A stretch of 64,000 nucleotides of DNA. Origin: Polyangium fumosum (GTDB lineage: Bacteria > Myxococcota_A > Polyangia > Polyangiales > Polyangiaceae). The stretch lies in assembly GCF_005144585.1 (NCBI RefSeq), contig NZ_SSMQ01000040.1, forward strand, positions 1 to 64,000, in the 5' to 3' direction. The position numbers were made by a program, and so were the translations under genes. A model generated the notes under the pieces. It saw only the letters and a program-made list of their open reading frames with translations. It made no database searches and had not been told where the DNA came from. This document shows positions 1-64,000 of the stretch, piece by piece. Positions within the stretch are counted from its first letter, which is position 1. Each line of letters begins with the position of its first letter.

Positions 1-1
1 G

Positions 2-1369
2 GGCGTCGGCGGCGCGGGGGGCGCGGGGGGCGCGGGCGGAGCCGGCGGCGCGGGCGGAATGGGCGGCGCGGGCGGCGCGGGCGGCGGCGATCCGGGCGAA
101 AGCTGCACGGATACGGGCGGCCTCACGCCCGAGGAGCTGCTCGCGCCGATCGACACGTTCGTGATCCTGATGATGGAGAATCGCTCGTTCGACCATTACC
201 TCGGCAGCTTGCGCCTGGTCGAAGGCCGCGACGTGATCGGCCTCGACGGCACGGAAAAGAACCCGGCGCCGGACGGATCGTCGGTCCCCGTCTGGAAGCT
301 CGCCGATTTCACCCCCGAGGACCCGCCGCACAACTGGGACGCCGCGCATACGCAGTGGAATGGCGGCAAGAACGATGGGTTCGTCCTGGCGCATGCGGGA
401 TCGGCCCAGGCGGACGTGATGGGGTATCATATCCGGGAGCAGCTCCCGATCCTGTATGCGCTGGCCGACGCGCATGCCGTGTGCGAGCGGTGGTTTGCCT
501 CGGTCATGGGACCGACCTGGCCGAACCGGTATTACCTGCACGGCGCGACGAGCAAGGGGCAAAAGGGGAACCTGCCCGTCTTCGGGTATGACAGCGTCTT
601 CAAGTACCTCGACGAAGCCAAGGTGAGCCACAAGGTCTATTACCACGACATCGCGTGGTGCTCGGGCGCGTATCTGAAGACGAGCGGGCTCGCCAAGATC
701 GAGAAGTTCTTCGAGGACGCGGCGGCGGGCACGTTACCGAACGTGGTCTTCCTCGACCCGCAGTTCTTTGGCGCGGGCGCGAACGACGACCACCCGGATC
801 ACGACATCCGGCTCGGGCAGGCGCTCCTCGCGAGCGTGTACACGGCGCTCGCCAAGAGCCCGCAATGGGGCCGGTGCATGTTCATCCTCACCTACGACGA
901 GCACGGCGGGTTTTTCGACCACGTCGCGCCGCCGACGACACAGGACGACGAGGACGACTTCAGGCAACTCGGCTTCCGCGTGCCCTCCCTCGTGGCCGGC
1001 CCGTTCGCGCGGAAGGGATGCACGGTGGGCACGACCTTCGAGCACGTCTCGGTGATTCGCACCTTGTGCCGGAGGTTTGGTTTGCCGACGTGGAACAAGC
1101 GGATTGCCGCGGCGAACGATCTCTCGTCGTGCCTCCAGCCGGCGTATTTCGCGGACCCGCGGCCCCCGGTGGAGCTGCCGCCGGTGGACATTTCGATGGC
1201 CGAGCTTCTGGCGCGCCGCGAGAACACGGAGGCGCACGCGGAGCTGCGGGAGGTGCTCGATCGAGGGCTCGTTCCGGAGCACCTCGATCGGCGCGGGGAG
1301 GGAATGGAGATTGCGAAGCGGGTGATCGAGGCGGGGGCGAAGCTGGGAGCGGTGCGAATTCGGGATTGA
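2..1369 (+). CDS. Secreted phosphoesterase (phospholipase C / acid phosphatase family), 5' end outside window
   Basis: The frame is open to the left edge, so the true start lies upstream and the ATG at 59 is only an internal Met. The visible part begins with a Gly/Ala-Gly-Gly linker typical of myxobacterial lipoproteins. The catalytic domain follows: the motif FVILMMENRSFDHYLG is the metal-binding signature of the phosphoesterase superfamily (PLC/AcpA), with later conserved segments FILTYDEHGGFFDHV and VPSLVAGPFARKG. Family members hydrolyse phospholipids or phosphomonoesters outside the cytoplasm. A lipoprotein signal upstream is inferred, not seen. The next gene is convergent, ending 10 bp away. 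Family assignment is firm; the substrate is unknown. Confidence 0.88.
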   Translation, partial: GVGGAGGAGGAGGAGGAGGMGGAGGAGGGDPGESCTDTGGLTPEELLAPIDTFVILMMENRSFDHYLGSLRLVEGRDVIGLDGTEKNPAPDGSSVPVWKLADFTPEDPPHNWDAAHTQWNGGKNDGFVLAHAGSAQADVMGYHIREQLPILYALADAHAVCERWFASVMGPTWPNRYYLHGATSKGQKGNLPVFGYDSVFKYLDEAKVSHKVYYHDIAWCSGAYLKTSGLAKIEKFFEDAAAGTLPNVVFLDPQFFGAGANDDHPDHDIRLGQALLASVYTALAKSPQWGRCMFILTYDEHGGFFDHVAPPTTQDDEDDFRQLGFRVPSLVAGPFARKGCTVGTTFEHVSVIRTLCRRFGLPTWNKRIAAANDLSSCLQPAYFADPRPPVELPPVDISMAELLARRENTEAHAELREVLDRGLVPEHLDRRGEGMEIAKRVIEAGAKLGAVRIRD

Positions 1370-1378
1370 TCGAATGCG

Positions 1379-2152
1379 TCAGCCGGGCGCGCCGGAGGCC
1401 TCTTCGGGCGCCTGGCTGCGATCGCCGCGCGGGCCGTAGAGGTGCGTCAGCTCGAAGGCGGCGGCGAGGGCGGGTTGTTTCGCCTCGCGGGCCGCCGCGC
1501 GCGCGGCTTTGCGGGCGGAGCGGGCGAGCGTGACGATGATCCCGTCGATCAGATCGAGCTGCTCGGTCGCGGCCACGGTGCTTTGCCCTTCGCGCTCCTT
1601 GGCGGCGGCGCGCAAGGTGCTCGCGGCTTTCCCGAGGCGCGCGATGGCGTCCGGGCCGCCGCGGTCGTGCACGACGGCCGCCACGCCTTGCTGGTTCAAG
1701 GCCTCGCGCAGGGTGTCGAGCTGGATGGCGAGCTTTTCGGCGTCGTCCTGGGAAGCGCGTGTTTGATCGAGGGCGACCTCGATCGAATGGGCGGCCGTCT
1801 CGTCGCCCTTTTCTTCGAGCGTATTGCGGCCGGTGTGGAGGATGCTGCGGGCGGTCTCGCGGACGCTTTTCCCTTCCTTCAGCGCAGCGACGAAGCCCTT
1901 GTTCGTGAGCTTGCGTTGTCCTGCGACCTCGGCGCGCCCGACGCCGGCATCGATGAGGGAGCCGCGCGCGTCCGAGAGCCGGGCGCCGTCGGCGGCATTG
2001 AAGCCGTGGTGTTCGAGGGCGGGGGCGTACTTGTGGAGGGCTTCGAGGGTCTTGTTGGCCTGGTTCAGGGTATCGGTGGAGCCGAACTGCTTGCCGATGC
2101 GGAGGTACTCCTGGCGTGCCTTGGGAGCGATGGTGGTTGTATCGAGGGGCAT
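1379..2152 (-). CDS. Hypothetical helical protein
   Basis: Unrecognised 257-residue protein. I chose the ATG at 2152 (MPLDTTTIAPKARQ) because AAAGGA lies about 7 nt upstream; a 20-residue longer version would begin inside that leader. It is almost wholly alpha-helical, rich in Ala, Arg and Glu. The C-terminal third has a run of Ala/Arg helices (ARSARKAARAAAREAK). There is no signal peptide or membrane segment, so it is probably cytosolic. A divergent ~470-bp region carrying a 21-bp repeat array separates it from the ATPase/DUF4435 operon. No function is proposed. Confidence 0.7.
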   Translation of the reverse strand: MPLDTTTIAPKARQEYLRIGKQFGSTDTLNQANKTLEALHKYAPALEHHGFNAADGARLSDARGSLIDAGVGRAEVAGQRKLTNKGFVAALKEGKSVRETARSILHTGRNTLEEKGDETAAHSIEVALDQTRASQDDAEKLAIQLDTLREALNQQGVAAVVHDRGGPDAIARLGKAASTLRAAAKEREGQSTVAATEQLDLIDGIIVTLARSARKAARAAAREAKQPALAAAFELTHLYGPRGDRSQAPEEASGAPG

Positions 2153-2213
2153 GGGGTGTCCTTTCCGTGAGAGGAAGGCGAGGCGTGATGTCGCGTGATG
2201 ACGGTAACGCACC

Positions 2214-2555
2214 GGGGCGTCTCGGAAAGGACGGAATTGTGCTCTGGAGCGCTGGGGGGCGTCTCGAAGTTGACGGGAGGTGCCTCGAAGCGGGGCCGGG
2301 GCGTCTCGGAGGAGGTTCGGGGCGTCGAGGTACGGGGAGGGAGCGCCGATGTACGGGGAAGGGGGCGTCTCGAAGGAACTCGTGGGCGTCGATGTACGGA
2401 GACGGGGGCGTCTCGGAGGAGCTGCCGGGCGTCGAGGTACGGGGACGGGGGCGTCGCGGAGGAGCTGCCGGGCGCCGAGGTACGGCGAGGGAGCGCCGAT
2501 GTACGGGGAAGGGGGCGTCGCGGAGGAGCTGCCGGGCGGCGAGGTAGGGGGGCGG
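2214..2555. repeat. Array of ~16 degenerate 21-22 bp repeats between divergent genes
   Basis: This fills most of the gene-free stretch 2153-2625. Phase markers GGGGCGTCTCG/GGGGCGTCGCG occur at 2214, 2256, 2298, 2362, 2405, 2448 and 2512, spaced 42, 42, 64, 43, 43 and 64 bp. Between them lie half-units starting GGGCGTCGAGGTACGG (for example 2319, 2384, 2427, 2470) and a third type, GAGCGCCGATGTACGG (2341, 2491). The array is therefore about 16 units of 21-22 bp in a 2-2-3-2-2-3 order. Because 43 and 64 are not multiples of three, the array is unlikely to code for protein. No promoter motif could be picked out inside it. Confidence 0.8.
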
Positions 2556-2625
2556 GGAGGGGCGGCGAGCCGAAAGCGGCGCGAGGTAGCGGTCGCTGGG
2601 TGATCCGGGTAGGCTGGCGTCCACC

Positions 2626-3861
2626 ATGACGACCAGCCCGCGGGTACGGCGGATCAAGGTGAAGGGTCTGTTCGGGATCTTCGACCATGAGATTCCGCTC
2701 AATATGGCTGAGCGGATCACGATCCTGCATGGGCCGAACGGGTATGGGAAGACGAAGATCCTGGAGATGGTGGATGCGCTCCTGGATGGACCGCTCGATG
2801 AGCTGACATCCGTACCTTTCGAATCATTTGCGGTTGAGTTCGAAGCGGGCGGGATCCTGGAGGTGGTTCATACCTGTCATTCGGACGGCCTCTATGAAGG
2901 GCTTACGGACCTCGCGGGGCTTGTCGTAACCTACCAGCGGTCCCCTGCAATGAAGCCGGAGGTCATGGAAGGCGCTGATCTCCTCCCCAAGCTTCCGTTC
3001 GGTGATCTCGATGATTTGAGGGCGAAGGCTTCGCGTCAGGTACACGAATGGATCGGCGAGAGGTGTGGTGAGACGAGGACCCTATCGATTGTTACCCAAC
3101 GCCTCCTTCAGGAACATCGTCCCTCCCGGTTCGAGCAACAGATCGTCCCCGCGGTCCTCGGGCATTCGGACGCCGTCGTGCAACTTATCCAGGTAAAACT
3201 CGCGGCATACGCGGCGCATGCCCAGGTGCTGGATAGCACGTTCCTCGATCGATTATTTCAACCGCAGCAGGTGCTCTCCGTCGGCGAGGCGGAGGTCCGC
3301 TTGCAGCATCTCGAGGAGAAGCGAGCGCGGCTGATTCGACTCGGGGTGCTCGAACCCGAGCGCGAAGCTCCCAGGAAGCTACCGCCGCTCGAAGAATCGA
3401 AGCGCGACGTTCTTACGGTGTACCTCGATCATACGGAGAGCAAGCTCGAGGTGCTCGAAGACCTCGCGCGGCGGATCGATCTACTCACGGCAGCCATCAA
3501 CAGGCGTTTCGCCTACAAGCGTATGAGCATCTCGCGGGAGGATGGCTTCGTGTTCCACTCCTTGTTCGACGGGTCGATCATCCCGCTGGAGAGCCTTTCT
3601 TCGGGCGAGCAACACGAACTCGTCCTCCTCTCCACGTTGCTCTTCCACGTGAGCCCTGGTGTCCTGGTCCTCATCGACGAGCCGGAAATTTCTCTCCATC
3701 TCGCCTGGCAAAGTGAGTTCCTCGACGATCTCTTGGAGATGGTCAAGCTGGGCGGCTTCGACGTTCTCGTCGCCACCCACTCCCCGGCCATCATCAACGA
3801 TCGCTGGGACCTGACGGTCGAGCTGAAGGGCCCGGAGTTGCCCGCCAAGGCCGCCGAATGA
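2626..3861 (+). CDS. AAA/ABC-type ATPase of a PARIS-like (AriA-like) operon
   Basis: 411-residue ATPase of the AAA15/OLD-like ABC ATPase group. Visible motifs are Walker A GPNGYGKT at residues 36-43, an ABC signature-like SSGEQ at about 325, Walker B VLVLIDEPE at about 346-354, and a switch histidine in ATHSP at about 385. The middle third (about 170-310) is helical and probably coiled coil, as expected between the two ATPase halves. The stop overlaps the DUF4435 gene by 4 bp (ATGA), so translation is coupled. In PARIS, AriA is such an ATPase and holds the TOPRIM effector AriB inactive until a phage trigger appears. Codon third positions are less G/C-biased than in neighbours, which hints at transfer. 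Other OLD-like pairs remain possible. Confidence 0.85.
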   Translation: MTTSPRVRRIKVKGLFGIFDHEIPLNMAERITILHGPNGYGKTKILEMVDALLDGPLDELTSVPFESFAVEFEAGGILEVVHTCHSDGLYEGLTDLAGLVVTYQRSPAMKPEVMEGADLLPKLPFGDLDDLRAKASRQVHEWIGERCGETRTLSIVTQRLLQEHRPSRFEQQIVPAVLGHSDAVVQLIQVKLAAYAAHAQVLDSTFLDRLFQPQQVLSVGEAEVRLQHLEEKRARLIRLGVLEPEREAPRKLPPLEESKRDVLTVYLDHTESKLEVLEDLARRIDLLTAAINRRFAYKRMSISREDGFVFHSLFDGSIIPLESLSSGEQHELVLLSTLLFHVSPGVLVLIDEPEISLHLAWQSEFLDDLLEMVKLGGFDVLVATHSPAIINDRWDLTVELKGPELPAKAAE

Positions 3862-4724
3862 GCAACGCGATGCGCGATGCTATTGACGGTGCGTACATCG
3901 CCAACAGCATCCGGATGCTGCGCTCTCATCACCGCGGGTCCTTCCTCGTCGTGGAGGGGGAGAGCGACAAGCGGTTCTTCGACTGGTTCATCGACAAGGG
4001 CGCATGCAAGATCGTCGTGGCCTACGGGCGCGACAAGGCGCTCGATGCGCTTCAACGCTTGCAGACTCCACCCCTGGGCGGCGTTCTCTTCGTCCTTGAC
4101 GCCGATTTCGACATCCTCGAAGGCCGGAGCCCTCCTTCCGTGAGCGTGGTTTTCACGGATACGCACGACCTGGAAACCATGCTCCTCGCCTCGCCGGCCT
4201 TCGAGAAGCTGCTTTTGCAGGTCGCGAAAGAGGAAAAGGTCGACAAATTTCGCGAGCAGCACGGTGACCTGCGCGCGTGCCTCCTCCGATGCGGGAAAGA
4301 GCTCGGCTACTTGCTTTGGCTGTCCCGGAAGGACGGGCTCAATCTCAAGTTCGAGGGGCTCACATTGGGCGACTTCATCAACGAGAAGACGCTCCTTCTC
4401 AATCCAGCGGAGATGGTCAAGGCCGTCGCGAATCACTCGCAGCGCCTCGACCTCAAAGGCGAGGCGTTCCTCGCCCGGCTCACGGCCATGCACGACGACG
4501 CCCACGATCCCTGGCATGTGTGCTGCGGGCACCACCTGACCGAGATCCTGGCGCTCGCCCTGCGCAAGGCGTGGGCGACGAACGACCGAGGCAAGCTCGA
4601 TGGGTCGATGGTCGAGCGGATGCTGATGCTCGCTTACGACGAGGGGCTCTTCGCCACGACGCAGATCTACGCGTCCATCCGCACCTGGGAGGCGTTGCAT
4701 CCCCCATTCATCGTGCTCCGCTGA
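3858..4724 (+). CDS. DUF4435 TOPRIM-like protein (AriB-like effector)
   Basis: 288-residue protein matching the DUF4435 pattern, a TOPRIM-like fold. The sequence shows VVEGESDKRFF (E33, D37), then VLDADFD (D81, D83, D85), then DTHDLETML (D101, D104, E106). These acidic clusters are the expected metal-binding residues. In PARIS the DUF4435 partner AriB is a nuclease that cleaves a host tRNA after release from AriA. Size, order and 4-bp overlap with the ATPase gene all fit. DUF4435 also occurs with ATPases in systems whose function is unknown, so the PARIS label is an inference. The stop codon abuts the stop of the next, convergent gene with no spacer. Confidence 0.85.
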   Translation: MSNAMRDAIDGAYIANSIRMLRSHHRGSFLVVEGESDKRFFDWFIDKGACKIVVAYGRDKALDALQRLQTPPLGGVLFVLDADFDILEGRSPPSVSVVFTDTHDLETMLLASPAFEKLLLQVAKEEKVDKFREQHGDLRACLLRCGKELGYLLWLSRKDGLNLKFEGLTLGDFINEKTLLLNPAEMVKAVANHSQRLDLKGEAFLARLTAMHDDAHDPWHVCCGHHLTEILALALRKAWATNDRGKLDGSMVERMLMLAYDEGLFATTQIYASIRTWEALHPPFIVLR

Positions 4725-6089
4725 TCAAGGCACCATCGTCGCCGCCACATGCGTCACATTCGCCACCCCGGGCACCGCCGCCAGCGTCGCCTGCGCCCCA
4801 TTCACCCGCGCATGTTTCAGCGTCCCGCCCGTCGTATACACGATCTCCGCGTCGGCCCCTGACAACCCCGGGAGCACGACCGGCATGGAGGACGGCGTCT
4901 GCGGGACCTCGATCGTCGTGGCCGCGCCCCACGCCCCGTCCTTTCCGCGCACGAAGTAGATCCCGTCGTTCAGCACGCCGCGATACGCCACGACGAAATC
5001 CCCCGCGGCCGTCGCAGCCACGGCCGGGGAAAGCCCCGTCGTCGCCGTGCCCACGGTCTCCTCCGCAGACCACGTATTCTGCGGGGTGACGAGCTTGACC
5101 ATGCAGATCCGATTGTCGCCTTGCCGCACGTAGAACATGCGCACGTCCTGATCCGCGTCGACGAGCACGAAGGGGCGCAGCCAATTCGCGACGAGCGAGG
5201 TCGGCACCTGCGCCGAAGGCGTCCACGCGCTCCCGGGGCCGATCTTCGCGAGGGAATAAAGGTGCGCGTCGTCGCCCGCATACACCGCGTACACCCCCGC
5301 CGCGCCGTCGCTCGCGAGGGCCGTCGCGCTCGGGCCGAAGGCCTGGAATTGCACCATGCCCGCGGGCATCGGCCCGAACGGGCCAAAGGCGCCGCCCTCG
5401 TGTTGCGCGAAGTAATGCTTGTTGTCCGTGCCGAGGAACGTCATCAGCGTGGCCACGCCGAGCGGGGAAGCCGCGGGCCCATCCTGCGCGAATCCGAAGC
5501 TGCCGACCTTTTGCACGGCCCCGAAGCCCCCGGCCTTCGTCCACGTCGCCCAGAAGAGCTCGTTGTTTTCGGCCGCATTCGCGCTCTGGCGCCGCAGGAC
5601 CGCGACCACGCCCTCCGCGCGGGGCGCGAGCCCGGCCGCGGAGAACTGGAGGTTGATCGAGCCCGTGGCCCAGCCGGCGGCCGGATCGTAATGGGCTTCC
5701 CCCGCGCCCGGGCCCGCGAGCACGAGCATCGTACCCGTGGGATTCCCGCCCCCGGCGCCGCCCGCGCCGCCCGCGCCGCCCATACCGCCCGCGCCAGCCA
5801 TACCGCCCGCGCCAGCCATACCGCCCGCGCCGCCCGCGCCGCCCATTCCCCCGGCGCCGCCGCCGCTGCCGCCCGCGCCGCCCATTCCACCCACGCCGCC
5901 GCTGCCGCCCATTCCGCCATTCCCACCGCCCGCGCCGCCCGTTCCGGTGCTGCTCGCGGAGGACGACGAGGACGAACTGCTCGCGGCGATCGAGGCGCCT
6001 GCCCCGGACGTGAAATCAGGCAACTCGGAGCCTTGCGCGCAGCCGAAGAGGGGGACGAGCGCCGCGAGCGCGACGAGGCGGGGAAGCAT
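4725..6089 (-). CDS. Gly-rich linker lipoprotein with propeller-like domain
   Basis: 454-residue predicted lipoprotein. The signal peptide ends in a lipobox (LVPLFGC, Cys17). Residues about 45-115 are a low-complexity Gly-Gly-Met/Ala linker. The rest looks like a beta-rich, possibly beta-propeller or sialidase-like domain: short strands with recurring W, G and Y (GFGAVQKVGSFGFAQ, PAVAATAAGDFVVAYRG). No catalytic motif is recognised. It probably sits on the outer membrane or cell surface. It is convergent with the DUF4435 gene and does not belong to that operon. Confidence 0.75.
   Translation of the reverse strand: MLPRLVALAALVPLFGCAQGSELPDFTSGAGASIAASSSSSSSSASSTGTGGAGGGNGGMGGSGGVGGMGGAGGSGGGAGGMGGAGGAGGMAGAGGMAGAGGMGGAGGAGGAGGGNPTGTMLVLAGPGAGEAHYDPAAGWATGSINLQFSAAGLAPRAEGVVAVLRRQSANAAENNELFWATWTKAGGFGAVQKVGSFGFAQDGPAASPLGVATLMTFLGTDNKHYFAQHEGGAFGPFGPMPAGMVQFQAFGPSATALASDGAAGVYAVYAGDDAHLYSLAKIGPGSAWTPSAQVPTSLVANWLRPFVLVDADQDVRMFYVRQGDNRICMVKLVTPQNTWSAEETVGTATTGLSPAVAATAAGDFVVAYRGVLNDGIYFVRGKDGAWGAATTIEVPQTPSSMPVVLPGLSGADAEIVYTTGGTLKHARVNGAQATLAAVPGVANVTHVAATMVP
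5738..5945 (-). repeat. Coding low-complexity Gly-Gly linker repeat
   Basis: Nine-base-type repeats, read on the minus strand as variations of GGCGGCGCGGGCGG, encode GGMGG/GGAGG/GGSGG units in the lipoprotein 4725-6089. Similar tracts occur at 2-90, 8700-8935 and 11998-12250. They act as flexible spacers between lipid anchor or tail and folded domain, and their length could change by slippage. Confidence 0.85.
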
Positions 6090-6200
6090 GCGCCAGTTGT
6101 CGCTCGAATCCGCGCTGCGTCAAGATTTCGGATTCGAACCCGAGAGGCGGGCCCGTCCCGGTCATGAAATGGGAGAAGATTCCGCCGCGGCCACTTTCCC

Positions 6201-6211
6201 TTGACGGTCAA
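6201..6211. promoter_or_regulatory. Palindrome TTGACGGTCAA before the kelch gene
   Basis: A perfect 5-1-5 inverted repeat, followed by a third TTGAC at 6216. It lies 25 bp before the ATG at 6237 of the kelch-repeat gene, in the divergent gap shared with the lipoprotein starting at 6089. It could be an operator or a -35-like element; no convincing -10 is seen. Confidence 0.35.
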
Positions 6212-6236
6212 GGGGTTGACGCGGATATCGTCGCGC

Positions 6237-9041
6237 ATGCGTACGACTTTCATTTTTCGTCACCTCGCCCCTGTTCTCCTCGTCGTGCCGCTCGCCGCCG
6301 CGCTCGGGTGCAATGGCGCCGAGGCCCCGCCACGTCGCGCCGCGGCGCACGGCCTCGGCGAGGCCGCCTCGGCGCTCACGGCGCCACGCTGGGACGTGGC
6401 CCCGCCCATGAACGTCGCCCGGAGCGGGCACACCGCGACACGTTTGTCCGATGGCAAGGTCCTTTTGGCCGGCGGAGGGAGCGCGACGGCCGAGGTGTAC
6501 GACCCGGCCACGAATGCATGGACGCTCGTCGCGCCCATGGCGACGGCGCGCACGCGCCCGACGGCGACCCTGCTGCCGAGCGGGAAGGTGCTCGTGGCCG
6601 GCGGCAACACCGACGCCGTCGAGATCTACGACCCCGCCACGAATACGTGGATGCCCGCCGCGTCGCTCCTCGCGCAACGCGAACGTCATACCGCGACGCT
6701 GCTGCCCGATGGCCGGATCCTCGTGGCCGGCGGCGAATTCGAGGGGTGGATGTTGAAGACGAGCGAGATCTACGATCCCGCCACGGATACGTGGACCGCC
6801 GCGGCGTCGATGGCGCGGGAGCGCACCTCCCACACGGCGACGCTGCTGCCGAACGGCAAGGTCCTCGTGGTGGCCGGGATGGACGAAGGCGGCGACCCGC
6901 TCAAGGCCGTGGAGCTCTACGATCCGGCAACGGACACGTGGGCCCCCGAGGGCGCGGTCGAGAATCGCTACAACCACACCGCGACGCTGCTCGGGAATGG
7001 CAAGGTGCTCGTCGCCGGCGGATACACCGATTACGGCGGGGAGGGCTACCAGGCCCCGAACCGCAGCGCGGAGCTCTACGATCCGGCGAGCCAGGCCTGG
7101 TCGGTCGTGGCGCCGATGGGCGTCGTCCACGAGCTGCACACGGCCACGCTGCTCGCCGATGGCCGGGTGCTGGTCGCGGGCGGCGGCGCGACCGTGGAGG
7201 CGTACGATCCGGCGACCGGGAGATGGTCGCTCGGCAAGTTCCTCCATACGAACCGGAGCGACCACACGGCGACGGCGCTCGCGGACGGGCGTGTGCTCGT
7301 GGCCGGCGGCGGGAGCACGAGCGTCGAGCTGCTCACGCTCGCCCCCCCGGGCGAGGCTTGCCTCTTCGCGGGCGAATGCGCGAGCGGCTTCTGCGTCGAC
7401 GGCGTCTGCTGCAATGCCGCGTGCGACGCGGGCGCGTGCGACGCGTGCGCGGTGAGCGCGGGCGCGTCGGCGAATGGCACGTGCACGCCGCTGAGCGGCG
7501 CCGTGTGCGGGAGCGCCGACGGGTGCACGGCAAACGGCGTCTGCGAGGCGGGTGCGTGCGTCGGGGCGATGCCGGTCGGCTGCCAGTTCGGGTGGACGCC
7601 GGCCGGGAGCATGCCCGTGCCTCGGCAAGCAGGCACGTGGGCCGAGCTCGCGGACGGCCGCGTGCTCGTGGCCGGAGGGTACGACAACAACTGGACCGAT
7701 ACGCTCTCCGCGCACCTCTACGATCCGGCGACGAACGCCTGGAGCGACGTCGCGCCGCTCTCGCAGGTGCGCCGCAGCGCCGCGTCGATCCGGGTCTCGA
7801 CCGGCGAGATCCTCGTCGTGGGCGGGGATGGGCCTTCGACGGCCGAGGTCTTTGATCCGGCGAGCCAGACGTGGACGCTCACCGGTTCCATGGTCGCGCA
7901 CCACGATGTGAGCGCCGCTCTCGTGCGGCTCCCCGACGAGCGGATCCTCGTCGCGGGCGGCGGGACGGACGTCGCCGAGCTTTACGATCCGGCGACGAAA
8001 GCATGGACCGCGACGGGCTCGCTCTCCGTTTCGCGCGGGGGGGCCTCGGCGGTGCTCTTGCAAAACGGGAAGGTGCTGGTGAGCGGCGGCGCGGGGGATC
8101 CGGCGACGGCGGAGCTCTACGATCCGGCCACGGGGACTTTCTCCCCGGCCGGGACGCTGACGTTCGCGCATGCCGGGCACCAGGCGACGCGGCTGCTCGA
8201 CGGCCGCGTGCTCGTGGTGAGCGGCAATGGCGCCGATCGATATGACCCGGCCACGAATGCGTGGACGCCGACGCAGGCGTTGCTGATGCCGCCCGCCGAG
8301 TTCACGGCGACGCTGCTCGGCACGGGTCGGGTGCTGGTCACGGGCGCGCAGAACATCCCGCACGCGCAGGTCTACGATCCGGCGACGAACGACTGGACGG
8401 TGACCGGGCCCCTGGACGTCGCGCGCCGACGTCACACGGCGACGTTGCTCGGAAATGGCCTGGTGCTGATCGCGGGCGGCACGGAATGGGGAGGCGGCAA
8501 CCAGTGCGACCTCCGCAGCGCCGCGGTGTACAACCCCGCGACGAATGGCTGGTCGACGGTGGCGGCCATGGGCAAGACCCGCCGTTACCCGTCCGCCGTG
8601 CAGCTCGAAGGCAATCGTGTCCTGGTCTTCGGGGGGCTCCTGGGCAGTTGCTCGTCCGGCGACGGCGACCCCGAGGCCCACGGAAGCGCGGAGATTTACG
8701 AGGGCGGCGTCACCCCGGAGGGCAGCGGCGGAAGCGGAGGCGTGGGCGGCGCCGGGGGAATGGGCGGCGCGGGTGGAATGGGCGGCGAGGGTGGAATGGG
8801 CGGCGGCGCCGGCGGCGCGGGTGGAATGGGCGGCTCCGGCGGCGCGGGTGGAATGGGCGGCGCCGGCGGTTCCGGCGGTATGGGTGGCGTGAGCGGCACC
8901 GGCGGCGCGGGCGGCGCCGGTGGCGACGAGGTGCCGGGCGGCGGCTGCCGCGCCGCAGCCGGATCCATGGAGAACAGCGGAAGGGGACTCGCGGCCCTCG
9001 TGGCCCTGGGCGTCCTCTTCGGGCGCCGCCGCAAGCGCTGA
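6237..9041 (+). CDS. Kelch-repeat surface protein with lipobox and MYXO-CTERM-like tail
   Basis: About 934 residues. I prefer ATG 6237 (MRTTFIFRHLAPV), since it gives a compact signal peptide ending in LAAALGC; a TTG 36 bp upstream is in frame. The body is about ten kelch/galactose-oxidase-like repeats of the form GRVLVAGG..ELYDPAT..W, forming one or two beta-propellers. They are interrupted at about residues 375-440 by a Cys-rich segment (GECASGFCVDGVCCNAAC). After a Gly-Gly linker the protein ends GGGCRAAAGS, a hydrophobic stretch (LAALVALGVLF) and GRRRKR. That tail resembles the MYXO-CTERM sorting signal. Having both an N-terminal lipobox and such a tail is unusual. It is probably exposed on the cell surface; its ligand is unknown. 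Confidence 0.85.
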   Translation: MRTTFIFRHLAPVLLVVPLAAALGCNGAEAPPRRAAAHGLGEAASALTAPRWDVAPPMNVARSGHTATRLSDGKVLLAGGGSATAEVYDPATNAWTLVAPMATARTRPTATLLPSGKVLVAGGNTDAVEIYDPATNTWMPAASLLAQRERHTATLLPDGRILVAGGEFEGWMLKTSEIYDPATDTWTAAASMARERTSHTATLLPNGKVLVVAGMDEGGDPLKAVELYDPATDTWAPEGAVENRYNHTATLLGNGKVLVAGGYTDYGGEGYQAPNRSAELYDPASQAWSVVAPMGVVHELHTATLLADGRVLVAGGGATVEAYDPATGRWSLGKFLHTNRSDHTATALADGRVLVAGGGSTSVELLTLAPPGEACLFAGECASGFCVDGVCCNAACDAGACDACAVSAGASANGTCTPLSGAVCGSADGCTANGVCEAGACVGAMPVGCQFGWTPAGSMPVPRQAGTWAELADGRVLVAGGYDNNWTDTLSAHLYDPATNAWSDVAPLSQVRRSAASIRVSTGEILVVGGDGPSTAEVFDPASQTWTLTGSMVAHHDVSAALVRLPDERILVAGGGTDVAELYDPATKAWTATGSLSVSRGGASAVLLQNGKVLVSGGAGDPATAELYDPATGTFSPAGTLTFAHAGHQATRLLDGRVLVVSGNGADRYDPATNAWTPTQALLMPPAEFTATLLGTGRVLVTGAQNIPHAQVYDPATNDWTVTGPLDVARRRHTATLLGNGLVLIAGGTEWGGGNQCDLRSAAVYNPATNGWSTVAAMGKTRRYPSAVQLEGNRVLVFGGLLGSCSSGDGDPEAHGSAEIYEGGVTPEGSGGSGGVGGAGGMGGAGGMGGEGGMGGGAGGAGGMGGSGGAGGMGGAGGSGGMGGVSGTGGAGGAGGDEVPGGGCRAAAGSMENSGRGLAALVALGVLFGRRRKR
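8700..8935 (+). repeat. Coding Gly-Gly-Met/Ala linker before the C-terminal tail
   Basis: Repeated GGTGGAATGGGCGG and GGCGGCGCGGG units encode GGAGGMGG-type residues separating the propeller from the Cys + hydrophobic + Arg tail of the kelch protein. Confidence 0.85.
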
Positions 9042-9052
9042 AGCGCGAAGGA

Positions 9053-9092
9053 GGCCCCGCGATGTTCCGCTGCTGCGGGCCATCGCGGGGGC
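9053..9092. terminator. GC-rich hairpin between convergent genes
   Basis: GGCCCCGCGATG (9053-9064) pairs with CATCGCGGGGGC (9081-9092) with one mismatch around a 16-nt loop. It occupies most of the 63-bp gap between the convergent genes ending at 9041 and 9105. There is no T tract, so it could slow or end transcription in both directions but is not a classic intrinsic terminator. Confidence 0.4.
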
Positions 9093-9104
9093 TTCGCGGG
9101 GGGA

Positions 9105-12100
9105 TCACCGAATCGTGATCGCGAGCTTGTAATCGAACACGGCGATGGGGTTGCCCGGCGTCGCCGAGAAGGGCGAGGCCTGCACGAGCAGGTAGTACGT
9201 GCCGCCCGCGAGGTTCTTCGCGAACGCATGCGGCGGCGTCGCGCCGAGGCCGTCGATCGCCGAGCAATACCCGCGACCGCCGTCGTCGTCCACGCCGAGC
9301 TCCAGGCCCGTCGCATCGAAGAGCATCAGGTAGCTATCGATGGGATCGGCCCCGTTCGCGCACGACTCCGCGGCCGTGCCCTCGATGATCTCGGCCCGGA
9401 GCGACTTGCCCGCCGGGACCGTGATCTCGAAGTAATCGTCATCGTCGAAGGCCATGTGCAAGCCCGAGACGACCGTGTCCCAGCCCGTCATCCCGGTCGC
9501 TTCGGCCTGCTGGTTGTTCGGCTCGTTCTCGGGGCCGCCGTCGGCGAGCACCTTTGCCCGCAGCATGTACGAGGCGATGGTCCCATCGTTGTTCGCCTCC
9601 TCGACGCCGACGTAATACACGCCCGCGGCGAGGTTCAGCGTGAGCGCCGAGCAGGTGCCCTCGCCGCTCACGTTGTCCGTTTCGAGGAGCACCCCGGCGG
9701 CATCGAACAGGTTCAGCGTCGACGTGAAGCCGCAGCCGATGCCCGTGTCGTTCAGCGTCTCGAGCACGAGCGCCGCGTCCGCCGCGAGGTCGATGCGGAA
9801 GAGGTCGACGTCGCCGGCCACGGCGATCGAGCCGACCACGTTGGCGCTGCCCGTGAGCAGCAGGCCGGCGTCCGCCTGGGCCGTCGAGTTGTTCGGTTCG
9901 ATCTCGCCCAGCACCTCCAGCGCGCACATGCCGGAGCAGCCGTCGCCGTCCATCAGGTTGCCGTCGTCGCAGGCCTCCGTGCCGTCGAGCAGGCCGTCGC
10001 CGCAGGTCGGGATGCGATCGCAGGTCGCCTCGCAGCCGGCGCCGCCGTCGCACTCCTCGCTGCCCTCGACCACGCCGTTGCCGCAGGTGGACTCGATGGC
10101 CATTTCGAGCAGGTAGCCCGGGATGACCGTGTTGTTCTCGAAGTCCTCGACCTTGACGAAATACGTGCCCGGGGCGAGGCGCCGCGCGCCCGCGTGCGTC
10201 TTGCCCGAGATGCGCGAGCAGATGTTGATGCCGCCGTCGTCCGCGTTCGCGAGCTCGGTCGTGCCGTCGGGGCCGTAGAGCGTGATCACGGTGTCGAGCG
10301 GCAGCGCGCACGAGCCGGGGCCGTTCGCGTCGTACGTTTCGAGGCGGATGTCCGAGGTCGCGCTCAGCGTGAAGCTGTGGAAGTCGATGTCGCTGCCCGG
10401 GTTGATCGCGCCGCTGACGATCGCGTACGGCGTGAAGGGGCCGCTCGCGGTCGCCGAGGTGTTGTTCGGCTCGATCTCCGGCGTCGACTCCTTCATGCAC
10501 GTAGCGTCGCAGCCGTCGCCGGGCGTCGTGTTGCCGTCGTCGCACGTCTCGGGCGCGTCGATCTTGCCGTCGCCGCAGACCGCGATGCGATCGCACGTCA
10601 TCGCGCAGTTGGCGCCGCCGTCGCACGCCTCGGCGCCCTCGACCTTGCCGTTGCCGCACGTCGCGTCGAGCGTGACGAGCAGGCGGTAGCCGGGGATCTC
10701 GTTGTTGTTGAGGAAGTCCTCGACCGAGACGAAATACGTGCCCGCCGGCAGGTGCCGGGCCGCGCTGTCGCCGGGCTTTTTCGAATCGATCTTGCCGCAC
10801 GCGCCGAGGCCGCCGAGGTCACGCTCGAGCAGGACCGTGGTGCCGTTGGTGTCGTAGAGGCGGAGCAGCGTGTCGACGCCGACGCACGAGCCGGGGCCGT
10901 TCACGTCGAACGACTCGACCGTCAGATCACTCGTCTGGTCGAGCTTGATCGCATAGACGTCGACGTCGGTCGCCGGGGTGATCGCGCCCTGGTAGAGCAC
11001 GGGCGGGGCGAAGCCGCCGGACGCCTGCGCGCTCGTCTCGTTCGGCTCGGTCTCCATGAGGATCGACGTCTCGCAGGTCGCGCTGCAGGTGTCGCCGTCC
11101 ATCGTGTTGCCGTCGTCGCAGGTCTCGGGCGCGTCGACGAAGCCGTCGCCGCAGACCGGGACGCGGTCGCACGTCGCCGCGCAGCCCGCGCCGCCGTCGC
11201 ACTCCTCGGCGCCGCTCACGGTGCCGTCGCCGCAGAGCGCGTCGTACGTCACGGCGAGCTTGTAGCCAGGGATGGTCTTGTCGTTGCCGGTCTCCTCGAC
11301 CTTCACGTAGTACGTGCCCGCCGGGAGGTGCCGCAGCGCCGCGTTCGCCGTGCCGTCGAGGCGCGAGCACGCGTTCGTGCCGTTGTCGTCGTCCGAGGCG
11401 ATCACCGTGGTGCCGTCGGACCCGTAGAGCGTGACGAGCGTGTCGATGTTGAGGCAGCTCGTGGGGCCACTCGCGTCGTAGGTCTCGATGTGGAGATCGA
11501 CCGTGGCGGGCACGGTGATCTGGTACCAATCGGCGTCACTGCCGGGGGTGATCGCGGCGCTGATCAGGACGCCCGGCGAGAACGGGCCGTTCGCCGTGGC
11601 CGTGTTGTTGTTCGGCTCGGTCTCCGTGAAGGTGTCGACCACGCACGTCGAGCTGCAGCCGTCGAGGTCCTTCGTGTTGCCGTCGTCGCACGCCTCGGTG
11701 CCGGCCACGATGCCGTCGCCGCAGGTCGTGTTGCACGCGCTCGGCTGACCCGTGCAGGTCCAGCCGTTCTCCAGGACGCACGCGCTGCAACCGTCCATGT
11801 CCGTCGCGTTGGCGTCGTCGCACGCCTCGGCGCCAACGACGATGCCGTCGCCGCATTCGCTGACGCACACGCTGGGCGCGCCCGCGCACATCCAGCCCGC
11901 TTCCTGCGCGCACGTGGCGTCGCAGCCGTCGCCGGCCGTGGTGTTCGCGTCGTCGCATGCCTCGGCGCCGGTCAGGTCGCCGTCGCCACAGACGTCCATC
12001 GAGCCGCCCATGCCGCCTTGGCCGCCCATGCCGCCCATGCCGCCGCCGCCTTGGCCGCCCATGCCGCCTTGGCCGCCTTGGCCGCCCATGCCGCCGCCGC

Positions 12101-12362
12101 CTTGGCCGCCTTGGCCGCCTTGGCCGCCTTGGCCGCCCATGCCGCCCATGCCGCCGCCGCCTTGGCCGCCTTCGCCGCCGACGCCGCCGACGCCGCCTTC
12201 ACCCCCCATGCCGCCAGGGCCGCCGCCTTGACCGCCGGATCCGCCTTGTCCTTGCGGAATCTGGCTCCGATCGACCGCCGCGATCAGCTCGCAGCCCATG
12301 GATCCGAACGATCCAAGGCCGAGCACGAGCGCCATTCCAAAGTGCCTCGTTAGCCTCGTCAT
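9105..12362 (-). CDS. Large lipoprotein of Myxococcus Cys-rich repeats and PPC-like modules
   Basis: 1085-residue predicted lipoprotein (lipobox GSFGSMGC). A Gly-Gln/Gly-Met linker covers residues about 38-125. Then come Myxococcus-type Cys-rich repeats (CGDG..AEACDD.N..DGC..TC), first three in tandem and later in pairs. They alternate with about five modules of the bacterial pre-peptidase C-terminal (PPC) type, each opening with E.EPNN..A and containing SD.DWY/DVDLF and GTYYVKVE. Such modules are usually attached to secreted proteins, but no enzyme domain is visible, so this looks like a purely structural or adhesive surface protein. It is a single-gene unit, 145 bp downstream of the hydrolase gene and transcribed in the same direction. 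Confidence 0.87.
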   Translation of the reverse strand: MTRLTRHFGMALVLGLGSFGSMGCELIAAVDRSQIPQGQGGSGGQGGGPGGMGGEGGVGGVGGEGGQGGGGMGGMGGQGGQGGQGGQGGGGMGGQGGQGGMGGQGGGGMGGMGGQGGMGGSMDVCGDGDLTGAEACDDANTTAGDGCDATCAQEAGWMCAGAPSVCVSECGDGIVVGAEACDDANATDMDGCSACVLENGWTCTGQPSACNTTCGDGIVAGTEACDDGNTKDLDGCSSTCVVDTFTETEPNNNTATANGPFSPGVLISAAITPGSDADWYQITVPATVDLHIETYDASGPTSCLNIDTLVTLYGSDGTTVIASDDDNGTNACSRLDGTANAALRHLPAGTYYVKVEETGNDKTIPGYKLAVTYDALCGDGTVSGAEECDGGAGCAATCDRVPVCGDGFVDAPETCDDGNTMDGDTCSATCETSILMETEPNETSAQASGGFAPPVLYQGAITPATDVDVYAIKLDQTSDLTVESFDVNGPGSCVGVDTLLRLYDTNGTTVLLERDLGGLGACGKIDSKKPGDSAARHLPAGTYFVSVEDFLNNNEIPGYRLLVTLDATCGNGKVEGAEACDGGANCAMTCDRIAVCGDGKIDAPETCDDGNTTPGDGCDATCMKESTPEIEPNNTSATASGPFTPYAIVSGAINPGSDIDFHSFTLSATSDIRLETYDANGPGSCALPLDTVITLYGPDGTTELANADDGGINICSRISGKTHAGARRLAPGTYFVKVEDFENNTVIPGYLLEMAIESTCGNGVVEGSEECDGGAGCEATCDRIPTCGDGLLDGTEACDDGNLMDGDGCSGMCALEVLGEIEPNNSTAQADAGLLLTGSANVVGSIAVAGDVDLFRIDLAADAALVLETLNDTGIGCGFTSTLNLFDAAGVLLETDNVSGEGTCSALTLNLAAGVYYVGVEEANNDGTIASYMLRAKVLADGGPENEPNNQQAEATGMTGWDTVVSGLHMAFDDDDYFEITVPAGKSLRAEIIEGTAAESCANGADPIDSYLMLFDATGLELGVDDDGGRGYCSAIDGLGATPPHAFAKNLAGGTYYLLVQASPFSATPGNPIAVFDYKLAITIR
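11998..12250 (-). repeat. Coding Gly-Gln-Gly/Gly-Met-Gly linker
   Basis: Dense 9-bp repeats (GGCGGCCAA, GGCGGCATG on the coding strand) encode the long GGQGG/GGMGG linker just after the lipobox of the 1085-residue lipoprotein. This is the longest low-complexity tract in the window. Confidence 0.88.
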
Positions 12363-12507
12363 GCGCGATTCTTCGCTCCCAATGGTTAGCGATGTCTCGC
12401 CCGACGCCTGCGCCGAGACGCATACCCGAGGGCCTCTGCAAGCGAAGAGCCCGGATACCTCAATGAATCAACGGGCCGGCGTCAAGCCTTCGTTGTCCAT
12501 CTTCCCA

Positions 12508-13320
12508 TCACGCGAGCGTCGCGAGGAACGAGCGCACGGCGTCGTCGAAGGCTCGAGGCGCATCCATGTTCACGCAGTGGTTCGCGTCCGCGATCACCAC
12601 ATCGCCGCGACACGAGGGATCCCGCCGGGCCCACGCGGGCCCTTGTTTCGCGATCGATCCGGCGCGGCTCAGCGCCCCGCGCACAAGCAAGAACGGCTTC
12701 GGGATGCGGGCGTCCGGCTCGTCACGGATGCAGCCGAGGACGGCCATCATCACCTCGAGCGTCTCGTGCTTTTCGAGGCGCCTCATCGCCTCCAAGCAGG
12801 ACTCACGCACGCTCTCCAAGGCCGAGATCGAGCGCGCGCTCTGCCTAAGCAAGGCGTCGTAGGGATAGAGCCGGAGCATTGCGGGCGTGAGCCGCACGCC
12901 GAGGCGCTCCATCCAGGAGAGCTCCGCCGTGTTGCACGCGCAATCCACGAGCACGAGCGCGCGCACGCGATCGGGATGCCTCCGGACGAGCTCCTGCGCG
13001 AGGTTCCCTCCCATGCTTTGCCCCACGTGCACCGCCGGTGGCGCGCCGATCGCGTCGAGCAGCGCCACCAGGTCGTCGATCACCGTCTCGACCGTGAAGC
13101 GTGTCCCCATCGGTCGCGAGAGCCCGTGCCCGCGCACGTCCCAGAGGAGCACACGATGGTGCTCGGCGAGCGCCGCGACGTTGTCGCGCCACATCCGATG
13201 ATCGAGCCCCGCGCCGTGGGTGAGCACGACGAGCGGGCGCCCCGCGTCGCCGACGAGCCAATAGTGAAGCGGACAGCCTTCTCGCTCGAGGACACGCGGC
13301 TCCGGATCCACCCACGTCAT
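12508..13320 (-). CDS. Alpha/beta hydrolase
   Basis: About 270 residues, starting at ATG 13320 (MTWVDPEPRVLE) in preference to a TTG 9 bp upstream. It is a typical alpha/beta hydrolase: oxyanion-loop HGAGLDHRMW, strand DVRGHGLS, nucleophile elbow GQSMGG and a late catalytic His in ADANHCVNMD. There is no signal peptide, so it is cytosolic. The fold covers esterases, lactonases and dehalogenases, and the sequence alone does not fix the substrate. It lies directly downstream of the kinase/regulator operon (43 bp), so read-through is possible. Confidence 0.85.
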   Translation of the reverse strand: MTWVDPEPRVLEREGCPLHYWLVGDAGRPLVVLTHGAGLDHRMWRDNVAALAEHHRVLLWDVRGHGLSRPMGTRFTVETVIDDLVALLDAIGAPPAVHVGQSMGGNLAQELVRRHPDRVRALVLVDCACNTAELSWMERLGVRLTPAMLRLYPYDALLRQSARSISALESVRESCLEAMRRLEKHETLEVMMAVLGCIRDEPDARIPKPFLLVRGALSRAGSIAKQGPAWARRDPSCRGDVVIADANHCVNMDAPRAFDDAVRSFLATLA

Positions 13321-13363
13321 CCGATGCAAGGTAGGTGCTCCGCGCGGCGGCGAGGAGGCACTT

Positions 13364-14857
13364 TCACCGGCGGCAGGGAATCTCCAGCGTGAACGTGACC
13401 CCGTGGCCGGGGCGATTGTCGACGATCACCCGCCCGCCGTGCGCCTCCGCCACGCTCTTCACGATCGCGAGCCCGAGCCCCGTGCCGTCGCGATCCGCGT
13501 CCGTCGTGAAGAACCTGTCGAAGATACGCGGCAGGATCGCGGGCGGCACGCCGGGGCCACGATCCTCCACGGAGATGCGGATCACGGCCTCGGGCGGCCC
13601 TCCCTCGACGCGGAGCCGCACCGGCTCGCCCGGCGGGGAGAATCGCACCGCATTGTCGAGCAGGTTCCCGAGCGCCGTCTCGACGTCCGTGGGCCGGCAG
13701 AGCACGTCGCGCACGCGCGCCGCATATTCGACGAGGACCGGCTGATCCGGACCCGACGCGCGTTCCTTCGCGGCGAGCGCGAGCGCCGAGAGGTCACACG
13801 CGCGCATCGGCTCGGCCGAGGCCTCGATGCGCGAGAGCTGGAGCAGGCGCGAGACCAGCCGATCGAGCCGCTCGACGTCGAGCTCGATGTTCCGCAAGAA
13901 ACGCACGCGCGCCTCCGGGTCGTCGTGCGCGCCTTCCCCGAGCAGCTCCGCCGCGCCGCGGATCGAGGTGAGCGGCGATTTGAACTCGTGCGCCACGTCC
14001 GCGGCGAACTCCGAGATGTACCGCATGCGCGTGTCGAGCCGCTCTTTCATCGCCGCGAACGACTCGCCGAGCTCGCGGATCTCGCCGCCGCCGCCGATCG
14101 GGACGACCACGTCCCGCTCGCCCGCCGCGATGCGCTTGGCCGCGCGCGAGAGCCGGCCGAGCGGGCGCGAGATGCTCCACGCGAGCACGAGCGTCACGAG
14201 GCCCGTGCCGAGGAGCGCGACGAGGAGCACACGCCCGAGGCCCGCGCGGATGCGGTAGAGCTCGAAGAGGACGGGCTGTGTCGAGCGCGCGACGTACACG
14301 GCGCCCGTCACCACGCCGCCTACGCGGATCGGCTCTGCGAGGAAGAGGATGACGCCCGGGTCGCGGTCGCGGATGCGCGTGCGTGTGGCCTTTTTGCCCG
14401 CGAGCGCCGAGCGCACCTCGAAGCGCTCCGCGAGCGCCGGCCACTGCTCGCCGGGCGCCGCGGGCACGTCGAGGGCACGCCGCACGTCCCGCGGGCGCGG
14501 GAGCCTCAACGGCGGCGGCGGCTCCGGCCCCTCGGGCGGCCCCTCCGCGTGCGAGTCGGCCCTCACCTCGCCGTCCTTGTCCACGAGCCGGATCCGCGTC
14601 CGCGTCCGCTGCGCCGCCGTCGCGAGGATCTTTTCGTGCGCCGGGTCCCCGAGCGCGCGGCCCGCGGCGAGGTCTTGCTCGACGAACGATCGCACGAGGA
14701 CGGCCTGGTTCGACATGTCGCGCTCGAGCGCGTCGAGCAGCTCCCGCTCGTGGATCCGCGCGAATTCGAGCCCGATCGCGGGCACGAAGAGCGCGAGCAG
14801 GTTCACCGCGAGCAGCCGCACCCGGATGCGGCCGAGCAGGACGAGCAGCCTACGCAC
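13364..14857 (-). CDS. Membrane sensor histidine kinase
   Basis: 497 residues. The N-terminal membrane helix (about 12-32) is followed by an extracytoplasmic sensor of about 170 residues, a second helix (VLLVALLGTGLVTLVLAW) and a HAMP linker (ISRPLGRLSRAAKRIAAG). Then come a HisKA box (DVAHEFKSPLTSIRG) and a HATPase domain with N box NLLDNAVRFSP, G1 EDRGPGVPP, F box IFDRFF and G2 GTGLGLAIVK. All catalytic boxes are intact. The start overlaps the response-regulator gene by 8 bp, so the two form a cognate pair. It is last in the five-gene operon starting at 17687. The signal is unknown, but the three membrane proteins encoded upstream are candidates. Confidence 0.93.
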   Translation of the reverse strand: MRRLLVLLGRIRVRLLAVNLLALFVPAIGLEFARIHERELLDALERDMSNQAVLVRSFVEQDLAAGRALGDPAHEKILATAAQRTRTRIRLVDKDGEVRADSHAEGPPEGPEPPPPLRLPRPRDVRRALDVPAAPGEQWPALAERFEVRSALAGKKATRTRIRDRDPGVILFLAEPIRVGGVVTGAVYVARSTQPVLFELYRIRAGLGRVLLVALLGTGLVTLVLAWSISRPLGRLSRAAKRIAAGERDVVVPIGGGGEIRELGESFAAMKERLDTRMRYISEFAADVAHEFKSPLTSIRGAAELLGEGAHDDPEARVRFLRNIELDVERLDRLVSRLLQLSRIEASAEPMRACDLSALALAAKERASGPDQPVLVEYAARVRDVLCRPTDVETALGNLLDNAVRFSPPGEPVRLRVEGGPPEAVIRISVEDRGPGVPPAILPRIFDRFFTTDADRDGTGLGLAIVKSVAEAHGGRVIVDNRPGHGVTFTLEIPCRR

Positions 14858-15533
14858 CGGCGACCTTGTACCCGACGCCGTGCACGGTCGCGATCGGGTC
14901 CTCGCCGCCGGCCGCGCGGAACTTCGCGCGGATCCTGCGGACGTGGGTGTCGATCGTGCGCTCGGTGATGAGGTTGTCGTAGCGGTAGGCGCGCGTCATG
15001 AGCTGGCTGCGCGAGAGCACGATGCCGGGGCGCTCGAGCAGCGCGCCGAGCAGGCCGAGCTCCGTCGCCGTGAGCGTCACGGGCGCGCCGTCGAGCCGCG
15101 CCTCGTGGCGCTCGACGTCGACCTCGATCCGGCCGTGCGTCAGCACCTTGCGTGCCGCCTCGCCCGGCGCTTCGAGCCTGCGGAACAAGGCTTTTACGCG
15201 CGCCACGAGCTCGCGCACGGAGAAGGGCTTCGTGAGGTAGTCGTCGCCGCCGAGGTCGAGCCCGAGCACGCGATCGATCTCGTCGCTGCGCGCGGACAGG
15301 AACAGGATCGGCACGCGGCTCTCCACGCGGATGTGGCGGCACGCGGAGAGGCCGTCGACCTCGGGGAGCATCACGTCGAGGATCACGAGGTCCACAGAGC
15401 CCTTCGCGACGGCCTCGATCGCCTCGCGGCCGTCGGTCACCACGGAGACCTCGTAGCCCTCCTTGTGCAGCGCGTACTGCAAAACCTCCCGGATGCGCGC
15501 CTCGTCGTCGACGACCAGGATGTGCTTGCTCAC
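14850..15533 (-). CDS. OmpR-type response regulator
   Basis: 227 residues. The receiver domain has the acid pair D9/D10, phospho-acceptor D53 (ILDVMLPEVDG), T/S switch region FLSAR and K102 (TKPFS). The C-terminal winged helix is of the OmpR/PhoB type (LTATELGLLGALLERPG; IDTHVRRIRAKFRAAG). It should bind DNA as a phosphorylated dimer. It overlaps the kinase gene downstream by 8 bp and the coiled-coil membrane-protein gene upstream by 4 bp. It probably controls its own operon; no direct-repeat binding site was identified in the 17688-17884 promoter region. Confidence 0.94.
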   Translation of the reverse strand: MSKHILVVDDEARIREVLQYALHKEGYEVSVVTDGREAIEAVAKGSVDLVILDVMLPEVDGLSACRHIRVESRVPILFLSARSDEIDRVLGLDLGGDDYLTKPFSVRELVARVKALFRRLEAPGEAARKVLTHGRIEVDVERHEARLDGAPVTLTATELGLLGALLERPGIVLSRSQLMTRAYRYDNLITERTIDTHVRRIRAKFRAAGGEDPIATVHGVGYKVAGA

Positions 15534-16213
15534 GTCTCGATCGGCTCCTCGGCCCGGAGGCTCTCTTCAGCTTCGAGGGCAGCGCCGAGGCCCTCGACCC
15601 GCGCCTGCACCTCCGAGACGATACCACCGATGTCCGCCGCGGAGGATCCGCTGAAGCGCGCCACCGTGACCTGCGTGCGCAGCGCCTCGGCGAGCGCACA
15701 GAGCTCCTCCAGGGCGCGCGTGTCCCGGTCGCGCAGCGAAGACAGACGGCGGACGTTGTCGAGGTCGAGCCGCGCCGTCGCAAGCGCGCGGCTCGATCCC
15801 GAGGCGCGCTCGATCTCGCGCACGCGCGCCTCGGCCCGCCCGAGATCAAAGGCGTCTTTCCGGAGGAGCGCTTCGAGCTCGGCGTGCCGCTGCACGCGCC
15901 GCTCGACCTCCGCCTCGATCCGCGCCGCGGCCTCGGCCGGCAGCACGCTCGCGAGCGGCGTCCCCCGCGACGCCGCGACGGCCTCCCCGAGCGCCGTCTT
16001 CACACGGACGAGCGCGTTTTCCGCGGCGCCCTTCGGCACATCCACCGCGCGCTTCGCGGTCAGCGCGATCGGCGCCCAGAGCGGCCAGAGCGGCACGGCC
16101 AGCGCCGCCGACATCGCCGCGCGCGAGCCACCTGCGGGGGACGATCGGTAGATCGCCACCGCGCAGCAAATCCCCGCGACGAGGTAGAGCACCGACAGAT
16201 CCCGCAGGCTCAT
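15530..16213 (-). CDS. Membrane-anchored coiled-coil protein of the kinase operon
   Basis: 227 residues, unrecognised. The N-terminus has one or two hydrophobic segments (LSVLYLVAGICCAVAIY; ALAVPLWPLWAPIAL). Residues about 95-220 form a long, charged helical region likely to be coiled coil (EAEVERRVQRHAELEALL; RALEELCALAEALRTQ). Its start overlaps the stop of the preceding membrane-protein gene by 4 bp, and its stop overlaps the regulator start by 4 bp. The topology suggests a cytoplasmic coiled coil tethered to the membrane, possibly linking the membrane proteins to the kinase. That role is inferred from position only. Confidence 0.75.
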   Translation of the reverse strand: MSLRDLSVLYLVAGICCAVAIYRSSPAGGSRAAMSAALAVPLWPLWAPIALTAKRAVDVPKGAAENALVRVKTALGEAVAASRGTPLASVLPAEAAARIEAEVERRVQRHAELEALLRKDAFDLGRAEARVREIERASGSSRALATARLDLDNVRRLSSLRDRDTRALEELCALAEALRTQVTVARFSGSSAADIGGIVSEVQARVEGLGAALEAEESLRAEEPIET

Positions 16214-16989
16214 TGCCCACCCTCCTCCGCGTCGTTGTCCTCCTCCAGCACCTCGCGCGACCGCGTGCGTTGGTTGCGCTCCCACGCATCGGACGCAGGG
16301 GCAGGCGGCGCATCGATCCGATACGGCCGGTCGCTGTAGATCGCGGCCGACGTCAGGCTCGTCAGCACGGCTTCGGCAAAACTGCCCTCGCGCTCCCGCA
16401 GGAACGGGATGTTCGTCGCGCGCGGCCGCACCAGGTACGGACGCAGGATCCATGCGGTTTGTCCTCCGACCGCGAAGAACACGCCGATGAACGCGATCGC
16501 CGTCGTGATGCGCCCTTTCCCATCGCCGAGCCCTCGCACGAGCAAGGAGAGCGCCGCGAACCCGGCCACGGCGTACGCGCACGACGCCACGATCGCCGCC
16601 GTGTGGTAGCCCATGCCGAGATCGAGCATCAGCCAGAGCGCGGGCGCGAACGCGAGCAGCACGAGCGACGATCGCCCCGCCGACGCGAGCGCGAGCGCCA
16701 CGATCGAGCGCATCGGCCAGGGCCGGCCGAGCACCGCGGCGAGCGCGTGGAACGCCGGCACCGAGAGCGCGAGCGTCGCGAGCACGGCGAGCGGCACCTT
16801 GGCGGCGCCGTAGAAGATCTGCGCGCCGCCGCGGAAGCTCCCGATCACGCCGCCGAACGCAGCGGCGCCGAGCGCGATGGAGGCGAGCGAGGTCGCGGCG
16901 ATGGCGCGCACCTCCGGGTCGTCGTCGCGGCAAGCGCGGGCGATGTCTCCGGGCGCGCGAAGCAAGCGGGCGAGGACGGTGGCGCTCAC
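16210..16989 (-). CDS. Multi-pass membrane protein B of the kinase operon
   Basis: 259 residues from GTG 16989 (VSATVLARLLRAPGD), which shares GTGA with the stop of the preceding gene. There are about six hydrophobic segments, then a hydrophilic C-terminal tail (RNQRTRSREVLEEDNDAEE). It is a diverged paralogue of the preceding product: GGAQIFYGAAKVPLAVLA aligns with GGLSILKHAAAVPLAPLA, and LVLLAFAPALWLM with LVLGGLAPAMALF. No transporter or enzyme motif was recognised. It probably forms a complex with its paralogue. Confidence 0.78.
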   Translation of the reverse strand: MSATVLARLLRAPGDIARACRDDDPEVRAIAATSLASIALGAAAFGGVIGSFRGGAQIFYGAAKVPLAVLATLALSVPAFHALAAVLGRPWPMRSIVALALASAGRSSLVLLAFAPALWLMLDLGMGYHTAAIVASCAYAVAGFAALSLLVRGLGDGKGRITTAIAFIGVFFAVGGQTAWILRPYLVRPRATNIPFLREREGSFAEAVLTSLTSAAIYSDRPYRIDAPPAPASDAWERNQRTRSREVLEEDNDAEEGGQ

Positions 16990-17687
16990 GGGGCACCTCC
17001 GAAGATCGGCAGCGTGCTCCACCAGACCCGCGCCGACAGCGCCGTCGCGAAGATCGCGAAGCCGGCGAGCGCGAACCCGCTCATCGTCCGCACGCCCGCG
17101 GAGGCGCGCCCGAGCGGCGTCCCGATCGCCCCGAGGAACGCGCGCAGCCCGAAGGCCCCGGCGAGGATCAGGCCGAGCCCCGCGGAGAACGCGGCGCCGA
17201 TGCGCGAGCTCGACGTCGTCACGAAGAGGGCCATCGCGGGCGCGAGGCCGCCGAGCACGAGGCCCGTCGTCGCCGCCCCGCGCGCCGCGGCCTTCACCGC
17301 GGCCGGCGGGTCGATCGGCGCATCGAAGAGCGTGAGCACGATGAAGAGCGCGGGCACGCCGAGCCCCGCGACGGCGAGCGGCGCGAGCGGCACGGCGGCC
17401 GCGTGCTTCAGGATCGAAAGACCGCCGTCCCGCGTCCCGATCGAGAGCCCATAGAGCGCCGACAGCGCGAGCGCCGTGGCAAACCTCTGCGCGTCGTCGC
17501 GCAGCGCGCCCGGGGCGCCTTCCGGCCCGCCGCCGAGCAGCGACTTCGCGAACGACGGCGTGCCCTCGTCTGCGGGCATGGGCGGCGCGACGCGCGTCTC
17601 TTCGGGCGGATCCGGGGGCGTGACTTCCTGGGGTTCGGGCGGGGCGTCGCCCGCGAGGGCATCGACGTACGAGGCGTGGGCTTGCAT
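16986..17687 (-). CDS. Multi-pass membrane protein A, first gene of the kinase operon
   Basis: 233 residues starting at ATG 17687. A Pro/Glu-rich, probably cytoplasmic N-terminus of about 65 residues (EPQEVTPPDPPEETRVAPP) precedes about five or six membrane helices. It shares a core with membrane protein B (FRGG/TRDGG followed by AAxVPLA and a Leu-rich helix), so the pair arose by duplication. It leads an operon whose five genes all overlap their neighbours by 4-8 bp. The 197-bp region between this gene and the divergent epimerase gene must hold the promoter. Function unknown. Confidence 0.8.
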   Translation of the reverse strand: MQAHASYVDALAGDAPPEPQEVTPPDPPEETRVAPPMPADEGTPSFAKSLLGGGPEGAPGALRDDAQRFATALALSALYGLSIGTRDGGLSILKHAAAVPLAPLAVAGLGVPALFIVLTLFDAPIDPPAAVKAAARGAATTGLVLGGLAPAMALFVTTSSSRIGAAFSAGLGLILAGAFGLRAFLGAIGTPLGRASAGVRTMSGFALAGFAIFATALSARVWWSTLPIFGGAP

Positions 17688-17884
17688 CTTTCCTCCGGTG
17701 CTCGCGGCCGTGGCCGCGCCAGACCTCGCTTTCGTATCCCGCCGGTTTGGCGCTCCTCTGCCTTCCTCGCGGAAGACTCGTGGAATGAATGCGACGAAAT
17801 TGTGGCAGGATGGATCCTCGTTGATCCACCCCTGCTCCGCCGTTCCGTTGGTTCGGCTTCGGCTTCGCTGCTAGAAGGGGAGCC

Positions 17885-18931
17885 ATGCACGTTCTCGTCA
17901 TCGGCGGGACGCGGTTCGTCGGGCCGCTCCTCGTGCACCGGCTGCTCGCGGGGGGGCACCAGGTGACCTTGTTCAATCGCGGGACCCTGCCGGATCCGTT
18001 CGGCGCGCGGATCGAGCGGCTCCAGGGCGATCGGACGACGGCGGATCTGTCGCGGCTCATGCAAAACCGCCACTTCGACGCGGCGGTCGACTTCGCGGCC
18101 TACCGCTGGGAGGACACGCGCAGCGCGGTGGAGGCGCTCGGCGGCCGCGTGGGGCACTACGTCTTCATCAGCACGGGCCAGGTCTACCTCGTGCGCGAGG
18201 GCGCCCCGCGGCCTTCACGCGAGATCGATTATGACGGCCCCGTGATGCCCCGCCCCACGGACGAGGACGAGCTCGCGAACTGGGAGTACGGCACGGGCAA
18301 ACGCGACTGCGAGGACGCGCTCGTGGAGGCCTTCGAGAAATCGCGATTCCCTTCCACGCGGGTCCGTATCCCCATCGTGAACGGCGAGCGCGACCATTAT
18401 CGCCGGCTCGACCGTTACCTCCTCCGCCTCGTCGACGGCGGCCCGGTCATCGTCCCGGATGGTGGGACGCAGCCGGTTCGTCACGTCTATGCGGGCGAGG
18501 TCGCGCGGTTCCTCGTGGAAATCCTCGGCCGCGAGCCGACGTTCGGCAAAGCGTACAACGTCTGCCAAAAGGAGACGCCCTCCCTCCTGGAGCTGCTCGC
18601 GATGCTGCAAGGAATGCTCGGATCCCGGGCCAAGCTCGCGCCCGTCGCGTCCGCGGACGTCCTCGCCGCGGGCCTCGACCTCCGCGCCGTCTCGCCGTTC
18701 AGCAGCAAATGGATGTCGATGCTGGATCCCTCGAAGGCCGAGGCCGAGCTCGGCTTCCGCCACGAGCCGCTCGCCACGTCCCTCGGCAAGATCGTCGCGA
18801 GCTTCCTCGCGTACGGGTATGCGACGCCGCCGGACGGATATGAGCACCGGCCGAGGGAGATCGAGCTCGCCGAGCGCTGGCTCAAGGAGCGGGCGACGGT
18901 GCGGCCTCCGCCCACGATGCGCTTCGAGTAG
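17885..18931 (+). CDS. NAD-dependent epimerase/reductase (extended SDR)
   Basis: 348 residues. The N-terminal Rossmann motif is [10 protein letters not shown], with FISTGQVY as the strand carrying the active-site Ser/Thr and Tyr. The SDR catalytic pair may instead be YGTGK further on (Y and K, four apart). The C-terminal part resembles nucleotide-sugar epimerases ([26 protein letters not shown]). It probably acts in the cytosol on a nucleotide sugar or related metabolite. GGGGAG lies just before the ATG. It is divergent from the membrane-protein/kinase operon. The substrate cannot be read from the sequence. Confidence 0.87.
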
Positions 18932-19034
18932 CCCGCCTCCGCGCGGAACGCAGCATCTGCGCCGCCACGCAAGGCGCGCGCCTCCCCAGCCCGCTCGCTC
19001 CGCCCTCCCGCCGAAACACAGGCATTCGTGGAGA

Positions 19035-19050
19035 TGGCATGGCCCTTGCC
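19035..19050 (+). promoter_or_regulatory. Candidate sigma-54 promoter of adhP
   Basis: TGGCATGGCCCTTGCC matches the sigma-54 consensus TGGCAYG-N4-TTGC at the invariant GG and GC with correct spacing. It ends 39 bp before the adhP start, which would give a leader of about 25-30 nt. The SD-like GGGAGAG follows at 19080-19086. Confidence 0.5.
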
Positions 19051-19088
19051 GAGGGGTTGGCGCAAAAGCCACCTGCACCGGGAGAGCG

Positions 19089-20150
19089 ATGATGCAACGT
19101 ACGATGAAGGCCGCGGTCGTTCGGGCGTTTGGACAACCGCTTGCCATCGAGGAGGTCCCCGTCCCCGCGCCGAGCGCCGGCGAGGTCCTCGTTCGAATCG
19201 TGGCGAGCGGGGTTTGCCATACCGACCTCCACGCAGCGAACGGCGATTGGCCGGTCAAACCCGCGCTCCCGTTCATCCCCGGCCACGAGGGCGTCGGGTA
19301 CGTCGCCGCGCTCGGCGCCGGCGTCACCACGCTGAAAGAGGGCGACCGCGTCGGCGTCCCCTGGCTCCACAACGCCTGCGGCGCTTGCGATTCTTGCATC
19401 ACCGGCTGGGAGACGTTGTGCCCGTCGCAGAAAAACACGGGCTATTCGGTCAACGGCGGCCACGCCGAATACGCCGTCGCGTCTGCGGCGTACGTGGGAC
19501 GGATTCCGGACGCGCTCAGCTTCGTCGAGGCGGCGCCGATCCTCTGCGCCGGCGTGACCAGCTACAAGGGCCTCAAGGAGACGGAGGCGCGCCCGGGGCA
19601 ATGGGTCGTCATCTCGGGCATCGGCGGCCTCGGGCACCTCGCGATTCCTTATGCGAGAGCGATGGGCCTGCGCGTCGTGGCCGTGGACGTGGGCGCGGAC
19701 AAACTCGAGCTCGCCCGCGAGCTCGGCGCCGAGCTGGTCGTCGACGCCCTCCACGCCGACCCGGCGGCCGAGGTCCAGCGGCACATCGGCGGCGCGCACG
19801 GGGCGCTCGTCACGGCGGTCTCGCCGGGCGCCTTCCGCCAGGCCCTCGGGACCCTTCGCTCCGGCGGGACGTGTGTGCTCGTCGGCCTGCCGCCCGGCGA
19901 TTTCCCGACGCCGATCTTCGACGTCGTGCTCAAGCGCCTGACGCTTCGTGGGTCGATCGTGGGCACCCGCATGGACCTGAAGGAAGCGCTGGAGATTGCC
20001 GCGCACAACGGGATCAAACCCACCACCGAGGTCCAGCCGCTCGAGGCGATCAACCATGTTTTCGCGCGGATGAATGAAGGAGCGATCCACGGGCGTGTGG
20101 TGCTCGCCCTTCGTGAGGACGAAAAGAAGTTGGTCAGCGCTGCGCCGTGA
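19089..20150 (+). CDS. adhP: Zinc-dependent alcohol dehydrogenase AdhP
   Basis: 353 residues (two adjacent ATGs; GGGAGAG lies 2 nt upstream). It is a medium-chain dehydrogenase of the AdhP subgroup: catalytic-zinc residues in GVCHTDLHA and GHEGVG, structural-zinc cysteines in [15 protein letters not shown], and the NAD(P)-binding motif GIGGLG. The signature NTGYSVNGG and the later [15 protein letters not shown] agree closely with AdhP proteins. It oxidises short primary alcohols to aldehydes with NAD in the cytosol. A sigma-54-like promoter upstream suggests activator-dependent control. Its 3' end overlaps the convergent gene by 17 bp. Confidence 0.93.
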
Positions 20151-20754
20151 GGGTGGTGCGACAGAAGACCGCACGTTCGCCGGACTGCGACGGCGGGCAA
20201 ACGCGTGTCTTCCGCGGCCCGCCTGCGGGGCTCGTGGCCTTCGCCGCCCCGCGCTCGCGCCGCTGGGCCGGCGTCTCCGGCTCGATACGCTCGCCGCGGT
20301 CGACCTTCGCGTCCTGCGTTCCTCCCGTGCCGTTGCCCATTCCGTTGAACCAGTTCGAGGGGCCCGTGCCCGGATCGAGCGCCGGGTAGAACATGGCCGC
20401 CGGCACGTCGTTCGCGTCGGGGTGGTCCACTTTATACGCCTCGGCGGGTTCGCCGGGAGGAACCGCGTGCTCCGCGTCGTTCCGCACCGGCCCCATCGTG
20501 CCCTCGTCGTAACGCCCGTTCACTTCGCGCTCGCCGCCTCGCTCGTCCGCGACCGCCTCTCCCGGCACGGCGGTCACAAGCAGCAGCGTCTGCGCGCGCG
20601 GGAGGTGCTCCTCGCTCGACGGCGCGTCGTACGAATTCTGCGGCCCGAGCAGCGCCGCCCCGCCGAGAAGCAGCACGTGCGCGGCCAGAGAAAAGCCGTG
20701 GCAGAGCGCGGGGACGACAGACTTCAAAGAGGGGAGGGCGGGGCTCATGTCCAT
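20134..20754 (-). CDS. Hypothetical single-pass membrane protein
   Basis: 206 residues from ATG 20754 (AGGA about 9 nt upstream; an ATG two codons later is possible). There is one N-terminal membrane segment ([22 protein letters not shown]), then a long hydrophilic, Pro/Gly/Glu-rich region probably outside the membrane. The segment DEGTMGPV recalls a motif in myxobacterial TonB/AgmX-like proteins, but no TonB domain is present. The C-terminus contains Cys (RVCPP, AVFCRT) that could form a disulfide. It is convergent with adhP and divergent from the MopE-like lipoprotein. Function unknown. Confidence 0.6.
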
Positions 20755-20862
20755 GTGTCGTGGTCCTGGGGCGAGCGGCTCCTCACGGACAGCGCCGCGC
20801 GCTCCAAGTTCCCGGCATTCTTGCGGCCCCCCCACGATCCAGGCATCCTGCCGATCCTGTTC

Positions 20863-21828
20863 ATGCGCGTGTCCACCTTCGCCCTCGCCCTCGCCGTGCC
20901 CGCCCTGCTCCTCGCCTGCGGCGCTCGCAGCGATCCCACGGAATTCGATCTCGGGAGCGGGGGCGGCGGCGGCGCGGGCGGCGCGGGCGGCGGTCCTCCC
21001 GTCTGCACCGTCGAGCTCTGCAACGGCGTCGACGACGATTGCGACGGCGTGATCGACGAGGAGAGCCAGAACGCGGGCGCCGATTGCATCACGGACCTCC
21101 CTGGCATTTGCAAGGACGGCACGGTGGTCTGCACCGGAGGCGCCCTCGCGTGCGCGCCGGACCAGGACCCGAAGCCGGAGATCTGCGGAAACGGCATCGA
21201 CGAGGATTGCAACGGCATCATCGACGACGCCTGCGCCAAGGGCAACGGCTGCAGCGACGATACACGCGAGGTGTTCGTCGACGAGCAGCAATTCCCGCAC
21301 TTCGCCGCTTGTTCGGGCGGATGGAGCATCCCAGGCCTGGGTTCCCTCCCGCAATGCAATCACCTCGCCGGCGACACGAGCCCGAATCCGAGCGGTGACG
21401 GCTGCAGCGCGGCCGATCTCTGCTCGCCAGGCTTCCACATCTGCAAGGGCTCGGACGACGTCGCCTCGCGCTCGCCCGGGGGCTGCTCTGGCGTGGGCTT
21501 CCCGCCGAACGTCTTTTTCGCCACGCGGCAGGGCTCGACCGGCTGCGGCATCTGCACGCTCGGCACCGACGAGGATCCCGACATCTGCAATGGCTGTAGC
21601 TGCGGCGGGAACTGCAAGACCACCGAACTCACGGCGAACGACCTCTTCGGCTGCGGCACGCTCGGCGAGTTCCACGACAACTGCGGCGTCCTGAACGTCA
21701 CCTCGAACAACGGTTGCGGCGCGCTGTTCTGGCCGTGGCAATGCGGGAACGGGGATCTCTGCGCCGAGGCGCACAACGTCACGAAGCCCGGCCCCGAGGG
21801 CGGCGGCGTGCTCTGCTGCGCGGATTGA
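20863..21828 (+). CDS. MopE-like Cys-rich lipoprotein
   Basis: 321 residues. Lipobox LLLACG, then a short Gly linker. Two MopE-type motifs follow: CNGVDDDCDGVIDEE and CGNGIDEDCNGIIDD, a family of putative metal-binding (Ca or Cu) sequences in secreted proteins. The remaining 190 residues are rich in Cys (CSPGFHICKG; CNGCSCGGNCK), suggesting a disulfide-stabilised extracellular domain. The start at ATG 20863 directly precedes the signal peptide. The divergent partner begins at 20754, leaving 108 bp for both promoters. The specific role is unknown. Confidence 0.85.
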   Translation: MRVSTFALALAVPALLLACGARSDPTEFDLGSGGGGGAGGAGGGPPVCTVELCNGVDDDCDGVIDEESQNAGADCITDLPGICKDGTVVCTGGALACAPDQDPKPEICGNGIDEDCNGIIDDACAKGNGCSDDTREVFVDEQQFPHFAACSGGWSIPGLGSLPQCNHLAGDTSPNPSGDGCSAADLCSPGFHICKGSDDVASRSPGGCSGVGFPPNVFFATRQGSTGCGICTLGTDEDPDICNGCSCGGNCKTTELTANDLFGCGTLGEFHDNCGVLNVTSNNGCGALFWPWQCGNGDLCAEAHNVTKPGPEGGGVLCCAD

Positions 21829-21878
21829 GCAGGGCGGTGGGCCTTGACGTCCGCGCGCCGTCCGCGTTTCATGATCCC

Positions 21879-23282
21879 ATGCCGTCGGGTGGGCCGAGGC
21901 TCTGCGTGCTCCACATCTCGGACCTGCATTTCTGCGCGACCGAGGCGCGCGGCCACTACTGGAACACCGAGGCCACCGAGCTCGCCGTCGCGCCCCACAA
22001 CCGCCGCGGGCTGCTCGGCAGCCTGCTCTACGACCTCCGCAACGAGGGCCTCACGCCCGATCTCGTCGTCGTCTCCGGCGATCTGCTCGACCGCGGCAAC
22101 GAGACCGGCGTCGAGCCCGTCGTCGTGTTCCTGAAGGCCCTCGCCGAGGGCCTCGGCCTGTCGGTCTCGCGGCTCGTGATCGCCCCGGGAAACCACGACG
22201 TCCTGCGCGGAGGTGAGCCCGCGGGCCGGTACGTCCTGTACGACCGCATCCGCGCCGCGCTCTACGGCGACACGCGCCCGGCCTTCGCGGAGGGCACGCC
22301 GCCGCACAAGCGCGTCGAGCACCACGTCTTCGAGGACCTCGACGTCGAGGTCGTCGCGTTCAACTCCTGCGAGGAGCTCGAAGCGAGCGCGCAGAAGGAG
22401 CACGGGTCGGTGGGCGTTGGCCAGCGCGACCACGCGGACGGGCTCCTCCGGCGCACGCGGAGCAAGGGCCACTTCCGGATCGCGGTCGTCCACCACCACC
22501 TGGAGAGCCCGGCGGGCGTCGGGCGCACCGATTACAGCGTGATGACCGACGCGGGCGGCATGCGGCGCTGGCTCGCGCGCGAGCGATTCCAGCTCGCGCT
22601 CCACGGCCACCAGCATGTCGATTGGCACGACGTACGCGAGCTCGACGGCTGGTTCCTCGCCATCGCCGCGGCGGCGAGCGCGGGCGTCGCCGAGTATGGC
22701 CGCAAGGAATGGGCGCTCCCCATTGCCTACCAGATCCTCGTCGTCGAGGGCCCGACGCGCGGGCGCCGCATTCGCCGCGAATACGATCCGCAAACCATGG
22801 AATGGGCCGACGCGGGCCGCGGCGAGGACACCCAAGCCCTCCGGTTCGGCCCTGCGGACGCGGCCGTCTCCTCGGGCCCCGCGCGGGAAGGGCAAGAAGC
22901 CAAGGCCCCTCCCCCGGAGGAAGCGGCCCCGCCGAGCCTCACGCGCAAGGGCCGCATCGCCGTCAAGATCCAGCACCTCGAGCGCGCGATCGACTCGCAC
23001 CGCAGCACGCTCCGTGTGCAGCTCGTGAGCCTCGGCGCCGCCGTCTTCCTCGCCGTCGCGCTCGCGGCCTACCTCTTCCGCATGTTGCCGCCGGTCCTCT
23101 CGGTCTCGGGCGGCTTCGCGCTCCTCTTCGCGGGCTCGATTGGGCTGCCGATGCGCCTTGCGTCGTATCGCGATGCGATCGACAGGCTTCATTTCTTGAA
23201 AGACGGTTATCAGCGTTGCGCGTCGCACCGCGACGACGAGCTCGTGCGGGTGCTCGACGAGCGATTCCAACGGCTCATTTGA
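21879..23282 (+). CDS. Calcineurin-like metallophosphoesterase with C-terminal membrane anchor
   Basis: 467 residues. The metal-binding motifs are in canonical order: ISDLHF (D15, H17), SGDLLDRG (D68), PGNHDV (N105, H106), AVVHHHLES and ALHGHQHVDW. After about 290 residues comes an acidic/Pro-rich linker, then two hydrophobic helices (LVSLGAAVFLAVALAAYLF; VSGGFALLFAGSIGLP) that anchor the enzyme with the catalytic part probably cytosolic. Such enzymes cleave phosphomono- or diesters, including cyclic nucleotides; this one's substrate is unknown. The next gene starts 10 bp downstream, so the two form an operon. Confidence 0.9.
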   Translation: MPSGGPRLCVLHISDLHFCATEARGHYWNTEATELAVAPHNRRGLLGSLLYDLRNEGLTPDLVVVSGDLLDRGNETGVEPVVVFLKALAEGLGLSVSRLVIAPGNHDVLRGGEPAGRYVLYDRIRAALYGDTRPAFAEGTPPHKRVEHHVFEDLDVEVVAFNSCEELEASAQKEHGSVGVGQRDHADGLLRRTRSKGHFRIAVVHHHLESPAGVGRTDYSVMTDAGGMRRWLARERFQLALHGHQHVDWHDVRELDGWFLAIAAAASAGVAEYGRKEWALPIAYQILVVEGPTRGRRIRREYDPQTMEWADAGRGEDTQALRFGPADAAVSSGPAREGQEAKAPPPEEAAPPSLTRKGRIAVKIQHLERAIDSHRSTLRVQLVSLGAAVFLAVALAAYLFRMLPPVLSVSGGFALLFAGSIGLPMRLASYRDAIDRLHFLKDGYQRCASHRDDELVRVLDERFQRLI

Positions 23283-23292
23283 AGGGCGAGCC

Positions 23293-24177
23293 ATGAGCAT
23301 GGACGAAAAAGACAAGTTGGAAGCGGAGCTCTCGGCGCTCGAACATCGCGCGCGCTCGCGGCGCCAGCGGAGCATGCTCGTGACGCTCGTCCCGGTCCTT
23401 CTGACGGCGCTCATCGTCGTGTACTTCGCGATCGACATCGCCCAGAAGAACGTGGAGCTCTACGACACGCGCAAGGCCAGGGAAGAGCTCGACCAGAGGC
23501 TCAGCGAGGGGCAGGCCAAGCTCGACGAGGTCGAGAAATCACGAAAGAAGCTCGAAGAGGAGACCCGCCGTCTCGAGGATCGCAAAAATGACCTCGAAGC
23601 GTACCTGCGCAACCAGCGGGGGGAATTGCACCCCTCCGCCACCGCTGGGGCAACAGCGGGGGCGCCCCGCACCACCGATACCCCCGAGAGCGTCGTGCTG
23701 GCCGAGGAGGGCAAGGTCCCCGAGGGATTGCGTCCGACGCCGCGCGTGAGGGTGGCGCAGCGCCCCGGCGTGCGCGGCAGTTTCGTGTTCGACGTCCTCC
23801 TCTCGCTCGACGTGCCCGAGGCGCAGAAGGAGATGATCAAGCGCGTCGTGTACGATCTGAACCCGGTCTTTTACATCGCGAAGAGCGAGCTCGTCGGCGG
23901 CAACGCGCCGTCGTTCGAGGCTGCGGTCACGGTCAACGCCTGCAAATCGACCGTCGTCGTGAAGATCGAGCTCCGCGACGGCTCCCGCATGGAGCTCGAT
24001 CTCGACTGGTGCCGGGCCGAGGGATGGCCGCAGAAAAGAGCGGAAAAACAAATCGTCGAGAAGCAGAGCCCGCAGGAAGTCGAACGGTTGCTCGGTACGG
24101 CCTCGCCGCAGCCGCACGCGACCCCGCCGCTCCCGCCCATCGTCAATGACCGGTTCGTCGACGATCCGTACCGGTAG
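23293..24177 (+). CDS. Membrane-anchored coiled-coil protein with pYEATS-like domain
   Basis: 294 residues. Membrane helix about 28-49 (MLVTLVPVLLTALIVVYFA), strong coiled coil about 58-108 (EELDQRL, KSRKKLEEETRRLEDRK), a disordered Thr/Ala linker, then a beta-sandwich-like domain at about 162-240. This domain (VFDVLLSLDVPEAQKEMIKR, VVYDLNPVF, VVVKIELRDGSRMELDLDW) fits the prokaryotic YEATS (pYEATS) pattern, a putative ligand- or protein-binding module. SD GAAGGGCGAG spans the short gap after the phosphoesterase gene. Together they look like a membrane-bound signalling pair. The pYEATS call is from pattern only. Confidence 0.7.
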   Translation: MSMDEKDKLEAELSALEHRARSRRQRSMLVTLVPVLLTALIVVYFAIDIAQKNVELYDTRKAREELDQRLSEGQAKLDEVEKSRKKLEEETRRLEDRKNDLEAYLRNQRGELHPSATAGATAGAPRTTDTPESVVLAEEGKVPEGLRPTPRVRVAQRPGVRGSFVFDVLLSLDVPEAQKEMIKRVVYDLNPVFYIAKSELVGGNAPSFEAAVTVNACKSTVVVKIELRDGSRMELDLDWCRAEGWPQKRAEKQIVEKQSPQEVERLLGTASPQPHATPPLPPIVNDRFVDDPYR

Positions 24178-24345
24178 GACCCGTCCGGATCCTCTCCACG
24201 CGCTCCACGGTTTCAATGTGTAGCCGTTTTTCCTGCCAGGCGATCGACGCGTCCACGACGAAATCGTCCTGCTGAGCGTGAATCGCCCGCGTCGCGCGGC
24301 GTCGAAAAGTCGCTGCCGACGTCATGGCTGCGTGGAGGATTCGAA

Positions 24346-25203
24346 ATGAAGAAGTACGCGACGATCCTGGCATTCTGCGCCCCTCTGCTCGGACCGGCGA
24401 TGGAGGCTCGAGCGGACGTCGGGATCGATGCTTCGTTTCAGGCGCAGATGCAGATGAGGACGCCCGCGCAAATGCGGACGCCGGTGCAATGGCAACCGCC
24501 CGTCCAGGTGCAACCGCCCGTCCAGACGGCTCCCCCGGCGGTGCGGCCTTATGGTCCGCGATCGGTCCCGCGCCCGCAATATGGGCCCGTCCCCACGCCG
24601 AGGCGCTACGGGTACGCGTCCCCCGGCTACACCGAGCTCCGCATCGCGCCGGCCTTCGGCGGGATGGCCTGGATCTACGACGGCGACACCCTCGTCGGCT
24701 CGATCGAGGGGCGCCCGGGCGTCCTGTTCGTCCCCGAGGGGCGCGCGTACGGCGTCGTCATGACCCGCGGCGATCGTAGGGTTTGGCAGGGCCATGTCCA
24801 GGCCACGCCCGGCGTCGTGGCCCTCTCTCTCGACCGCTACGGCGCCCCGCTCGTCGAGCGAATCCCGCCCCCGCCCTCGCACGGCGGCTATCCGCCGCCC
24901 GCCTTCGAACTCGAACAGCCCCTCTCGGCCATCCCGTTCCGCACCACCATGGCCGACCTGGAGGCCTTGCGGGACGATCGCAGCCGTCTCGCGTTTCTTG
25001 GCGAGGTCTTCGGGAATCGCGCCGTCACCGTCGGGCAAGCGCACGATCTGATCGCTCGCTTCGCATTCGAAGAATCACGCCTCCGCGCGCTCGAGCTCCT
25101 CGCCCCGAACCTCGTCGGCCGCGGCGACGCCTCGCGCCTCCTCGACGACTTCGTCTCCTACGAGGGCCGCGCCCGCGCCGCCGCCATTTTGCGCCTGCCG
25201 TGA
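24346..25203 (+). CDS. Secreted DUF4476 protein with Pro/Gln repeats
   Basis: 285 residues. The signal peptide (MKKYATILAFCAPLLGPAMEARA) is followed by a Gln/Pro repeat region at about 30-80 (QMRTPAQMRTPVQWQPPVQV). A PEGA-like beta segment comes next (about 95-160: ELRIAPAFGGMAWIYDGD, LVGSIEGRPGVLFVPEG). The C-terminal DUF4476 domain spans about 195-280 (FRTTMADLEALRDDRSRLAF, VTVGQAHDLIARFAFEESRL). DUF4476 is a helical domain of unknown function, usually in secreted proteins. The stop at 25203 directly abuts the stop of the convergent gene at 25204. Confidence 0.83.
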   Translation: MKKYATILAFCAPLLGPAMEARADVGIDASFQAQMQMRTPAQMRTPVQWQPPVQVQPPVQTAPPAVRPYGPRSVPRPQYGPVPTPRRYGYASPGYTELRIAPAFGGMAWIYDGDTLVGSIEGRPGVLFVPEGRAYGVVMTRGDRRVWQGHVQATPGVVALSLDRYGAPLVERIPPPPSHGGYPPPAFELEQPLSAIPFRTTMADLEALRDDRSRLAFLGEVFGNRAVTVGQAHDLIARFAFEESRLRALELLAPNLVGRGDASRLLDDFVSYEGRARAAAILRLP

Positions 25204-26193
25204 CTACCCGCAATGCCCGCTCGACGTCCCGTCCGGCGGCATGCACGAGAGCCCGAGGGTCGCGCAATCGATCGTGACCTTCGATCCCGCCACGCAGGCC
25301 GCGATCGACGAGCCATTGCAGACGTCGATCCCGGGATCGACCGGCGAGCATGCTTCCCCGGACCGCGCGCAACGCGCGCCCCCGTCCTCCTCGGCGCAAT
25401 TCGCGCCCATCGCCGCGCAATCGAACTCCGAGGCGAGCGAGCCGTCGCAGACGCGCACCCGCGCCTCGTTGGGCGCGCAGGACGTCGTGCCCGGCTCGTC
25501 GCACGGAAACACCCCGTCTTCGGTCGCGCATTGCGCGTCCGCGCCCTCGGCGCCCTCCGGGCAGGTGAGCCCCACCGTATCGCAATCCTTCGCGACCTTC
25601 AGGTTCGACGCCGGATCACACCGCACGTACACCCCCGACGTGCAGCGCGGCGGCGCCGCCGTATCGGGCAAGCACCCGCTGAGCGCGCATCGCCCCTCGC
25701 TCCCGAGACCGAGCCGGCATTCGCTCCCGGCGCCCCAATGCGGCGATACACAACGCTCGGCGTACCGGCTCGTGCAATCGACGAGCATCCCCTCGGACGC
25801 GCACGCGTCGCCCGCCACGCCCGCGCAACGCGCGTCGTCCTCGGCGAGCGGCTCGACGAAGGCGCATGCGAGCGCCTCCGTGCACCCTTCGGCCTCGCTC
25901 ACGCAGCCGAGCAGGCTCGCCTGCGCCGAGAGCCCGAACCGGTTCGGCGGCAAGGGACCTGCGAGCCACCCGAGGCACGTCGAGTACCGCGTCGCGCTCG
26001 CCGGCACGCCGATCGACCGCGCGATCGCCTCGGAGAGCCTCGGACAGCGGAAGACGAGGCTGCACGCCCGCGCGCCCTCCTCGATCGAGAGGTACCCGGG
26101 CAGCGCGTTCGCCTGCGGGGGCACCGTGAGCCCATCGAACACGGTGCATCCGAGGAGCCCGAGGAAGAGCCAAGCCAAAAGTTTTCCACGCAT
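25204..26193 (-). CDS. Cys-rich lipoprotein of a kinase module
   Basis: 329 residues from ATG 26193 (MRGKLLAWLFLGLLGC, lipobox LLGC). The mature part holds about 30 Cys in repeated ~45-residue units such as CDTVGLTCPEGAEGADAQC and CAAMGANCAEEDGGARC, which implies a disulfide-linked extracellular rod. Its start overlaps the kinase stop by one base (TGATG), so it is translationally coupled to the kinase. It may be the sensory or surface partner of that kinase, which is inferred from the operon only. Confidence 0.8.
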   Translation of the reverse strand: MRGKLLAWLFLGLLGCTVFDGLTVPPQANALPGYLSIEEGARACSLVFRCPRLSEAIARSIGVPASATRYSTCLGWLAGPLPPNRFGLSAQASLLGCVSEAEGCTEALACAFVEPLAEDDARCAGVAGDACASEGMLVDCTSRYAERCVSPHWGAGSECRLGLGSEGRCALSGCLPDTAAPPRCTSGVYVRCDPASNLKVAKDCDTVGLTCPEGAEGADAQCATEDGVFPCDEPGTTSCAPNEARVRVCDGSLASEFDCAAMGANCAEEDGGARCARSGEACSPVDPGIDVCNGSSIAACVAGSKVTIDCATLGLSCMPPDGTSSGHCG

Positions 26194-27536
26194 CACCGAC
26201 GATTGTCGCCGATCTCCCCCGCCCGATACGGATTCGCGTGCAAATCCCACCGCGGCGCCGGTGCTTTCGGGCGCGCCGATCCCGACGCACTGCCCGAAGA
26301 CGGCCTCGCCTCGGCCGTCGCCGCCGTCGGAACGGGCCCGCGCTCGCCCGGCGCCTCCTCGCCCGGCGCATTCATCCCGGCAATCCCCGCGGCATCCCGC
26401 GCCGACGCCACGCGCGCCTCCACGCCCGCGTTCGCGTGTGCAGGGCTCGGCGCCGCCCGTCGCATGGCGAAGAGCGCGAGGAACCCACCTCCCGCGAGCG
26501 CCGCCGCCGAGGCCATCATCAAGATCGACCGCGACGACGATCGCCGGCGCGGCTTGTTCTCCGCGGCCTCGACCCTTGGTTGGTCCAGAAAAACGCGCAC
26601 CGCCTCCCGCCGCCGCTCGATCTCCACTGCCCCGAGCCGCGCGAGGATCGCAGAGACCTCGCGCGCCGGCGCCGGCGGGAGCGCGCGTTCGAGCGCGTCC
26701 GCGAATGCCGCCGCCGAGGCGAAGCGCTCCTCGGGATCACGGCAGAGCGCCGCTTCGAGCACCTCGTCAATCGCAGGCGAGAGGCCCAGCGCCCCCTCCG
26801 AGAGCCGTGGGATCTCGTCTGCGAGCACGCCGATCAGCACGTCGGCCTCGTCGTGCCCGTCGAAGAGCCGCTCGCCCGTGATCGCCTCGTGCAGCACCAC
26901 GCCTGCGGCGAACACGTCCGCGCGCCGATCGAGCTCACGACGCCGGAGCTGCTCCGGCGCCATGTACGCGATCGTCCCCTTCATGATCCCGCTGCCCGTC
27001 TGCGTGATCCGCCGCGCTGCTTTGGCCACGCCGAAATCGATGAGCCGCGCGCGCCCGTCCGTGCCGACGAGCACGTTCCGCGGGCTCACGTCGCGGTGCA
27101 CGATCTCGAGCGGCTCGCCGCGCAGATCCTTCGCTTCGTGCGCTGCGTCGAGCCCGGCGAGCACGTCGAGCAGGATCCGGCTCACCACAGCGGGCGGAAG
27201 CCGCTCGCCCGCGCGCCGGGCCGCGTCGACCAGCGCGCCGAGCGAGAGCGACTCGACGTACGGCATCACGAGGCAAAGCTCGCCCGACGCGTTCACCACG
27301 TCCTCCACCGGCACCACGTTCGGATGCCGCATCGACGCCGCGACGCGCGCCTCGTCGGCCAGCATGTCCCGGAGGTTCGGCTCCTTCAGCAGGTGCGGAT
27401 GCACGCGCTTGATCACGACGAGCCGTTCGAAGCCGACCTCGCCCGTCTTGCGCGCCAGGTACGTCGTCGCCATGCCCCCGGAGGCGAGCTCGCCGATCAC
27501 CTCGTACGGACCGATCCGCTCGATCGATCGCGCCAT
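26193..27536 (-). CDS. Hanks-type Ser/Thr protein kinase with membrane segment
   Basis: 447 residues. The kinase domain (about 6-270) is complete: Gly loop GELASGGMATTY, VIKR (Lys), HRDVSPRNVL catalytic loop, DFGVAK and MAPEQ. The Pro-less loop variant HRDVSPxN is common in myxobacterial kinases. A membrane helix lies at about 345-365 (SILMMASAAALAGGGFLALF), followed by a Pro/Ala-rich tail outside. It sits in an operon between a PEGA-like gene (ending at 27537) and the Cys-rich lipoprotein gene. Its substrates are unknown. Confidence 0.93.
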   Translation of the reverse strand: MARSIERIGPYEVIGELASGGMATTYLARKTGEVGFERLVVIKRVHPHLLKEPNLRDMLADEARVAASMRHPNVVPVEDVVNASGELCLVMPYVESLSLGALVDAARRAGERLPPAVVSRILLDVLAGLDAAHEAKDLRGEPLEIVHRDVSPRNVLVGTDGRARLIDFGVAKAARRITQTGSGIMKGTIAYMAPEQLRRRELDRRADVFAAGVVLHEAITGERLFDGHDEADVLIGVLADEIPRLSEGALGLSPAIDEVLEAALCRDPEERFASAAAFADALERALPPAPAREVSAILARLGAVEIERRREAVRVFLDQPRVEAAENKPRRRSSSRSILMMASAAALAGGGFLALFAMRRAAPSPAHANAGVEARVASARDAAGIAGMNAPGEEAPGERGPVPTAATAEARPSSGSASGSARPKAPAPRWDLHANPYRAGEIGDNRR

Positions 27537-28550
27537 TCAGAAGCTCCCCGTGGCCTCGACGAACGCCGGGCTTCCGAGCACGGGCGGCATGAGCCCGATC
27601 TTCACGTCCCGCCCGCTGCGATCCACGAGCCAGATCGATCCGAGCGCGCCCGTGACCGCGCTGAGACCGAGCGACACCCCGATCAGCACGTTCGTGCGGA
27701 ACTGTTTGTCCCGACCATCGTAGAGTTTGTCCCAGGTCGGCGCCGCGTCGAAGTCCGAGAGCGCGTCCAGCGTGTCGACCCCCGACCACACGACGAGCCC
27801 TGCGCTCACGACCGTCGCCGCCCCGCTCGCGACGAGCGCCGGCACGAGCCAAGGTTTTTCGGCGCGCGGCGCGGGCGCCGGTGTGGGTTTGGCCGGCAGG
27901 CGCGTGGCTTTCGCGGCCGGCCGCGTCGGTTCTTGGGGAAATTTGTTCGGTGTCGAAGCAACACTTTCCGCGATGAGCGCCACGCTGCGCACGCTCCCTG
28001 CTTCGAGCGCCTCCGTCCGCTGCACCGCGATCCCACGCACGCGCCCTTTGATCACGTGCGTTCCAGGGTGCACGTAGACGCTCGTCCCATCGAGCCGCTG
28101 ATCATCGACCTGCACGTCCTCGGCCTCGGGCGCGAACACCTCGATCCGCCCGAGCTTCGCCGCGAGTTCTGCGAGCGCCTTGCCGGCTTCGTCGCGATCC
28201 GGCGCGCCTTGCGGCGCCTCGCGCAGATACCGCGCGTAGCCGTTCGCCGCGCGCGCGATCTCGCCGGCCTTGTCCCATGCTCGCGCCAGGTTCCAGAGCG
28301 GCGCCGGGTGCGGGGCTCTTCGGTACGCCTCCTCGAAGCGTTCGGCTGCTCTTGAAAAATCACCGGCTCGATACGCGCGTTCGCCCTCCTCGAATGCGCG
28401 CGTCGCGGCGGCGCGATCCTCGGCCGTGACCGCGTGCTCCTCGGCCTGCGCTGCTGCGATCCCGCCTTCCGCCGGCGTCGCGAGGAGCGCGAGCGTGGAC
28501 ACGACGAGGCCGGCTCTTTTTCGAGAAACGGAGCGGGCGAGGAGGTGCAT
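27537..28550 (-). CDS. TPR/PEGA-like membrane protein, partner of the Ser/Thr kinase
   Basis: 337 residues, starting at ATG 28550 just before a signal peptide. TPR-like helices are seen at about 45-130 (AFEEGERAYRAGDFSRAAERF; LWNLARAWDKAGE). A PEGA-like beta segment follows at 135-195 (IEVFAPEAEDVQVDDQRLDG, YVHPGTHVIKG), then a Pro/Lys linker, then two membrane helices near 235-258 and 288-310. The same architecture appears in the protein at 33378-34217 beside the second kinase. The stop lies directly before the kinase start. It is likely a periplasmic adaptor of the kinase. Confidence 0.78.
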   Translation of the reverse strand: MHLLARSVSRKRAGLVVSTLALLATPAEGGIAAAQAEEHAVTAEDRAAATRAFEEGERAYRAGDFSRAAERFEEAYRRAPHPAPLWNLARAWDKAGEIARAANGYARYLREAPQGAPDRDEAGKALAELAAKLGRIEVFAPEAEDVQVDDQRLDGTSVYVHPGTHVIKGRVRGIAVQRTEALEAGSVRSVALIAESVASTPNKFPQEPTRPAAKATRLPAKPTPAPAPRAEKPWLVPALVASGAATVVSAGLVVWSGVDTLDALSDFDAAPTWDKLYDGRDKQFRTNVLIGVSLGLSAVTGALGSIWLVDRSGRDVKIGLMPPVLGSPAFVEATGSF

Positions 28551-28614
28551 TCCGCGATAAGATACCACGCCTTCCGAGCGCGCCGAGGCTCCCTCCGGCG
28601 CGGGGAGCAGGGGT

Positions 28615-29439
28615 ATGACACATCTTGTCCTTCCCTCTCGAGCGACTCGTGCGTCCATCGTCGGGCTCCTCCTTGCGGCGACGGCCTGCGGCCCTGCCGA
28701 GAGCGAGGACGAGAGCGTCGACGTCGAGCAGGCCCTCGACGCGTTCGACGTCTCGCAGAACGAAGCGGCGCTCGTCATCGCTTCGATCGCGCGCCTCGAT
28801 CCGAAGAACACGAATCCCGACCTCGCCGCCGTGAAAGCGGCGGCGACGGCGGGCCTCGTTTTCCGCCCCATGGATTGCGTCACGTCGACGCGAAAAGACA
28901 ACACGGTGAAGTACCTGCTCTCCGGTTGCATCGGCCCGTTCAAGACGGGGAAACTCGACGGGAAGCTCGACGTCGTCTTTTCGGTCGGCGCGAGTGGCCT
29001 GCACGCGCTCGCGTCCGCGCGGGATCTGCGTGCCTCGCGGGCGATCCTCGACATCGACTCCGAGGGGTTTTTCTCGCTGGACCCGGACGGCCAGACGCGT
29101 CGCCTCGTGGTCGAGGCGAGCGGGGCGGGGCAGGGACCGCGGGGGCATCGCGTCGAGCGCGCAGGCGACTACACGGTCACCTGGAATGCCACGGAGAAAT
29201 GCGCCACGTTCGAAGGTGATTTCGAGACCCGCGTGGGCGCGCGGGTGTTCCGCACCGCCGTGAGCGATTTCGCGCGCTGCGCGGGAGAATGCCCCGCGGC
29301 CGGCGGCGAGATCGTGCACGAGAAGAAGGATCTCGGCATCAGCATCCGCATCACGTTCGACGGCAGCGCGGTGGCTTCCTGGTCGAGCTCGCGTGGCAAA
29401 AGCGGGACGATTCCGCTATTCTGTGGCGCTGAAGCATGA
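28615..29439 (+). CDS. Hypothetical lipoprotein
   Basis: 274 residues. Lipobox LAATACG at about residues 19-25. The acidic mature N-terminus (ESEDESVDVEQALDAFD) leads into a beta-rich domain with an early Cys pair (MDCVTSTRKDNTVKYLLSGC) and a later set (KCATFEG, FARCAGECPAAGG). A GGGGAGCAGGGG leader precedes the ATG. It is divergent from the PEGA-like gene, 64 bp apart. The sigma-factor gene starts 34 bp downstream on the same strand, so the two may be co-transcribed. Family not recognised. Confidence 0.72.
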   Translation: MTHLVLPSRATRASIVGLLLAATACGPAESEDESVDVEQALDAFDVSQNEAALVIASIARLDPKNTNPDLAAVKAAATAGLVFRPMDCVTSTRKDNTVKYLLSGCIGPFKTGKLDGKLDVVFSVGASGLHALASARDLRASRAILDIDSEGFFSLDPDGQTRRLVVEASGAGQGPRGHRVERAGDYTVTWNATEKCATFEGDFETRVGARVFRTAVSDFARCAGECPAAGGEIVHEKKDLGISIRITFDGSAVASWSSSRGKSGTIPLFCGAEA

Positions 29440-29473
29440 ACGAACGAGCGCCGCGGCGCCGAGGAGGACATCG

Positions 29474-30028
29474 ATGAGCGAGGCGGCAGAGGAGGGCGAC
29501 GTTTCGCTCGTCGAGCGGGTCCTCGCGGGGGATCGGAGCGCGGCGGACGCGCTCGTGAAGGAACACCAGGCCGGGATTTTGCGCCTCGTGCGCCGGTATG
29601 TCCGGCGCCCCGAGGACGCCGAGGACGTCGCGCAGCGGGCTTTCCTCAATGCGTTCGAAAAACTCGCCGATTTTCGACGCGAATCGAGCTTCCGGACATG
29701 GCTGTATCGGATCGCGGTCCACGTCGCGCTGAACCACGTCCGTGGATCCTCGCGGGAAGGCCCGCTCGCCGACATGGATGATCTGCCTGCGTTCACGAAC
29801 TCCCTCGAGACGAGCCGGCTCGTCGCGGCCGAGGTATGGGGCCGCGTCGTGCAGCGCCTCGAAGAGCTTCCCCCGAAGCAGCGCCTCGCCGTCGAGTTAC
29901 GCCTCTTCCACGAGCTCAGCTTCCGCGAGATCGCGGTCCTCGCCGATTGCAGTGAGGACAGCGCCAAGGTGAACTTTCACCACGGCATCAAGCGTCTGCG
30001 GGGGTTGATCCCGGATCCGAACGCTTGA
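29474..30028 (+). CDS. ECF-type RNA polymerase sigma factor
   Basis: 184 residues from ATG 29474 (GAGGAGG 6 nt upstream). Region 2 shows VRRYVRRPEDAEDVAQRAFL and the DNA-melting segment FRRESSFRTWLYRIAVHVAL. Region 4 shows LPPKQRLAVELRLFHELSFR and the helix-turn-helix EIAVLADCSEDSAKVNFHH. It directs RNA polymerase to a specific regulon. No anti-sigma gene with a zinc-finger or membrane motif is adjacent; the upstream lipoprotein is the only co-directional neighbour. Its 3' end overlaps the convergent matrixin gene by 41 bp. Confidence 0.93.
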   Translation: MSEAAEEGDVSLVERVLAGDRSAADALVKEHQAGILRLVRRYVRRPEDAEDVAQRAFLNAFEKLADFRRESSFRTWLYRIAVHVALNHVRGSSREGPLADMDDLPAFTNSLETSRLVAAEVWGRVVQRLEELPPKQRLAVELRLFHELSFREIAVLADCSEDSAKVNFHHGIKRLRGLIPDPNA

Positions 30029-30794
30029 GCGCGCGGGCGTTTCGCCGCCTCCTCCACCCGAAGATCCCCGCGCCCACGGCGCCGATTGCCGCTGAAAAGA
30101 AGAAGGCCCGCGGGGCCGACACGAACGAACCGCCCGGGTCTGTCCGGACCGACGGTTCGTCCTTCCGTATCGATGCAGGCGCTGCATAGACCGCGCATAT
30201 CCCCGCCACGTCGTCCGGATCGAGCGCGCGCCTCGCCGCGTGCCCCGGCTTGATCCCTGCGCGCATCACGGCCGTCGTTTGCCCGCTGTGCGCGAGCCCC
30301 GCCGCGTGCCCGAGCTCGTGGAGCAGCACCGTCTCCAGATCGAGCGCATCCGCCGGCACGCGCTCCGTATCGCTCCACCGCCGCGTCGCGTCGAGCTCGA
30401 TCTCCACGCGCCGGATCTCGCCCGTCCATTTGTCGCTCTCGACATCCGTATGCGCCGCGATCGCCGCGCCGTGACGCCACCCCGAAATCACGACCCGCAC
30501 CTCGATCGACGCGTCTTCCCCCACATTCGCTTCGACAACCGAACCCCCGAGCGACCCGCAAAACACGCCCGACCATGTCGCCGTCGCCCGGCGCAAGGCG
30601 CCGCGGCCCCCGTCGGAAACACCCGGCACGGGTGTGGCAAGACGCACCCGTGCCGGAAGCGAAGGAAAATGCAGGCGCGCGCCGTACTCGGATCGTCCGG
30701 TTTCGTAAGCCCCGGCTGGAGGCGTGAAGAAAAGGCCCACGAGCACCCCGAGGGATGCCCGGACGAACACGAAGACGGCGCGCGCCCGGTTCAT
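29988..30794 (-). CDS. Matrixin-type zinc metalloprotease with C-terminal anchor
   Basis: 268 residues. The signal peptide ends near PPAGAYE. The catalytic motif is HELGHAAGLAHS (HExxHxxGxxH), followed by a Met-turn candidate VMRAG, as in matrixins/metzincins. Near the C-terminus is a hydrophobic stretch (AFFFSAAIGAVGAGIFGW) followed by RRRRN, reminiscent of a membrane-sorting tail. It is therefore a secreted, surface-held protease. It starts 4 bp after the stop of the lipoprotein gene at 30799, and its 3' end overlaps the sigma-factor gene in antisense. Confidence 0.87.
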   Translation of the reverse strand: MNRARAVFVFVRASLGVLVGLFFTPPAGAYETGRSEYGARLHFPSLPARVRLATPVPGVSDGGRGALRRATATWSGVFCGSLGGSVVEANVGEDASIEVRVVISGWRHGAAIAAHTDVESDKWTGEIRRVEIELDATRRWSDTERVPADALDLETVLLHELGHAAGLAHSGQTTAVMRAGIKPGHAARRALDPDDVAGICAVYAAPASIRKDEPSVRTDPGGSFVSAPRAFFFSAAIGAVGAGIFGWRRRRNARALKRSDPGSTPADA

Positions 30795-30798
30795 GCTT

Positions 30799-31905
30799 TC
30801 ACGGGGCGATCGGATCGGCCGCGTCCGCCTCGGCCGCGTCGATGTCCATCGAGCCCGACTCCTCGAGCAATGCGTCGAGCTCCGGATCCGCGTCCAGCCC
30901 GTCCGCGCTCACGTCGGCCTGATCCGGCGGCGCTTCCTCGGCGAAGCCGGCGCACATCTCGACCGTCCCCTCGTCCGGGTTCATCGCGTCGTTGTTCGGG
31001 TTGTCGTCCTTGTACGCCGTGCGCAGGCCATCCTTGTCCCAGCATTCGTGCGCCGTGCCGAGCAGCTTCGGGTTCGGCCCGAGCGAGGCCACGGCCGCCG
31101 CGGCGCGCCCGCCTTCGCCGGCCTTCCACAGGATCCGCAGGCCGATGGCCTCCTGGCCCGGCAGATCCGGGATCGCATCGCCCACGCCGACGGCCCGGAA
31201 CCGGCCGCCCACGCCCACGAGCCGCACGAGGTCGGCGCCGTAGTTGACCTTCTGCATTTGCGGGTCGTCCCGACGAACCACATTTACGTACGCGATACGC
31301 CTGCCGCGCTTGTCGCCCTTGTGGTTCGCGAACCAGAAATGGACCGACCCGTCCGCGCCCGGGGCATTGTAGAGATCACTCACGTTCGTCAGGTTCACGT
31401 GGAACCGCCCGCCGCCCGTCTTCGGGCCCTTCTTCACGAAAATGCCCGTGAGCAGCGGCTTCTTCGCGCCGTCTGCGGCCTTGCCCTGCACCAGGTACCG
31501 CAGCCGATCCTGCGTCGTGCGCACGACGGAGAACGTGATCTCCACGCTCTGGATCGTCTTCACCCATTGCGCGTAGACACGGCCGTCCGCCGTCGCGCCC
31601 TTGCGCGTGGGCTCGCCCTGGGCCGCCTCCTTGATGAAGCTCAGCACGGCCGCGACGTCGCCGCGCGCCTTGTCGCCCTGCTTCTGGCCCTCAGCGAGCA
31701 GCGTCGCCGGATCCCCGATCATCTCCGCCGCCGCGGCCGCGTCCTGGTCCTGCTGGATCAGATCGCCGAGGTCGACGATCTCGTCCTGGGCGATCGGATC
31801 GACCGACGCGTCGGGGTCGGGCTCAGTGCTGCCGCCGCCGCAGCCGGCGAGCGCCAGGGCCGAAGAAAGGACGAGGCTCGAGAGCGTGTAACGAAGCCAT
31901 TTCAT
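30799..31905 (-). CDS. Hypothetical lipoprotein upstream of the matrixin gene
   Basis: 368 residues from ATG 31905 (MKWLRYTLSSLVL, lipobox LALAGC). The mature protein starts with an acidic region (PDPDASVDPIAQDEIVDLGD) and ends with another (ADVSADGLDADPELDALLEE). The central ~230 residues look like a mixed alpha/beta domain without recognised motif (VHFWFANHKGDKRGRRIAYV). It forms an apparent operon with the metalloprotease gene, so substrate, inhibitor or chaperone roles are possible, but nothing in the sequence decides among them. Confidence 0.72.
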   Translation of the reverse strand: MKWLRYTLSSLVLSSALALAGCGGGSTEPDPDASVDPIAQDEIVDLGDLIQQDQDAAAAAEMIGDPATLLAEGQKQGDKARGDVAAVLSFIKEAAQGEPTRKGATADGRVYAQWVKTIQSVEITFSVVRTTQDRLRYLVQGKAADGAKKPLLTGIFVKKGPKTGGGRFHVNLTNVSDLYNAPGADGSVHFWFANHKGDKRGRRIAYVNVVRRDDPQMQKVNYGADLVRLVGVGGRFRAVGVGDAIPDLPGQEAIGLRILWKAGEGGRAAAAVASLGPNPKLLGTAHECWDKDGLRTAYKDDNPNNDAMNPDEGTVEMCAGFAEEAPPDQADVSADGLDADPELDALLEESGSMDIDAAEADAADPIAP

Positions 31906-32037
31906 GCCGAGATCTCTCCCTTCGATCCTCCGCGCGTGGCGGAGGATCGTCATTCGAACGAGAGCGTACGCGCGCCCCTCCGGCGCGTTTCACACCTCGT
32001 TCGCGCTTCTAGACACCCCGGCGGGCGAAAGGGAAAA

Positions 32038-33378
32038 TCAGCGCTTCGCGTGGACCTTCACGGCGAAGAGCCCCGGGCCGTCGCCTTCGCGGTAGCCTTC
32101 GAAGCTCGCCTCGTACTGGAAGTAACGAGCCCTCGGCACGACGAGCTGCATGTCCGTGGGCGGGCCCAGCGTGCCCGTCGGATCGACGAACCAACCGTCG
32201 CTCCCGTCCGCACCCACGAACGGCGGATCGCCGTCCTCGCACGCCGGGTCACTACAGGCGCGCACGCGCAGCGCGAGCCGCGCCCCGCCGCGCCGGTAGA
32301 TCGACATCACCTCGTCCGGCCCGAGCGCGCGTTTCCAGATGGCGACCTCGTCGTAGGCCCCCTCGGCCTGGAAATCACCTTCGGACAGCGCGCCGACGCT
32401 GAAGTCGTCGCCGGTCAGGAAGATGGGGGTGTTGAACGTGGTCCCGAGCGTCGCCTCGGCGAGCCCGTCGACATAAAGCACGACCTGGGCCTGCGCGTGC
32501 CCCTTCTTGACGGCCGCGAGGTGATGCCATTGACCGTCGTTGATCTGGCTCGCGCCGCAGAACGGGACACCGTCGCTCGGGTCATCGAAGTTCGACATGA
32601 AGGTGCCTGCGGCGCGGCCCTCGGGCGAGCCCTCGCCGCAAGGTCCGAAGTCGGCCGGCGCGCAGCCGAGCCAGAGGTGCGGGCCGCTGAACCCGGTGTC
32701 GACGCCGAGGAAGACCTTGTTCCCCGAGCAATTCGACTCCGTCTTGGCCCAGAGCGCCCAGGTGAAATCCCCCTGGTTGAAATCGTAATCCCCCGAGATC
32801 GTGTCGAGCGCGAGGTATGAATTGAGTTTGTCCCCGAGGCCCTGCCCGATCGGACCCTCCTCGAACGAGAGCGTCGTGCCCACGGGCGCGGTCACGACGG
32901 CGTTGCTCTTCTGGCCGGACGTATCCATCGCCGCGGCCCCCGGGGTCAGTGCGCCTGCGCCGTCGAGGTGGAGCAGGAGGACGTTCGCGGACATGTCCAT
33001 CGACCCCTCCGCGTACCCCACCTCCTTGCCACGGGAATCCGGTAATGCTTTCAGGTACGGCCCCGCCGGGGTCCAGGTGAACGTGGTCCAGTCGACGGGC
33101 TCGCCCGCGTCGAAGACCCGCGAGCGAAACGCTCCGTCGAGCGAGCTCGCCTTCAGGCGCAATCGCGCGGCCGCCCACTCCGTGTCCGAGAACGACCCGA
33201 GTTCGAATTCGCCGTCGAACCCGTCGTCCACGAATTCGAGCGTCCCATCCGGCAGCTCGACGGGTCCACTCCCGCTCCCGCTCCCGCCCCCCGACGAGAG
33301 CGCGTCGAGATCGACGAGGGCCGAGCAGCCCAGCGTGAAGGAGAGGGGGACGAGCGCTGCGAAAAGGTGCGTCTTCAT
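32038..33378 (-). CDS. LamG/concanavalin-like lipoprotein of the second kinase module
   Basis: 446 residues from ATG 33378, one base overlapping the upstream stop (TGATG). Lipobox SFTLGC, then a short Gly-Ser linker. The central domain (about 130-340) is LamG/jelly-roll like: VLLLHLDGAGALTPGAA, DFTWALWAKTE, DGQWHHLAAVKKG, VVLYVDGLAEATLG and YDEVAIWKRALGPDEV. This fold usually binds carbohydrate or protein outside the cell. Its coupling to the kinase and PEGA-like genes suggests a surface sensor or effector for that kinase. Confidence 0.83.
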   Translation of the reverse strand: MKTHLFAALVPLSFTLGCSALVDLDALSSGGGSGSGSGPVELPDGTLEFVDDGFDGEFELGSFSDTEWAAARLRLKASSLDGAFRSRVFDAGEPVDWTTFTWTPAGPYLKALPDSRGKEVGYAEGSMDMSANVLLLHLDGAGALTPGAAAMDTSGQKSNAVVTAPVGTTLSFEEGPIGQGLGDKLNSYLALDTISGDYDFNQGDFTWALWAKTESNCSGNKVFLGVDTGFSGPHLWLGCAPADFGPCGEGSPEGRAAGTFMSNFDDPSDGVPFCGASQINDGQWHHLAAVKKGHAQAQVVLYVDGLAEATLGTTFNTPIFLTGDDFSVGALSEGDFQAEGAYDEVAIWKRALGPDEVMSIYRRGGARLALRVRACSDPACEDGDPPFVGADGSDGWFVDPTGTLGPPTDMQLVVPRARYFQYEASFEGYREGDGPGLFAVKVHAKR

Positions 33379-34217
33379 CAGAAGGTTCCTCGAAGGCCCA
33401 CGAATCCGCCGCCGATCGTCGGGGCAAACTCCAGGCGGGGCATCGCGCTCTTCTGTTCGTCGGTCGGCTTGGGCTTCGACACGAAATACACGACCGCCGC
33501 CGCCCCCAGGAGGGCGAGCGACGCCCCGGCCGTGATGTCCGCCGCCAAGAGCTTCGTACGCACGGGATCCACCGCCGCGTCCGTGCAGCGCGGCGCGCAC
33601 GATGCTTCGAGGTCCGATTTCGCCGAGAGCGCGAGGAGCCCGATCACCCCGGCCGCGCCGAGCCCGAGGAGGCCCACGCCGCCGATCACGATCGGCGCGA
33701 TCGGCACGCCGCTGCCCTTCTCGCCCTCGGGCGAAGGCTCCGGGGCCTTCGGCTCCTTCTTGAACGACGCCTCGATCCGCACGAGTTTGTCCCCCTCGTG
33801 CACGATCACCTTGCGGGTCACGGGCTCTGCGCCGTCCCGCTCGAAGCGCAGCACGTGCTCGCCGGGATCCATCGGCATGGCCTTCCCATCGAGCCGATCG
33901 CGCACGAGTTTGTCCCCCTCGAACACGCGCACGTCCGCCGTCTCGTCGCCCTTGTCGTCACGCGCGACGATCACCACGGTCGGCAGGCTCTTCTCGATCT
34001 CGGCGAGCCACTCGGCGCAGTCGCCGCGCACCACGCGCGGGCAGGTGTTGTCCGAGCAGACGAGCGCCGCCTCGCGCGCCTGCGCGAGCTTGCCTTCCTT
34101 GCGCAGCGACTGCGTTTGCTCGTACGACGCCACGCACTCTTTTTTCGTCGTGGCAGACGCGGGGGCCACGAGCGGGATCGTCGCTGCGGCGAAGAAAACA
34201 AGGGCTCGGGTCTTCAC
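33378..34217 (-). CDS. PEGA-like membrane protein, partner of the second kinase
   Basis: 279 residues from GTG 34217, which overlaps the kinase stop by 4 bp (GTGA). The signal peptide (ALVFFAAATIPLVAPASA) is followed by a short helical Cys-containing part (KLAQAREAALVCSDNTCPRV). A PEGA-like segment comes next (TVVIVARDDKGDETADVRV; MPMDPGEHVLRFERDG), then a Pro/Glu linker and two membrane helices (IVIGGVGLLGLGAAGVIGLL; SLALLGAAAVVYFV). The layout matches the protein at 27537-28550. It probably lies in the envelope and works with the coupled kinase. Confidence 0.8.
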   Translation of the reverse strand: MKTRALVFFAAATIPLVAPASATTKKECVASYEQTQSLRKEGKLAQAREAALVCSDNTCPRVVRGDCAEWLAEIEKSLPTVVIVARDDKGDETADVRVFEGDKLVRDRLDGKAMPMDPGEHVLRFERDGAEPVTRKVIVHEGDKLVRIEASFKKEPKAPEPSPEGEKGSGVPIAPIVIGGVGLLGLGAAGVIGLLALSAKSDLEASCAPRCTDAAVDPVRTKLLAADITAGASLALLGAAAVVYFVSKPKPTDEQKSAMPRLEFAPTIGGGFVGLRGTF

Positions 34218-35707
34218 AAACACTCCGGCTTGATGCGGCGGATCCCCTTCGCGTCGATGGTGTACGGCGGGCTGCAGCCCTCCGCGCGGGGCGCCGTCTT
34301 TCCGCTCGTCGTCGTCGCTGTCGCCGCGCCCGTCGGCGCGCTCTTCGCCGTCGATCGCGGCGTCGCCGCCGTCGTCGCGACGGGCGCGCTCGTGCTCGCC
34401 GTCGTCGTCTCCGGGGGCGCGGGCGTGACCGTGGGCTCGGGCGGCTTTGCAGACGCGCTCGCCGTCGTCGCGGCGCTCGTGGGCGCGACCGGCTGGATCC
34501 CCGTCGCATGCTCCGCGCGCCCTCGATCGAGCCAGAGCACGGCGGCGCCTCCGAGCGCGACGACGAGCACGGCGGCCGCGAGGATCACGACGGATCGAGG
34601 AAGCGCCACGGATTGCGGCGCATGGGGCACCGCGATCCCCGAGACCTGCGAGGAGCGCATCGCCGACGGCATGCTCGCCGCGTCCACGCTCCCGTCGTGC
34701 GACGCCGGCAACGGCACGTCCGCGTCCGACAGCGACGCGTTCTCGATTGCTTGCACCTCGCGCGCGCGCCGCGTGATCCCCTCGGGCGCCACCTGCGCGA
34801 GCCACTCGCCGACCTCCCATGCGGGGGCCGGCGGCACCGCGGCTTCGAGCGCCATCGCCATCTCCCGCGCGGTCTGGAAGCGCTCGGCCGGATCCCGCGA
34901 CAGCCCTCGCATCACGACGGCTTCGAGCACGGGCGGCACCTCGACGCCTATCTGTTTCAGCGGCGGGATCTCGTTCATCGTCACCTGCGCGATGATCGCG
35001 AGCTCGCTGTCGCCGTTGAACAACCTGCGCACCGCGAGCATCTCCCAGAGCACGATGGCCGCGGCGAACACGTCGACGCGCCGGTCCACGCGACTGCCGT
35101 GCTTGATCTGCTCCGGCGCCATGTACGCGTATTTCCCTTTGAGCTCGCCCTCGCGCGTCACCTGAGCGCGGCCCATCGCCTTCGCCACACCGAAGTCGAG
35201 CACGCGCGCCGTCCCCTCGGCGCTGATGATCACGTTCTGCGGCGACACGTCGCGGTGCACGATCCCGAGCGGCTCACCGCGCTCGTCGACGGCCTCGTGC
35301 GCGGCGTGAAGCCCGTGCAGCACGCTCGTCATCACGCCCGACACGATCTTCAGCGCCGGCCGCTGCGACCCGTCGCGCTCCATGTTCCGGAGCACGCGCG
35401 CGAGGCTCTCGCCGTGCACGTAGTCCATCACGAGCAAGAGCTCGCCGCCCTCGGCGATCATGTCGAGGATCGGCACCACGTTCGGGTGCTTGATCCGCGC
35501 GGCGAGGCGCGCCTCGTCGAGGAACATCGTGCAGAACTCGGGGTTCTTCGCGAACTGCGGGTGCAGCCGCTTGATCGCGACCGTCCGCGCGAACCCCGAC
35601 GGCCCGAGCAGGCGCCCGAAATGGACCGTGGCCATGCCTCCCGACGCGATCTCGCCGTAGAGGGCGTACCGACCGACCTTGCGCGCGCCCGCGTGCCCTC
35701 CTGTCAT
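34214..35707 (-). CDS. Hanks-type Ser/Thr protein kinase with membrane segment
   Basis: 497 residues. The kinase domain (about 10-275) is complete: GEIASGGMATVHFG, VAIKRLHP, HRDVSPQNVII, DFGVAKA and MAPEQ. After a linker comes a membrane helix (SVVILAAAVLVVALGGAAVL) and a long Thr/Ala/Pro-rich extracytoplasmic part, ending with a Cys-containing tail (CSPPYTIDAKGIRRIKPECL). First gene of a three-gene coupled operon with the PEGA-like and LamG genes. It is probably paralogous to the kinase at 26193-27536, although gene order in the two modules differs. Confidence 0.93.
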   Translation of the reverse strand: MTGGHAGARKVGRYALYGEIASGGMATVHFGRLLGPSGFARTVAIKRLHPQFAKNPEFCTMFLDEARLAARIKHPNVVPILDMIAEGGELLLVMDYVHGESLARVLRNMERDGSQRPALKIVSGVMTSVLHGLHAAHEAVDERGEPLGIVHRDVSPQNVIISAEGTARVLDFGVAKAMGRAQVTREGELKGKYAYMAPEQIKHGSRVDRRVDVFAAAIVLWEMLAVRRLFNGDSELAIIAQVTMNEIPPLKQIGVEVPPVLEAVVMRGLSRDPAERFQTAREMAMALEAAVPPAPAWEVGEWLAQVAPEGITRRAREVQAIENASLSDADVPLPASHDGSVDAASMPSAMRSSQVSGIAVPHAPQSVALPRSVVILAAAVLVVALGGAAVLWLDRGRAEHATGIQPVAPTSAATTASASAKPPEPTVTPAPPETTTASTSAPVATTAATPRSTAKSAPTGAATATTTSGKTAPRAEGCSPPYTIDAKGIRRIKPECL

Positions 35708-35755
35708 GAGGCCGTCGCCACTCTAACAGACCGCGCCCTTTTGCGGCCACATCTC

Positions 35756-38700
35756 TTACCCACCCTTCTTCTGCCGCGCCTTCCAGGCCCAGAACGCCTT
35801 CGAGCTTCCGCTGCGCTTCCCCTTCGCCTTCCCGCTCCCGCGCGCCTTCTTCTTCGGCGCCTCGTCGAGCGTGACGAACCGCGTGGGCGCGCCGCCTCCG
35901 TGGGTTTGTCCTTCCTCGGTCAACGACACCCGCTGGAACTCGATCCACTCCCCGCCCTTCTGGAACGAGTCCGAGCGCACCTCGCAGAGCCCTGCGCGCA
36001 CGAGCCCGTTCACGAGGTGCTCGAACGAGCGCCGATCGAGCGACTCGCCGAACGTCTCGCGATGCAGCCGCCCCATCGGCTGCCCGTCCTCGTCGGCGAG
36101 CGCGTCGAGGATCTTCTGGATCGCCGCCGTCTCGGCGCGGCTCGGCTCGCGGAACTTCCTCCCGACGCACCCGTCCGGCGCGCACACGTCGCACACCCCG
36201 CAGGGCCTTCCGTCGTCCTCCTGGTCGCCGAAATGCCGGACCAGGTGCAGCATCCGGCACCCGTGCCCTTCGGCGTACCGGGCCATCTTGGCCAGGTCTT
36301 CCTGCTTGTGCTTCCGCTGCGCCACGTACTCGCCGAGGAAATCTTCGCTCCCCCGCCGGATCCCCCCGTCCGCGTCGAGGATCGCGCCCCCGCTGATCCA
36401 GAGCTTTTCGAGCACCTTCTCGAATTTCTCCGGATCGGACTCCACCCGCGGGGCCAAGGCCTCCTTCGTCTGCGGCCGCGTCCCGAGCGCGGCGAACAGC
36501 GCCGAGAGCAGCGCCGGCTCCGGGTAATCGCGCTCGAAGAAAAACTCGTGCGTCCGTCGATCCGTGAACGAATGCATCAAGATGGCCCGTGACGGCAACC
36601 CATCCCGCCCGGCGCGCCCGATCTCCTGGTAATACGCCTCCACGCTCCCGGGCAGCGCCAGATGGACCACGGTCCGCACGTTCGATTTGTCCACCCCCAT
36701 TCCGAACGCGATCGTCGCGACCACCACCTCGAGCTCCCCGCCCAGAAACGCCGACTGGATCCGGTCCCGCGTCCCCGTCTCCATTCCCGCGTGATATGCC
36801 GCCGCCCCCAGCGTCGTGAGCTCCCGCGCTGTCTCCTCCGCGTGCTTCCGCGTCGGCGCATACACGATCGCCGGCCGCCGCTCCTCCGGCGCCAAAAGCT
36901 TCTTCACCGCGTCCGCCCTCGCCGACGGCGAAAGCTCCACCACCTCGATCCCGATGTTGGTCCGCCGAAACCCGTGAATGAACCGCGCCGCCTCGGACAG
37001 CCCGAGTTCCCGCGCGATATCGTCCTGCACCATCGGCGTCGCCGTCGCCGTCAGCGCCACCACCGGCGCCGGCCGGAGCGAAGGCAACCGTTGCCCCAGC
37101 ATCCGATACTCCGGCCGAAAATCATGCCCCCAATGGGAAATACAATGCGCCTCATCCACGGCGACCAGCGTCGGCTTCCGCCGGGCCAGCATCTCGGGAA
37201 ACCCCGGCACCCGCAACCGCTCCGGCGCCACGAACAAAAAATCCAACCGCCCCGCCAAATACTCTGCACAAGCGGCCCGCGAGCTCTGCCGATCCCGCCC
37301 CGAATGAATCCGCTCCGCGGCAAACCCTTGCGCCCGCAGCTTCCCCACCTGATCTTCCATCAAAGCAATGAGGGGACTCACCACCAGCGTCGTCCCCCGT
37401 CGTGCAATTCCCGGCAACTGATAACAAAGCGACTTCCCGGCCCCCGTGGGCATCACCAAGAGCACATCCTGCCCCTCGGTCACGGCCCGACAAACCGCCT
37501 CCTGATAAGGCCGAAACCCAGGAAACCCAAAACGATCCCTTAAAATCTCCCCCAGCGTCGCATCCGCCCGAACCTCTCGCCGCTCCGCCAGCGGCAACTC
37601 CGCCTGCCCATTCAACACCCGCGCTTGTCCCATACCCTTCCCCACCCCCGCCGAAGCAAACGCCGTCACCTTGCTCGGCACCACCCCCGGATCGACCTTC
37701 CCCTTCTTCCCCACCCCCTCCTTCTCCTTCCGCGCACTCTTCGCGCGAGCCGCCACTGGTTCGAGGCCCGCGGGTGCCGGGGCTTTGGAGGGCCGGGGTG
37801 GTGGGTCCTGTTGTTTGAGGGCCCGCTTTGCGGGCCCGAGTTCGGGGGAACCGCCCCGGCCCTCCAAAGCCCCGGCGCCCGCGGGCCGATCGTCCCCATC
37901 CTGCACCGCGCCCACCACATACTTCACATACGCTTCAATCCCCCGCATGAACGCCTTCAAATCTCCCTCCCCACGCGACAACCTCGCCAAACGCGCCTCC
38001 CATTCCCCGGTCATCGCGGCGCTCTTCACATGCGGATGAACCGACCCCACCAGCAGAATCCCCTTGTCCGTCGCCGCCAAACTCTTCCCCATCCGGACCA
38101 CGTATTCCCGCTTGATCAGCGTCTCGATGATCGCCGCGCGTGTTGCCGGCGTCCCGAGCCCCGTGTCCTTCATCGCGTCCGACAGCTCTTTCTCCTCCAC
38201 CGTCTTTCCGGCCGTCTCCATCCCCGTCAAGAGCGTCGCTTCCGTGTACCGGTTCGGCGGCTTCGTCGTCTTTTTCTCCGCTTTGGCCCCCAGCACCCGC
38301 GCGGTTTTTCCTTCCGAAAGCCCTCGCGGCAGCTTTTGCGCCTCCGCTTCCTCCTCGGCCCCCTCCGCCTCGCCCTTCTTTCTTTTTTTCGGCCCCGCTT
38401 TCGTACCGGCCCCCCCGAGGTCCAGCACCTTCCAGCCCACTTGCTCGACCACCGTCCCCGCCGATCGGAATCGATCCACCGCTTCCGGCGACGTCACTTC
38501 CGTGATCACCGTCGTCGTTCGCTCGATCAGATCCTCGTGCCACGCCGCGAGCAGCCTCCGGCAGACCAGGTCGTAAAGCTTTTGCTCCTCCGCCGACAGC
38601 GATCCGCGCGCGGCCGTCGTCGTCGGCACGATCGCGTGGTGGTCGGTCACCTTCGTGTCATCCACGAACCGCCGCCCGAGCGGCCTTTGCCCCGTCCCCG

Positions 38701-39775
38701 GCGCCAGAAGCCCCTGGTAGTTCCCCTCGATCGTCTTCACCACCGACGGCAGCGTCTGCGCCACGTCCGTCGACAGATGCCGGCTGTCCGTGCGGGGATA
38801 ACTGATCAGCTTGTGCCGCTCGTAAAGCGATTGCGCAAGGTCGAGCGTTCGTTGCGCGCTCCACCCGAACAGCCGGTTTGCGTGTCGCTGCAGCTCCGTC
38901 AGATCGTACAGCAATGGCGACGGGATCCGGCGCGTCTCCGCCGACACCTTCGTGATCACCGCGCGCCCCGCGCTCACCCGCCGCGTGATCCGCCCCGCCT
39001 CCTCCCCGTCCGGCGGCAGCCGCCTCGGTTTTTCCGGGCCGCCTGGTTTTTCCGGGACATCCAGCAGGATCCCCTCGTACCGCCCGTCCGGCCCGTCCGG
39101 CGCTCCTTCCGGCGCGAACGTCGCGCGCACCTCCAGGTAGTCCTCCGGCACGAACGCGCGGATCGCTTGTTCTCGCTCGACCACCATCGAGAGCGTCGGC
39201 GTCTGCACCCGCCCGACCGACAGATCGTGCCCGAGCGACAGCGAGTAGGCCCGTGACAGGTTCATCCCGACGAGCCAGTCGGCTCGGCTCCGCCCGCGCG
39301 CCGCGTCCGCCAGCGCGTCGTAGTCCCGCGCGTCCCGGAGCTTCCGGAAGCCCGTCCGGATCGCGTCCGCCGTCAGCGAGGAGATCCAGAGCCTCCGCAC
39401 TGGCTTGTTGCTGCCTGCGGCGTCGTAGATGTAGCGGAAGATCAGCTCGCCTTCTCGCCCGGCGTCCGTCGCGCAGACCACCCACTCCACGTCCGCGCGG
39501 AGCAGGATCTTCTTCACCACGTCGAACTGCTTGCGCGTCTCCTCCAGCACCGTCAGCGGCCAGGTCGGCGGCAGCATCGGTAGCGTCCGCAGGTCCCAGC
39601 GCTTCCAGGCCGGGTCCATCTGGTGCGGCTGCGCCAGCGCCACGAGGTGACCGATCGCCCAGGTCACCACGTAACCGGCGCCTTCGAGCGCACCTTCGCT
39701 CGCCTTGTTCGCGCCGAGCACGTGGGCGATGTCCCGGGCCACGGACGGCTTTTCGGCGACGACGGCGATGGTCAT
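35756..39775 (-). CDS. topB-recQ: Topoisomerase III-RecQ helicase fusion
   Basis: One 1339-residue frame joins two enzymes. Residues 1-620 are a type IA topoisomerase III: TOPRIM (VVAEKPSVAR; TDAGREGELIF at 103-113) and active-site Tyr326 in LISYPRTDS. Residues about 620-735 are a basic, Pro/Lys-rich linker. Residues 735-1200 are RecQ: RPYQ at 755, Walker A MPTGAGKS 775-782, DEAH 874-877, TATAT, EIGRAGRDG, and zinc cysteines 1173, 1192, 1195 and 1198. A winged-helix-like part and a Lys-rich tail end the protein; no clear HRDC domain is seen. RecQ and topoisomerase III jointly dissolve double Holliday junctions, so a fused enzyme for recombination repair is expected. Codon use shifts around the joint. 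Confidence 0.95.
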   Translation of the reverse strand: MTIAVVAEKPSVARDIAHVLGANKASEGALEGAGYVVTWAIGHLVALAQPHQMDPAWKRWDLRTLPMLPPTWPLTVLEETRKQFDVVKKILLRADVEWVVCATDAGREGELIFRYIYDAAGSNKPVRRLWISSLTADAIRTGFRKLRDARDYDALADAARGRSRADWLVGMNLSRAYSLSLGHDLSVGRVQTPTLSMVVEREQAIRAFVPEDYLEVRATFAPEGAPDGPDGRYEGILLDVPEKPGGPEKPRRLPPDGEEAGRITRRVSAGRAVITKVSAETRRIPSPLLYDLTELQRHANRLFGWSAQRTLDLAQSLYERHKLISYPRTDSRHLSTDVAQTLPSVVKTIEGNYQGLLAPGTGQRPLGRRFVDDTKVTDHHAIVPTTTAARGSLSAEEQKLYDLVCRRLLAAWHEDLIERTTTVITEVTSPEAVDRFRSAGTVVEQVGWKVLDLGGAGTKAGPKKRKKGEAEGAEEEAEAQKLPRGLSEGKTARVLGAKAEKKTTKPPNRYTEATLLTGMETAGKTVEEKELSDAMKDTGLGTPATRAAIIETLIKREYVVRMGKSLAATDKGILLVGSVHPHVKSAAMTGEWEARLARLSRGEGDLKAFMRGIEAYVKYVVGAVQDGDDRPAGAGALEGRGGSPELGPAKRALKQQDPPPRPSKAPAPAGLEPVAARAKSARKEKEGVGKKGKVDPGVVPSKVTAFASAGVGKGMGQARVLNGQAELPLAERREVRADATLGEILRDRFGFPGFRPYQEAVCRAVTEGQDVLLVMPTGAGKSLCYQLPGIARRGTTLVVSPLIALMEDQVGKLRAQGFAAERIHSGRDRQSSRAACAEYLAGRLDFLFVAPERLRVPGFPEMLARRKPTLVAVDEAHCISHWGHDFRPEYRMLGQRLPSLRPAPVVALTATATPMVQDDIARELGLSEAARFIHGFRRTNIGIEVVELSPSARADAVKKLLAPEERRPAIVYAPTRKHAEETARELTTLGAAAYHAGMETGTRDRIQSAFLGGELEVVVATIAFGMGVDKSNVRTVVHLALPGSVEAYYQEIGRAGRDGLPSRAILMHSFTDRRTHEFFFERDYPEPALLSALFAALGTRPQTKEALAPRVESDPEKFEKVLEKLWISGGAILDADGGIRRGSEDFLGEYVAQRKHKQEDLAKMARYAEGHGCRMLHLVRHFGDQEDDGRPCGVCDVCAPDGCVGRKFREPSRAETAAIQKILDALADEDGQPMGRLHRETFGESLDRRSFEHLVNGLVRAGLCEVRSDSFQKGGEWIEFQRVSLTEEGQTHGGGAPTRFVTLDEAPKKKARGSGKAKGKRSGSSKAFWAWKARQKKGG
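37765..37887. repeat. 123-bp palindromic element inside the topB-recQ linker
   Basis: Arms of 37 bp at 37765-37801 and 37851-37887 are inverted repeats matching at 35 of 37 positions. Nested between them is a perfect 8-bp hairpin, GGGCCCGC (37819-37826), loop TTT, GCGGGCCC (37830-37837). The total length of 123 bp equals 41 codons, so the frame is kept. The encoded residues (about 630-670, Pro/Gly/Ala/Lys-rich) lie in the unstructured linker. It looks like a MITE- or REP-type palindromic insertion tolerated in a linker. No target duplication is evident. Confidence 0.82.
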
Positions 39776-39859
39776 GGGCAGCGGCCCCCGGCTCGGGGGC
39801 GGCGCATCATGACAAAGGGGGCGGGGATGGGCAATCCATGCCGCGCTGGGCCTCGCGCT

Positions 39860-40570
39860 TCAGGGCGCGACCGCTTCGCAACCTGGCGCCGGCGGTTCGG
39901 CCGGGAACGACGCGTTCGTCTCCGCGCATACCTGCGTGGGGTTCGTGGGGGGCGGCGGCAGCGTCTCGTCGCAGGGCGCGTTCGCTCGGTGGCTCGGGTG
40001 CCGCGCCAGCGTATCGCAGGCGAACCTCGTCGTGCGCCGGGCGTACGCGAGCGTCCCCTCGATCGTGCGTAGCGTGCTCTCGCCATACGCGAGCTGCTTT
40101 TGATCTCGGGGCGGCGAACGCTCGAGCTCGCTACAGGCACGGAACGCTTCGTCCTCCATGGCGAATGCCGTCTGCGCCATCCGGTCCACGATGCGGATCC
40201 AGTCCGCGTGCTCCTTCGGCGTCGCGCGGAGCAGCCGCTCCAGGAGCTGAAGCTCCTTGGCGAGCGGCAGCCCCCGGCAACCTCGCCGCGACATCGCCCC
40301 GAAATGCTGTGCCCCGCGTGACAGCGTGTTCGTACCTCCTGTTCCTGGCGGATCCGGACATACAGCTCTTGCTTTCGCGCGCAACCCTTCGATCTGCGAG
40401 GGCGTGGTTTTTGCGTTTTCCTGGTCGAGGGAGGTGATCCAATCCGTGGCGGTGCCGAGGGACGGGCCTTCCGGCGGCGTCGTCGTGGCGCGTGCCTGTG
40501 CGCAACCGACGAGCAGGCATGCGAGGACACATGCGATCCAGCGGGTTCCCGTGGAATTCGTGTGCACCAT
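39860..40570 (-). CDS. Hypothetical lipoprotein
   Basis: 236 residues. The signal peptide has lipobox LACLLVGC. The mature part is mainly helical with scattered Cys (AVCPDPPG, RRGCRG, RACSEL, FACDTL, APCDE, QVCAE, PGCEA) and ends with a Pro-rich stretch. No family was recognised. AGGAGG is about 16 nt upstream of the ATG, with a 12-bp palindrome between. It is divergent from the StyA-like gene (176-bp gap) and lies upstream of topB-recQ on the same strand (84-bp gap). Confidence 0.7.
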   Translation of the reverse strand: MVHTNSTGTRWIACVLACLLVGCAQARATTTPPEGPSLGTATDWITSLDQENAKTTPSQIEGLRAKARAVCPDPPGTGGTNTLSRGAQHFGAMSRRGCRGLPLAKELQLLERLLRATPKEHADWIRIVDRMAQTAFAMEDEAFRACSELERSPPRDQKQLAYGESTLRTIEGTLAYARRTTRFACDTLARHPSHRANAPCDETLPPPPTNPTQVCAETNASFPAEPPAPGCEAVAP

Positions 40571-40574
40571 GTCC

Positions 40575-40586
40575 GTGTACGTACAC
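40575..40586. promoter_or_regulatory. Perfect 12-bp palindrome at a translation start
   Basis: GTGTACGTACAC lies 4 bp upstream of the start codon of the lipoprotein gene (minus strand), between its ATG and an AGGAGG at about 40587-40592. It could be an operator, or a hairpin that shortens the effective SD-to-start distance. Confidence 0.45.
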
Positions 40587-40746
40587 CTCCTGGGGCGTGT
40601 CCTTGGGCAGACGTCAGCAATCGCCCGACGTCTTGGACGATGGACCGCCGCCGTGGACGGGTATATCGTGCGTTCCTGATAGGCACGTTTGGGGGCGCGT
40701 CTCGGCTCGTTCGCGACGCAGCCATCCAGCGCAGGAAGGGGCTTCG

Positions 40747-42033
40747 ATGAGCAGCATTGGCATCGTGGGAGCCGGCATCGCGGGGTTGCAGCTCGGATTG
40801 TACCTCCGGAGCCGCGGCATCTCCTGCACCCTTTATACGGACCGATCGAGCGACGAGATCCGATCCTCGCGCCTGCCGAGCACCGCGGCGCTGCTCGGAT
40901 CGACGCGCGCGCGGGATCGCGAGCTCGGCACCAACCATTGGGACGACGCGGCGTTCGGATGTTTTCACGTCGACGTGCGGGTCAAAGGATTGCCCGAGCT
41001 CTCCTCGCAGGGCCGGATCGATCCACCGGCGCTTTTCATCGACATGCGCCTCTACCTCCCCCGGCTGCTCGAAGATTTCGAGGCGCGCGGCGGCCGCGTG
41101 ATCCGCTCCGGCGTCCTTCCGGCGTCGAACCTCGCGCGCCTCGGCGACGCGCACGACCTCGTCGTCGTGGCGACCGGCCGCGGCGATCTCGGCACCGTGT
41201 TCCCGCGCGACTACCATCGTTCTCCCTGGCTCGAACCGCAGCGCCGCCTCTTCGCGGGCCTCTTTCGGGGCATCGATTTTCCACAGGAGCTCGGACTGCT
41301 CTTTCAGATCGTCCCGGGGCACGGCGAAATCTTCGAGAGCCAGCTCCTCACGGCGGAGGGGCCCGTCAGTTGCCTCCTCTTCGAGGCCATCCCTGGCGGC
41401 GCGCTCGACGCCCTCACGCGTGTCCCCTGCGACGACGATCCGCACGTGGTCGAGAGCCTCGTGCTCGATTTGCTGGAAGCGAACGCGCCGAACGTCCATG
41501 CCCGCGTCGATCGCCAGACGTTTCACCTGACGCGCCCGCGCGATTGCATGCAGGCCGCGATCGTCCCGACGGCGCGGCGCGCGTATGTCGAGCTCGGCGA
41601 AGGCCGTTACGCCGTCGCGGTCGGGGATGCCTTCGCCACGCACGATCCCGTGCTCTGGCAGGGCGCGAACGCGGCCTCGCGCAGCGCGTGGGCGCTCGGC
41701 GAGTCGATCGTCCAGGCGCTCGCCGCGGCGCGTCCGCTCGATCGCAGGTTCTGCGAGGGCGTCGACGAGCGGCTCTGGTCCCTCGTCGGCCCTTCGATGG
41801 AGTGGACGAACGCCTTCCTCTCGCCGCCGCCGCCGCACACGATGGCGATCTTCTCGGCGGCGTCGCGGGATCAGCGCATCGCGGACGCGTTCGCCTCGAA
41901 CCTGGACAACCCTGCCTTGCAATGGCGGATCTTCCGCGGCCCCGAGGGCGTTGATGCGTTCCTCGAAGGGTTCCGACGCGCGAAGACCTCGCGGAGCTCG
42001 GGCGTGGTCTCGGTGGCACCGGCCTCTGCGTAG
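40747..42033 (+). CDS. StyA-like FAD-dependent monooxygenase
   Basis: 428 residues from ATG 40747 (GAAGGGG 6 nt upstream). It reads as a homologue of the styrene monooxygenase oxygenase subunit StyA along its whole length: N-terminal FAD motif GIVGAGIAGLQLGLYLR, then TLYTDR, LVVVATGRGDLG, LFRGIDFP, and the second FAD motif GDAFATHDPVLWQGAN. The catalytic region TNAFLSPPPP also aligns. StyA enzymes epoxidise styrene-like alkenes or oxidise indole using reduced FAD from a reductase (StyB). No reductase gene is adjacent, so reduced flavin must come from elsewhere. The true substrate is unknown. Confidence 0.87.
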   Translation: MSSIGIVGAGIAGLQLGLYLRSRGISCTLYTDRSSDEIRSSRLPSTAALLGSTRARDRELGTNHWDDAAFGCFHVDVRVKGLPELSSQGRIDPPALFIDMRLYLPRLLEDFEARGGRVIRSGVLPASNLARLGDAHDLVVVATGRGDLGTVFPRDYHRSPWLEPQRRLFAGLFRGIDFPQELGLLFQIVPGHGEIFESQLLTAEGPVSCLLFEAIPGGALDALTRVPCDDDPHVVESLVLDLLEANAPNVHARVDRQTFHLTRPRDCMQAAIVPTARRAYVELGEGRYAVAVGDAFATHDPVLWQGANAASRSAWALGESIVQALAAARPLDRRFCEGVDERLWSLVGPSMEWTNAFLSPPPPHTMAIFSAASRDQRIADAFASNLDNPALQWRIFRGPEGVDAFLEGFRRAKTSRSSGVVSVAPASA

Positions 42034-42070
42034 CCCCCCTTCCGCCTGCGTGTGGTAGGGTGCGCGCCTG

Positions 42071-42787
42071 ATGCGGCGCCGCCTCGAACGAGTCCTCTTG
42101 CTCCTCGGGCTGCTCGCCCTTCCGCTCGTGCTCCTGCGCCTGCCGGCCGTGCGTAACGCGCTCGTCTCGCTCGTCGGGTACATGCGCGAGGCGGGCGCGG
42201 CCGGCGCCCTCCTGTTCCTCGGCGTCGAGGTCCTCGCCCTCGCGATCACCACGCCCCTTTGGGTCATGTCGGGCCTCGCGGGGTACGCGTATGGCTTCAG
42301 CAAGGGAATGATGATCGCGTGGCCGGCCGTCACTCTCGGCGTTTGCCTTTGCTTCCTCTTCGGCCGCGCCTCGATCGGCAAGCTCCTCTCGATGCGCGCG
42401 GGCGAGGCCCATTTCTGGCGCGCCGTCGAGCGCGCCGTCCGCGCCGACGGCTTCAAGATCACCTTCCTCCTGCGCGTCACCTTCGCCTTTCCGCAGAACA
42501 TCGGGACGTACATGCTCTCGGCCACGCCGCTCTCGCTCCGTGAATTCGCGGCGGGCTCGTTCCTCGGCCTCTTGCCGGCCACGCTTTTTCACGTTTACGT
42601 CGGCGCGAGCGTGGAGAGCGCGGCCGCGTTGCTCTCGGGGGAGGCCAAGGCGCCCGGGTCGCTCGGCTGGATCACGCTCGTCCTCGGATTCGTCGTGACG
42701 CTCGGCGCGCTCGTCGTCACCTCGCGGATTGCGCGCCGCTCCCTGGACAAGGCGCTCGCTGCACCCTCGCAAGCGGCGGAGCCCTGA
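42071..42787 (+). CDS. TVP38/TMEM64 (VTT/DedA-type) membrane protein
   Basis: 238 residues with about five or six hydrophobic segments. The VTT/SNARE-associated domain is recognisable from GLAGYAYGFSKGMMIAW, FLFGRASIGK, FLLRVTFAFPQNIGTYML and GSFLGLLPATLFHVYVGAS. Members sit in the inner membrane and include lipid scramblases or flippases. The stop overlaps the next gene by one base (TGATG), so it is co-translated with the HEAT-repeat gene. It starts 37 bp after the StyA-like gene on the same strand and may belong to the same transcript. Confidence 0.87.
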   Translation: MRRRLERVLLLLGLLALPLVLLRLPAVRNALVSLVGYMREAGAAGALLFLGVEVLALAITTPLWVMSGLAGYAYGFSKGMMIAWPAVTLGVCLCFLFGRASIGKLLSMRAGEAHFWRAVERAVRADGFKITFLLRVTFAFPQNIGTYMLSATPLSLREFAAGSFLGLLPATLFHVYVGASVESAAALLSGEAKAPGSLGWITLVLGFVVTLGALVVTSRIARRSLDKALAAPSQAAEP

Positions 42788-43761
42788 TGGCGGCCCGGAA
42801 AAACACCTTCGACGACAAACTCGCTCGTATTCGCGAGCTCGCCCGCGCCGAGCCGCCGACGGCCGCCACGCCCGATCTCGCGCGATTCCTTTCCGATCCG
42901 AACCCCTTTCTCGTGGGCGAGGCGGCGAAGGTCGCAGCCGATCTCGAGCTCCGCGCGCTCGCGCCCGACCTCGTCGCGGCTTTTGATCGGCTCCTCGGCA
43001 TGCCTGCGATGTCCGATCGCGGCTGCCACGCGAAACAGAAGGTCCTGGAGGCGCTGATCACGCTCGAAGCCGATGTGTGGGACACCTATCGAAAGGGCCT
43101 CCGGTACGTGCAGATCGAGGTCACCGTGGGCCCGCCCGTCGATACGGCGGGGCTCGTCCGCGGCCTCTCGGCGCATGCGCTCGTCCGGACGAACTTTCCG
43201 CGCGCCGCGCTCGAAGTGACCCCGCTCCTCTTCGATGAAACGCCCGAGGCCCGCGTCGCCGCGGCCGAAGCGCTCCGGGACACGTGTGAGGTCGTCTGCG
43301 CGGCCGTGCTTCATACACGCGTCCTCGTGGGCGATCCCGAGCCCGACGTGCTCGGCGCGTGTTATCGAGGAATGCTCGCGCTCGAACCACGCCAGTATTT
43401 GCCCGTCGTCGCGGCCGCGCTCGAAGCCGGGGTCGAAACCGCGGCGCTCGCGCTTGGTGAGTCGCGCTTGCCGGAAGCGCTTTTGGTGCTCAAGGATGCC
43501 CTCGCGCACGCGAACGCCGAGATGGAGAAGACCGTGCTCCTCGGCGTGGCCTTGCTCCGCACCGACGACGCCTTGACGTATTTGCTGGAGCTCCTCGCCG
43601 AGGCCCCGGAGAGCCGCGCGATCCACGTGATCCAGGCGCTCTCGCTCCACCGGCACGACACCCGGCTCACGTCGCGGGTGGGCGAGATCGTCTCCGCCCG
43701 CAAATCACGAAAGCTCGCGCGTGTTTTCGCGGAGCGGTTTGGCCCAAACGAAGGCGGATGA
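42787..43761 (+). CDS. HEAT-repeat-like protein
   Basis: 324 residues, helical throughout, with HEAT-type paired helices (FLVGEAAKVAADLELRALAP; ARVAAAEALRDTCEVVCAA; KTVLLGVALLRTDDALTYLL). There is no signal peptide or catalytic motif, so it is probably a cytosolic protein-binding scaffold. It is coupled to the VTT membrane-protein gene by a one-base overlap. A 7-bp hairpin follows 10 bp after its stop. Confidence 0.8.
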   Translation: MAARKNTFDDKLARIRELARAEPPTAATPDLARFLSDPNPFLVGEAAKVAADLELRALAPDLVAAFDRLLGMPAMSDRGCHAKQKVLEALITLEADVWDTYRKGLRYVQIEVTVGPPVDTAGLVRGLSAHALVRTNFPRAALEVTPLLFDETPEARVAAAEALRDTCEVVCAAVLHTRVLVGDPEPDVLGACYRGMLALEPRQYLPVVAAALEAGVETAALALGESRLPEALLVLKDALAHANAEMEKTVLLGVALLRTDDALTYLLELLAEAPESRAIHVIQALSLHRHDTRLTSRVGEIVSARKSRKLARVFAERFGPNEGG

Positions 43762-43771
43762 GATCGTCACA

Positions 43772-43792
43772 GTGATCCGCACGCTGGATCAC
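43772..43792. promoter_or_regulatory. 7-bp perfect hairpin after the HEAT gene
   Basis: GTGATCC (43772-43778) and GGATCAC (43786-43792) surround a 7-nt loop in the 163-bp gap before the next gene. There is no T tract. It could be an operator of the downstream hydrolase gene or a weak terminator. Confidence 0.3.
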
Positions 43793-43924
43793 GCGGCCGC
43801 GTATCCCTCTTCGCTCCATGACGCCGCGGTGCAAACCATGGGTTGCATCGTGACGTTTTCGCGACGCAAAAGTGCCGAAATCGTGGACAGCCGAGCGCGC
43901 GTGGCTTTATTCTTAACCTCGCCC

Positions 43925-44887
43925 ATGACGTCCGTCGCTTGCCGCAGCCATCGCCGTTCGTTCCGGGGGGGCAACGTGTTCTGGGAGGAGTGGGCTCCGC
44001 ATGCCGGGCATGCCCACGAGCGTCAAAGGCCCGCCGTTCTGGTGCACGGCCTCGCAGATACCTCCCGGACCTGGAACAAGATCGCCCCGGCGCTCGCGCG
44101 GGATCGGCGGCTTTATGCCCTCGATCTGCCGGGGCACGGGCAGTCGAGCCGGTACGACGCGTCGTATGACGTCTCCTGGTACGCGAGCCTCGTCGTCGAA
44201 TGGATTCGTTCGCTGGGACTGTCGGATTTCGATCTGATTGGCCATTCCCTCGGCGGCGGCATCGCGATGCACGTGCTGCTCGAACAGCCGGGGCGCGTGC
44301 ATCGGCTGGCGCTCGTCGCCGCCGGGGGGCTCGGCCTCGAGGTCGCCGCGCCGCTACGCCTCGCCTCGTCGACGGGCCTGCTCGACCTCGCGGCGCCCGT
44401 GCTCATGGGCCTCGGCACGAACGCGGGCGTGCGCGTGCTCGGCGGCAATTTCGACGAAGCGGAGCGCAGGCACCTCGTGGAGATGAATGGCCGCCCGGGC
44501 TCGGCGCGCGCTCTCTTCCGGACGCTGCGCAATGCCGTCGATTTGCGGGGGCAACGCGAGCACTTGCTCGATCACGCCCACCGGCTGCGCGAGCTGCCGC
44601 CGCTCGCGGTGTACTGGGGGGATCGGGATCCGGTGATTCCCGTCAAGCACGCGGAGACCGTGCACCATTACGTCGACGGCGCCATCGTCCGGCGTTTCCC
44701 GAACGTCGGCCATTATCCGCACCGCGAGGCCGTGCCGGAGATCCTGTCCGAGCTCTTCCGTTTCCTCGACGAACCCCAGCGCGCGCCGCGGCTGCGCCCG
44801 GGCGCTCGTCCTCCGCGCGCGCCCGAGGACGCGCGCCCCTCGCTCTGGCGCAGGCTCGCGGGGACGCGGCTCGCCGAGGTCGAGTGA
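43925..44887 (+). CDS. Alpha/beta hydrolase
   Basis: 320 residues from ATG 43925, where the domain begins soon after; an in-frame start 204 bp upstream would add residues of no recognisable type. Motifs are VLVHGLADTSRTW, ALDLPGHGQSS, nucleophile elbow GHSLGG, WGDRDPVIP (Asp) and NVGHYPHRE (His). The family includes esterases and C-C hydrolases. The C-terminal ~35 residues are Arg/Pro-rich. Its stop lies 10 bp from the convergent VOC gene. No substrate can be assigned. Confidence 0.85.
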   Translation: MTSVACRSHRRSFRGGNVFWEEWAPHAGHAHERQRPAVLVHGLADTSRTWNKIAPALARDRRLYALDLPGHGQSSRYDASYDVSWYASLVVEWIRSLGLSDFDLIGHSLGGGIAMHVLLEQPGRVHRLALVAAGGLGLEVAAPLRLASSTGLLDLAAPVLMGLGTNAGVRVLGGNFDEAERRHLVEMNGRPGSARALFRTLRNAVDLRGQREHLLDHAHRLRELPPLAVYWGDRDPVIPVKHAETVHHYVDGAIVRRFPNVGHYPHREAVPEILSELFRFLDEPQRAPRLRPGARPPRAPEDARPSLWRRLAGTRLAEVE

Positions 44888-44897
44888 CGCCGCTCCC

Positions 44898-45329
44898 TCA
44901 CGCATTCGTGGCGATCGCGTCGTATCCCTTCTCGGAAAACTGAATCAGGCAGAGCCCGTGCCCGAACGGATCGGCGAGCAGGACGATCCGGCCCCAGGCG
45001 TGCGCGGCGACGTCGCCTTCGCGAACCGCCCCGGCGGCCTCGGCCCGCACGAGCGCGCCGTCGAGGTCCTCCACCACGAAATCGAGGTGGACCGGCGTCC
45101 AGTGGCGGGCATACGACCGCGGCGAGGTCGACCCGGGAAAGGGAGGGCGGTCCGCCTGCTTCACGAGCAGATAGATCGCGGCGTTCGCGCCCACGAGCTC
45201 CACGCCGGCGCCGCCGAAGCGGCGGCCGATGCGGAGATCGAAGGCGCCCGTGTAAAAGTGGATCGCGCGGTCGAGGTCATCGACGTCGATGTTGACGAGC
45301 AAGGTGGCCATGGGTTTGTCGACGCTCAT
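44898..45329 (-). CDS. VOC/glyoxalase-fold protein
   Basis: 143 residues from ATG 45329, which overlaps the esterase stop by 4 bp (ATGA). It has the glyoxalase/bleomycin-resistance (VOC) pattern: VNIDVDDLDRAIHFYTGAF, HLDFVVEDLDGALVRAEAAG and VLLADPFGHGLCLIQF. The paired beta-alpha-beta-beta-beta units normally bind a metal between two subunits. Possible roles run from glyoxalase to dioxygenase to drug binding, and the sequence does not settle which. It is co-translated with the lipoprotein esterase gene. Confidence 0.87.
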   Translation of the reverse strand: MSVDKPMATLLVNIDVDDLDRAIHFYTGAFDLRIGRRFGGAGVELVGANAAIYLLVKQADRPPFPGSTSPRSYARHWTPVHLDFVVEDLDGALVRAEAAGAVREGDVAAHAWGRIVLLADPFGHGLCLIQFSEKGYDAIATNA

Positions 45330-46462
45330 GGAAGCACGGTTCGCCGCTGGCTGGAAAGCCACGAGAGCCCCGCGTTGTAGATCACGTCGTGCCCGCCCTG
45401 AAAAACCACCACCGTCGCGCGTTCGCTCGTGCGCTCGAAGACCACCTTCGCCTTCGCGGCCTCGTAGAGCGGGCGCGCCTCCGGGGCGCCGAGGGTCTCC
45501 GGGATGCTGCGCGTCTTGGTGATTCGCCCGATGTCCTCCACTGGCACCCGATCCGCGGGCGCCGCGAGGTCATTAAAAGCGCGCAGCGCGTGATCCGGGG
45601 GGACGAGCTGGTCCCAGAGCCCCACGCCGAGATAGACGTTCACCCGTCCGCGCGCGGCTTGGAGGTGCGAGCGCGGGCTCCGCCGGCGGCATTCGTCCGC
45701 GGCGGCCGTGCCCGGCCGGGGCGCGCCGCCGCAGGCCGCGGCGACCTCGTGCGCGTAATGGCGCTCGGGCAGGTTCGAGCGCAGCCAGCCGTACCAGTCC
45801 ACGAGGTCGTAAATGGGCACCCAGGACACGACGCCGGCCCATATCTCCGGGTACCGCCCCGCCAGCACGAGCGACGTCATCGCGCTGCCGGAATACCCGA
45901 CGAGATAGATCCGTGTCGGGTCCACGCGGGCGCGTTGTTTTGCGTAGTCGATCGCGTCGAGCACGTCCCTCTGCGCGAGCGCGGAGGCCGTCGACGCGGG
46001 GGACCGGTAGGGCCCGCGGTGATCGGGATGGATGAGCACCCAACCGTTTCGCTCGGCGAAGATCCCGTACGGAATGCCGATGTTCTGCAAATAATTCTCG
46101 CTCCAGCTATGGAGCGCCACGAGCAGCGGGCGCGGCTCGGGTCGGCCCGGATCGTACAGCAGCGCGCGCTGCTTGCTCCCGTCGAGGGACGAATTTATCT
46201 CAACCTCCTCGATCCGTGGGATGCGTGCTTGCCATACCGAGAAATCCTGCGCGCCGAACGGGAACGGGCCGCCGGCCGCGCGTGGGAACTCCGGAATCAA
46301 CGAAAGCGGCTCTCGCGTGCGCTCGCCTGGCATGGGCGCCGGCCGAGGCGTGGACGCCTGCGGAGGTGCGTGGGGCTCCGCGTGCGCCGTGGGGGTTTCC
46401 CGACACCCGGAGACGAGGATCCCCGCGAGGAGCACCAGCATGGAAACGATGGGGCTTGGCAT
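45326..46462 (-). CDS. Secreted PHB-depolymerase-like esterase (lipoprotein)
   Basis: 378 residues. Lipobox LAGILVSGC, a Pro/His-rich linker, then an alpha/beta hydrolase domain: LLVALHSWSENYLQN, DHRGPYRSP, nucleophile region YLVGYSGSAMTS, and late GGHDVIYN carrying the His. The form resembles feruloyl esterase/PHB depolymerase (LpqC-like) enzymes. It is clearly paralogous to the divergent gene at 46649 (shared LHSWS...QNIGIPY, DAIDYAKQR, CGGAPRPGT). The nucleophile motif here is GYSGSA where the paralogue has GFSGGG. It is probably anchored in the envelope. Confidence 0.85.
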   Translation of the reverse strand: MPSPIVSMLVLLAGILVSGCRETPTAHAEPHAPPQASTPRPAPMPGERTREPLSLIPEFPRAAGGPFPFGAQDFSVWQARIPRIEEVEINSSLDGSKQRALLYDPGRPEPRPLLVALHSWSENYLQNIGIPYGIFAERNGWVLIHPDHRGPYRSPASTASALAQRDVLDAIDYAKQRARVDPTRIYLVGYSGSAMTSLVLAGRYPEIWAGVVSWVPIYDLVDWYGWLRSNLPERHYAHEVAAACGGAPRPGTAAADECRRRSPRSHLQAARGRVNVYLGVGLWDQLVPPDHALRAFNDLAAPADRVPVEDIGRITKTRSIPETLGAPEARPLYEAAKAKVVFERTSERATVVVFQGGHDVIYNAGLSWLSSQRRTVLP

Positions 46463-46648
46463 TGCACCCTCCCTGCGCGGCCTCGCGCGCCTGGATACGT
46501 TCGTCCCGTGCCCGTAGAGAACGCAATCGCCGTGCCTCATTGCGTCGTTCCGTGGCGCGGACGAGCGAACGCAGCATTCGCAATTCATGCGTGATGCATG
46601 GCCTCGGCTGGGTGGAGCCGCTATACCCGCGCTCCGAGAGACGACCGC

Positions 46649-47728
46649 ATGCATCGTACCCAGAATCGTGTTCGGTTCCTTGCCCTGGTGGCGCTCGTGG
46701 CGCTTTTTTCGATCACGGAGGGGCCTGCGCGCGCCGAGGGCGTGAAGCGCGTGGAGCCCGCGTTCACGCTCGCCTCCCGATTTCCAGGCGGCGAGGGCGC
46801 CTCGGGCCTCGGGGCGTGGAAAGAGCGCGTCCCCGGGATCGAGGCCGTGACGCTCAAATCGTCTGCCGACGGCGCGGCGCAGCGGGCCATGTTCTTCGAT
46901 TTGGGCGCGGCCGGCAAGCGTCCTCTCCTCGTGGTCTTGCATAGCTGGAGCACCGACTGGCGGCAGAACATCGGCATCCCGTATGCCATGTTCGCCGCGC
47001 AAAACGACTGGGTCTTCGTGCACCCCGATTTCCGGGGGCCGTACCTCCGGCCCGAGGCCGCCGCCTCGGACCTCGCTGCGCAGGACATCCTCGACGCCAT
47101 TGCCTACGCGAAGCAGCGCGGCCACGTCGACGAGACGCGCATCTATCTCGCGGGCTTCTCCGGCGGTGGCATGACCGCGCTCGCGATGGCGGGGCGGCAC
47201 CCGGAGCTATGGGCGGGCGTCGTGGCGTGGGCGCCGGTCTACGACATCCCCGATTGGTACGTGTACAACCGGAAGCACGCCCCGAAGCGGCATTATGCGC
47301 GTTTCATCGAGGGCGTGTGCGGAGGCGCGCCGCGCCCGGACACGCGCGCATTCCACGAGTGCTCCCGCCGCAGCCCGAGCGCGCTCCTCGCAAAGGCGAA
47401 GCAGGCCGGCGTGCCGGTCTATGTGGCCACGGGCATTCGTGACGACGTCGTGCCCCCGCGGCATTCGATCTCCGCCTTCAATGATCTCGCCGAGCCGGCC
47501 GATCGCGTGGGGGACGATGTGCTTGTCAAGCTCCTCGCTCCCACGGCGACACGGCGTGTGTCGACCTCCTCCTCCCATGATCTTTATGAGCGCGCTGGCG
47601 CCCCGTCGTACCTCACGCGCACCTCCGGCAGCGCCACGCTCGTGCTCTTCGAGGGCGGGCACGACGTCGTCTTCGACGCGGGCCTCGCCTGGCTCCGCGA
47701 CAAGCGCCGCACGGCGAAGACCCTTTGA
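46649..47728 (+). CDS. Secreted PHB-depolymerase-like esterase
   Basis: 359 residues. The signal peptide (FLALVALVALFSITEGPARA) lacks a lipobox, so the mature protein is probably released to the periplasm or medium, unlike its divergent lipoprotein paralogue. The hydrolase motifs are LLVVLHSWSTDWRQNIG, HPDFRGPYLRP, YLAGFSGGGMTAL (Ser) and FEGGHDVVFD (His). The substrate may be an ester-linked polymer or a polysaccharide side chain. The two paralogues start 186 bp apart and may share control. Confidence 0.86.
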   Translation: MHRTQNRVRFLALVALVALFSITEGPARAEGVKRVEPAFTLASRFPGGEGASGLGAWKERVPGIEAVTLKSSADGAAQRAMFFDLGAAGKRPLLVVLHSWSTDWRQNIGIPYAMFAAQNDWVFVHPDFRGPYLRPEAAASDLAAQDILDAIAYAKQRGHVDETRIYLAGFSGGGMTALAMAGRHPELWAGVVAWAPVYDIPDWYVYNRKHAPKRHYARFIEGVCGGAPRPDTRAFHECSRRSPSALLAKAKQAGVPVYVATGIRDDVVPPRHSISAFNDLAEPADRVGDDVLVKLLAPTATRRVSTSSSHDLYERAGAPSYLTRTSGSATLVLFEGGHDVVFDAGLAWLRDKRRTAKTL

Positions 47729-47834
47729 GCCGCGCCTCACGCAAAGAATTGCCGTTGTGATGGGGCGGGAAAGCCTGTAGAAGGCGAAACGGGGCGACGC
47801 GACGCTCGCGTAAGCCTCTCAAAGGAGCTTCTAC

Positions 47835-48470
47835 ATGATCCCTTTCCGCCTCGGTTTTGCTTCGATCCTCGGATTGGTCCTCGTGTGCGCGTCCGTCGCC
47901 GCATGCGGCGACGACAACAGCGGCAGCGGAGGCGCGGGGGGCAATGCAGGCGCGGGCGGTAGCGGAGGCACCGGCGGCAGCGGCGGCACTGGTGGCAGCG
48001 GAGGCAGCGGCGGCACCGGCGGCGCGGACCTCGTCATGACCGACGCCGATTTCGATTGCATCCTCGATTGGGAGAAGGTCCGCTCCTTCCGCATCACGAA
48101 CAAACTCGGCAACCTCGACGCTACGCTCACCGCGGCCAATGCCCCCGGCACGACGGATTACCCCGTGGGGACCGTGATCCAGCTCATCCCGACCGAGGCG
48201 ATGGTCAAGCGCGCGCCGGGCTTCGCCGTGGAGTCGGGCGACTGGGAGTTTTTCTTCCTGGAAGTCTCGGAGATGGGCACGAAGATCGTGAAGCGCGGCG
48301 TCACGGACGTCGTGAACCAGTTCAACGGCAATTGCCTTGATTGCCACGCGAAGGCCACGCCCGAGTTCGATTTCATCTGCGAGAAGGGTCACGGCTGCGA
48401 TCCGCTGCCCATCGGCGACGACGTCATCCAGATGACGCAAAACGGGGACCCGCGCTGCCCGATGCCGTGA
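47835..48470 (+). CDS. Lipoprotein with a single CxxCH haem motif
   Basis: 211 residues; AAAGGAG lies about 7 nt upstream. Lipobox CASVAACG, then a Gly-Ser/Gly-Thr-Gly-Gly linker (about 28-65). The folded domain has WEFFFLEVSEMG and NGNCLDCHAKA, one c-type haem-binding motif near residue 175. That arrangement (beta-rich domain with a late CxxCH) resembles cytochrome P460-like proteins, but the assignment is tentative. It probably carries electrons or reduces a small molecule at the envelope. It is followed by the STAS-like gene 15 bp downstream. Confidence 0.72.
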   Translation: MIPFRLGFASILGLVLVCASVAACGDDNSGSGGAGGNAGAGGSGGTGGSGGTGGSGGSGGTGGADLVMTDADFDCILDWEKVRSFRITNKLGNLDATLTAANAPGTTDYPVGTVIQLIPTEAMVKRAPGFAVESGDWEFFFLEVSEMGTKIVKRGVTDVVNQFNGNCLDCHAKATPEFDFICEKGHGCDPLPIGDDVIQMTQNGDPRCPMP

Positions 48471-48485
48471 CCGCCGATTGAATCG

Positions 48486-48908
48486 ATGCACGAGGACATC
48501 CACATCGGCAGGCACGTGCTCCGCTTCGAGCAGGAGGACCTGCTCGTGATGGAGTTCCATGGCGATCTGGAGTCGGGAGAGATGGCCGCGATGTGGCGGG
48601 TGCACGACGAGCGGCTCCTCGCGCTCGGCCGTATCTTCGTGCTCGCGGACGTTCGGCACGCCGCGGGCATGTCGCGCATTGCGAAAGGAGAAGGGCTCGG
48701 CCGGCCGAAGTCCTTGCCGCCGCACATCGCGGCCGTCGTCGGCGCGCCTTACTCGATCCAGGTCGTGATCGAGCTCCTCGCGCGCGCCACGAAGCTGCTC
48801 ACGGGCGGTGTGGCGACGCTGCGGTTCTTCGGGACAATGGCGGAGGCGCGGGCCTACCTCGAAGAATGCAGGCGTACCTGGAAGCCGAGCGCGCCGCGCG
48901 GCGCGTGA
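48486..48908 (+). CDS. STAS-like (SpoIIAA/SEC14-type) small protein
   Basis: 140 residues. The alternating strands and helices (HVLRFEQEDLLVMEFHGDL; RIFVLADVRHAAGMS; LRFFGTMAEARAYLEE) resemble the STAS/SpoIIAA-like proteins common in myxobacteria. No phospho-acceptor serine motif was identified with confidence. It follows the haem lipoprotein gene by 15 bp and is closed by a strong terminator at 48911. Function unknown. Confidence 0.65.
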   Translation: MHEDIHIGRHVLRFEQEDLLVMEFHGDLESGEMAAMWRVHDERLLALGRIFVLADVRHAAGMSRIAKGEGLGRPKSLPPHIAAVVGAPYSIQVVIELLARATKLLTGGVATLRFFGTMAEARAYLEECRRTWKPSAPRGA

Positions 48909-48910
48909 GC

Positions 48911-48951
48911 CGCACGCCGTTCCTCCATCCTCCGGAGGACGGCGTGTTTTT
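48911..48951 (+). terminator. Intrinsic terminator after the STAS-like gene
   Basis: CACGCCGTTCCTCC (48911-48924) pairs with GGAGGACGGCGTG (48932-48944) with one bulged base, directly followed by seven T (48945-48951). It is the clearest rho-independent terminator in the window. Confidence 0.88.
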
Positions 48952-48995
48952 TTCGGATGCGTTAGGGCCCGCGGTCCGCTAAGTAGGCGCCCCGC

Positions 48996-50621
48996 ATGAT
49001 CCGGCTCGACTCCATTGGCAAGCGCCACGGCAAGCAGATCCTCTTCGTCGAGGCCTCTGCCGCCGTCAACCGCGGCGAGAAGATCGGCCTCGTCGGCCCG
49101 AACGGCTCGGGCAAGACCACGCTCTTCCGCTTGATCACCCGCGAGGAGGCGCCGGACGAGGGGCAGATCTCCATCGATCGTGGCGTCACGGTGGGGTATT
49201 TCCGGCAAGACGTCGGCGAGATGAAGGGCAAGAGCATCGTCGCCGAGACGATGGACGGCGTCGGCCCCGTCTCCGAGATCGCGGCCGAGCTCGCCGAGCT
49301 CGAAGCGGCGCTCGCCGATCCGGACCGGGTAGGCGAGATGGAGGAGCTGCTCGAACGATACGGGCAGGCCCAGGCGAAATGGAGCGAGCTCGACGGGTAT
49401 GCGCTCGACGCGCGGGCGCGGGAGATCCTCGCGGGCCTCGGCTTCTCGAACGAGCTCATGGATCGCGACGTCGGGACGCTCTCCGGCGGCTGGAAGATGC
49501 GCGTGGCGCTGGCCCGGATCCTCCTGCTCCGGCCCGACGTGCTCCTGCTCGACGAGCCGACGAACCACCTCGACATCGAGTCGATCATCTGGCTCGAAGG
49601 CTTTTTGAAGTCCTACGAGGGCGCGCTCGTCATCACCGCCCACGATCGGGCGTTCATGAACCGGATCTGCACGAAGATCCTGGAGATCGACGGCGGCGAG
49701 CTCACCACGTTCACGGGCAATTACGATTTCTACGAGCGGCAGCGCGCGATCGCCGCCGAGCAGGCCGAGGCGCAATACGAGCGCCAGCAAGCGATGCTCG
49801 CCAAGGAGATGCGCTTCATCGAGCGGTTCAAGACCCACGCGGCGAAGGCGGCGCAGGTCCAGAGCCGTGTGAAGAAGCTCGACAAGATCGACAAACTCGA
49901 GCCGCCGAAGAAGAGCAAGCGGCCGCAGATGTTCGATTTCCGCGCGCCGCCGCGCTCGGGCGAGGACGTCGCGAAGCTCGACGGCGTGGTGAAGCGTTAC
50001 GGGAGCCGCACGGTCTACGACGGGCTCGATTTCCTGGTCCGCCGGCGCGAGCGGTGGTGCGTGATGGGCGTCAACGGCGCGGGGAAATCCACGCTGCTCA
50101 AGATGATCGCCGGTGACCTCGCGCCCGACGCGGGAGGCGCTTCGCTCGGGGCGAGCGTGAAGCTCGGGTATTTCGCGCAGCACGCGATGGATGTGCTCGA
50201 TCCGGAGCTCACGGTGGTCGGCACGCTCATCCATTCCTTTCCCGATGCCTCGCTCGGCACGCTGCGCACGCTCGCGGGGTGCTTCGGCTTCTCGGGCGAC
50301 GACGTGGACAAGCCCGTCCGCGTGCTCTCCGGCGGGGAAAAGGCGCGGCTCGTATTGGCGCGGATGCTCTATGATCCGCCGAATTTCCTAGTCCTCGACG
50401 AGCCGACGAACCATCTCGACATCGCGACGAAGGAGATGCTGGTGGAGGCGCTCTCGAATTTCGAGGGGACGATGCTGTTCGTCTCCCACGATCGCCATTT
50501 CCTCGCGCAGCTCTCGAACCGCGTGCTCGAATTGACGCCGGAGGGCGTGCACAAGTACGGCGGCGGCTACCTCGAATACGTGGCCACGAGCGGGCACGAG
50601 GCGCCGGGGCTCCGGCGGTAA
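48996..50621 (+). CDS. ABC-F family ATPase (ribosome-associated)
   Basis: 541 residues with two ABC ATPase domains and no membrane segments, which defines ABC-F. Domain 1 has GPNGSGKTT, LSGGWKMRVALAR and LLLDEPTNHLD. The inter-domain linker (about 235-310) is charged and helical (RQRAIAAEQAEAQYERQQA). Domain 2 has GVNGAGKST, LSGGEKARLVLAR and LVLDEPTNHLD. ABC-F proteins bind the ribosomal E site and either tune translation or protect against antibiotics. The organisation is of the housekeeping type, but resistance cannot be excluded. It is convergent with the lectin gene, 3 bp apart. Confidence 0.93.
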   Translation: MIRLDSIGKRHGKQILFVEASAAVNRGEKIGLVGPNGSGKTTLFRLITREEAPDEGQISIDRGVTVGYFRQDVGEMKGKSIVAETMDGVGPVSEIAAELAELEAALADPDRVGEMEELLERYGQAQAKWSELDGYALDARAREILAGLGFSNELMDRDVGTLSGGWKMRVALARILLLRPDVLLLDEPTNHLDIESIIWLEGFLKSYEGALVITAHDRAFMNRICTKILEIDGGELTTFTGNYDFYERQRAIAAEQAEAQYERQQAMLAKEMRFIERFKTHAAKAAQVQSRVKKLDKIDKLEPPKKSKRPQMFDFRAPPRSGEDVAKLDGVVKRYGSRTVYDGLDFLVRRRERWCVMGVNGAGKSTLLKMIAGDLAPDAGGASLGASVKLGYFAQHAMDVLDPELTVVGTLIHSFPDASLGTLRTLAGCFGFSGDDVDKPVRVLSGGEKARLVLARMLYDPPNFLVLDEPTNHLDIATKEMLVEALSNFEGTMLFVSHDRHFLAQLSNRVLELTPEGVHKYGGGYLEYVATSGHEAPGLRR

Positions 50622-50624
50622 CGG

Positions 50625-50993
50625 CTAGCTCGCCGGAGGCGGCGGGTTGCAGCCGCAGACCGACATCTGGCCCCACACGGTGGTCGTCCACTGACCGCTC
50701 CAGGTCACGCGGCTGATCTGGCTCGGACATTTCGTCTGCGCGTCGTCGTTGTTCCAGATCGGCCCGACCGGCACGTCGACCCCCTGCACCGTGCCGCAGA
50801 CCGACATTTGATTGGGCACGGTGGTCGTCCACTGCCCGTTCCATTGCAGGCCGCTACAGACGGCCGGGCATTTGTTCTGCGCGTCGGCGTTGTTCCAGAT
50901 GGGGCCCGCGTTGACGTCGAACGCCATGGCCGTACGGAGGAACAAAAGCCCGCCAGCGATTGCAAAGAGACTGGTCACGAGCAGCTTTTTCAT
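50625..50993 (-). CDS. Secreted MVL-type mannan-binding lectin
   Basis: 122 residues; AAGGGGAG precedes the ATG. The signal peptide covers residues 1-24 (ending TAMA). The mature protein is two tandem ~45-residue repeats, 29-66 and 76-113, each with GPIWNN.DAQ..CP, then GQWTTTV and QMSVCG. This is the pattern of the Microcystis viridis lectin (MVL), which binds the mannose-rich core of N-glycans. Unlike the cyanobacterial lectin, each repeat has Cys, and the Pro-rich tail follows CGCNPPPP, so disulfides probably stabilise it outside the cell. The native glycan target is unknown. Confidence 0.87.
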   Translation of the reverse strand: MKKLLVTSLFAIAGGLLFLRTAMAFDVNAGPIWNNADAQNKCPAVCSGLQWNGQWTTTVPNQMSVCGTVQGVDVPVGPIWNNDDAQTKCPSQISRVTWSGQWTTTVWGQMSVCGCNPPPPAS

Positions 50994-51204
50994 GATTCAC
51001 GACTCCCCTTTTCTGTCGGCAATTTGGGTGGAAACCGTCGTCGTCGCCCATCTGCGCTGAATCGAGCGGCGCACGGCTCTGCAACGCACCTTGTGCCGGC
51101 CGACATGACGTCAATCCGTCGATCAGGTTCCGCAGGGGGCCTCCTGGCGAAAGGTCGGGACGAAAGGAGGAAGCTGCGACGCCCGTGCCGCTTCCGACGG
51201 GATG

Positions 51205-53307
51205 TCAATGCCTGGGCGGCGGCCGGAGCGCCAGATAGACGGTGCTCCAGAGCTGCAGCGCGTTGGATTCGTCCACGTGGCCGCGCGCTTGACCAAACGG
51301 GAGGAGCACGGCCTTGCCGCCCGCAGGCTCCCAGCTCCACAGCTCCTCGGCGCGCCGCGCGTGGGTGGCCTCGATGCCCTCCCACAACACGCGCTCGGCC
51401 AGGACGAGCGTTTCGCGCGTGGCGGCGGGTAGATCCTTACGCGCGAGCTGCCGGGAAAGGCCCGCGGCCATCGCGGCTTGTTGCCACGACCAGACCACGG
51501 TCCCGTGGTAATCGGCGCGCGTGAACATTGCGGCGAGGGCAGCATCACCCGCATACGCAGGATTCGCGACCAGCATGCCGACATCCGTGTGAAGCCCGGC
51601 CGGGAAGGGGCGCAGGAGATCGTGGGCCACGAGGGTGAGAGCCTCGGGCGAGGGGTCGTCGAAGAGCAAAACGAACGCCGTGTCCGAATGCATTACTGGG
51701 ATCGGTTGGCCCGCAGCATCGAGCGCGAGGGCGAAGAAGCGAACCGGGGTATCGATGGATGCGACGGCGGCGGCACCGTCGAGACCCACCGAGACCGCGT
51801 ATTCGTTGACGCGCGCGCGTGCCGTCGCCGTGGGGATTTCCACCCTGAAATGGCGCTCGACCCCTTTCCATGCGTCGGCGTAGGCTCGCGCCTCGTCGGC
51901 CGCAGCGGGGTCCGGGCCGAGAAGGTCGCTCGCGAAGAGGCGCGCGGCGGCGCGCAGGGCCGCGGGGACGAGCGCCACATTGACATCGAACGGGATCAAC
52001 CCACCCCCGAGGCCTTGCTCCGAGTCGCGCCAGTTGCCCACGCGAAGGCCCGGCTTCAGCGCGACCAGCGTCCCCGAGCCCGGGTGCGCTGCATAGGGGG
52101 CCGCGCGCACGAGGACGAGCGCGAGGTTGTTCCGCAGCGCGTCGCGATAAAGCACGCCCGAAGGCGTCTTGCGGGCGAGGAATCCTCGGGCGCGCGCGCT
52201 CCCCGCGGGCATGTCGAGCAGGTACGCGGCGGCCATGGGGGCGAGGAGGAAGTCGTCGTCGATCATCTTGTAATCGAGGACGGGCGCGCGTAGATCCGCG
52301 GGGCGTGGGGTCGCCATGGAATGGAGCCACACCGCGTATTCGCCGATGGCCTCCTCGTGCGCGACCTCGCCGTCCGGGGCGAGCCGATCGAGCACCGAGC
52401 CGAGCCCGGCCTCGATGGCAGGGGCTTCGAGGGCGGGCTGGAGCATGTACAGCGCGAGCAGCGTGTCACGCCCGAAATAGGTCAAGAAGCGCCAGGAGCC
52501 GGCGAGGAACTTCTCGCGGTATGCGAGGAAGGCGAGGGCCTTGCGCGCCTGCGGATCGTTTGCTGCCTGCGCATCGAGGAGATCCTCGACTGGAAACGGC
52601 GCGAGCGGCGGCTCGTCGTGGAGGGCCGTGACGAAGAAGTGAAGGTCGCCGCTGGGGCCGGCGTGCAGGACGATATCGTTGTTTTCGAGCGCGAGCGTCG
52701 ACCCCTCCACGGGCTCGATGCGGAGCTCGATGCGTCGGCCGTCGAGCATGGTGCGGCGCAGGGTGAGGGGCGGTTCGGGATCGACCTCATGCGCGAGTGA
52801 GGGCGCCCCAGGGCCGAGGCCTCCGGCCATATCGTCGCGCAGAAATCGGATCCCGGCCAAGAGGGCGTGGTCGACGCGCAACGCGGGCGCGCGGGCGGCG
52901 AGATGCGCCGTGACGCCGCGCATTCCATCGGGCAGCTCGACGCCTTCGAGCGTGGTGGAAGGCGCGAGGTCGAACGCCGCAGGCTGCGCGAGCGGCGCGA
53001 AGCCGAGGACGAGGCCGGCATTGCCCGCGGGAAACGCCACGAGGAGGCGGGGGGGGGAGCCGGACGTCGTGAGGAGGTGCGCCGCGACCGCGCCGCGGCG
53101 ATAGAAGTGATTGGAAATGGATCCAGACATGATGTCGAAGCGCAGAAGCTCGGGGGCAGGGGACGGAGCGGCGTGCCGTAAGGGCGCGACGTCCGTGCGT
53201 GGATCTGCATAACCTCTGCCCGTGCACGCGGCGAGCGCCAAGATCGCGCTCATCAAAATGCGGAATCCGTGGGATCGCGGAAGGTGTGGCGTGCGCGGCA
53301 TGCGCAT
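51205..53307 (-). CDS. Glycosidase-like lipoprotein, (alpha/alpha)6 type
   Basis: 700 residues. Lipobox ILALAACT. The N-terminal ~200 residues are beta-rich. The rest looks like a six-hairpin glycosidase barrel: SWRFLTYFGRDTLLALYML, GEVAHEEAIGEY, RVGNWRDSEQGLGGGLIPFD, NEYAVSVGLDG, and a Trp-rich end (TVVWSWQQAAMAAG, LWSWEPAGGKA). GRDT and the acidic GEVAHEE recall glycogen debranching-type and related alpha-glucosidases, but the match is only partial. It is probably anchored in the envelope and acts on a polysaccharide or oligosaccharide. It lies 92 bp downstream of the aminotransferase gene. Confidence 0.68.
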   Translation of the reverse strand: MRMPRTPHLPRSHGFRILMSAILALAACTGRGYADPRTDVAPLRHAAPSPAPELLRFDIMSGSISNHFYRRGAVAAHLLTTSGSPPRLLVAFPAGNAGLVLGFAPLAQPAAFDLAPSTTLEGVELPDGMRGVTAHLAARAPALRVDHALLAGIRFLRDDMAGGLGPGAPSLAHEVDPEPPLTLRRTMLDGRRIELRIEPVEGSTLALENNDIVLHAGPSGDLHFFVTALHDEPPLAPFPVEDLLDAQAANDPQARKALAFLAYREKFLAGSWRFLTYFGRDTLLALYMLQPALEAPAIEAGLGSVLDRLAPDGEVAHEEAIGEYAVWLHSMATPRPADLRAPVLDYKMIDDDFLLAPMAAAYLLDMPAGSARARGFLARKTPSGVLYRDALRNNLALVLVRAAPYAAHPGSGTLVALKPGLRVGNWRDSEQGLGGGLIPFDVNVALVPAALRAAARLFASDLLGPDPAAADEARAYADAWKGVERHFRVEIPTATARARVNEYAVSVGLDGAAAVASIDTPVRFFALALDAAGQPIPVMHSDTAFVLLFDDPSPEALTLVAHDLLRPFPAGLHTDVGMLVANPAYAGDAALAAMFTRADYHGTVVWSWQQAAMAAGLSRQLARKDLPAATRETLVLAERVLWEGIEATHARRAEELWSWEPAGGKAVLLPFGQARGHVDESNALQLWSTVYLALRPPPRH

Positions 53308-53399
53308 GGTCTCCCCCACTGCGGTGAATGCAAGGAAGGAGCCGACGCCGCCGCCCTTTCCGCGGCGGCAGCCTTTTCCAAAAACTTCGGCGCGCGCCC

Positions 53400-54707
53400 C
53401 TACACGAGTTCCGCGATCGAATCGATCTCCGCGCGCAGCGCCGCTACGAACGCGTCGATCTCGGCCTCCGAGATATCGAGCCGCGGCTGGAGCCGCAGCG
53501 TATTCCAGCGGTGACCGCACACGAAGCAGTAGTAACCCCGCTTGTACATGCGGTGGCAAACGAGCAGGCCGATCGGCGAATGCCCGTGGAGCTCCTCCAT
53601 GCCGAAATGCTCGAACGAGAGCCACGGGTGGTCCGTCGCCGTGAGCTCCACGCCCGCGATGAGCCCCGCGCCGCGCACCTCCACGACGAGCGGCGAGCCC
53701 GCGAGCCCGCGCCCGAGCGCCTCCTGAAAATGGTCGCCGCGCGCCTTGGCCACGGCGAGGACCTCGGGCGAGAGCAGGTCGAGCATCGCGAGCGCCGCGA
53801 CGCAGGACATCGCATTGCCGCCGAACGTCACGTTGTGCGCCTCCGCCGTGGCCATGTCCTTCCCATAAGCGCGCAAAAAGATCTCCTTGCGCGTGAGCAT
53901 GGCCGAGCACGGCAAGAGGCCGCCGCCGAGCGCCTTCGCCAGCACGATCACGTCCGGGCGGCGCGGCCACGTCGAGGTCCCGAGGAATCGCCCGAGCCGG
54001 CCGAGGCCCGTCTGCACCTCGTCCGCCACGAGCAAGGTGCCGTGCGCCTCCGTGAGCTCGCACAGGGCCGCAATGTATCGCTCCGACAAAGGGAACACCC
54101 CTCCTTCGAGCTGGATCGGCTCCACGATGATCGCGGCCACGTCCTCGGATGCGAGCGCGCGCGCGAGGGCGTCCACGTCCTCGCGCGGGACGGGCGCGAC
54201 GTCGGGGAGGTGGGGCGCGAACGGATCCCGGAACATCCCCGGGTTCATGAGCGCGCAGCTCCCCATCGTGGTGCCGTGGTAGGCGCCGAGCAGCGAGAGC
54301 ACGCGCGGGCGCCCGGTGGCGGCGCGCGCGAGCTTCATCGCCGCCTCCACCGCGTCGCTGCCCGACATCCCGAAAAACGCGTTGTCGTAGCCCGTCCGCT
54401 CGAAGAGCGCGCGCCCGAGCCGCCCCGCGTATGGATTGACCCGCGACGGATACCAGGACGGCGCGTCGGTCGCGAGCCAATCGCGCACCGCGTCCGCCAC
54501 GGCCGCGACCCGGTGCCCGAGGGATTGCGTGCCGTGCAAATCCTCGATGAGCTGCCCGCCCTCCTCGACGAGCTTTCCGTCCCGTGTTCCCGCCATGCGG
54601 TGCGGCTCGCCCGTCATGACCACCCGCGCGGCGACGAGCGGATTGACGAACCGACGAAAGTCCTCGATGCCTTTGCGCAGGATCTCTGCGTGATCCATCG
54701 GGGTCAT
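53400..54707 (-). CDS. Class III PLP-dependent aminotransferase
   Basis: 435 residues from ATG 54707 (GAGGTGACGAA upstream). The family motifs are in order: GMSGSDAVEAAMKLARAATG (phosphate-binding region), YHGTTMGS, IIVEPIQLEGG, LLVADEVQTGLGRLG, and the PLP lysine in IVLAKALGGGLLP. The C-terminal Cys-containing CFVCGHRWNTLRLQP replaces the usual small-domain region. Members move amino groups from omega-amino acids, diamines or GABA-like compounds. The gene starts 4 bp after maf, so they share a transcript, though a metabolic link is not obvious. Substrate unknown. Confidence 0.9.
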   Translation of the reverse strand: MTPMDHAEILRKGIEDFRRFVNPLVAARVVMTGEPHRMAGTRDGKLVEEGGQLIEDLHGTQSLGHRVAAVADAVRDWLATDAPSWYPSRVNPYAGRLGRALFERTGYDNAFFGMSGSDAVEAAMKLARAATGRPRVLSLLGAYHGTTMGSCALMNPGMFRDPFAPHLPDVAPVPREDVDALARALASEDVAAIIVEPIQLEGGVFPLSERYIAALCELTEAHGTLLVADEVQTGLGRLGRFLGTSTWPRRPDVIVLAKALGGGLLPCSAMLTRKEIFLRAYGKDMATAEAHNVTFGGNAMSCVAALAMLDLLSPEVLAVAKARGDHFQEALGRGLAGSPLVVEVRGAGLIAGVELTATDHPWLSFEHFGMEELHGHSPIGLLVCHRMYKRGYYCFVCGHRWNTLRLQPRLDISEAEIDAFVAALRAEIDSIAELV

Positions 54708-54711
54708 TTCG

Positions 54712-55299
54712 TCACCTCGCGAGATCGAGCGGCTCGATCCCGGCTTCGCGCAGGAGGCGGCAGAGCGAGAGCAAGGACAGCCCCACGATGGCCGACTCGT
54801 CCCCGCCGCGCACGGATTCGAAGAGCCCAATGCCGCGTTTTTCGAAGAGATACCCGCCCGCGCTCCCCACCGGATCATCGAGCGTGACGTAACGATCGAT
54901 CAAGGCCGCCGAGAGCGGACGCATCGTGAGCTCGACGGTGACCGTCTCGCCGAGCATCCGGCCCTCGGAGGCCGACCAGAGCACCACGGCCGTATGCAAC
55001 ATGTGCGTGCGGCCGGCGAGCGCGGCGAGCTGCGCGCGGCACTCGTCCTGGCTCTCGGCTTTTCGCAGGATGCGGCCGTCGAACTCGGGCACCTGATCGG
55101 CGCCGATGACCCACGCGCCCGGCGTGGGCTCGAGGCTCTTCGCTTTGCCCTCGGCGAACACGCGGGCCACATCCCGGGGCGCCATGCCCTCGGGCGGGAT
55201 CTCATCGAAGTGGGGCGCGCGGGCTTCGTAGGGGAGGCCGAGGCGGTCGAGCAGCGCGCGGCGGAAGCGAGACGTGGATGCGAGGATCAACCGGTCCAT
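54712..55299 (-). CDS. maf: Maf-type nucleotide pyrophosphatase
   Basis: 195 residues from ATG 55299. Maf/Ham1-like signature ILASTSRFRRALLDRLGL, then FAEGKAKS and the catalytic Asp in IGADQV. The later GSAGGYLFEKRGIGLFESVR and DESAIVGLSL are the substrate-contact motifs. Maf proteins hydrolyse non-canonical or modified nucleoside triphosphates to monophosphates, keeping them out of nucleic acids. Its start overlaps the end of the RsbR-like gene by 13 bp, which implies coupled translation. Confidence 0.92.
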   Translation of the reverse strand: MDRLILASTSRFRRALLDRLGLPYEARAPHFDEIPPEGMAPRDVARVFAEGKAKSLEPTPGAWVIGADQVPEFDGRILRKAESQDECRAQLAALAGRTHMLHTAVVLWSASEGRMLGETVTVELTMRPLSAALIDRYVTLDDPVGSAGGYLFEKRGIGLFESVRGGDESAIVGLSLLSLCRLLREAGIEPLDLAR

Positions 55300-56558
55300 C
55301 GCCGCGGAGCATACGCCTGTTCGGTCCCGCGAAGCGCGCGGGCGACGCCGTCCTGGAGCGTGCTGCACGTGACGAGGCCGAGGTTGCCGAAGTTCGCGTC
55401 GAGGGCGAGGAGCGTCTGCGCGACGGGTCCGCGGATGCCTGTCAGGAACACCCGCGCGCCGAGCAGCGCCGCCGCGCGGGCGGCCCGCAGGATGCCGTGC
55501 GCCACGTGCGAGTCGACGTCGCTCACGCCCGTGATGTCGACGATCGCCACGCGCGCGCCCCGCTTCGAGATGCCTTCGAGCAATGTTTCGAGCATCTGCT
55601 CGGCGCGCTGCTCGCTCAGGGCGCCCACGAGCGGCATCACGAGCACGCCCGGCGCGATGGGCAAGAGCGGCGTCGAGAGCGCGCGGATCGCCGCCGCCTG
55701 CGAGGCGATGAGCTCCTCCTGGAGCTGCATCTGGAGCTGCATGCGCGCCTCCTCCGCCGCGACGAGCGGGCCCTTGTCGCGGAGCAACATGAATCGCGCC
55801 GTGATTCGATCACCCGTGGCGCGTGCGTCGAACGCCGTCACATCCGCGCTGTACACGCCGCCGTCCGCGCGCCGCATGCGGATCTCGCCGCGCCCGCGCC
55901 CCGTCCGATCCACCGCATCGTGCAGCTTCGCGAACGCTTCTCTCTGGTCGTCCTCGACGAACGAGGCGAGCATTCGGCCTGGGATGTCCTCGCCGAACGT
56001 CTGCTTGAAGGCCGCGTTCGCGTAGAGCACGCCCTCGCTGCGCAGCGTGAGCGCCACCGGATCGGGCGAGGCGTCGACGAACTTCCGGAAGAGCCGATCG
56101 CCCGCGACCTCCTGCTCCGACGCGCCGTGGTAACACGCGTCGAGCTCCGCGTGGACCGCGCCGAACGCATCCATCAACCGAAGCGCGCCTTCGCGGGCGC
56201 CGGGGACGCCCCGGGCGAACGCTTCGAGCGTGAGCTCCAGGTAGTCCTTCCGGACCGCCTCGACGGTCTGGAGCACGAGCGCGCTGCCCTGGTCCAGGGT
56301 GATCTGACTCTCGCACCAGCCGCGCGCCCGGGCGCGTAGATCAGTGAAATCAGCCGCCACGAGCGCGTGCGCATACGCGAGCGCGTCCTCTCCGATCGAG
56401 TCCACGAGGGCGTCCCGGGGCAGCTCGTCGAGAAAGGGGATGAACGCCTTCGTCCGTTCGATGGCGCGATCGATGAGGACGTCCTTCTGCGCGAGCAACG
56501 CGTCGCGGAAGAGAGCGAGGGGGTGTTCTTCCGAAGGGCGTCGGGTCTCTGCGCTCAT
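55287..56558 (-). CDS. RsbR-like sensor: PAS + STAS domains
   Basis: 423 residues from ATG 56558. The N-terminal ~145 residues are helical (FRDALLAQKDVLIDRAIERT) and may be an RsbRD_N-like sensor. A PAS domain follows at about 155-265 (FVDASPDPVALTLRSEGVL; NAAFKQTFGEDIPG), then a short coiled coil (LQMQLQEELIASQAAA). The C-terminal STAS domain is at about 290-405 (VLVMPLVGALSEQRAEQML; VAIVDITGVSDVDSHVA). This is the layout of RsbR-type stressosome proteins. The phospho-Thr/Ser of STAS is probably in the DVDSH region. No RsbS or RsbT gene is near. It overlaps maf by 13 bp. Confidence 0.85.
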   Translation of the reverse strand: MSAETRRPSEEHPLALFRDALLAQKDVLIDRAIERTKAFIPFLDELPRDALVDSIGEDALAYAHALVAADFTDLRARARGWCESQITLDQGSALVLQTVEAVRKDYLELTLEAFARGVPGAREGALRLMDAFGAVHAELDACYHGASEQEVAGDRLFRKFVDASPDPVALTLRSEGVLYANAAFKQTFGEDIPGRMLASFVEDDQREAFAKLHDAVDRTGRGRGEIRMRRADGGVYSADVTAFDARATGDRITARFMLLRDKGPLVAAEEARMQLQMQLQEELIASQAAAIRALSTPLLPIAPGVLVMPLVGALSEQRAEQMLETLLEGISKRGARVAIVDITGVSDVDSHVAHGILRAARAAALLGARVFLTGIRGPVAQTLLALDANFGNLGLVTCSTLQDGVARALRGTEQAYAPRRWTG

Positions 56559-56682
56559 ACCCGCGTGGGACAAGCGAAAATCGTGCACGGGCCGGCGCCG
56601 CGAGATTCAGGGCCGAGGAGCGCGTGCGCCTTTCGAATTTGCGACGCACCCCCCGCCGCGCCTTTCATTCGTGCACGGCCCT

Positions 56683-58083
56683 TCAGAGGGCCGGTATCTC
56701 CGTCCCTGCCAGATCGAGCTTGCGCCATGCGCCGCTCCGGAAACGCAAGAACAGCACGAAGGCCATGATCGCGATGTACCCCGTGAGCCAGAAGACGACC
56801 CACCCGATGCCGCCGCCGAGCACCCGTACGGAGATGAACGAGCCCGGCACGAAGACACACCACGCCACGATCCCGCGGACCCAGGCGGTGAAGGCCGTGT
56901 CTCCCGCGGCGCGCAGCGCCTCGGCCAGCGTCATCACGGTCGCGTCGAACATCTGCCACGTGATCGAGAGCGTGAGGAGCTGCGCCGCGATGTCGAGGAA
57001 GGCCTCGCGCTCGGCCCCGGGCGGCGCGAAGGGGAGCATGCAGTACCGCGCGAACACGAGGTAGACGAGGCCCACGAAGCCCATCCAGCCACACGCCACG
57101 AGGGCCGTGAGCTTCACCGTCTTCGGCACTTGATCCAGGTTCTTCGCGCCGATCGCTTGCCCCACGAGGATCGCCCCCGCGCTCGTCAGGCCGAACGCGG
57201 GCATGGCCGCGACCTGGTTCACCTCCATCGAGGCCATGAACCCGGCGAGCGTGGTCGTGCCGAGCCCGTTGATCACCACATTGATGAACAAGGAGAACGC
57301 GCCGAACTCGACGAACCAGTTGAGCCCCGAGGGAATGCCGAACCGCAACATGCGCACGAGCTCGGCGAACCGGAGCTGCGCCTTGCCTTGGCGGGCGCTC
57401 GGGTGCTCGCCGACGCCGGCGAGGAAACACCCGAGGAGCACGAGGAAGGCGGTCAACGTCGCGAGGGCGCTCCCCAGCGCCGAGCCGACCACACCGAGCG
57501 CGGGCGCGCCGAGGTGCCCCGAGATGAACACCCAGTTCAGCGCGACGTTCAGCACCATGCACAGGACCTGCGTGGCCATGGGCAGGCGCGGGTTGCCGAG
57601 CCCGCCGTAATAGTTGCCGAGCGCTTCGAGCCCGATCGCCGCGCCGCCCGTGCAGAGGCGGACGGTGAGCCATTGCTGCATGAGCGTCGCGACGGCGGGC
57701 GTATAGCCGATCGCCGCGACGGCGCGCGGTATGACGAGGGCGCCTGCGAAATAGAGGAGCTGCGCCATCGCAGCCACGGCGAGCCCATAATACCCGTAGC
57801 GGCGGGCCCCGGCGTGATCGCCGCGGCCGTAGAGCTGCGAGGCGAAGCTCGACACGATGAAGACCACCCCCATTGGCAGGAGGAAGAAGGCCATCAAGTT
57901 GAGCCCGCCCGTGGTCGTCGCGGCGAGGCTGTCCTGCCCGAGGTGCGAGACCATGGCGGCGTCGGACACGCTCACCACGACCTGCGCCGAGCGCGAGATG
58001 ATGATCGGCCACGCGAGATCGAGCAGCCTCCGAAGCGAGGGGGTCTGCTCGACGGGCACGAGGTGCGCGGCGGCGTCGGTCAT
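56683..58083 (-). CDS. MATE-family multidrug/sodium exporter
   Basis: 466 residues, starting at ATG 58083, with 12 predicted membrane helices. MATE features include LAWPIIISRSAQVVVSVSDA near the start, ALGNYYGGLGNPRLPM, and LTSAGAILVGQAIGAKN opening the second half. The two-halves symmetry is evident. MATE exporters use Na+ or H+ gradients to expel cationic drugs or metabolites across the inner membrane. It is divergent from the ATP-grasp gene (82-bp gap), so the two may be co-regulated. Confidence 0.92.
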   Translation of the reverse strand: MTDAAAHLVPVEQTPSLRRLLDLAWPIIISRSAQVVVSVSDAAMVSHLGQDSLAATTTGGLNLMAFFLLPMGVVFIVSSFASQLYGRGDHAGARRYGYYGLAVAAMAQLLYFAGALVIPRAVAAIGYTPAVATLMQQWLTVRLCTGGAAIGLEALGNYYGGLGNPRLPMATQVLCMVLNVALNWVFISGHLGAPALGVVGSALGSALATLTAFLVLLGCFLAGVGEHPSARQGKAQLRFAELVRMLRFGIPSGLNWFVEFGAFSLFINVVINGLGTTTLAGFMASMEVNQVAAMPAFGLTSAGAILVGQAIGAKNLDQVPKTVKLTALVACGWMGFVGLVYLVFARYCMLPFAPPGAEREAFLDIAAQLLTLSITWQMFDATVMTLAEALRAAGDTAFTAWVRGIVAWCVFVPGSFISVRVLGGGIGWVVFWLTGYIAIMAFVLFLRFRSGAWRKLDLAGTEIPAL

Positions 58084-58165
58084 GGGGGGGGCCGAGGATG
58101 ACACCGGAAGCGTCGCCGCGCCCGCGCCGCTCGCTTTGCGGGCGGCTTTGAGGCAAGAAGGCGAC

Positions 58166-59047
58166 ATGAACCGACCCCGCTTGGCGATCGCCACGTGCGC
58201 CCGTCTGCCGAAGCTCGACGTCGACGACGCGCGGCTTTGCGAGGCCCTCGACGCGCGAGGGATCTCCTACCGTTGTTACGTATGGGATGATCCGTCCGCG
58301 CCCTGGGACGAAGCCGATCTCGCGCTGCTTCGCAACCCGTGGGATTACTGGGACGGGCCCGGCCGCAGGGAGGCGTTCGTCGCGTGGGCCGAGCGGACCC
58401 ACGCGCGCGTGCCGCTCTGGAACGGTCCCGACGTCATCCGCGAAAACACGCACAAGTCCTACCTGCGCTCGCTCGAAGCGGCCGGCGTGTCCGTGATCCC
58501 GACGCTCTGGCTCGCGCCGGGCGAAGGCGCCGTGGGCCTCGCGCAGCGCATCACGTCGCGTGGTTGGTCCGAGGTCGTGATCAAGCCGGCGGTCTCGGCG
58601 GGCTCGGTGGGCGCGTTGCGGATCGACGCGCGGACGAACCCGATCGAAGCGGAGGCGCACGCGGCGTCGCTCACGGCGACCGGCGAGGTGATGGTGCAGC
58701 CGTACCTGCGCTCGATCGAATCCGAGGGGGAGCTCAGCGTCGTGTTCTTCGACGGCGAGGCGAGCCACGCGGTCCGGAAGGTCCCGTGCGCCGGGGATTT
58801 CCGCTCGCAGCCGGAGTTTCAGAGCCGCGTCTCGGCGGCGCCGATCGAGGCCGAGGCGCTCGCCGTCGCCCGCGCCGCCTTCGCGGCCGTGGACAAACCG
58901 CTCCTCTATGCCCGGGTCGACCTCGTGCGCAGCGATGACGGCGCGCTCCAGCTCATCGAGCTCGAGCTGACCGAGCCGAGCCTGTATTTCCGCTGGAATG
59001 AGGGCGCTGCGGCGCGGCTCGTCGACGCGATCGTCGCGCGGATGTGA
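58166..59047 (+). CDS. ATP-grasp ligase (RimK/glutathione-synthetase-like)
   Basis: 293 residues from ATG 58166. It reads as a single ATP-grasp enzyme: WDEADLALLRNPWDYW, the lid-domain nucleotide strand VVIKPAVSAGS, EVMVQPYLRSIESEGELSV, and Mg-binding acids in YARVDLVRSDDGALQLIELE and LTEPSLYF. The ELELTEPSLYF signature is seen in RimK-like and cycloserine-pathway (DcsG-like) ATP-grasp proteins. It joins a carboxylate to an amine or other nucleophile via an acyl-phosphate. Divergence from a MATE exporter suggests, weakly, a metabolite made and exported. Product unknown. Confidence 0.87.
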   Translation: MNRPRLAIATCARLPKLDVDDARLCEALDARGISYRCYVWDDPSAPWDEADLALLRNPWDYWDGPGRREAFVAWAERTHARVPLWNGPDVIRENTHKSYLRSLEAAGVSVIPTLWLAPGEGAVGLAQRITSRGWSEVVIKPAVSAGSVGALRIDARTNPIEAEAHAASLTATGEVMVQPYLRSIESEGELSVVFFDGEASHAVRKVPCAGDFRSQPEFQSRVSAAPIEAEALAVARAAFAAVDKPLLYARVDLVRSDDGALQLIELELTEPSLYFRWNEGAAARLVDAIVARM

Positions 59048-59136
59048 GGCGGTCGCTGGGGATTCCTTCCTGCGACAACATGTCGCGTTCCCATCCCACG
59101 GTAGCCGCCTACACTCCCGGCTCGAAGAGGTGATGC

Positions 59137-59997
59137 ATGAATCGACTCCCGATCCGCCGTGCCACGCTCGGCGTGATCTCGCTCGTGGCGTTGACCGCTT
59201 GTGGCGGCGACGCGGACGAGAGCCCGCAGACGGTCGCGCTCCAATTCGCCGCCAAAGTGGGCGACGAGCCCTTCGCGTGCGCCACCACGTTCGAGGGCCT
59301 CGGCACCACGAAGTCCACGGCAAACCCGCTCGATTTCCGGATGTACGTGCATGACGTGCGCCTCGTCCGCGCCGACGGAGCGGAGGTGCCGCTCGCGCTG
59401 GAGCAGGACGAACGCTGGCAGCGCGACAACATCGCATTCCTGGATTTCGAAGATGGGACGGCGACCTGTACGACGGGGAGCCCCGAGACGCGCACCGAGA
59501 TCGTCGGTGACGTCGCGCCCGGCGAATACGTCGGTGTCGCGTTCGACGTCGGTTTGCCGCCGGAGCTGAACCACCTCGACGCGGCCACGGCGCCGGCGCC
59601 GCTCAACATTCCGGGGATGTGGTGGTCGTGGAAAGGCGGCTACAAGTTCGTGCGGCTCGAGCTTCGCACGACGGCGAACCCCACGTATTTCTTCCACCTC
59701 GGCTCCACGTCTTGCGAGGGGACCGTCAAGGACGGCTTCTCCTGCGCGGCGTCGAACCACGCGAAGATTCGCCTCGATGGATTCGATCCGACCTCGAAGA
59801 CCATCGTGTTCGACGTCGCGTCGTTTTACGCCGGCTCGGATCTGGATCTCCAGATCGATCCCATGACGGATAGCATCTCGGGCTGCATGTCGTTTTCGGG
59901 AGATCCCGAATGCCCGCCGGTCTTCGAGGCGCTGGGGTTGCCCTTCGAGGGACAGGCTTCGGGCAGCGGGAAGCAGACCGCTTTCCGGGTGGAGTGA
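59137..59997 (+). CDS. mbnP: MbnP-family copper-binding protein
   Basis: 286 residues. Lipobox VALTACG. The mature protein fits the MbnP/metallo-mystery pair four-Cys family: C48, C111, C193 and C203, plus C250 and C259. The tryptophan motif WWSWKGGYKFVRLEL lies at 162-176, with FRMYVHDVRLV and a late beta region. In this family a partner di-haem enzyme (MbnH) oxidises one Trp of the protein, and the modified protein then binds copper in the envelope. The mbnH gene is two genes downstream. SD GAGGTGAT precedes the ATG. The next gene starts 6 bp after the stop. Confidence 0.92.
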   Translation: MNRLPIRRATLGVISLVALTACGGDADESPQTVALQFAAKVGDEPFACATTFEGLGTTKSTANPLDFRMYVHDVRLVRADGAEVPLALEQDERWQRDNIAFLDFEDGTATCTTGSPETRTEIVGDVAPGEYVGVAFDVGLPPELNHLDAATAPAPLNIPGMWWSWKGGYKFVRLELRTTANPTYFFHLGSTSCEGTVKDGFSCAASNHAKIRLDGFDPTSKTIVFDVASFYAGSDLDLQIDPMTDSISGCMSFSGDPECPPVFEALGLPFEGQASGSGKQTAFRVE

Positions 59998-60003
59998 GGC
60001 GAC

Positions 60004-60522
60004 GTGAAAGCACGTATCGCATCGACCTTGTTTGCTGGTTTGCTCCTCGTGCCCCTCGCCGCGTGTGGCCCCGCGGACGAGGAGCCCGAAGAGGTCCCCG
60101 CTCCGGGGGATCCCGCGTTTGTCCGGGATCCGGCGCTCGACGTGGACAACATCAGCGCCCATGGGGAGGCGCGGAGCCACAACATGGGCCTGAACTGCAT
60201 GAATTGCCACCAGGCGCACGGCCCGGGGAAAGGGCGCTTCACGGCCGCGGGGACCGCGATCGGACCGGCGGACGTGCCCCTCGCCGGCGGAACCGTGGAG
60301 CTGCGCACGGCGCCGAATGGCCAAGGGGACCTCGTGCTTGCGCTCGAGATCGACGACAACGGCAATTTCTTCTCCACCGAACCCTTGCCTTTCCCGGACG
60401 AATCCCTCTTCCCGTTCGTGCGGGCGCCTGGGGCCGGCGGCACGGCGTTCATGCCATTTCCCACCATCTCCGGAGCTTGCAACGTATGTCACGTGGGGGC
60501 GCAGCGCGTACGCGTGGAGTGA
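60004..60522 (+). CDS. Di-CxxCH lipoprotein inside the mbnP-mbnH operon
   Basis: 172 residues from GTG 60004. Lipobox LVPLAACG. Two c-type haem motifs: CMNCH (C65, C68, H69) and CNVCH (C159, C162, H163), separated by a beta-rich stretch (TVELRTAPNGQGDLVLALEI). It could be a di-haem cytochrome serving as electron donor or acceptor for MbnH at the membrane. The downstream mbnH start (GTG 60519) overlaps its stop by 4 bp (GTGA), so the pair is translationally coupled. No axial ligands beyond the motif His are assigned. The role is inferred from the operon. Confidence 0.8.
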   Translation: MKARIASTLFAGLLLVPLAACGPADEEPEEVPAPGDPAFVRDPALDVDNISAHGEARSHNMGLNCMNCHQAHGPGKGRFTAAGTAIGPADVPLAGGTVELRTAPNGQGDLVLALEIDDNGNFFSTEPLPFPDESLFPFVRAPGAGGTAFMPFPTISGACNVCHVGAQRVRVE

Positions 60523-61640
60523 GATCGGGCCTCGTCGCCGCGCTCGTGGTGGCGTCCTGCGGAGGGGAGCCGGAGGCGCCGCCGCCGCCGAGCTACGATT
60601 TCGGTTTGCCGCCAGGCTTTGCCGACCCTTGGGTTCCTCCCGACAACCCCATGCGCGCGGAGAAGGTCGCGCTCGGGCGCCGGCTCTTCTTCGACGCGCG
60701 GCTCTCCGGCAATGGGACGATGTCGTGCTCGTCGTGCCACGATCGGGCGAAGGGATTCGCGGATGGGAAAGCCAAGCCCACGGGCTCCACGGGCGACCTC
60801 GTGCCGCGGAACGCGATGGGGTTGGCGAACGTCGCCTGGTTCCCGCAGCTCACCTGGGGCAATCCCACGCTGACGACGCTCGAACAGCAGGCCCTCGTGC
60901 CCTTGTTCGGCGAGGTCCCCGTGGAGCTCGGGGTCACGGGCGCCGAGGAGATCGTCCTCGGCCGGTTGAAGGCGGACGACGACTACATAAAAGCCTTCGC
61001 GGCTGCATTCCCGGGGGAAGCGGCGCCGATCGGCTTCGCGAACATCGCGAAGGCCCTTGCTTCCTACGAGCGAACGCTCTTTTCGGGCCGTTCGCCGTAC
61101 GACCAGTACACGTATGGCGGCAAGGCGGACGCGATGTCCGAAGCCGCTCTCCGGGGAATGGATCTGTTCTTCTCCGAGCGCATGGAGTGTTACCATTGCC
61201 ATAGCGGCGTGAACTTCACGACCGCCTACAGGAGCGCCGACACGAAGCACCAGGAGATGGACTTCCACAACACGGGGCTCTACAACCTCGGCGCGGACGG
61301 CGCGTATCCGCCCGGCGGGGAAGGGTTGTTCGAGTTCACCGGGGATCCCCGCGACAAGGGAAAGTTCAGGGTCCCCTCCCTGCGGAATGTGGAGCTGACG
61401 GCGCCCTACATGCACGATGGAAGCGTCGCGACCCTCGAGGACGTGGTGGATCACTATGCCGCGGGTGGACGAACCCTCCCCGACGGGCCCTTCGCGGGCA
61501 TCGGCAGCCAGAACCCGAACAAGAATCCGCTCGTGAAGGGGTTCGTGATCACGGCGGACGAGAAGGCGGATCTCGTCGCTTTCATGAAGAGCTTTACCGA
61601 TACCGAATTCGTCAGCGAACCGGATCCTCCGGCACCCTGA
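60519..61640 (+). CDS. mbnH: MbnH-family di-haem enzyme (MXAN_0977 type)
   Basis: 373 residues. GTG 60519 gives a GTGA overlap with the preceding stop and a signal peptide with lipobox ALVVASC; an ATG 33 bp upstream is in frame but would read through the preceding gene. The di-haem cytochrome c peroxidase/MauG fold shows haem motifs CSSCHDRAKGFAD and CYHCHSGVNF, with the conserved LGRRLFFDARLSGNGTMSC and later FRVPSLRNVELTAPYMHDGS. It matches the MXAN_0977 di-haem family paired with MbnP and is expected to oxidise the partner's Trp using H2O2. Confidence 0.92.
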   Translation: MRSGLVAALVVASCGGEPEAPPPPSYDFGLPPGFADPWVPPDNPMRAEKVALGRRLFFDARLSGNGTMSCSSCHDRAKGFADGKAKPTGSTGDLVPRNAMGLANVAWFPQLTWGNPTLTTLEQQALVPLFGEVPVELGVTGAEEIVLGRLKADDDYIKAFAAAFPGEAAPIGFANIAKALASYERTLFSGRSPYDQYTYGGKADAMSEAALRGMDLFFSERMECYHCHSGVNFTTAYRSADTKHQEMDFHNTGLYNLGADGAYPPGGEGLFEFTGDPRDKGKFRVPSLRNVELTAPYMHDGSVATLEDVVDHYAAGGRTLPDGPFAGIGSQNPNKNPLVKGFVITADEKADLVAFMKSFTDTEFVSEPDPPAP

Positions 61641-61697
61641 CGTGTCTCGCTCGGACGTGGGAGCGCCCGCGCAAGCGGGCTCGGCAGCGTCCATCCT

Positions 61698-61726
61698 CGC
61701 GCGACATGTGCTATTTGTGTCGCGCG
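61698..61726. promoter_or_regulatory. Perfect 9-bp inverted repeat before the histidine kinase gene
   Basis: CGCGCGACA (61698-61706) and TGTCGCGCG (61718-61726) flank an 11-nt spacer. The right arm ends just before the SD GGGAGGGG (61727-61734) of the kinase gene, with its GTG at 61739. It could be a repressor site or an mRNA hairpin that controls access to the ribosome-binding site. Confidence 0.55.
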
Positions 61727-61738
61727 GGAGGGGCGTTC

Positions 61739-63391
61739 GTGCCGACGATCAAGCACATCATCGAGACGCAAGGAGGCCGCATCCTCGAACGGTGGGCCGA
61801 GGAGGCGCAGAAAACGGCGTCAGCGCGTGGGCTTTCGCGGCCCGAGTTGATGAACATCATGCCGCTCTACCTCGCGTCCCTGGTCGGTCCCGACGGGCCT
61901 GTGCCGAGCGGCCGTCAGCTCGAGCTCGTGGAGAGCCACCTTGCTGCCCGCCTCCGTTCCGGCTTTGATCTCGTCGAGCTCCAGAGCGAGTTCGCGCTTC
62001 TCGGCCGCTGCGTCTTCCAGGCGTGGGCGGCTGTGCCGCCCGAGGAGCGGTGCGACCCGCTGGAGGTCGACAGGATCCTCGAAGTCGTGCACGCGTCGAC
62101 CATGCTGCTATCCGATATGTTCGTCCGACACCTCCTCGACGACGCGCAATCGGAGAAGCGGTTTTCCCGGCTGATACGACAGGCGTTCACGGGCGAGCCG
62201 TCCGACGTGCTCCGCAAGTCCCCGACCCTGGCCGGGCGGCTCGGCGCCGCCATGCCGATCGTCATGGAGGCGCTCGGCGCCGCGACGGCGGCCATCCTGC
62301 TTCGCGAGCCCATGACCGAAAAGCTCGTGATGACTGCGTCCGCGGGGATCGCCGACGAGCGCCTCACGCAGTACGCCCGCTCGCTCGCGCTCTCCTCGTT
62401 TGCCGGGAAGATCGCGTCGTGCGACGAGACGACGACCCTCCTCGACGCCGAGACGACCGAGCTCGACGTCACCGACAACCTCCGCCACAGCGGCATCCAT
62501 GCGCTCCTCGGGGTCCGTATCCCCCTCCAGCGCGAGCTCCTCGGCGTGATGTACGTCGGCCTGCGCGAGCATCGGCCTTTCTCGGCGCGGGAGAAGCGGC
62601 GCATCGAGGCGATCGCCGAGCAGCTCGCGCTCCTCATCGAGAACGTGGAGCTCTACAACATGCTGGAGGAGCGAATCGCGGCGCTGCACCAAGAGCAGCG
62701 GATGCGGGACGTCCTCTCGTCGATCCTCGTGCACGACCTCCGCGGCCCCCTCGCTGCGGCGCGCGTGGCCGCGCAGATGGCGGACCGCTCGACCGAAGAC
62801 CCCAAGCTCAAACGCTGGACATCGACCGTCCTCCGGAGCCTGGACCGCACCGAGCGCATGGTGAGCGACCTGCTCGACGCGCAGCGCGTCCAGGCTGGCG
62901 AGCGCCTCCCGATTGCACGCGAGCGCTGCGATGTCCTCGATATCGTGCGAGACCTCGTGGCCGAGCTCTCCCAGCAGCACGGCGATCGTTTCGTCGTCGT
63001 CGCGCCCGAAGGGCCCACGACGGGAAATTTTGGTTGCGAGGAGCTCCGACGAGCCTTCTGGAACCTCGCGTCGAATGCGCTCAAATACGGATCGGCGGAC
63101 CCGGTGCGTTTCACGGTGCGGTCGCTGCCGGACCAAGTCGAGGTGGAGGTGCACAACGAGGGCCCGCCTATCCCCGCGGACGAGCAGGCCACGCTGTTCG
63201 AGCCCTTTACCCGCGCGCGCCACGAGCACGCGTCGCCGGGCGGCTGGGGGCTCGGGCTCGCCGTCGTCCGCGGCGTCGCGGAGGCCCACGGCGGGAGCGT
63301 CGACGTCGTGAGCGCCCGTGGACGCGGGACGTCGTTCACGATGCGGCTCCCGTTCGACGGCGAGGGACCTCGGCGACCGGCCGCCCGCTGA
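61739..63391 (+). CDS. Cytosolic histidine kinase with RsbRD_N and GAF domains
   Basis: 550 residues from GTG 61739, chosen because GGGAGGGG lies 5-12 nt upstream; an ATG 33 bp earlier is in frame but lies inside the inverted repeat. The N-terminal helical RsbRD_N-like domain (ILERWAEEAQKTASARGL) is followed by a GAF domain at about 185-310 (AATAAILLREPMTEKLVMTA; VRIPLQRELLGVMYVG) and a coiled coil. Then come HisKA (SSILVHDLRGPLAAARVAAQ) and HATPase (FWNLASNALKYGS; GWGLGLAVVRGVAEAHGG). There are no membrane helices. No response regulator is adjacent, so it is an orphan kinase. Confidence 0.9.
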   Translation: MPTIKHIIETQGGRILERWAEEAQKTASARGLSRPELMNIMPLYLASLVGPDGPVPSGRQLELVESHLAARLRSGFDLVELQSEFALLGRCVFQAWAAVPPEERCDPLEVDRILEVVHASTMLLSDMFVRHLLDDAQSEKRFSRLIRQAFTGEPSDVLRKSPTLAGRLGAAMPIVMEALGAATAAILLREPMTEKLVMTASAGIADERLTQYARSLALSSFAGKIASCDETTTLLDAETTELDVTDNLRHSGIHALLGVRIPLQRELLGVMYVGLREHRPFSAREKRRIEAIAEQLALLIENVELYNMLEERIAALHQEQRMRDVLSSILVHDLRGPLAAARVAAQMADRSTEDPKLKRWTSTVLRSLDRTERMVSDLLDAQRVQAGERLPIARERCDVLDIVRDLVAELSQQHGDRFVVVAPEGPTTGNFGCEELRRAFWNLASNALKYGSADPVRFTVRSLPDQVEVEVHNEGPPIPADEQATLFEPFTRARHEHASPGGWGLGLAVVRGVAEAHGGSVDVVSARGRGTSFTMRLPFDGEGPRRPAAR

Positions 63392-63450
63392 GGTGGCCGT
63401 CGCGGCGCGTGCCCCCTTGGGAGGACGTCCCGCGGGCCTTACGATCGATT

Positions 63451-64000
63451 GTGCTGCATTCCTATCCACCCCAGCTCGCCAGGCTCGTGCGTGAGCGATG
63501 GGACGAGGTGGCAGCGGTCGGGAGTTCACGGCTCCCGGGGCAGGAGGCGCTCGAGGAGCTTCTCTCGATCTGTTATCAGGCGAGCCTGCTCCGCGAGGAG
63601 GAGCGGCCGGTCACGTTCCGCTTGATCCTCGGGGACGCCGAGGGGTATCCGGCCGAAGCCGGCCCACCCTGGGGGCTGCACCGCCTGGTGTTCACGCGCA
63701 CCCGCTCGCTCGACGCGCACGAGCTGCGGCGGCTGTCGCCGGCCATCAAATACCACCGCGCGCTCATCGGCGTGCGCGAGGATGGCCGTGGCGGATTCGA
63801 GATATGGGGCATCCTGCATTCGGGTCCCCGCTGGCTCCACGCGGCGCAAGGCGGGCGGGGTTCGTGGTCGAGCCTGCCGCCGTGGGCGCTCGTCATTCGC
63901 GCGTCGGGACCGGGGCAACTCGCGGTGGCGAGGGGGTCGATCACGCTGGGCGAGCTGCAGGGCGGCAGGCTCATGGGGCCGGCGATGGACCTCTTCGAGG
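63451..64000 (+). CDS. DACNV-type sensor domain protein, 3' end outside window
   Basis: An open frame running off the right edge, with 183 residues visible from GTG 63451 (VLHSYPPQLARLVRERWDE); an in-frame GTG at 63409 would add 14 residues. The sequence WGLHRLVFTRTRSLDAHELR, LSPAIKYHRALIGVRE, FEIWGILHSGPRWLHA, PPWALVIRASGPGQLAVARG and GELQGGRLMGP fits the DACNV sensor domain found upstream of DisA_N (diadenylate cyclase-like) domains. If the rest of the gene holds DisA_N, the product would make c-di-AMP. That part is not in the window. Confidence 0.7.
   Translation, partial: MLHSYPPQLARLVRERWDEVAAVGSSRLPGQEALEELLSICYQASLLREEERPVTFRLILGDAEGYPAEAGPPWGLHRLVFTRTRSLDAHELRRLSPAIKYHRALIGVREDGRGGFEIWGILHSGPRWLHAAQGGRGSWSSLPPWALVIRASGPGQLAVARGSITLGELQGGRLMGPAMDLFE

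Follow-up and report, generated by a model that had tools for sequence, protein, structure and literature searches.

Do topoisomerase III (TopIII) and RecQ helicase act together in bacteria? A gene in the window, which here means the whole 64,000-nucleotide stretch of Polyangium fumosum DNA that was analysed, bears on this question, since RecQ and TopIII are physically joined in its product within one reading frame. In eukaryotes, a RecQ helicase is paired with TopIII in the Sgs1-Top3-Rmi1 and BLM-TopIIIalpha-RMI1/2 complexes, as described in the available parts of PMC4109787 and PMC8191776. For separate partners, excerpts of these two sources as well as of PMC13244152 and PMC7140829 report an in vitro stimulation of TopIII by RecQ and a joint action of TopIII and RecQ-family helicases in dissolution. 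For E. coli, however, the accounts differ: the available text of PMC8191776 counts TopIII among the enzymes forming a complex with RecQ, while the partnership is unsupported in the excerpts of PMC13244152 and PMC7140829, and the genetic results in the former (2026) point to RecG, not RecQ, as the helper of TopIII. The initial annotation, which took the two enzymes for separate partners that dissolve double junctions, thus holds for eukaryotes and is disputed for E. coli. Because the papers disagree on the E. coli partnership, a conserved fusion is notable; moreover, the accessible portion of a review (PMC4109787) states that a RecQ-topoisomerase catalytic-domain contact remained to be established.

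Among the titles and abstract openings listed by searches of the open-access literature, some of which had aims other than fusions or listed part of their hits, a natural TopIII-RecQ fusion is not described. Bennett and Wang are said to have engineered yeast Top3-Sgs1 fusions in 2001, which place the same two partners on one chain but are artificial, whereas the one in the window is natural. The latter resembles the eukaryotic dissolvasome in pairing a RecQ helicase with TopIII, and differs from it in being one chain with a bacterial-type TopIII, where the eukaryotic complex has separate subunits with Rmi1.

The fusion gene (35756..39775, minus strand, as are all coordinates below) encodes 1339 aa from an ATG start, in a single frame with zero internal stops. 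Its N-terminal half carries a Toprim domain (residues 5-133; 39377..39763; Pfam PF01751) and the type IA catalytic domain Topoisom_bac (residues 152-610; 37946..39322; PF01131, E 1.2e-106), with the codon of the active-site Tyr326 at 38798..38800 in a YPRTD motif aligned to YPRSD of E. coli TopIII; the features of a type IA topoisomerase, namely Toprim, Topoisom_bac and the active-site Tyr, are therefore all present. Tyr326 is invariant in all 25 aligned fused TopIII parts. This half scores as TopIII with the NCBIfam topB model (544 bits, cut-off 516) and PRK07726 (644 bits, cut-off 597) and falls below the cut-off of the TopA subfamily model topA_bact (185 against 456 bits). A structural model of residues 1-628 matches E. 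coli TopIII (1d6m) with Z 45.5 and rmsd 3.0 over 584 aligned residues, and E. coli TopI with Z 34.8. In the sequence alignment with 1d6m, small gaps alone were seen near what we take to be the position of the decatenation loop, a segment whose length differs among relatives. E. coli TopIII is said, in PMC4109787, to carry its own decatenation insertions. The N-terminal half of the fusion shares with E. coli TopIII (TopB) its fold, its Toprim domain and an active site of the form YPR(T/S)D, but it is fused to RecQ and belongs to a distinct clade. Its identity to fused members outside the genus is 52-65%, with only 37% to one outlying fused protein (L055), and to the stand-alone TopIIIs fetched 37-46%.

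A linker of 115 residues (626-740; 37556..37900) follows, which is half Pro/Ala/Gly/Ser/Thr and 18% Lys or Arg; it also contains in-frame ATG/GTG codons, candidates for an internal start that would yield RecQ by itself. The C-terminal half begins with the RecQ DEAD domain (residues 755-915; 37031..37513), which holds Walker A (775-782) and DEAH (874-877), and the Helicase_C domain (residues 954-1059; 36599..36916), both found by Pfam. An extra small domain (about residues 1087-1141; 36353..36517), modelled as three helices and two short strands and winged-helix-like in its predicted secondary structure, is inserted between the helicase and the Pfam zinc-binding domain (RecQ_Zn_bind, residues 1152-1198; 36182..36322; Cys 1173, 1192, 1195 and 1198); the helicase-to-zinc interval is about 86 residues in the alignment, compared with about 21 in E. 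coli RecQ. Beyond the zinc domain, the model and its structural alignment with RecQ cores place an RQC-like winged helix of three helices and two strands (about residues 1213-1285; 35921..36139), and the C-terminal tail (residues 1291-1339; 35759..35905) ends where HRDC starts in most relatives. In an alignment of 51 RecQ parts, whose first row begins at residue 730, DEAH and the four zinc cysteines are invariant in all 51, as is Walker A except for Ala779. The single frame, Tyr326, Walker A, DEAH and the presence of four zinc cysteines had been given correctly in the initial annotation, and the Pfam search that it proposed returned Toprim, Topoisom_bac and DEAD, with no match of RQC or HRDC to the window protein at E<=1.

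The helicase core is of the RecQ-type DEAH class (recQ_fam 378 bits, above the cut-off of 219.8). Since it scores below the cut-off of the RecQ equivalog TIGR01389 (440 against 640 bits), it is regarded as RecQ-family but not of the E. coli type. The model of residues 730-1339 (mean pLDDT 91.3) matches the RecQ core of Deinococcus (D. radiodurans) with Z 40.5 and rmsd 5.4, and 454 of 501 target residues are aligned over model residues 8-578. The helicase, zinc domain and RQC winged helix are common to the window's protein and the bacterial RecQ cores of E. coli and D. radiodurans; unlike them, the window's protein has the winged-helix-like insert and a TopIII in front, and HRDC is absent in its lineage.

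Both halves were found in one frame at 32 of the 79 loci taken from the genome collection. Counting the window's own genome, 12 of the 39 kin genomes have the fusion (one is broken by contig ends), as do 20 of 140 from the same phylum and 5 of 199 from the phylum to which an Acidobacteriota carrier belongs. Judged from sequence, it is present in Myxococcota and Acidobacteriota, and also in a small number of genomes that bear the labels of other phyla, in agreement with the earlier suggestion of a natural fusion kept across several genera, here across more than one phylum. Comparison with a Polyangium relative (L040) gave dN/dS of 0.16 for TopIII, 0.07 for the helicase and 0.56 for the linker, indicating that both halves are under purifying selection and the linker is laxer. 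Among fused proteins the linker ranges from 21 to 144 aa (median 60, 44 rows), and its variable length and lax sequence are as expected of a tether. Pairwise distances of the TopIII and RecQ halves correlate with r 0.76 across 40 fused proteins (the highest of 1000 permutations reached 0.17), as expected if the halves stayed together. No gene neighbourhood is conserved, as any given flanking family is shared with at most three other loci among the 32. A 936-aa frame just upstream was considered as an operon partner and rejected; it is Arg-rich, has zero Pfam matches and is probably a shadow frame. As to spread by mobile elements, among the matches listed (85 phage and at least 5000 plasmid records) no single place covered 80% of the query.

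No stand-alone topB was found in the window's genome, which does possess a second RecQ, with HRDC, from a different RecQ clade; the expected absence of split copies is therefore borne out for TopIII and not for RecQ. No other TopIII was seen in any of the 26 fusion genomes of one survey, nor in 18 of 20 in a second (the remaining two have one), which suggests that the fusion is usually the only topoisomerase III of its carriers. Across the 39 kin genomes, 24 showed no TopIII at all; one (G022) has a stand-alone TopIII 43% identical to the window's, and in another (G032) the match is limited to a fragment where a contig ends (34% identity over 253 residues). On inspection, a further G022 frame (on C253) proved TopA-like, and the candidate carrier G158 was not fused. 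In the 140-genome phylum survey, whose TopIII-class list was cross-matched by hand, 74 genomes have TopIII-class matches (>280 bits; counted by hand from lists).

In quick trees, the 46 rows of fused TopIIIs group together (SH-aLRT 99) to the exclusion of all 56 stand-alone TopIIIs, and all 42 fused RecQs fall in one RecQ clade shared with 26 stand-alone RecQs. L055 was left out of the TopIII tree and of one other tree for its long branch, and L099 out of that other tree; for the TopIII tree, which carries a warning of long branches meeting at the TopA outgroup and Listeria, five near-identical fused rows were omitted and 9 of 14 fetched stand-alone TopIIIs added. Of the 23 genomes whose RecQ of the fused clade was not seen fused, 22 showed no TopIII. 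Since the fused TopIIIs are one clade, the RecQ clade is mixed and those RecQ-only genomes mostly lack TopIII, we infer one old fusion followed by repeated loss of the TopIII half, leaving stand-alone RecQs. The 26 stand-alone members also mean that RecQ of this clade is not TopIII-dependent everywhere. Contig ends aside, no examined locus had a freed TopIII of the fused clade.

Taken together, the intact catalytic residues of both halves, the conservation, the single fused-TopIII clade and the lack of a freed TopIII among the loci examined argue for a natural single-chain TopIII-RecQ machine, arisen by one old fusion, with a flexible linker and coupled action, to which we assign a probability of about 0.6. 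It would probably couple unwinding to strand passage on intermediates of recombination or of replication. In such a machine, a bacterial TopIII at the N-terminus would have been joined through the flexible 21-144-residue linker to a RecQ ordered as helicase, winged-helix-like insert, zinc domain, RQC-like winged helix and, probably, HRDC at first, and this protein would have been inherited within Myxococcota and Acidobacteriota or have spread among them, losing its TopIII half several times. RecQ may unwind or branch-migrate a joint molecule, such as converging Holliday junctions, D-loops or late replication intermediates, and the tethered TopIII may cut the exposed single strands and pass them, ending in hemicatenane decatenation. 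The covalent tether would then do the job of the subunit contacts in eukaryotic complexes, and the likening to BLM-TopIIIalpha on one chain seems reasonable in the sense of working alike. In a stronger version, a whole bacterial lineage would depend on having TopIII and RecQ in a single polypeptide. This one-chain dissolvasome would predate today's carriers in Myxococcota and Acidobacteriota or have passed from one group to the other, and its TopIII would be unable to function without the helicase; loss of TopIII would be tolerated and a freed TopIII would not. We hold this version tentatively, at slightly under even odds. Against the coupled-machine reading can be listed the 24 kin that showed no TopIII, the lack of HRDC in the window's protein and in seven of 30 fused proteins, the E. 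coli genetics favouring RecG, the stand-alone RecQs of the same clade and the RecQ equivalog score below its cut-off.

HRDC is a common but not universal part of RecQ, and not a required feature. It is present in 46 of 51 rows of the RecQ alignment and in 23 of the 30 distinct fused proteins examined, and its absence from the window protein, suspected in the initial annotation, was confirmed by Pfam; nor did the three frames of the roughly 600 bases downstream reveal a hidden HRDC. The gene after the fusion encodes a Ser/Thr kinase. The ancestral fusion probably had HRDC at first, and the window's lineage has lost it. There is no support for the proposal that the topoisomerase takes the place of HRDC, and such a swap as a general rule is ruled out by the 23 fused proteins that keep the domain.

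This pattern touches both sides of the alternative that the fusion acts mainly at replication, on the last stretch between converging forks and on precatenanes, unlinking daughters, with double Holliday junctions a minor substrate. The available part of PMC7140829 places the action of E. coli TopIII at the fork, and the window's lineage has lost HRDC, without which BLM does not dissolve double junctions according to an excerpt of PMC4109787. Its retention in most fused members examined speaks against a mainly replicative role, which we consider unlikely but worth serious weight. E. coli work reportedly published by Suski and Marians in 2008 was also counted in its favour.

Less probable still is that the fusion only keeps two independently acting enzymes at the same level and delivers them together, without mechanical coupling. 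The long, variable and poorly conserved linker would suit this, as would the RecQ half standing alone in many genomes, but at the loci examined, contig ends excepted, the clade's TopIII was not seen separated from RecQ. A reverse-gyrase-like enzyme, changing supercoiling by ATP, is very improbable. Reverse gyrase likewise has its SF2 helicase and type IA topoisomerase within a single polypeptide, and a structure comparison of the TopIII half also brought up reverse gyrases, with Z up to 32.4; however, the domain order is opposite, with the topoisomerase first in the fusion, both halves belong to different subfamilies and are far closer to E. coli TopIII and to RecQ cores, respectively, and the reverse gyrase model TIGR01054 gives 91 bits against a cut-off of 472. 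Finally, an assembly or sequencing error that merged two genes, or an internal frameshift, is ruled out for practical purposes by the same join in single frames of many genomes, including a kin carrier assembled as a single 12.2 Mb contig (G024), and by the purifying selection on both halves.

A natural fusion kept under selection is genomic evidence that the pairing of RecQ and TopIII is real in bacteria other than E. coli. It also gives structural and single-molecule studies both enzymes on one chain, and the natural fusions with and without HRDC allow a test of what this domain contributes.

The TopIII-RecQ fusion gene lies on the minus strand (35756-39775) and, as the initial annotation had claimed, runs uninterrupted from ATG to stop over 1339 codons, encoding Pfam domains in the order Toprim, Topoisom_bac, DEAD, Helicase_C and RecQ_Zn_bind. 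According to NCBIfam, the first half exceeds the cut-offs of two TopIII models (PRK07726, 644 bits; topB, 544 bits), while the second half passes the RecQ family cut-off (378 bits) and falls short of the RecQ equivalog model (440 bits against a cut-off of 640); the reverse gyrase model remains far under its cut-off (91 vs 472 bits). E. coli-type RecQ and TopIII are the top matches among solved structures, and the previously named Tyr326 is aligned with the YPRSD tyrosine of E. coli TopIII. The model of residues 1-628 (pLDDT 88.8) reaches a Z of 45.5 against E. coli TopIII and 34.8 against E. coli TopI. The model of residues 730-1339, built from 51 relatives (mean pLDDT 91.3), matches RecQ cores over model residues 8-578 (best Z 40.5, rmsd 5.4), and is predicted to contain a winged-helix-like insert, then a zinc domain, then an RQC-like winged helix. 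In the fusion protein, neither the insert nor the RQC-like winged helix has a Pfam match. The insert (36353-36517, minus strand) is located between the RecQ helicase and the zinc domain, and the stretch holding it is alignable across fused and stand-alone members.

An Arg-rich 936-aa frame (39772-42582, minus strand), which overlaps the start codon of the fusion and has no Pfam match, is probably a shadow frame and not a gene. Next downstream of the fusion comes a gene for a Ser/Thr protein kinase (34214-35707, minus strand; match to Pfam Pkinase at E 1.1e-33).

In a scan of the genome collection, TopIII and RecQ share one frame in 32 of the 79 loci retained as the best of 557 related stretches. 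Carriers belong to Polyangium, Byssovorax, Enhygromyxa, other Myxococcota, Acidobacteriota and Oligoflexia, which gives the conservation in several genera that the initial annotation had named as support; further carriers are single MAGs under other group labels, for which binning or naming errors are possible. The kin set comprises 39 genomes, that of the window plus 38 relatives. The fusion is present in 12 of them, namely all six of the genus (one split by contig ends) as well as G008, G019, G020, G023, G024 and G033; three (G022, G029, G034) possess a stand-alone TopIII, and in 24, one of which (G032) is ambiguous, no TopIII of either form was found. For G008, G019 and G020, no RecQ besides the fusion passed E<=1e-30, and no other TopIII was found. 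G033 also carries two short type IA topoisomerase-like stretches (L282, contig C210), neither of which shows any match to the window's TopIII half.

Counting by hand within the window's phylum gave TopIII-class matches in 74 of 140 genomes; in 20 of these the TopIII is fused (18 by an identical frame in both searches, G127 by locus and G113 split by contig ends). Two of these 20 (G118 and G162) carry an additional stand-alone TopIII, and 11 show no other RecQ at E<=1e-60, with at most 10 candidates scored per genome. Several families share a class of stand-alone TopIII (G118, G162 and others) that measures about 910-1065 aa, has a C-terminal extension and shows mostly 37-42% identity to the TopIII of the window. 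In the phylum of L045, an Acidobacteriota carrier, 19 of 199 genomes have TopIII, five of them fused, including L207 and L189, the latter from the genome of the likewise fused L066. These genome samples overlap, so their counts are not additive. In the window's own genome, the lack of split copies that the initial annotation had named as support held for TopIII, since the only other type IA topoisomerase of the two (contig C132; 27% identity, 131 bits) is TopA-like; it did not hold for RecQ, as the second of two RecQ-family matches over cut-off is a separate RecQ on contig C77, which has HRDC and does not belong to the clade of the fused RecQs.

Fused TopIIIs outside the genus are 52-65% identical to the window's, except the long-branched Oligoflexia member L055 (37%), and the stand-alone TopIIIs fetched (for the window's phylum, part of those listed) are 37-46% identical. 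In a tree of 107 rows, 46 fused-class TopIIIs (44 fused, two split by contig ends) form a single clade (SH-aLRT 99) with none of 56 stand-alone TopIIIs inside; L055, omitted there, joins the fused clade in another tree (support 92). In the 126-row RecQ tree, all 42 fused RecQs (including two pairs from the same genomes) group in a single 71-row clade with support 100, together with 26 stand-alone RecQs and three split by contig ends, and no fusion occurs among the remaining 55 rows. An exclusive clade of fused RecQs was rejected (p-AU 2e-50, 41 vs 31 rows).

The TopIII search covered 49 genomes, of which 26 carry the fusion, each showing that one TopIII only. The other 23 have a RecQ of this clade that was not observed in fused form: 22 lack a TopIII-class match, and the last (L110, L198) resembles a fusion split by contig ends. 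Two of the 22 lack any type IA match, so not all genomes in this group are complete. Distances of the two halves correlate across 40 proteins (r 0.76; maximum of 1000 permutations 0.17), to which shared host ancestry would contribute. The simplest reading is a single fusion event, after which the TopIII half was lost several times; in formal terms the two clades may instead have fused repeatedly, since change counts are blind to gain versus loss and the list of loci was ranked by similarity. Compared with the Polyangium relative L040, the linker has the highest dN/dS (0.56), followed by TopIII (0.16), the helicase (0.07) and the insert plus zinc domain (0.03). Linker length ranges from 21 to 144 residues with a median of 60; the 44 rows measured include the gene of the window three times and two pairs from the same genomes. 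Judged from sequence, the fusion is real, conserved and natural.

HRDC was detected by Pfam in 46 of 51 RecQ parts, including 23 of 27 fused rows, and inspection of C-termini showed it to be absent from the window, L040, Byssovorax L041, L055 and the stand-alone L094. Six more fused kin proteins comprise three from genomes already counted (L250, L251, L252) and three new ones without HRDC (L253, L254, L255), giving 23 of 30 fused proteins with the domain. Its proposed absence from the window's protein was upheld, the chain ending where the first HRDC helix of relatives starts, and frames downstream of the fusion gene encode no HRDC. Because of this distribution, HRDC was probably ancestral, with losses elsewhere as well as in the Polyangium-Byssovorax line.

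RecQ enzymes perform unwinding or branch migration and TopIII single-strand passage. Reviews unite these activities in a dissolvasome (PMC8191776, PMC4109787). For E. coli, other papers describe in vitro stimulation, yet neither a physical interaction nor lasting support from genetics (PMC7140829, PMC13244152), whereas one of the reviews counts E. coli among the formers of RecQ-TopIII complexes (PMC8191776). In Listeria portnoyi (L100), recQ and topB lie on one strand (4965-6746 and 8100-10385) with about 1.35 kb between them, a further hint that the two enzymes are linked in bacteria. A covalent tether would make the pairing obligatory. The main substrate may be either a double Holliday junction or a late replication intermediate, the latter being allowed for by the HRDC loss in the lineage of the window. 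No description of a natural TopIII-RecQ fusion was found in the open-access literature searched; both enzymes are known, and their single-chain arrangement is a new variation. This arrangement makes the disputed partnership of bacterial RecQ and TopIII testable.
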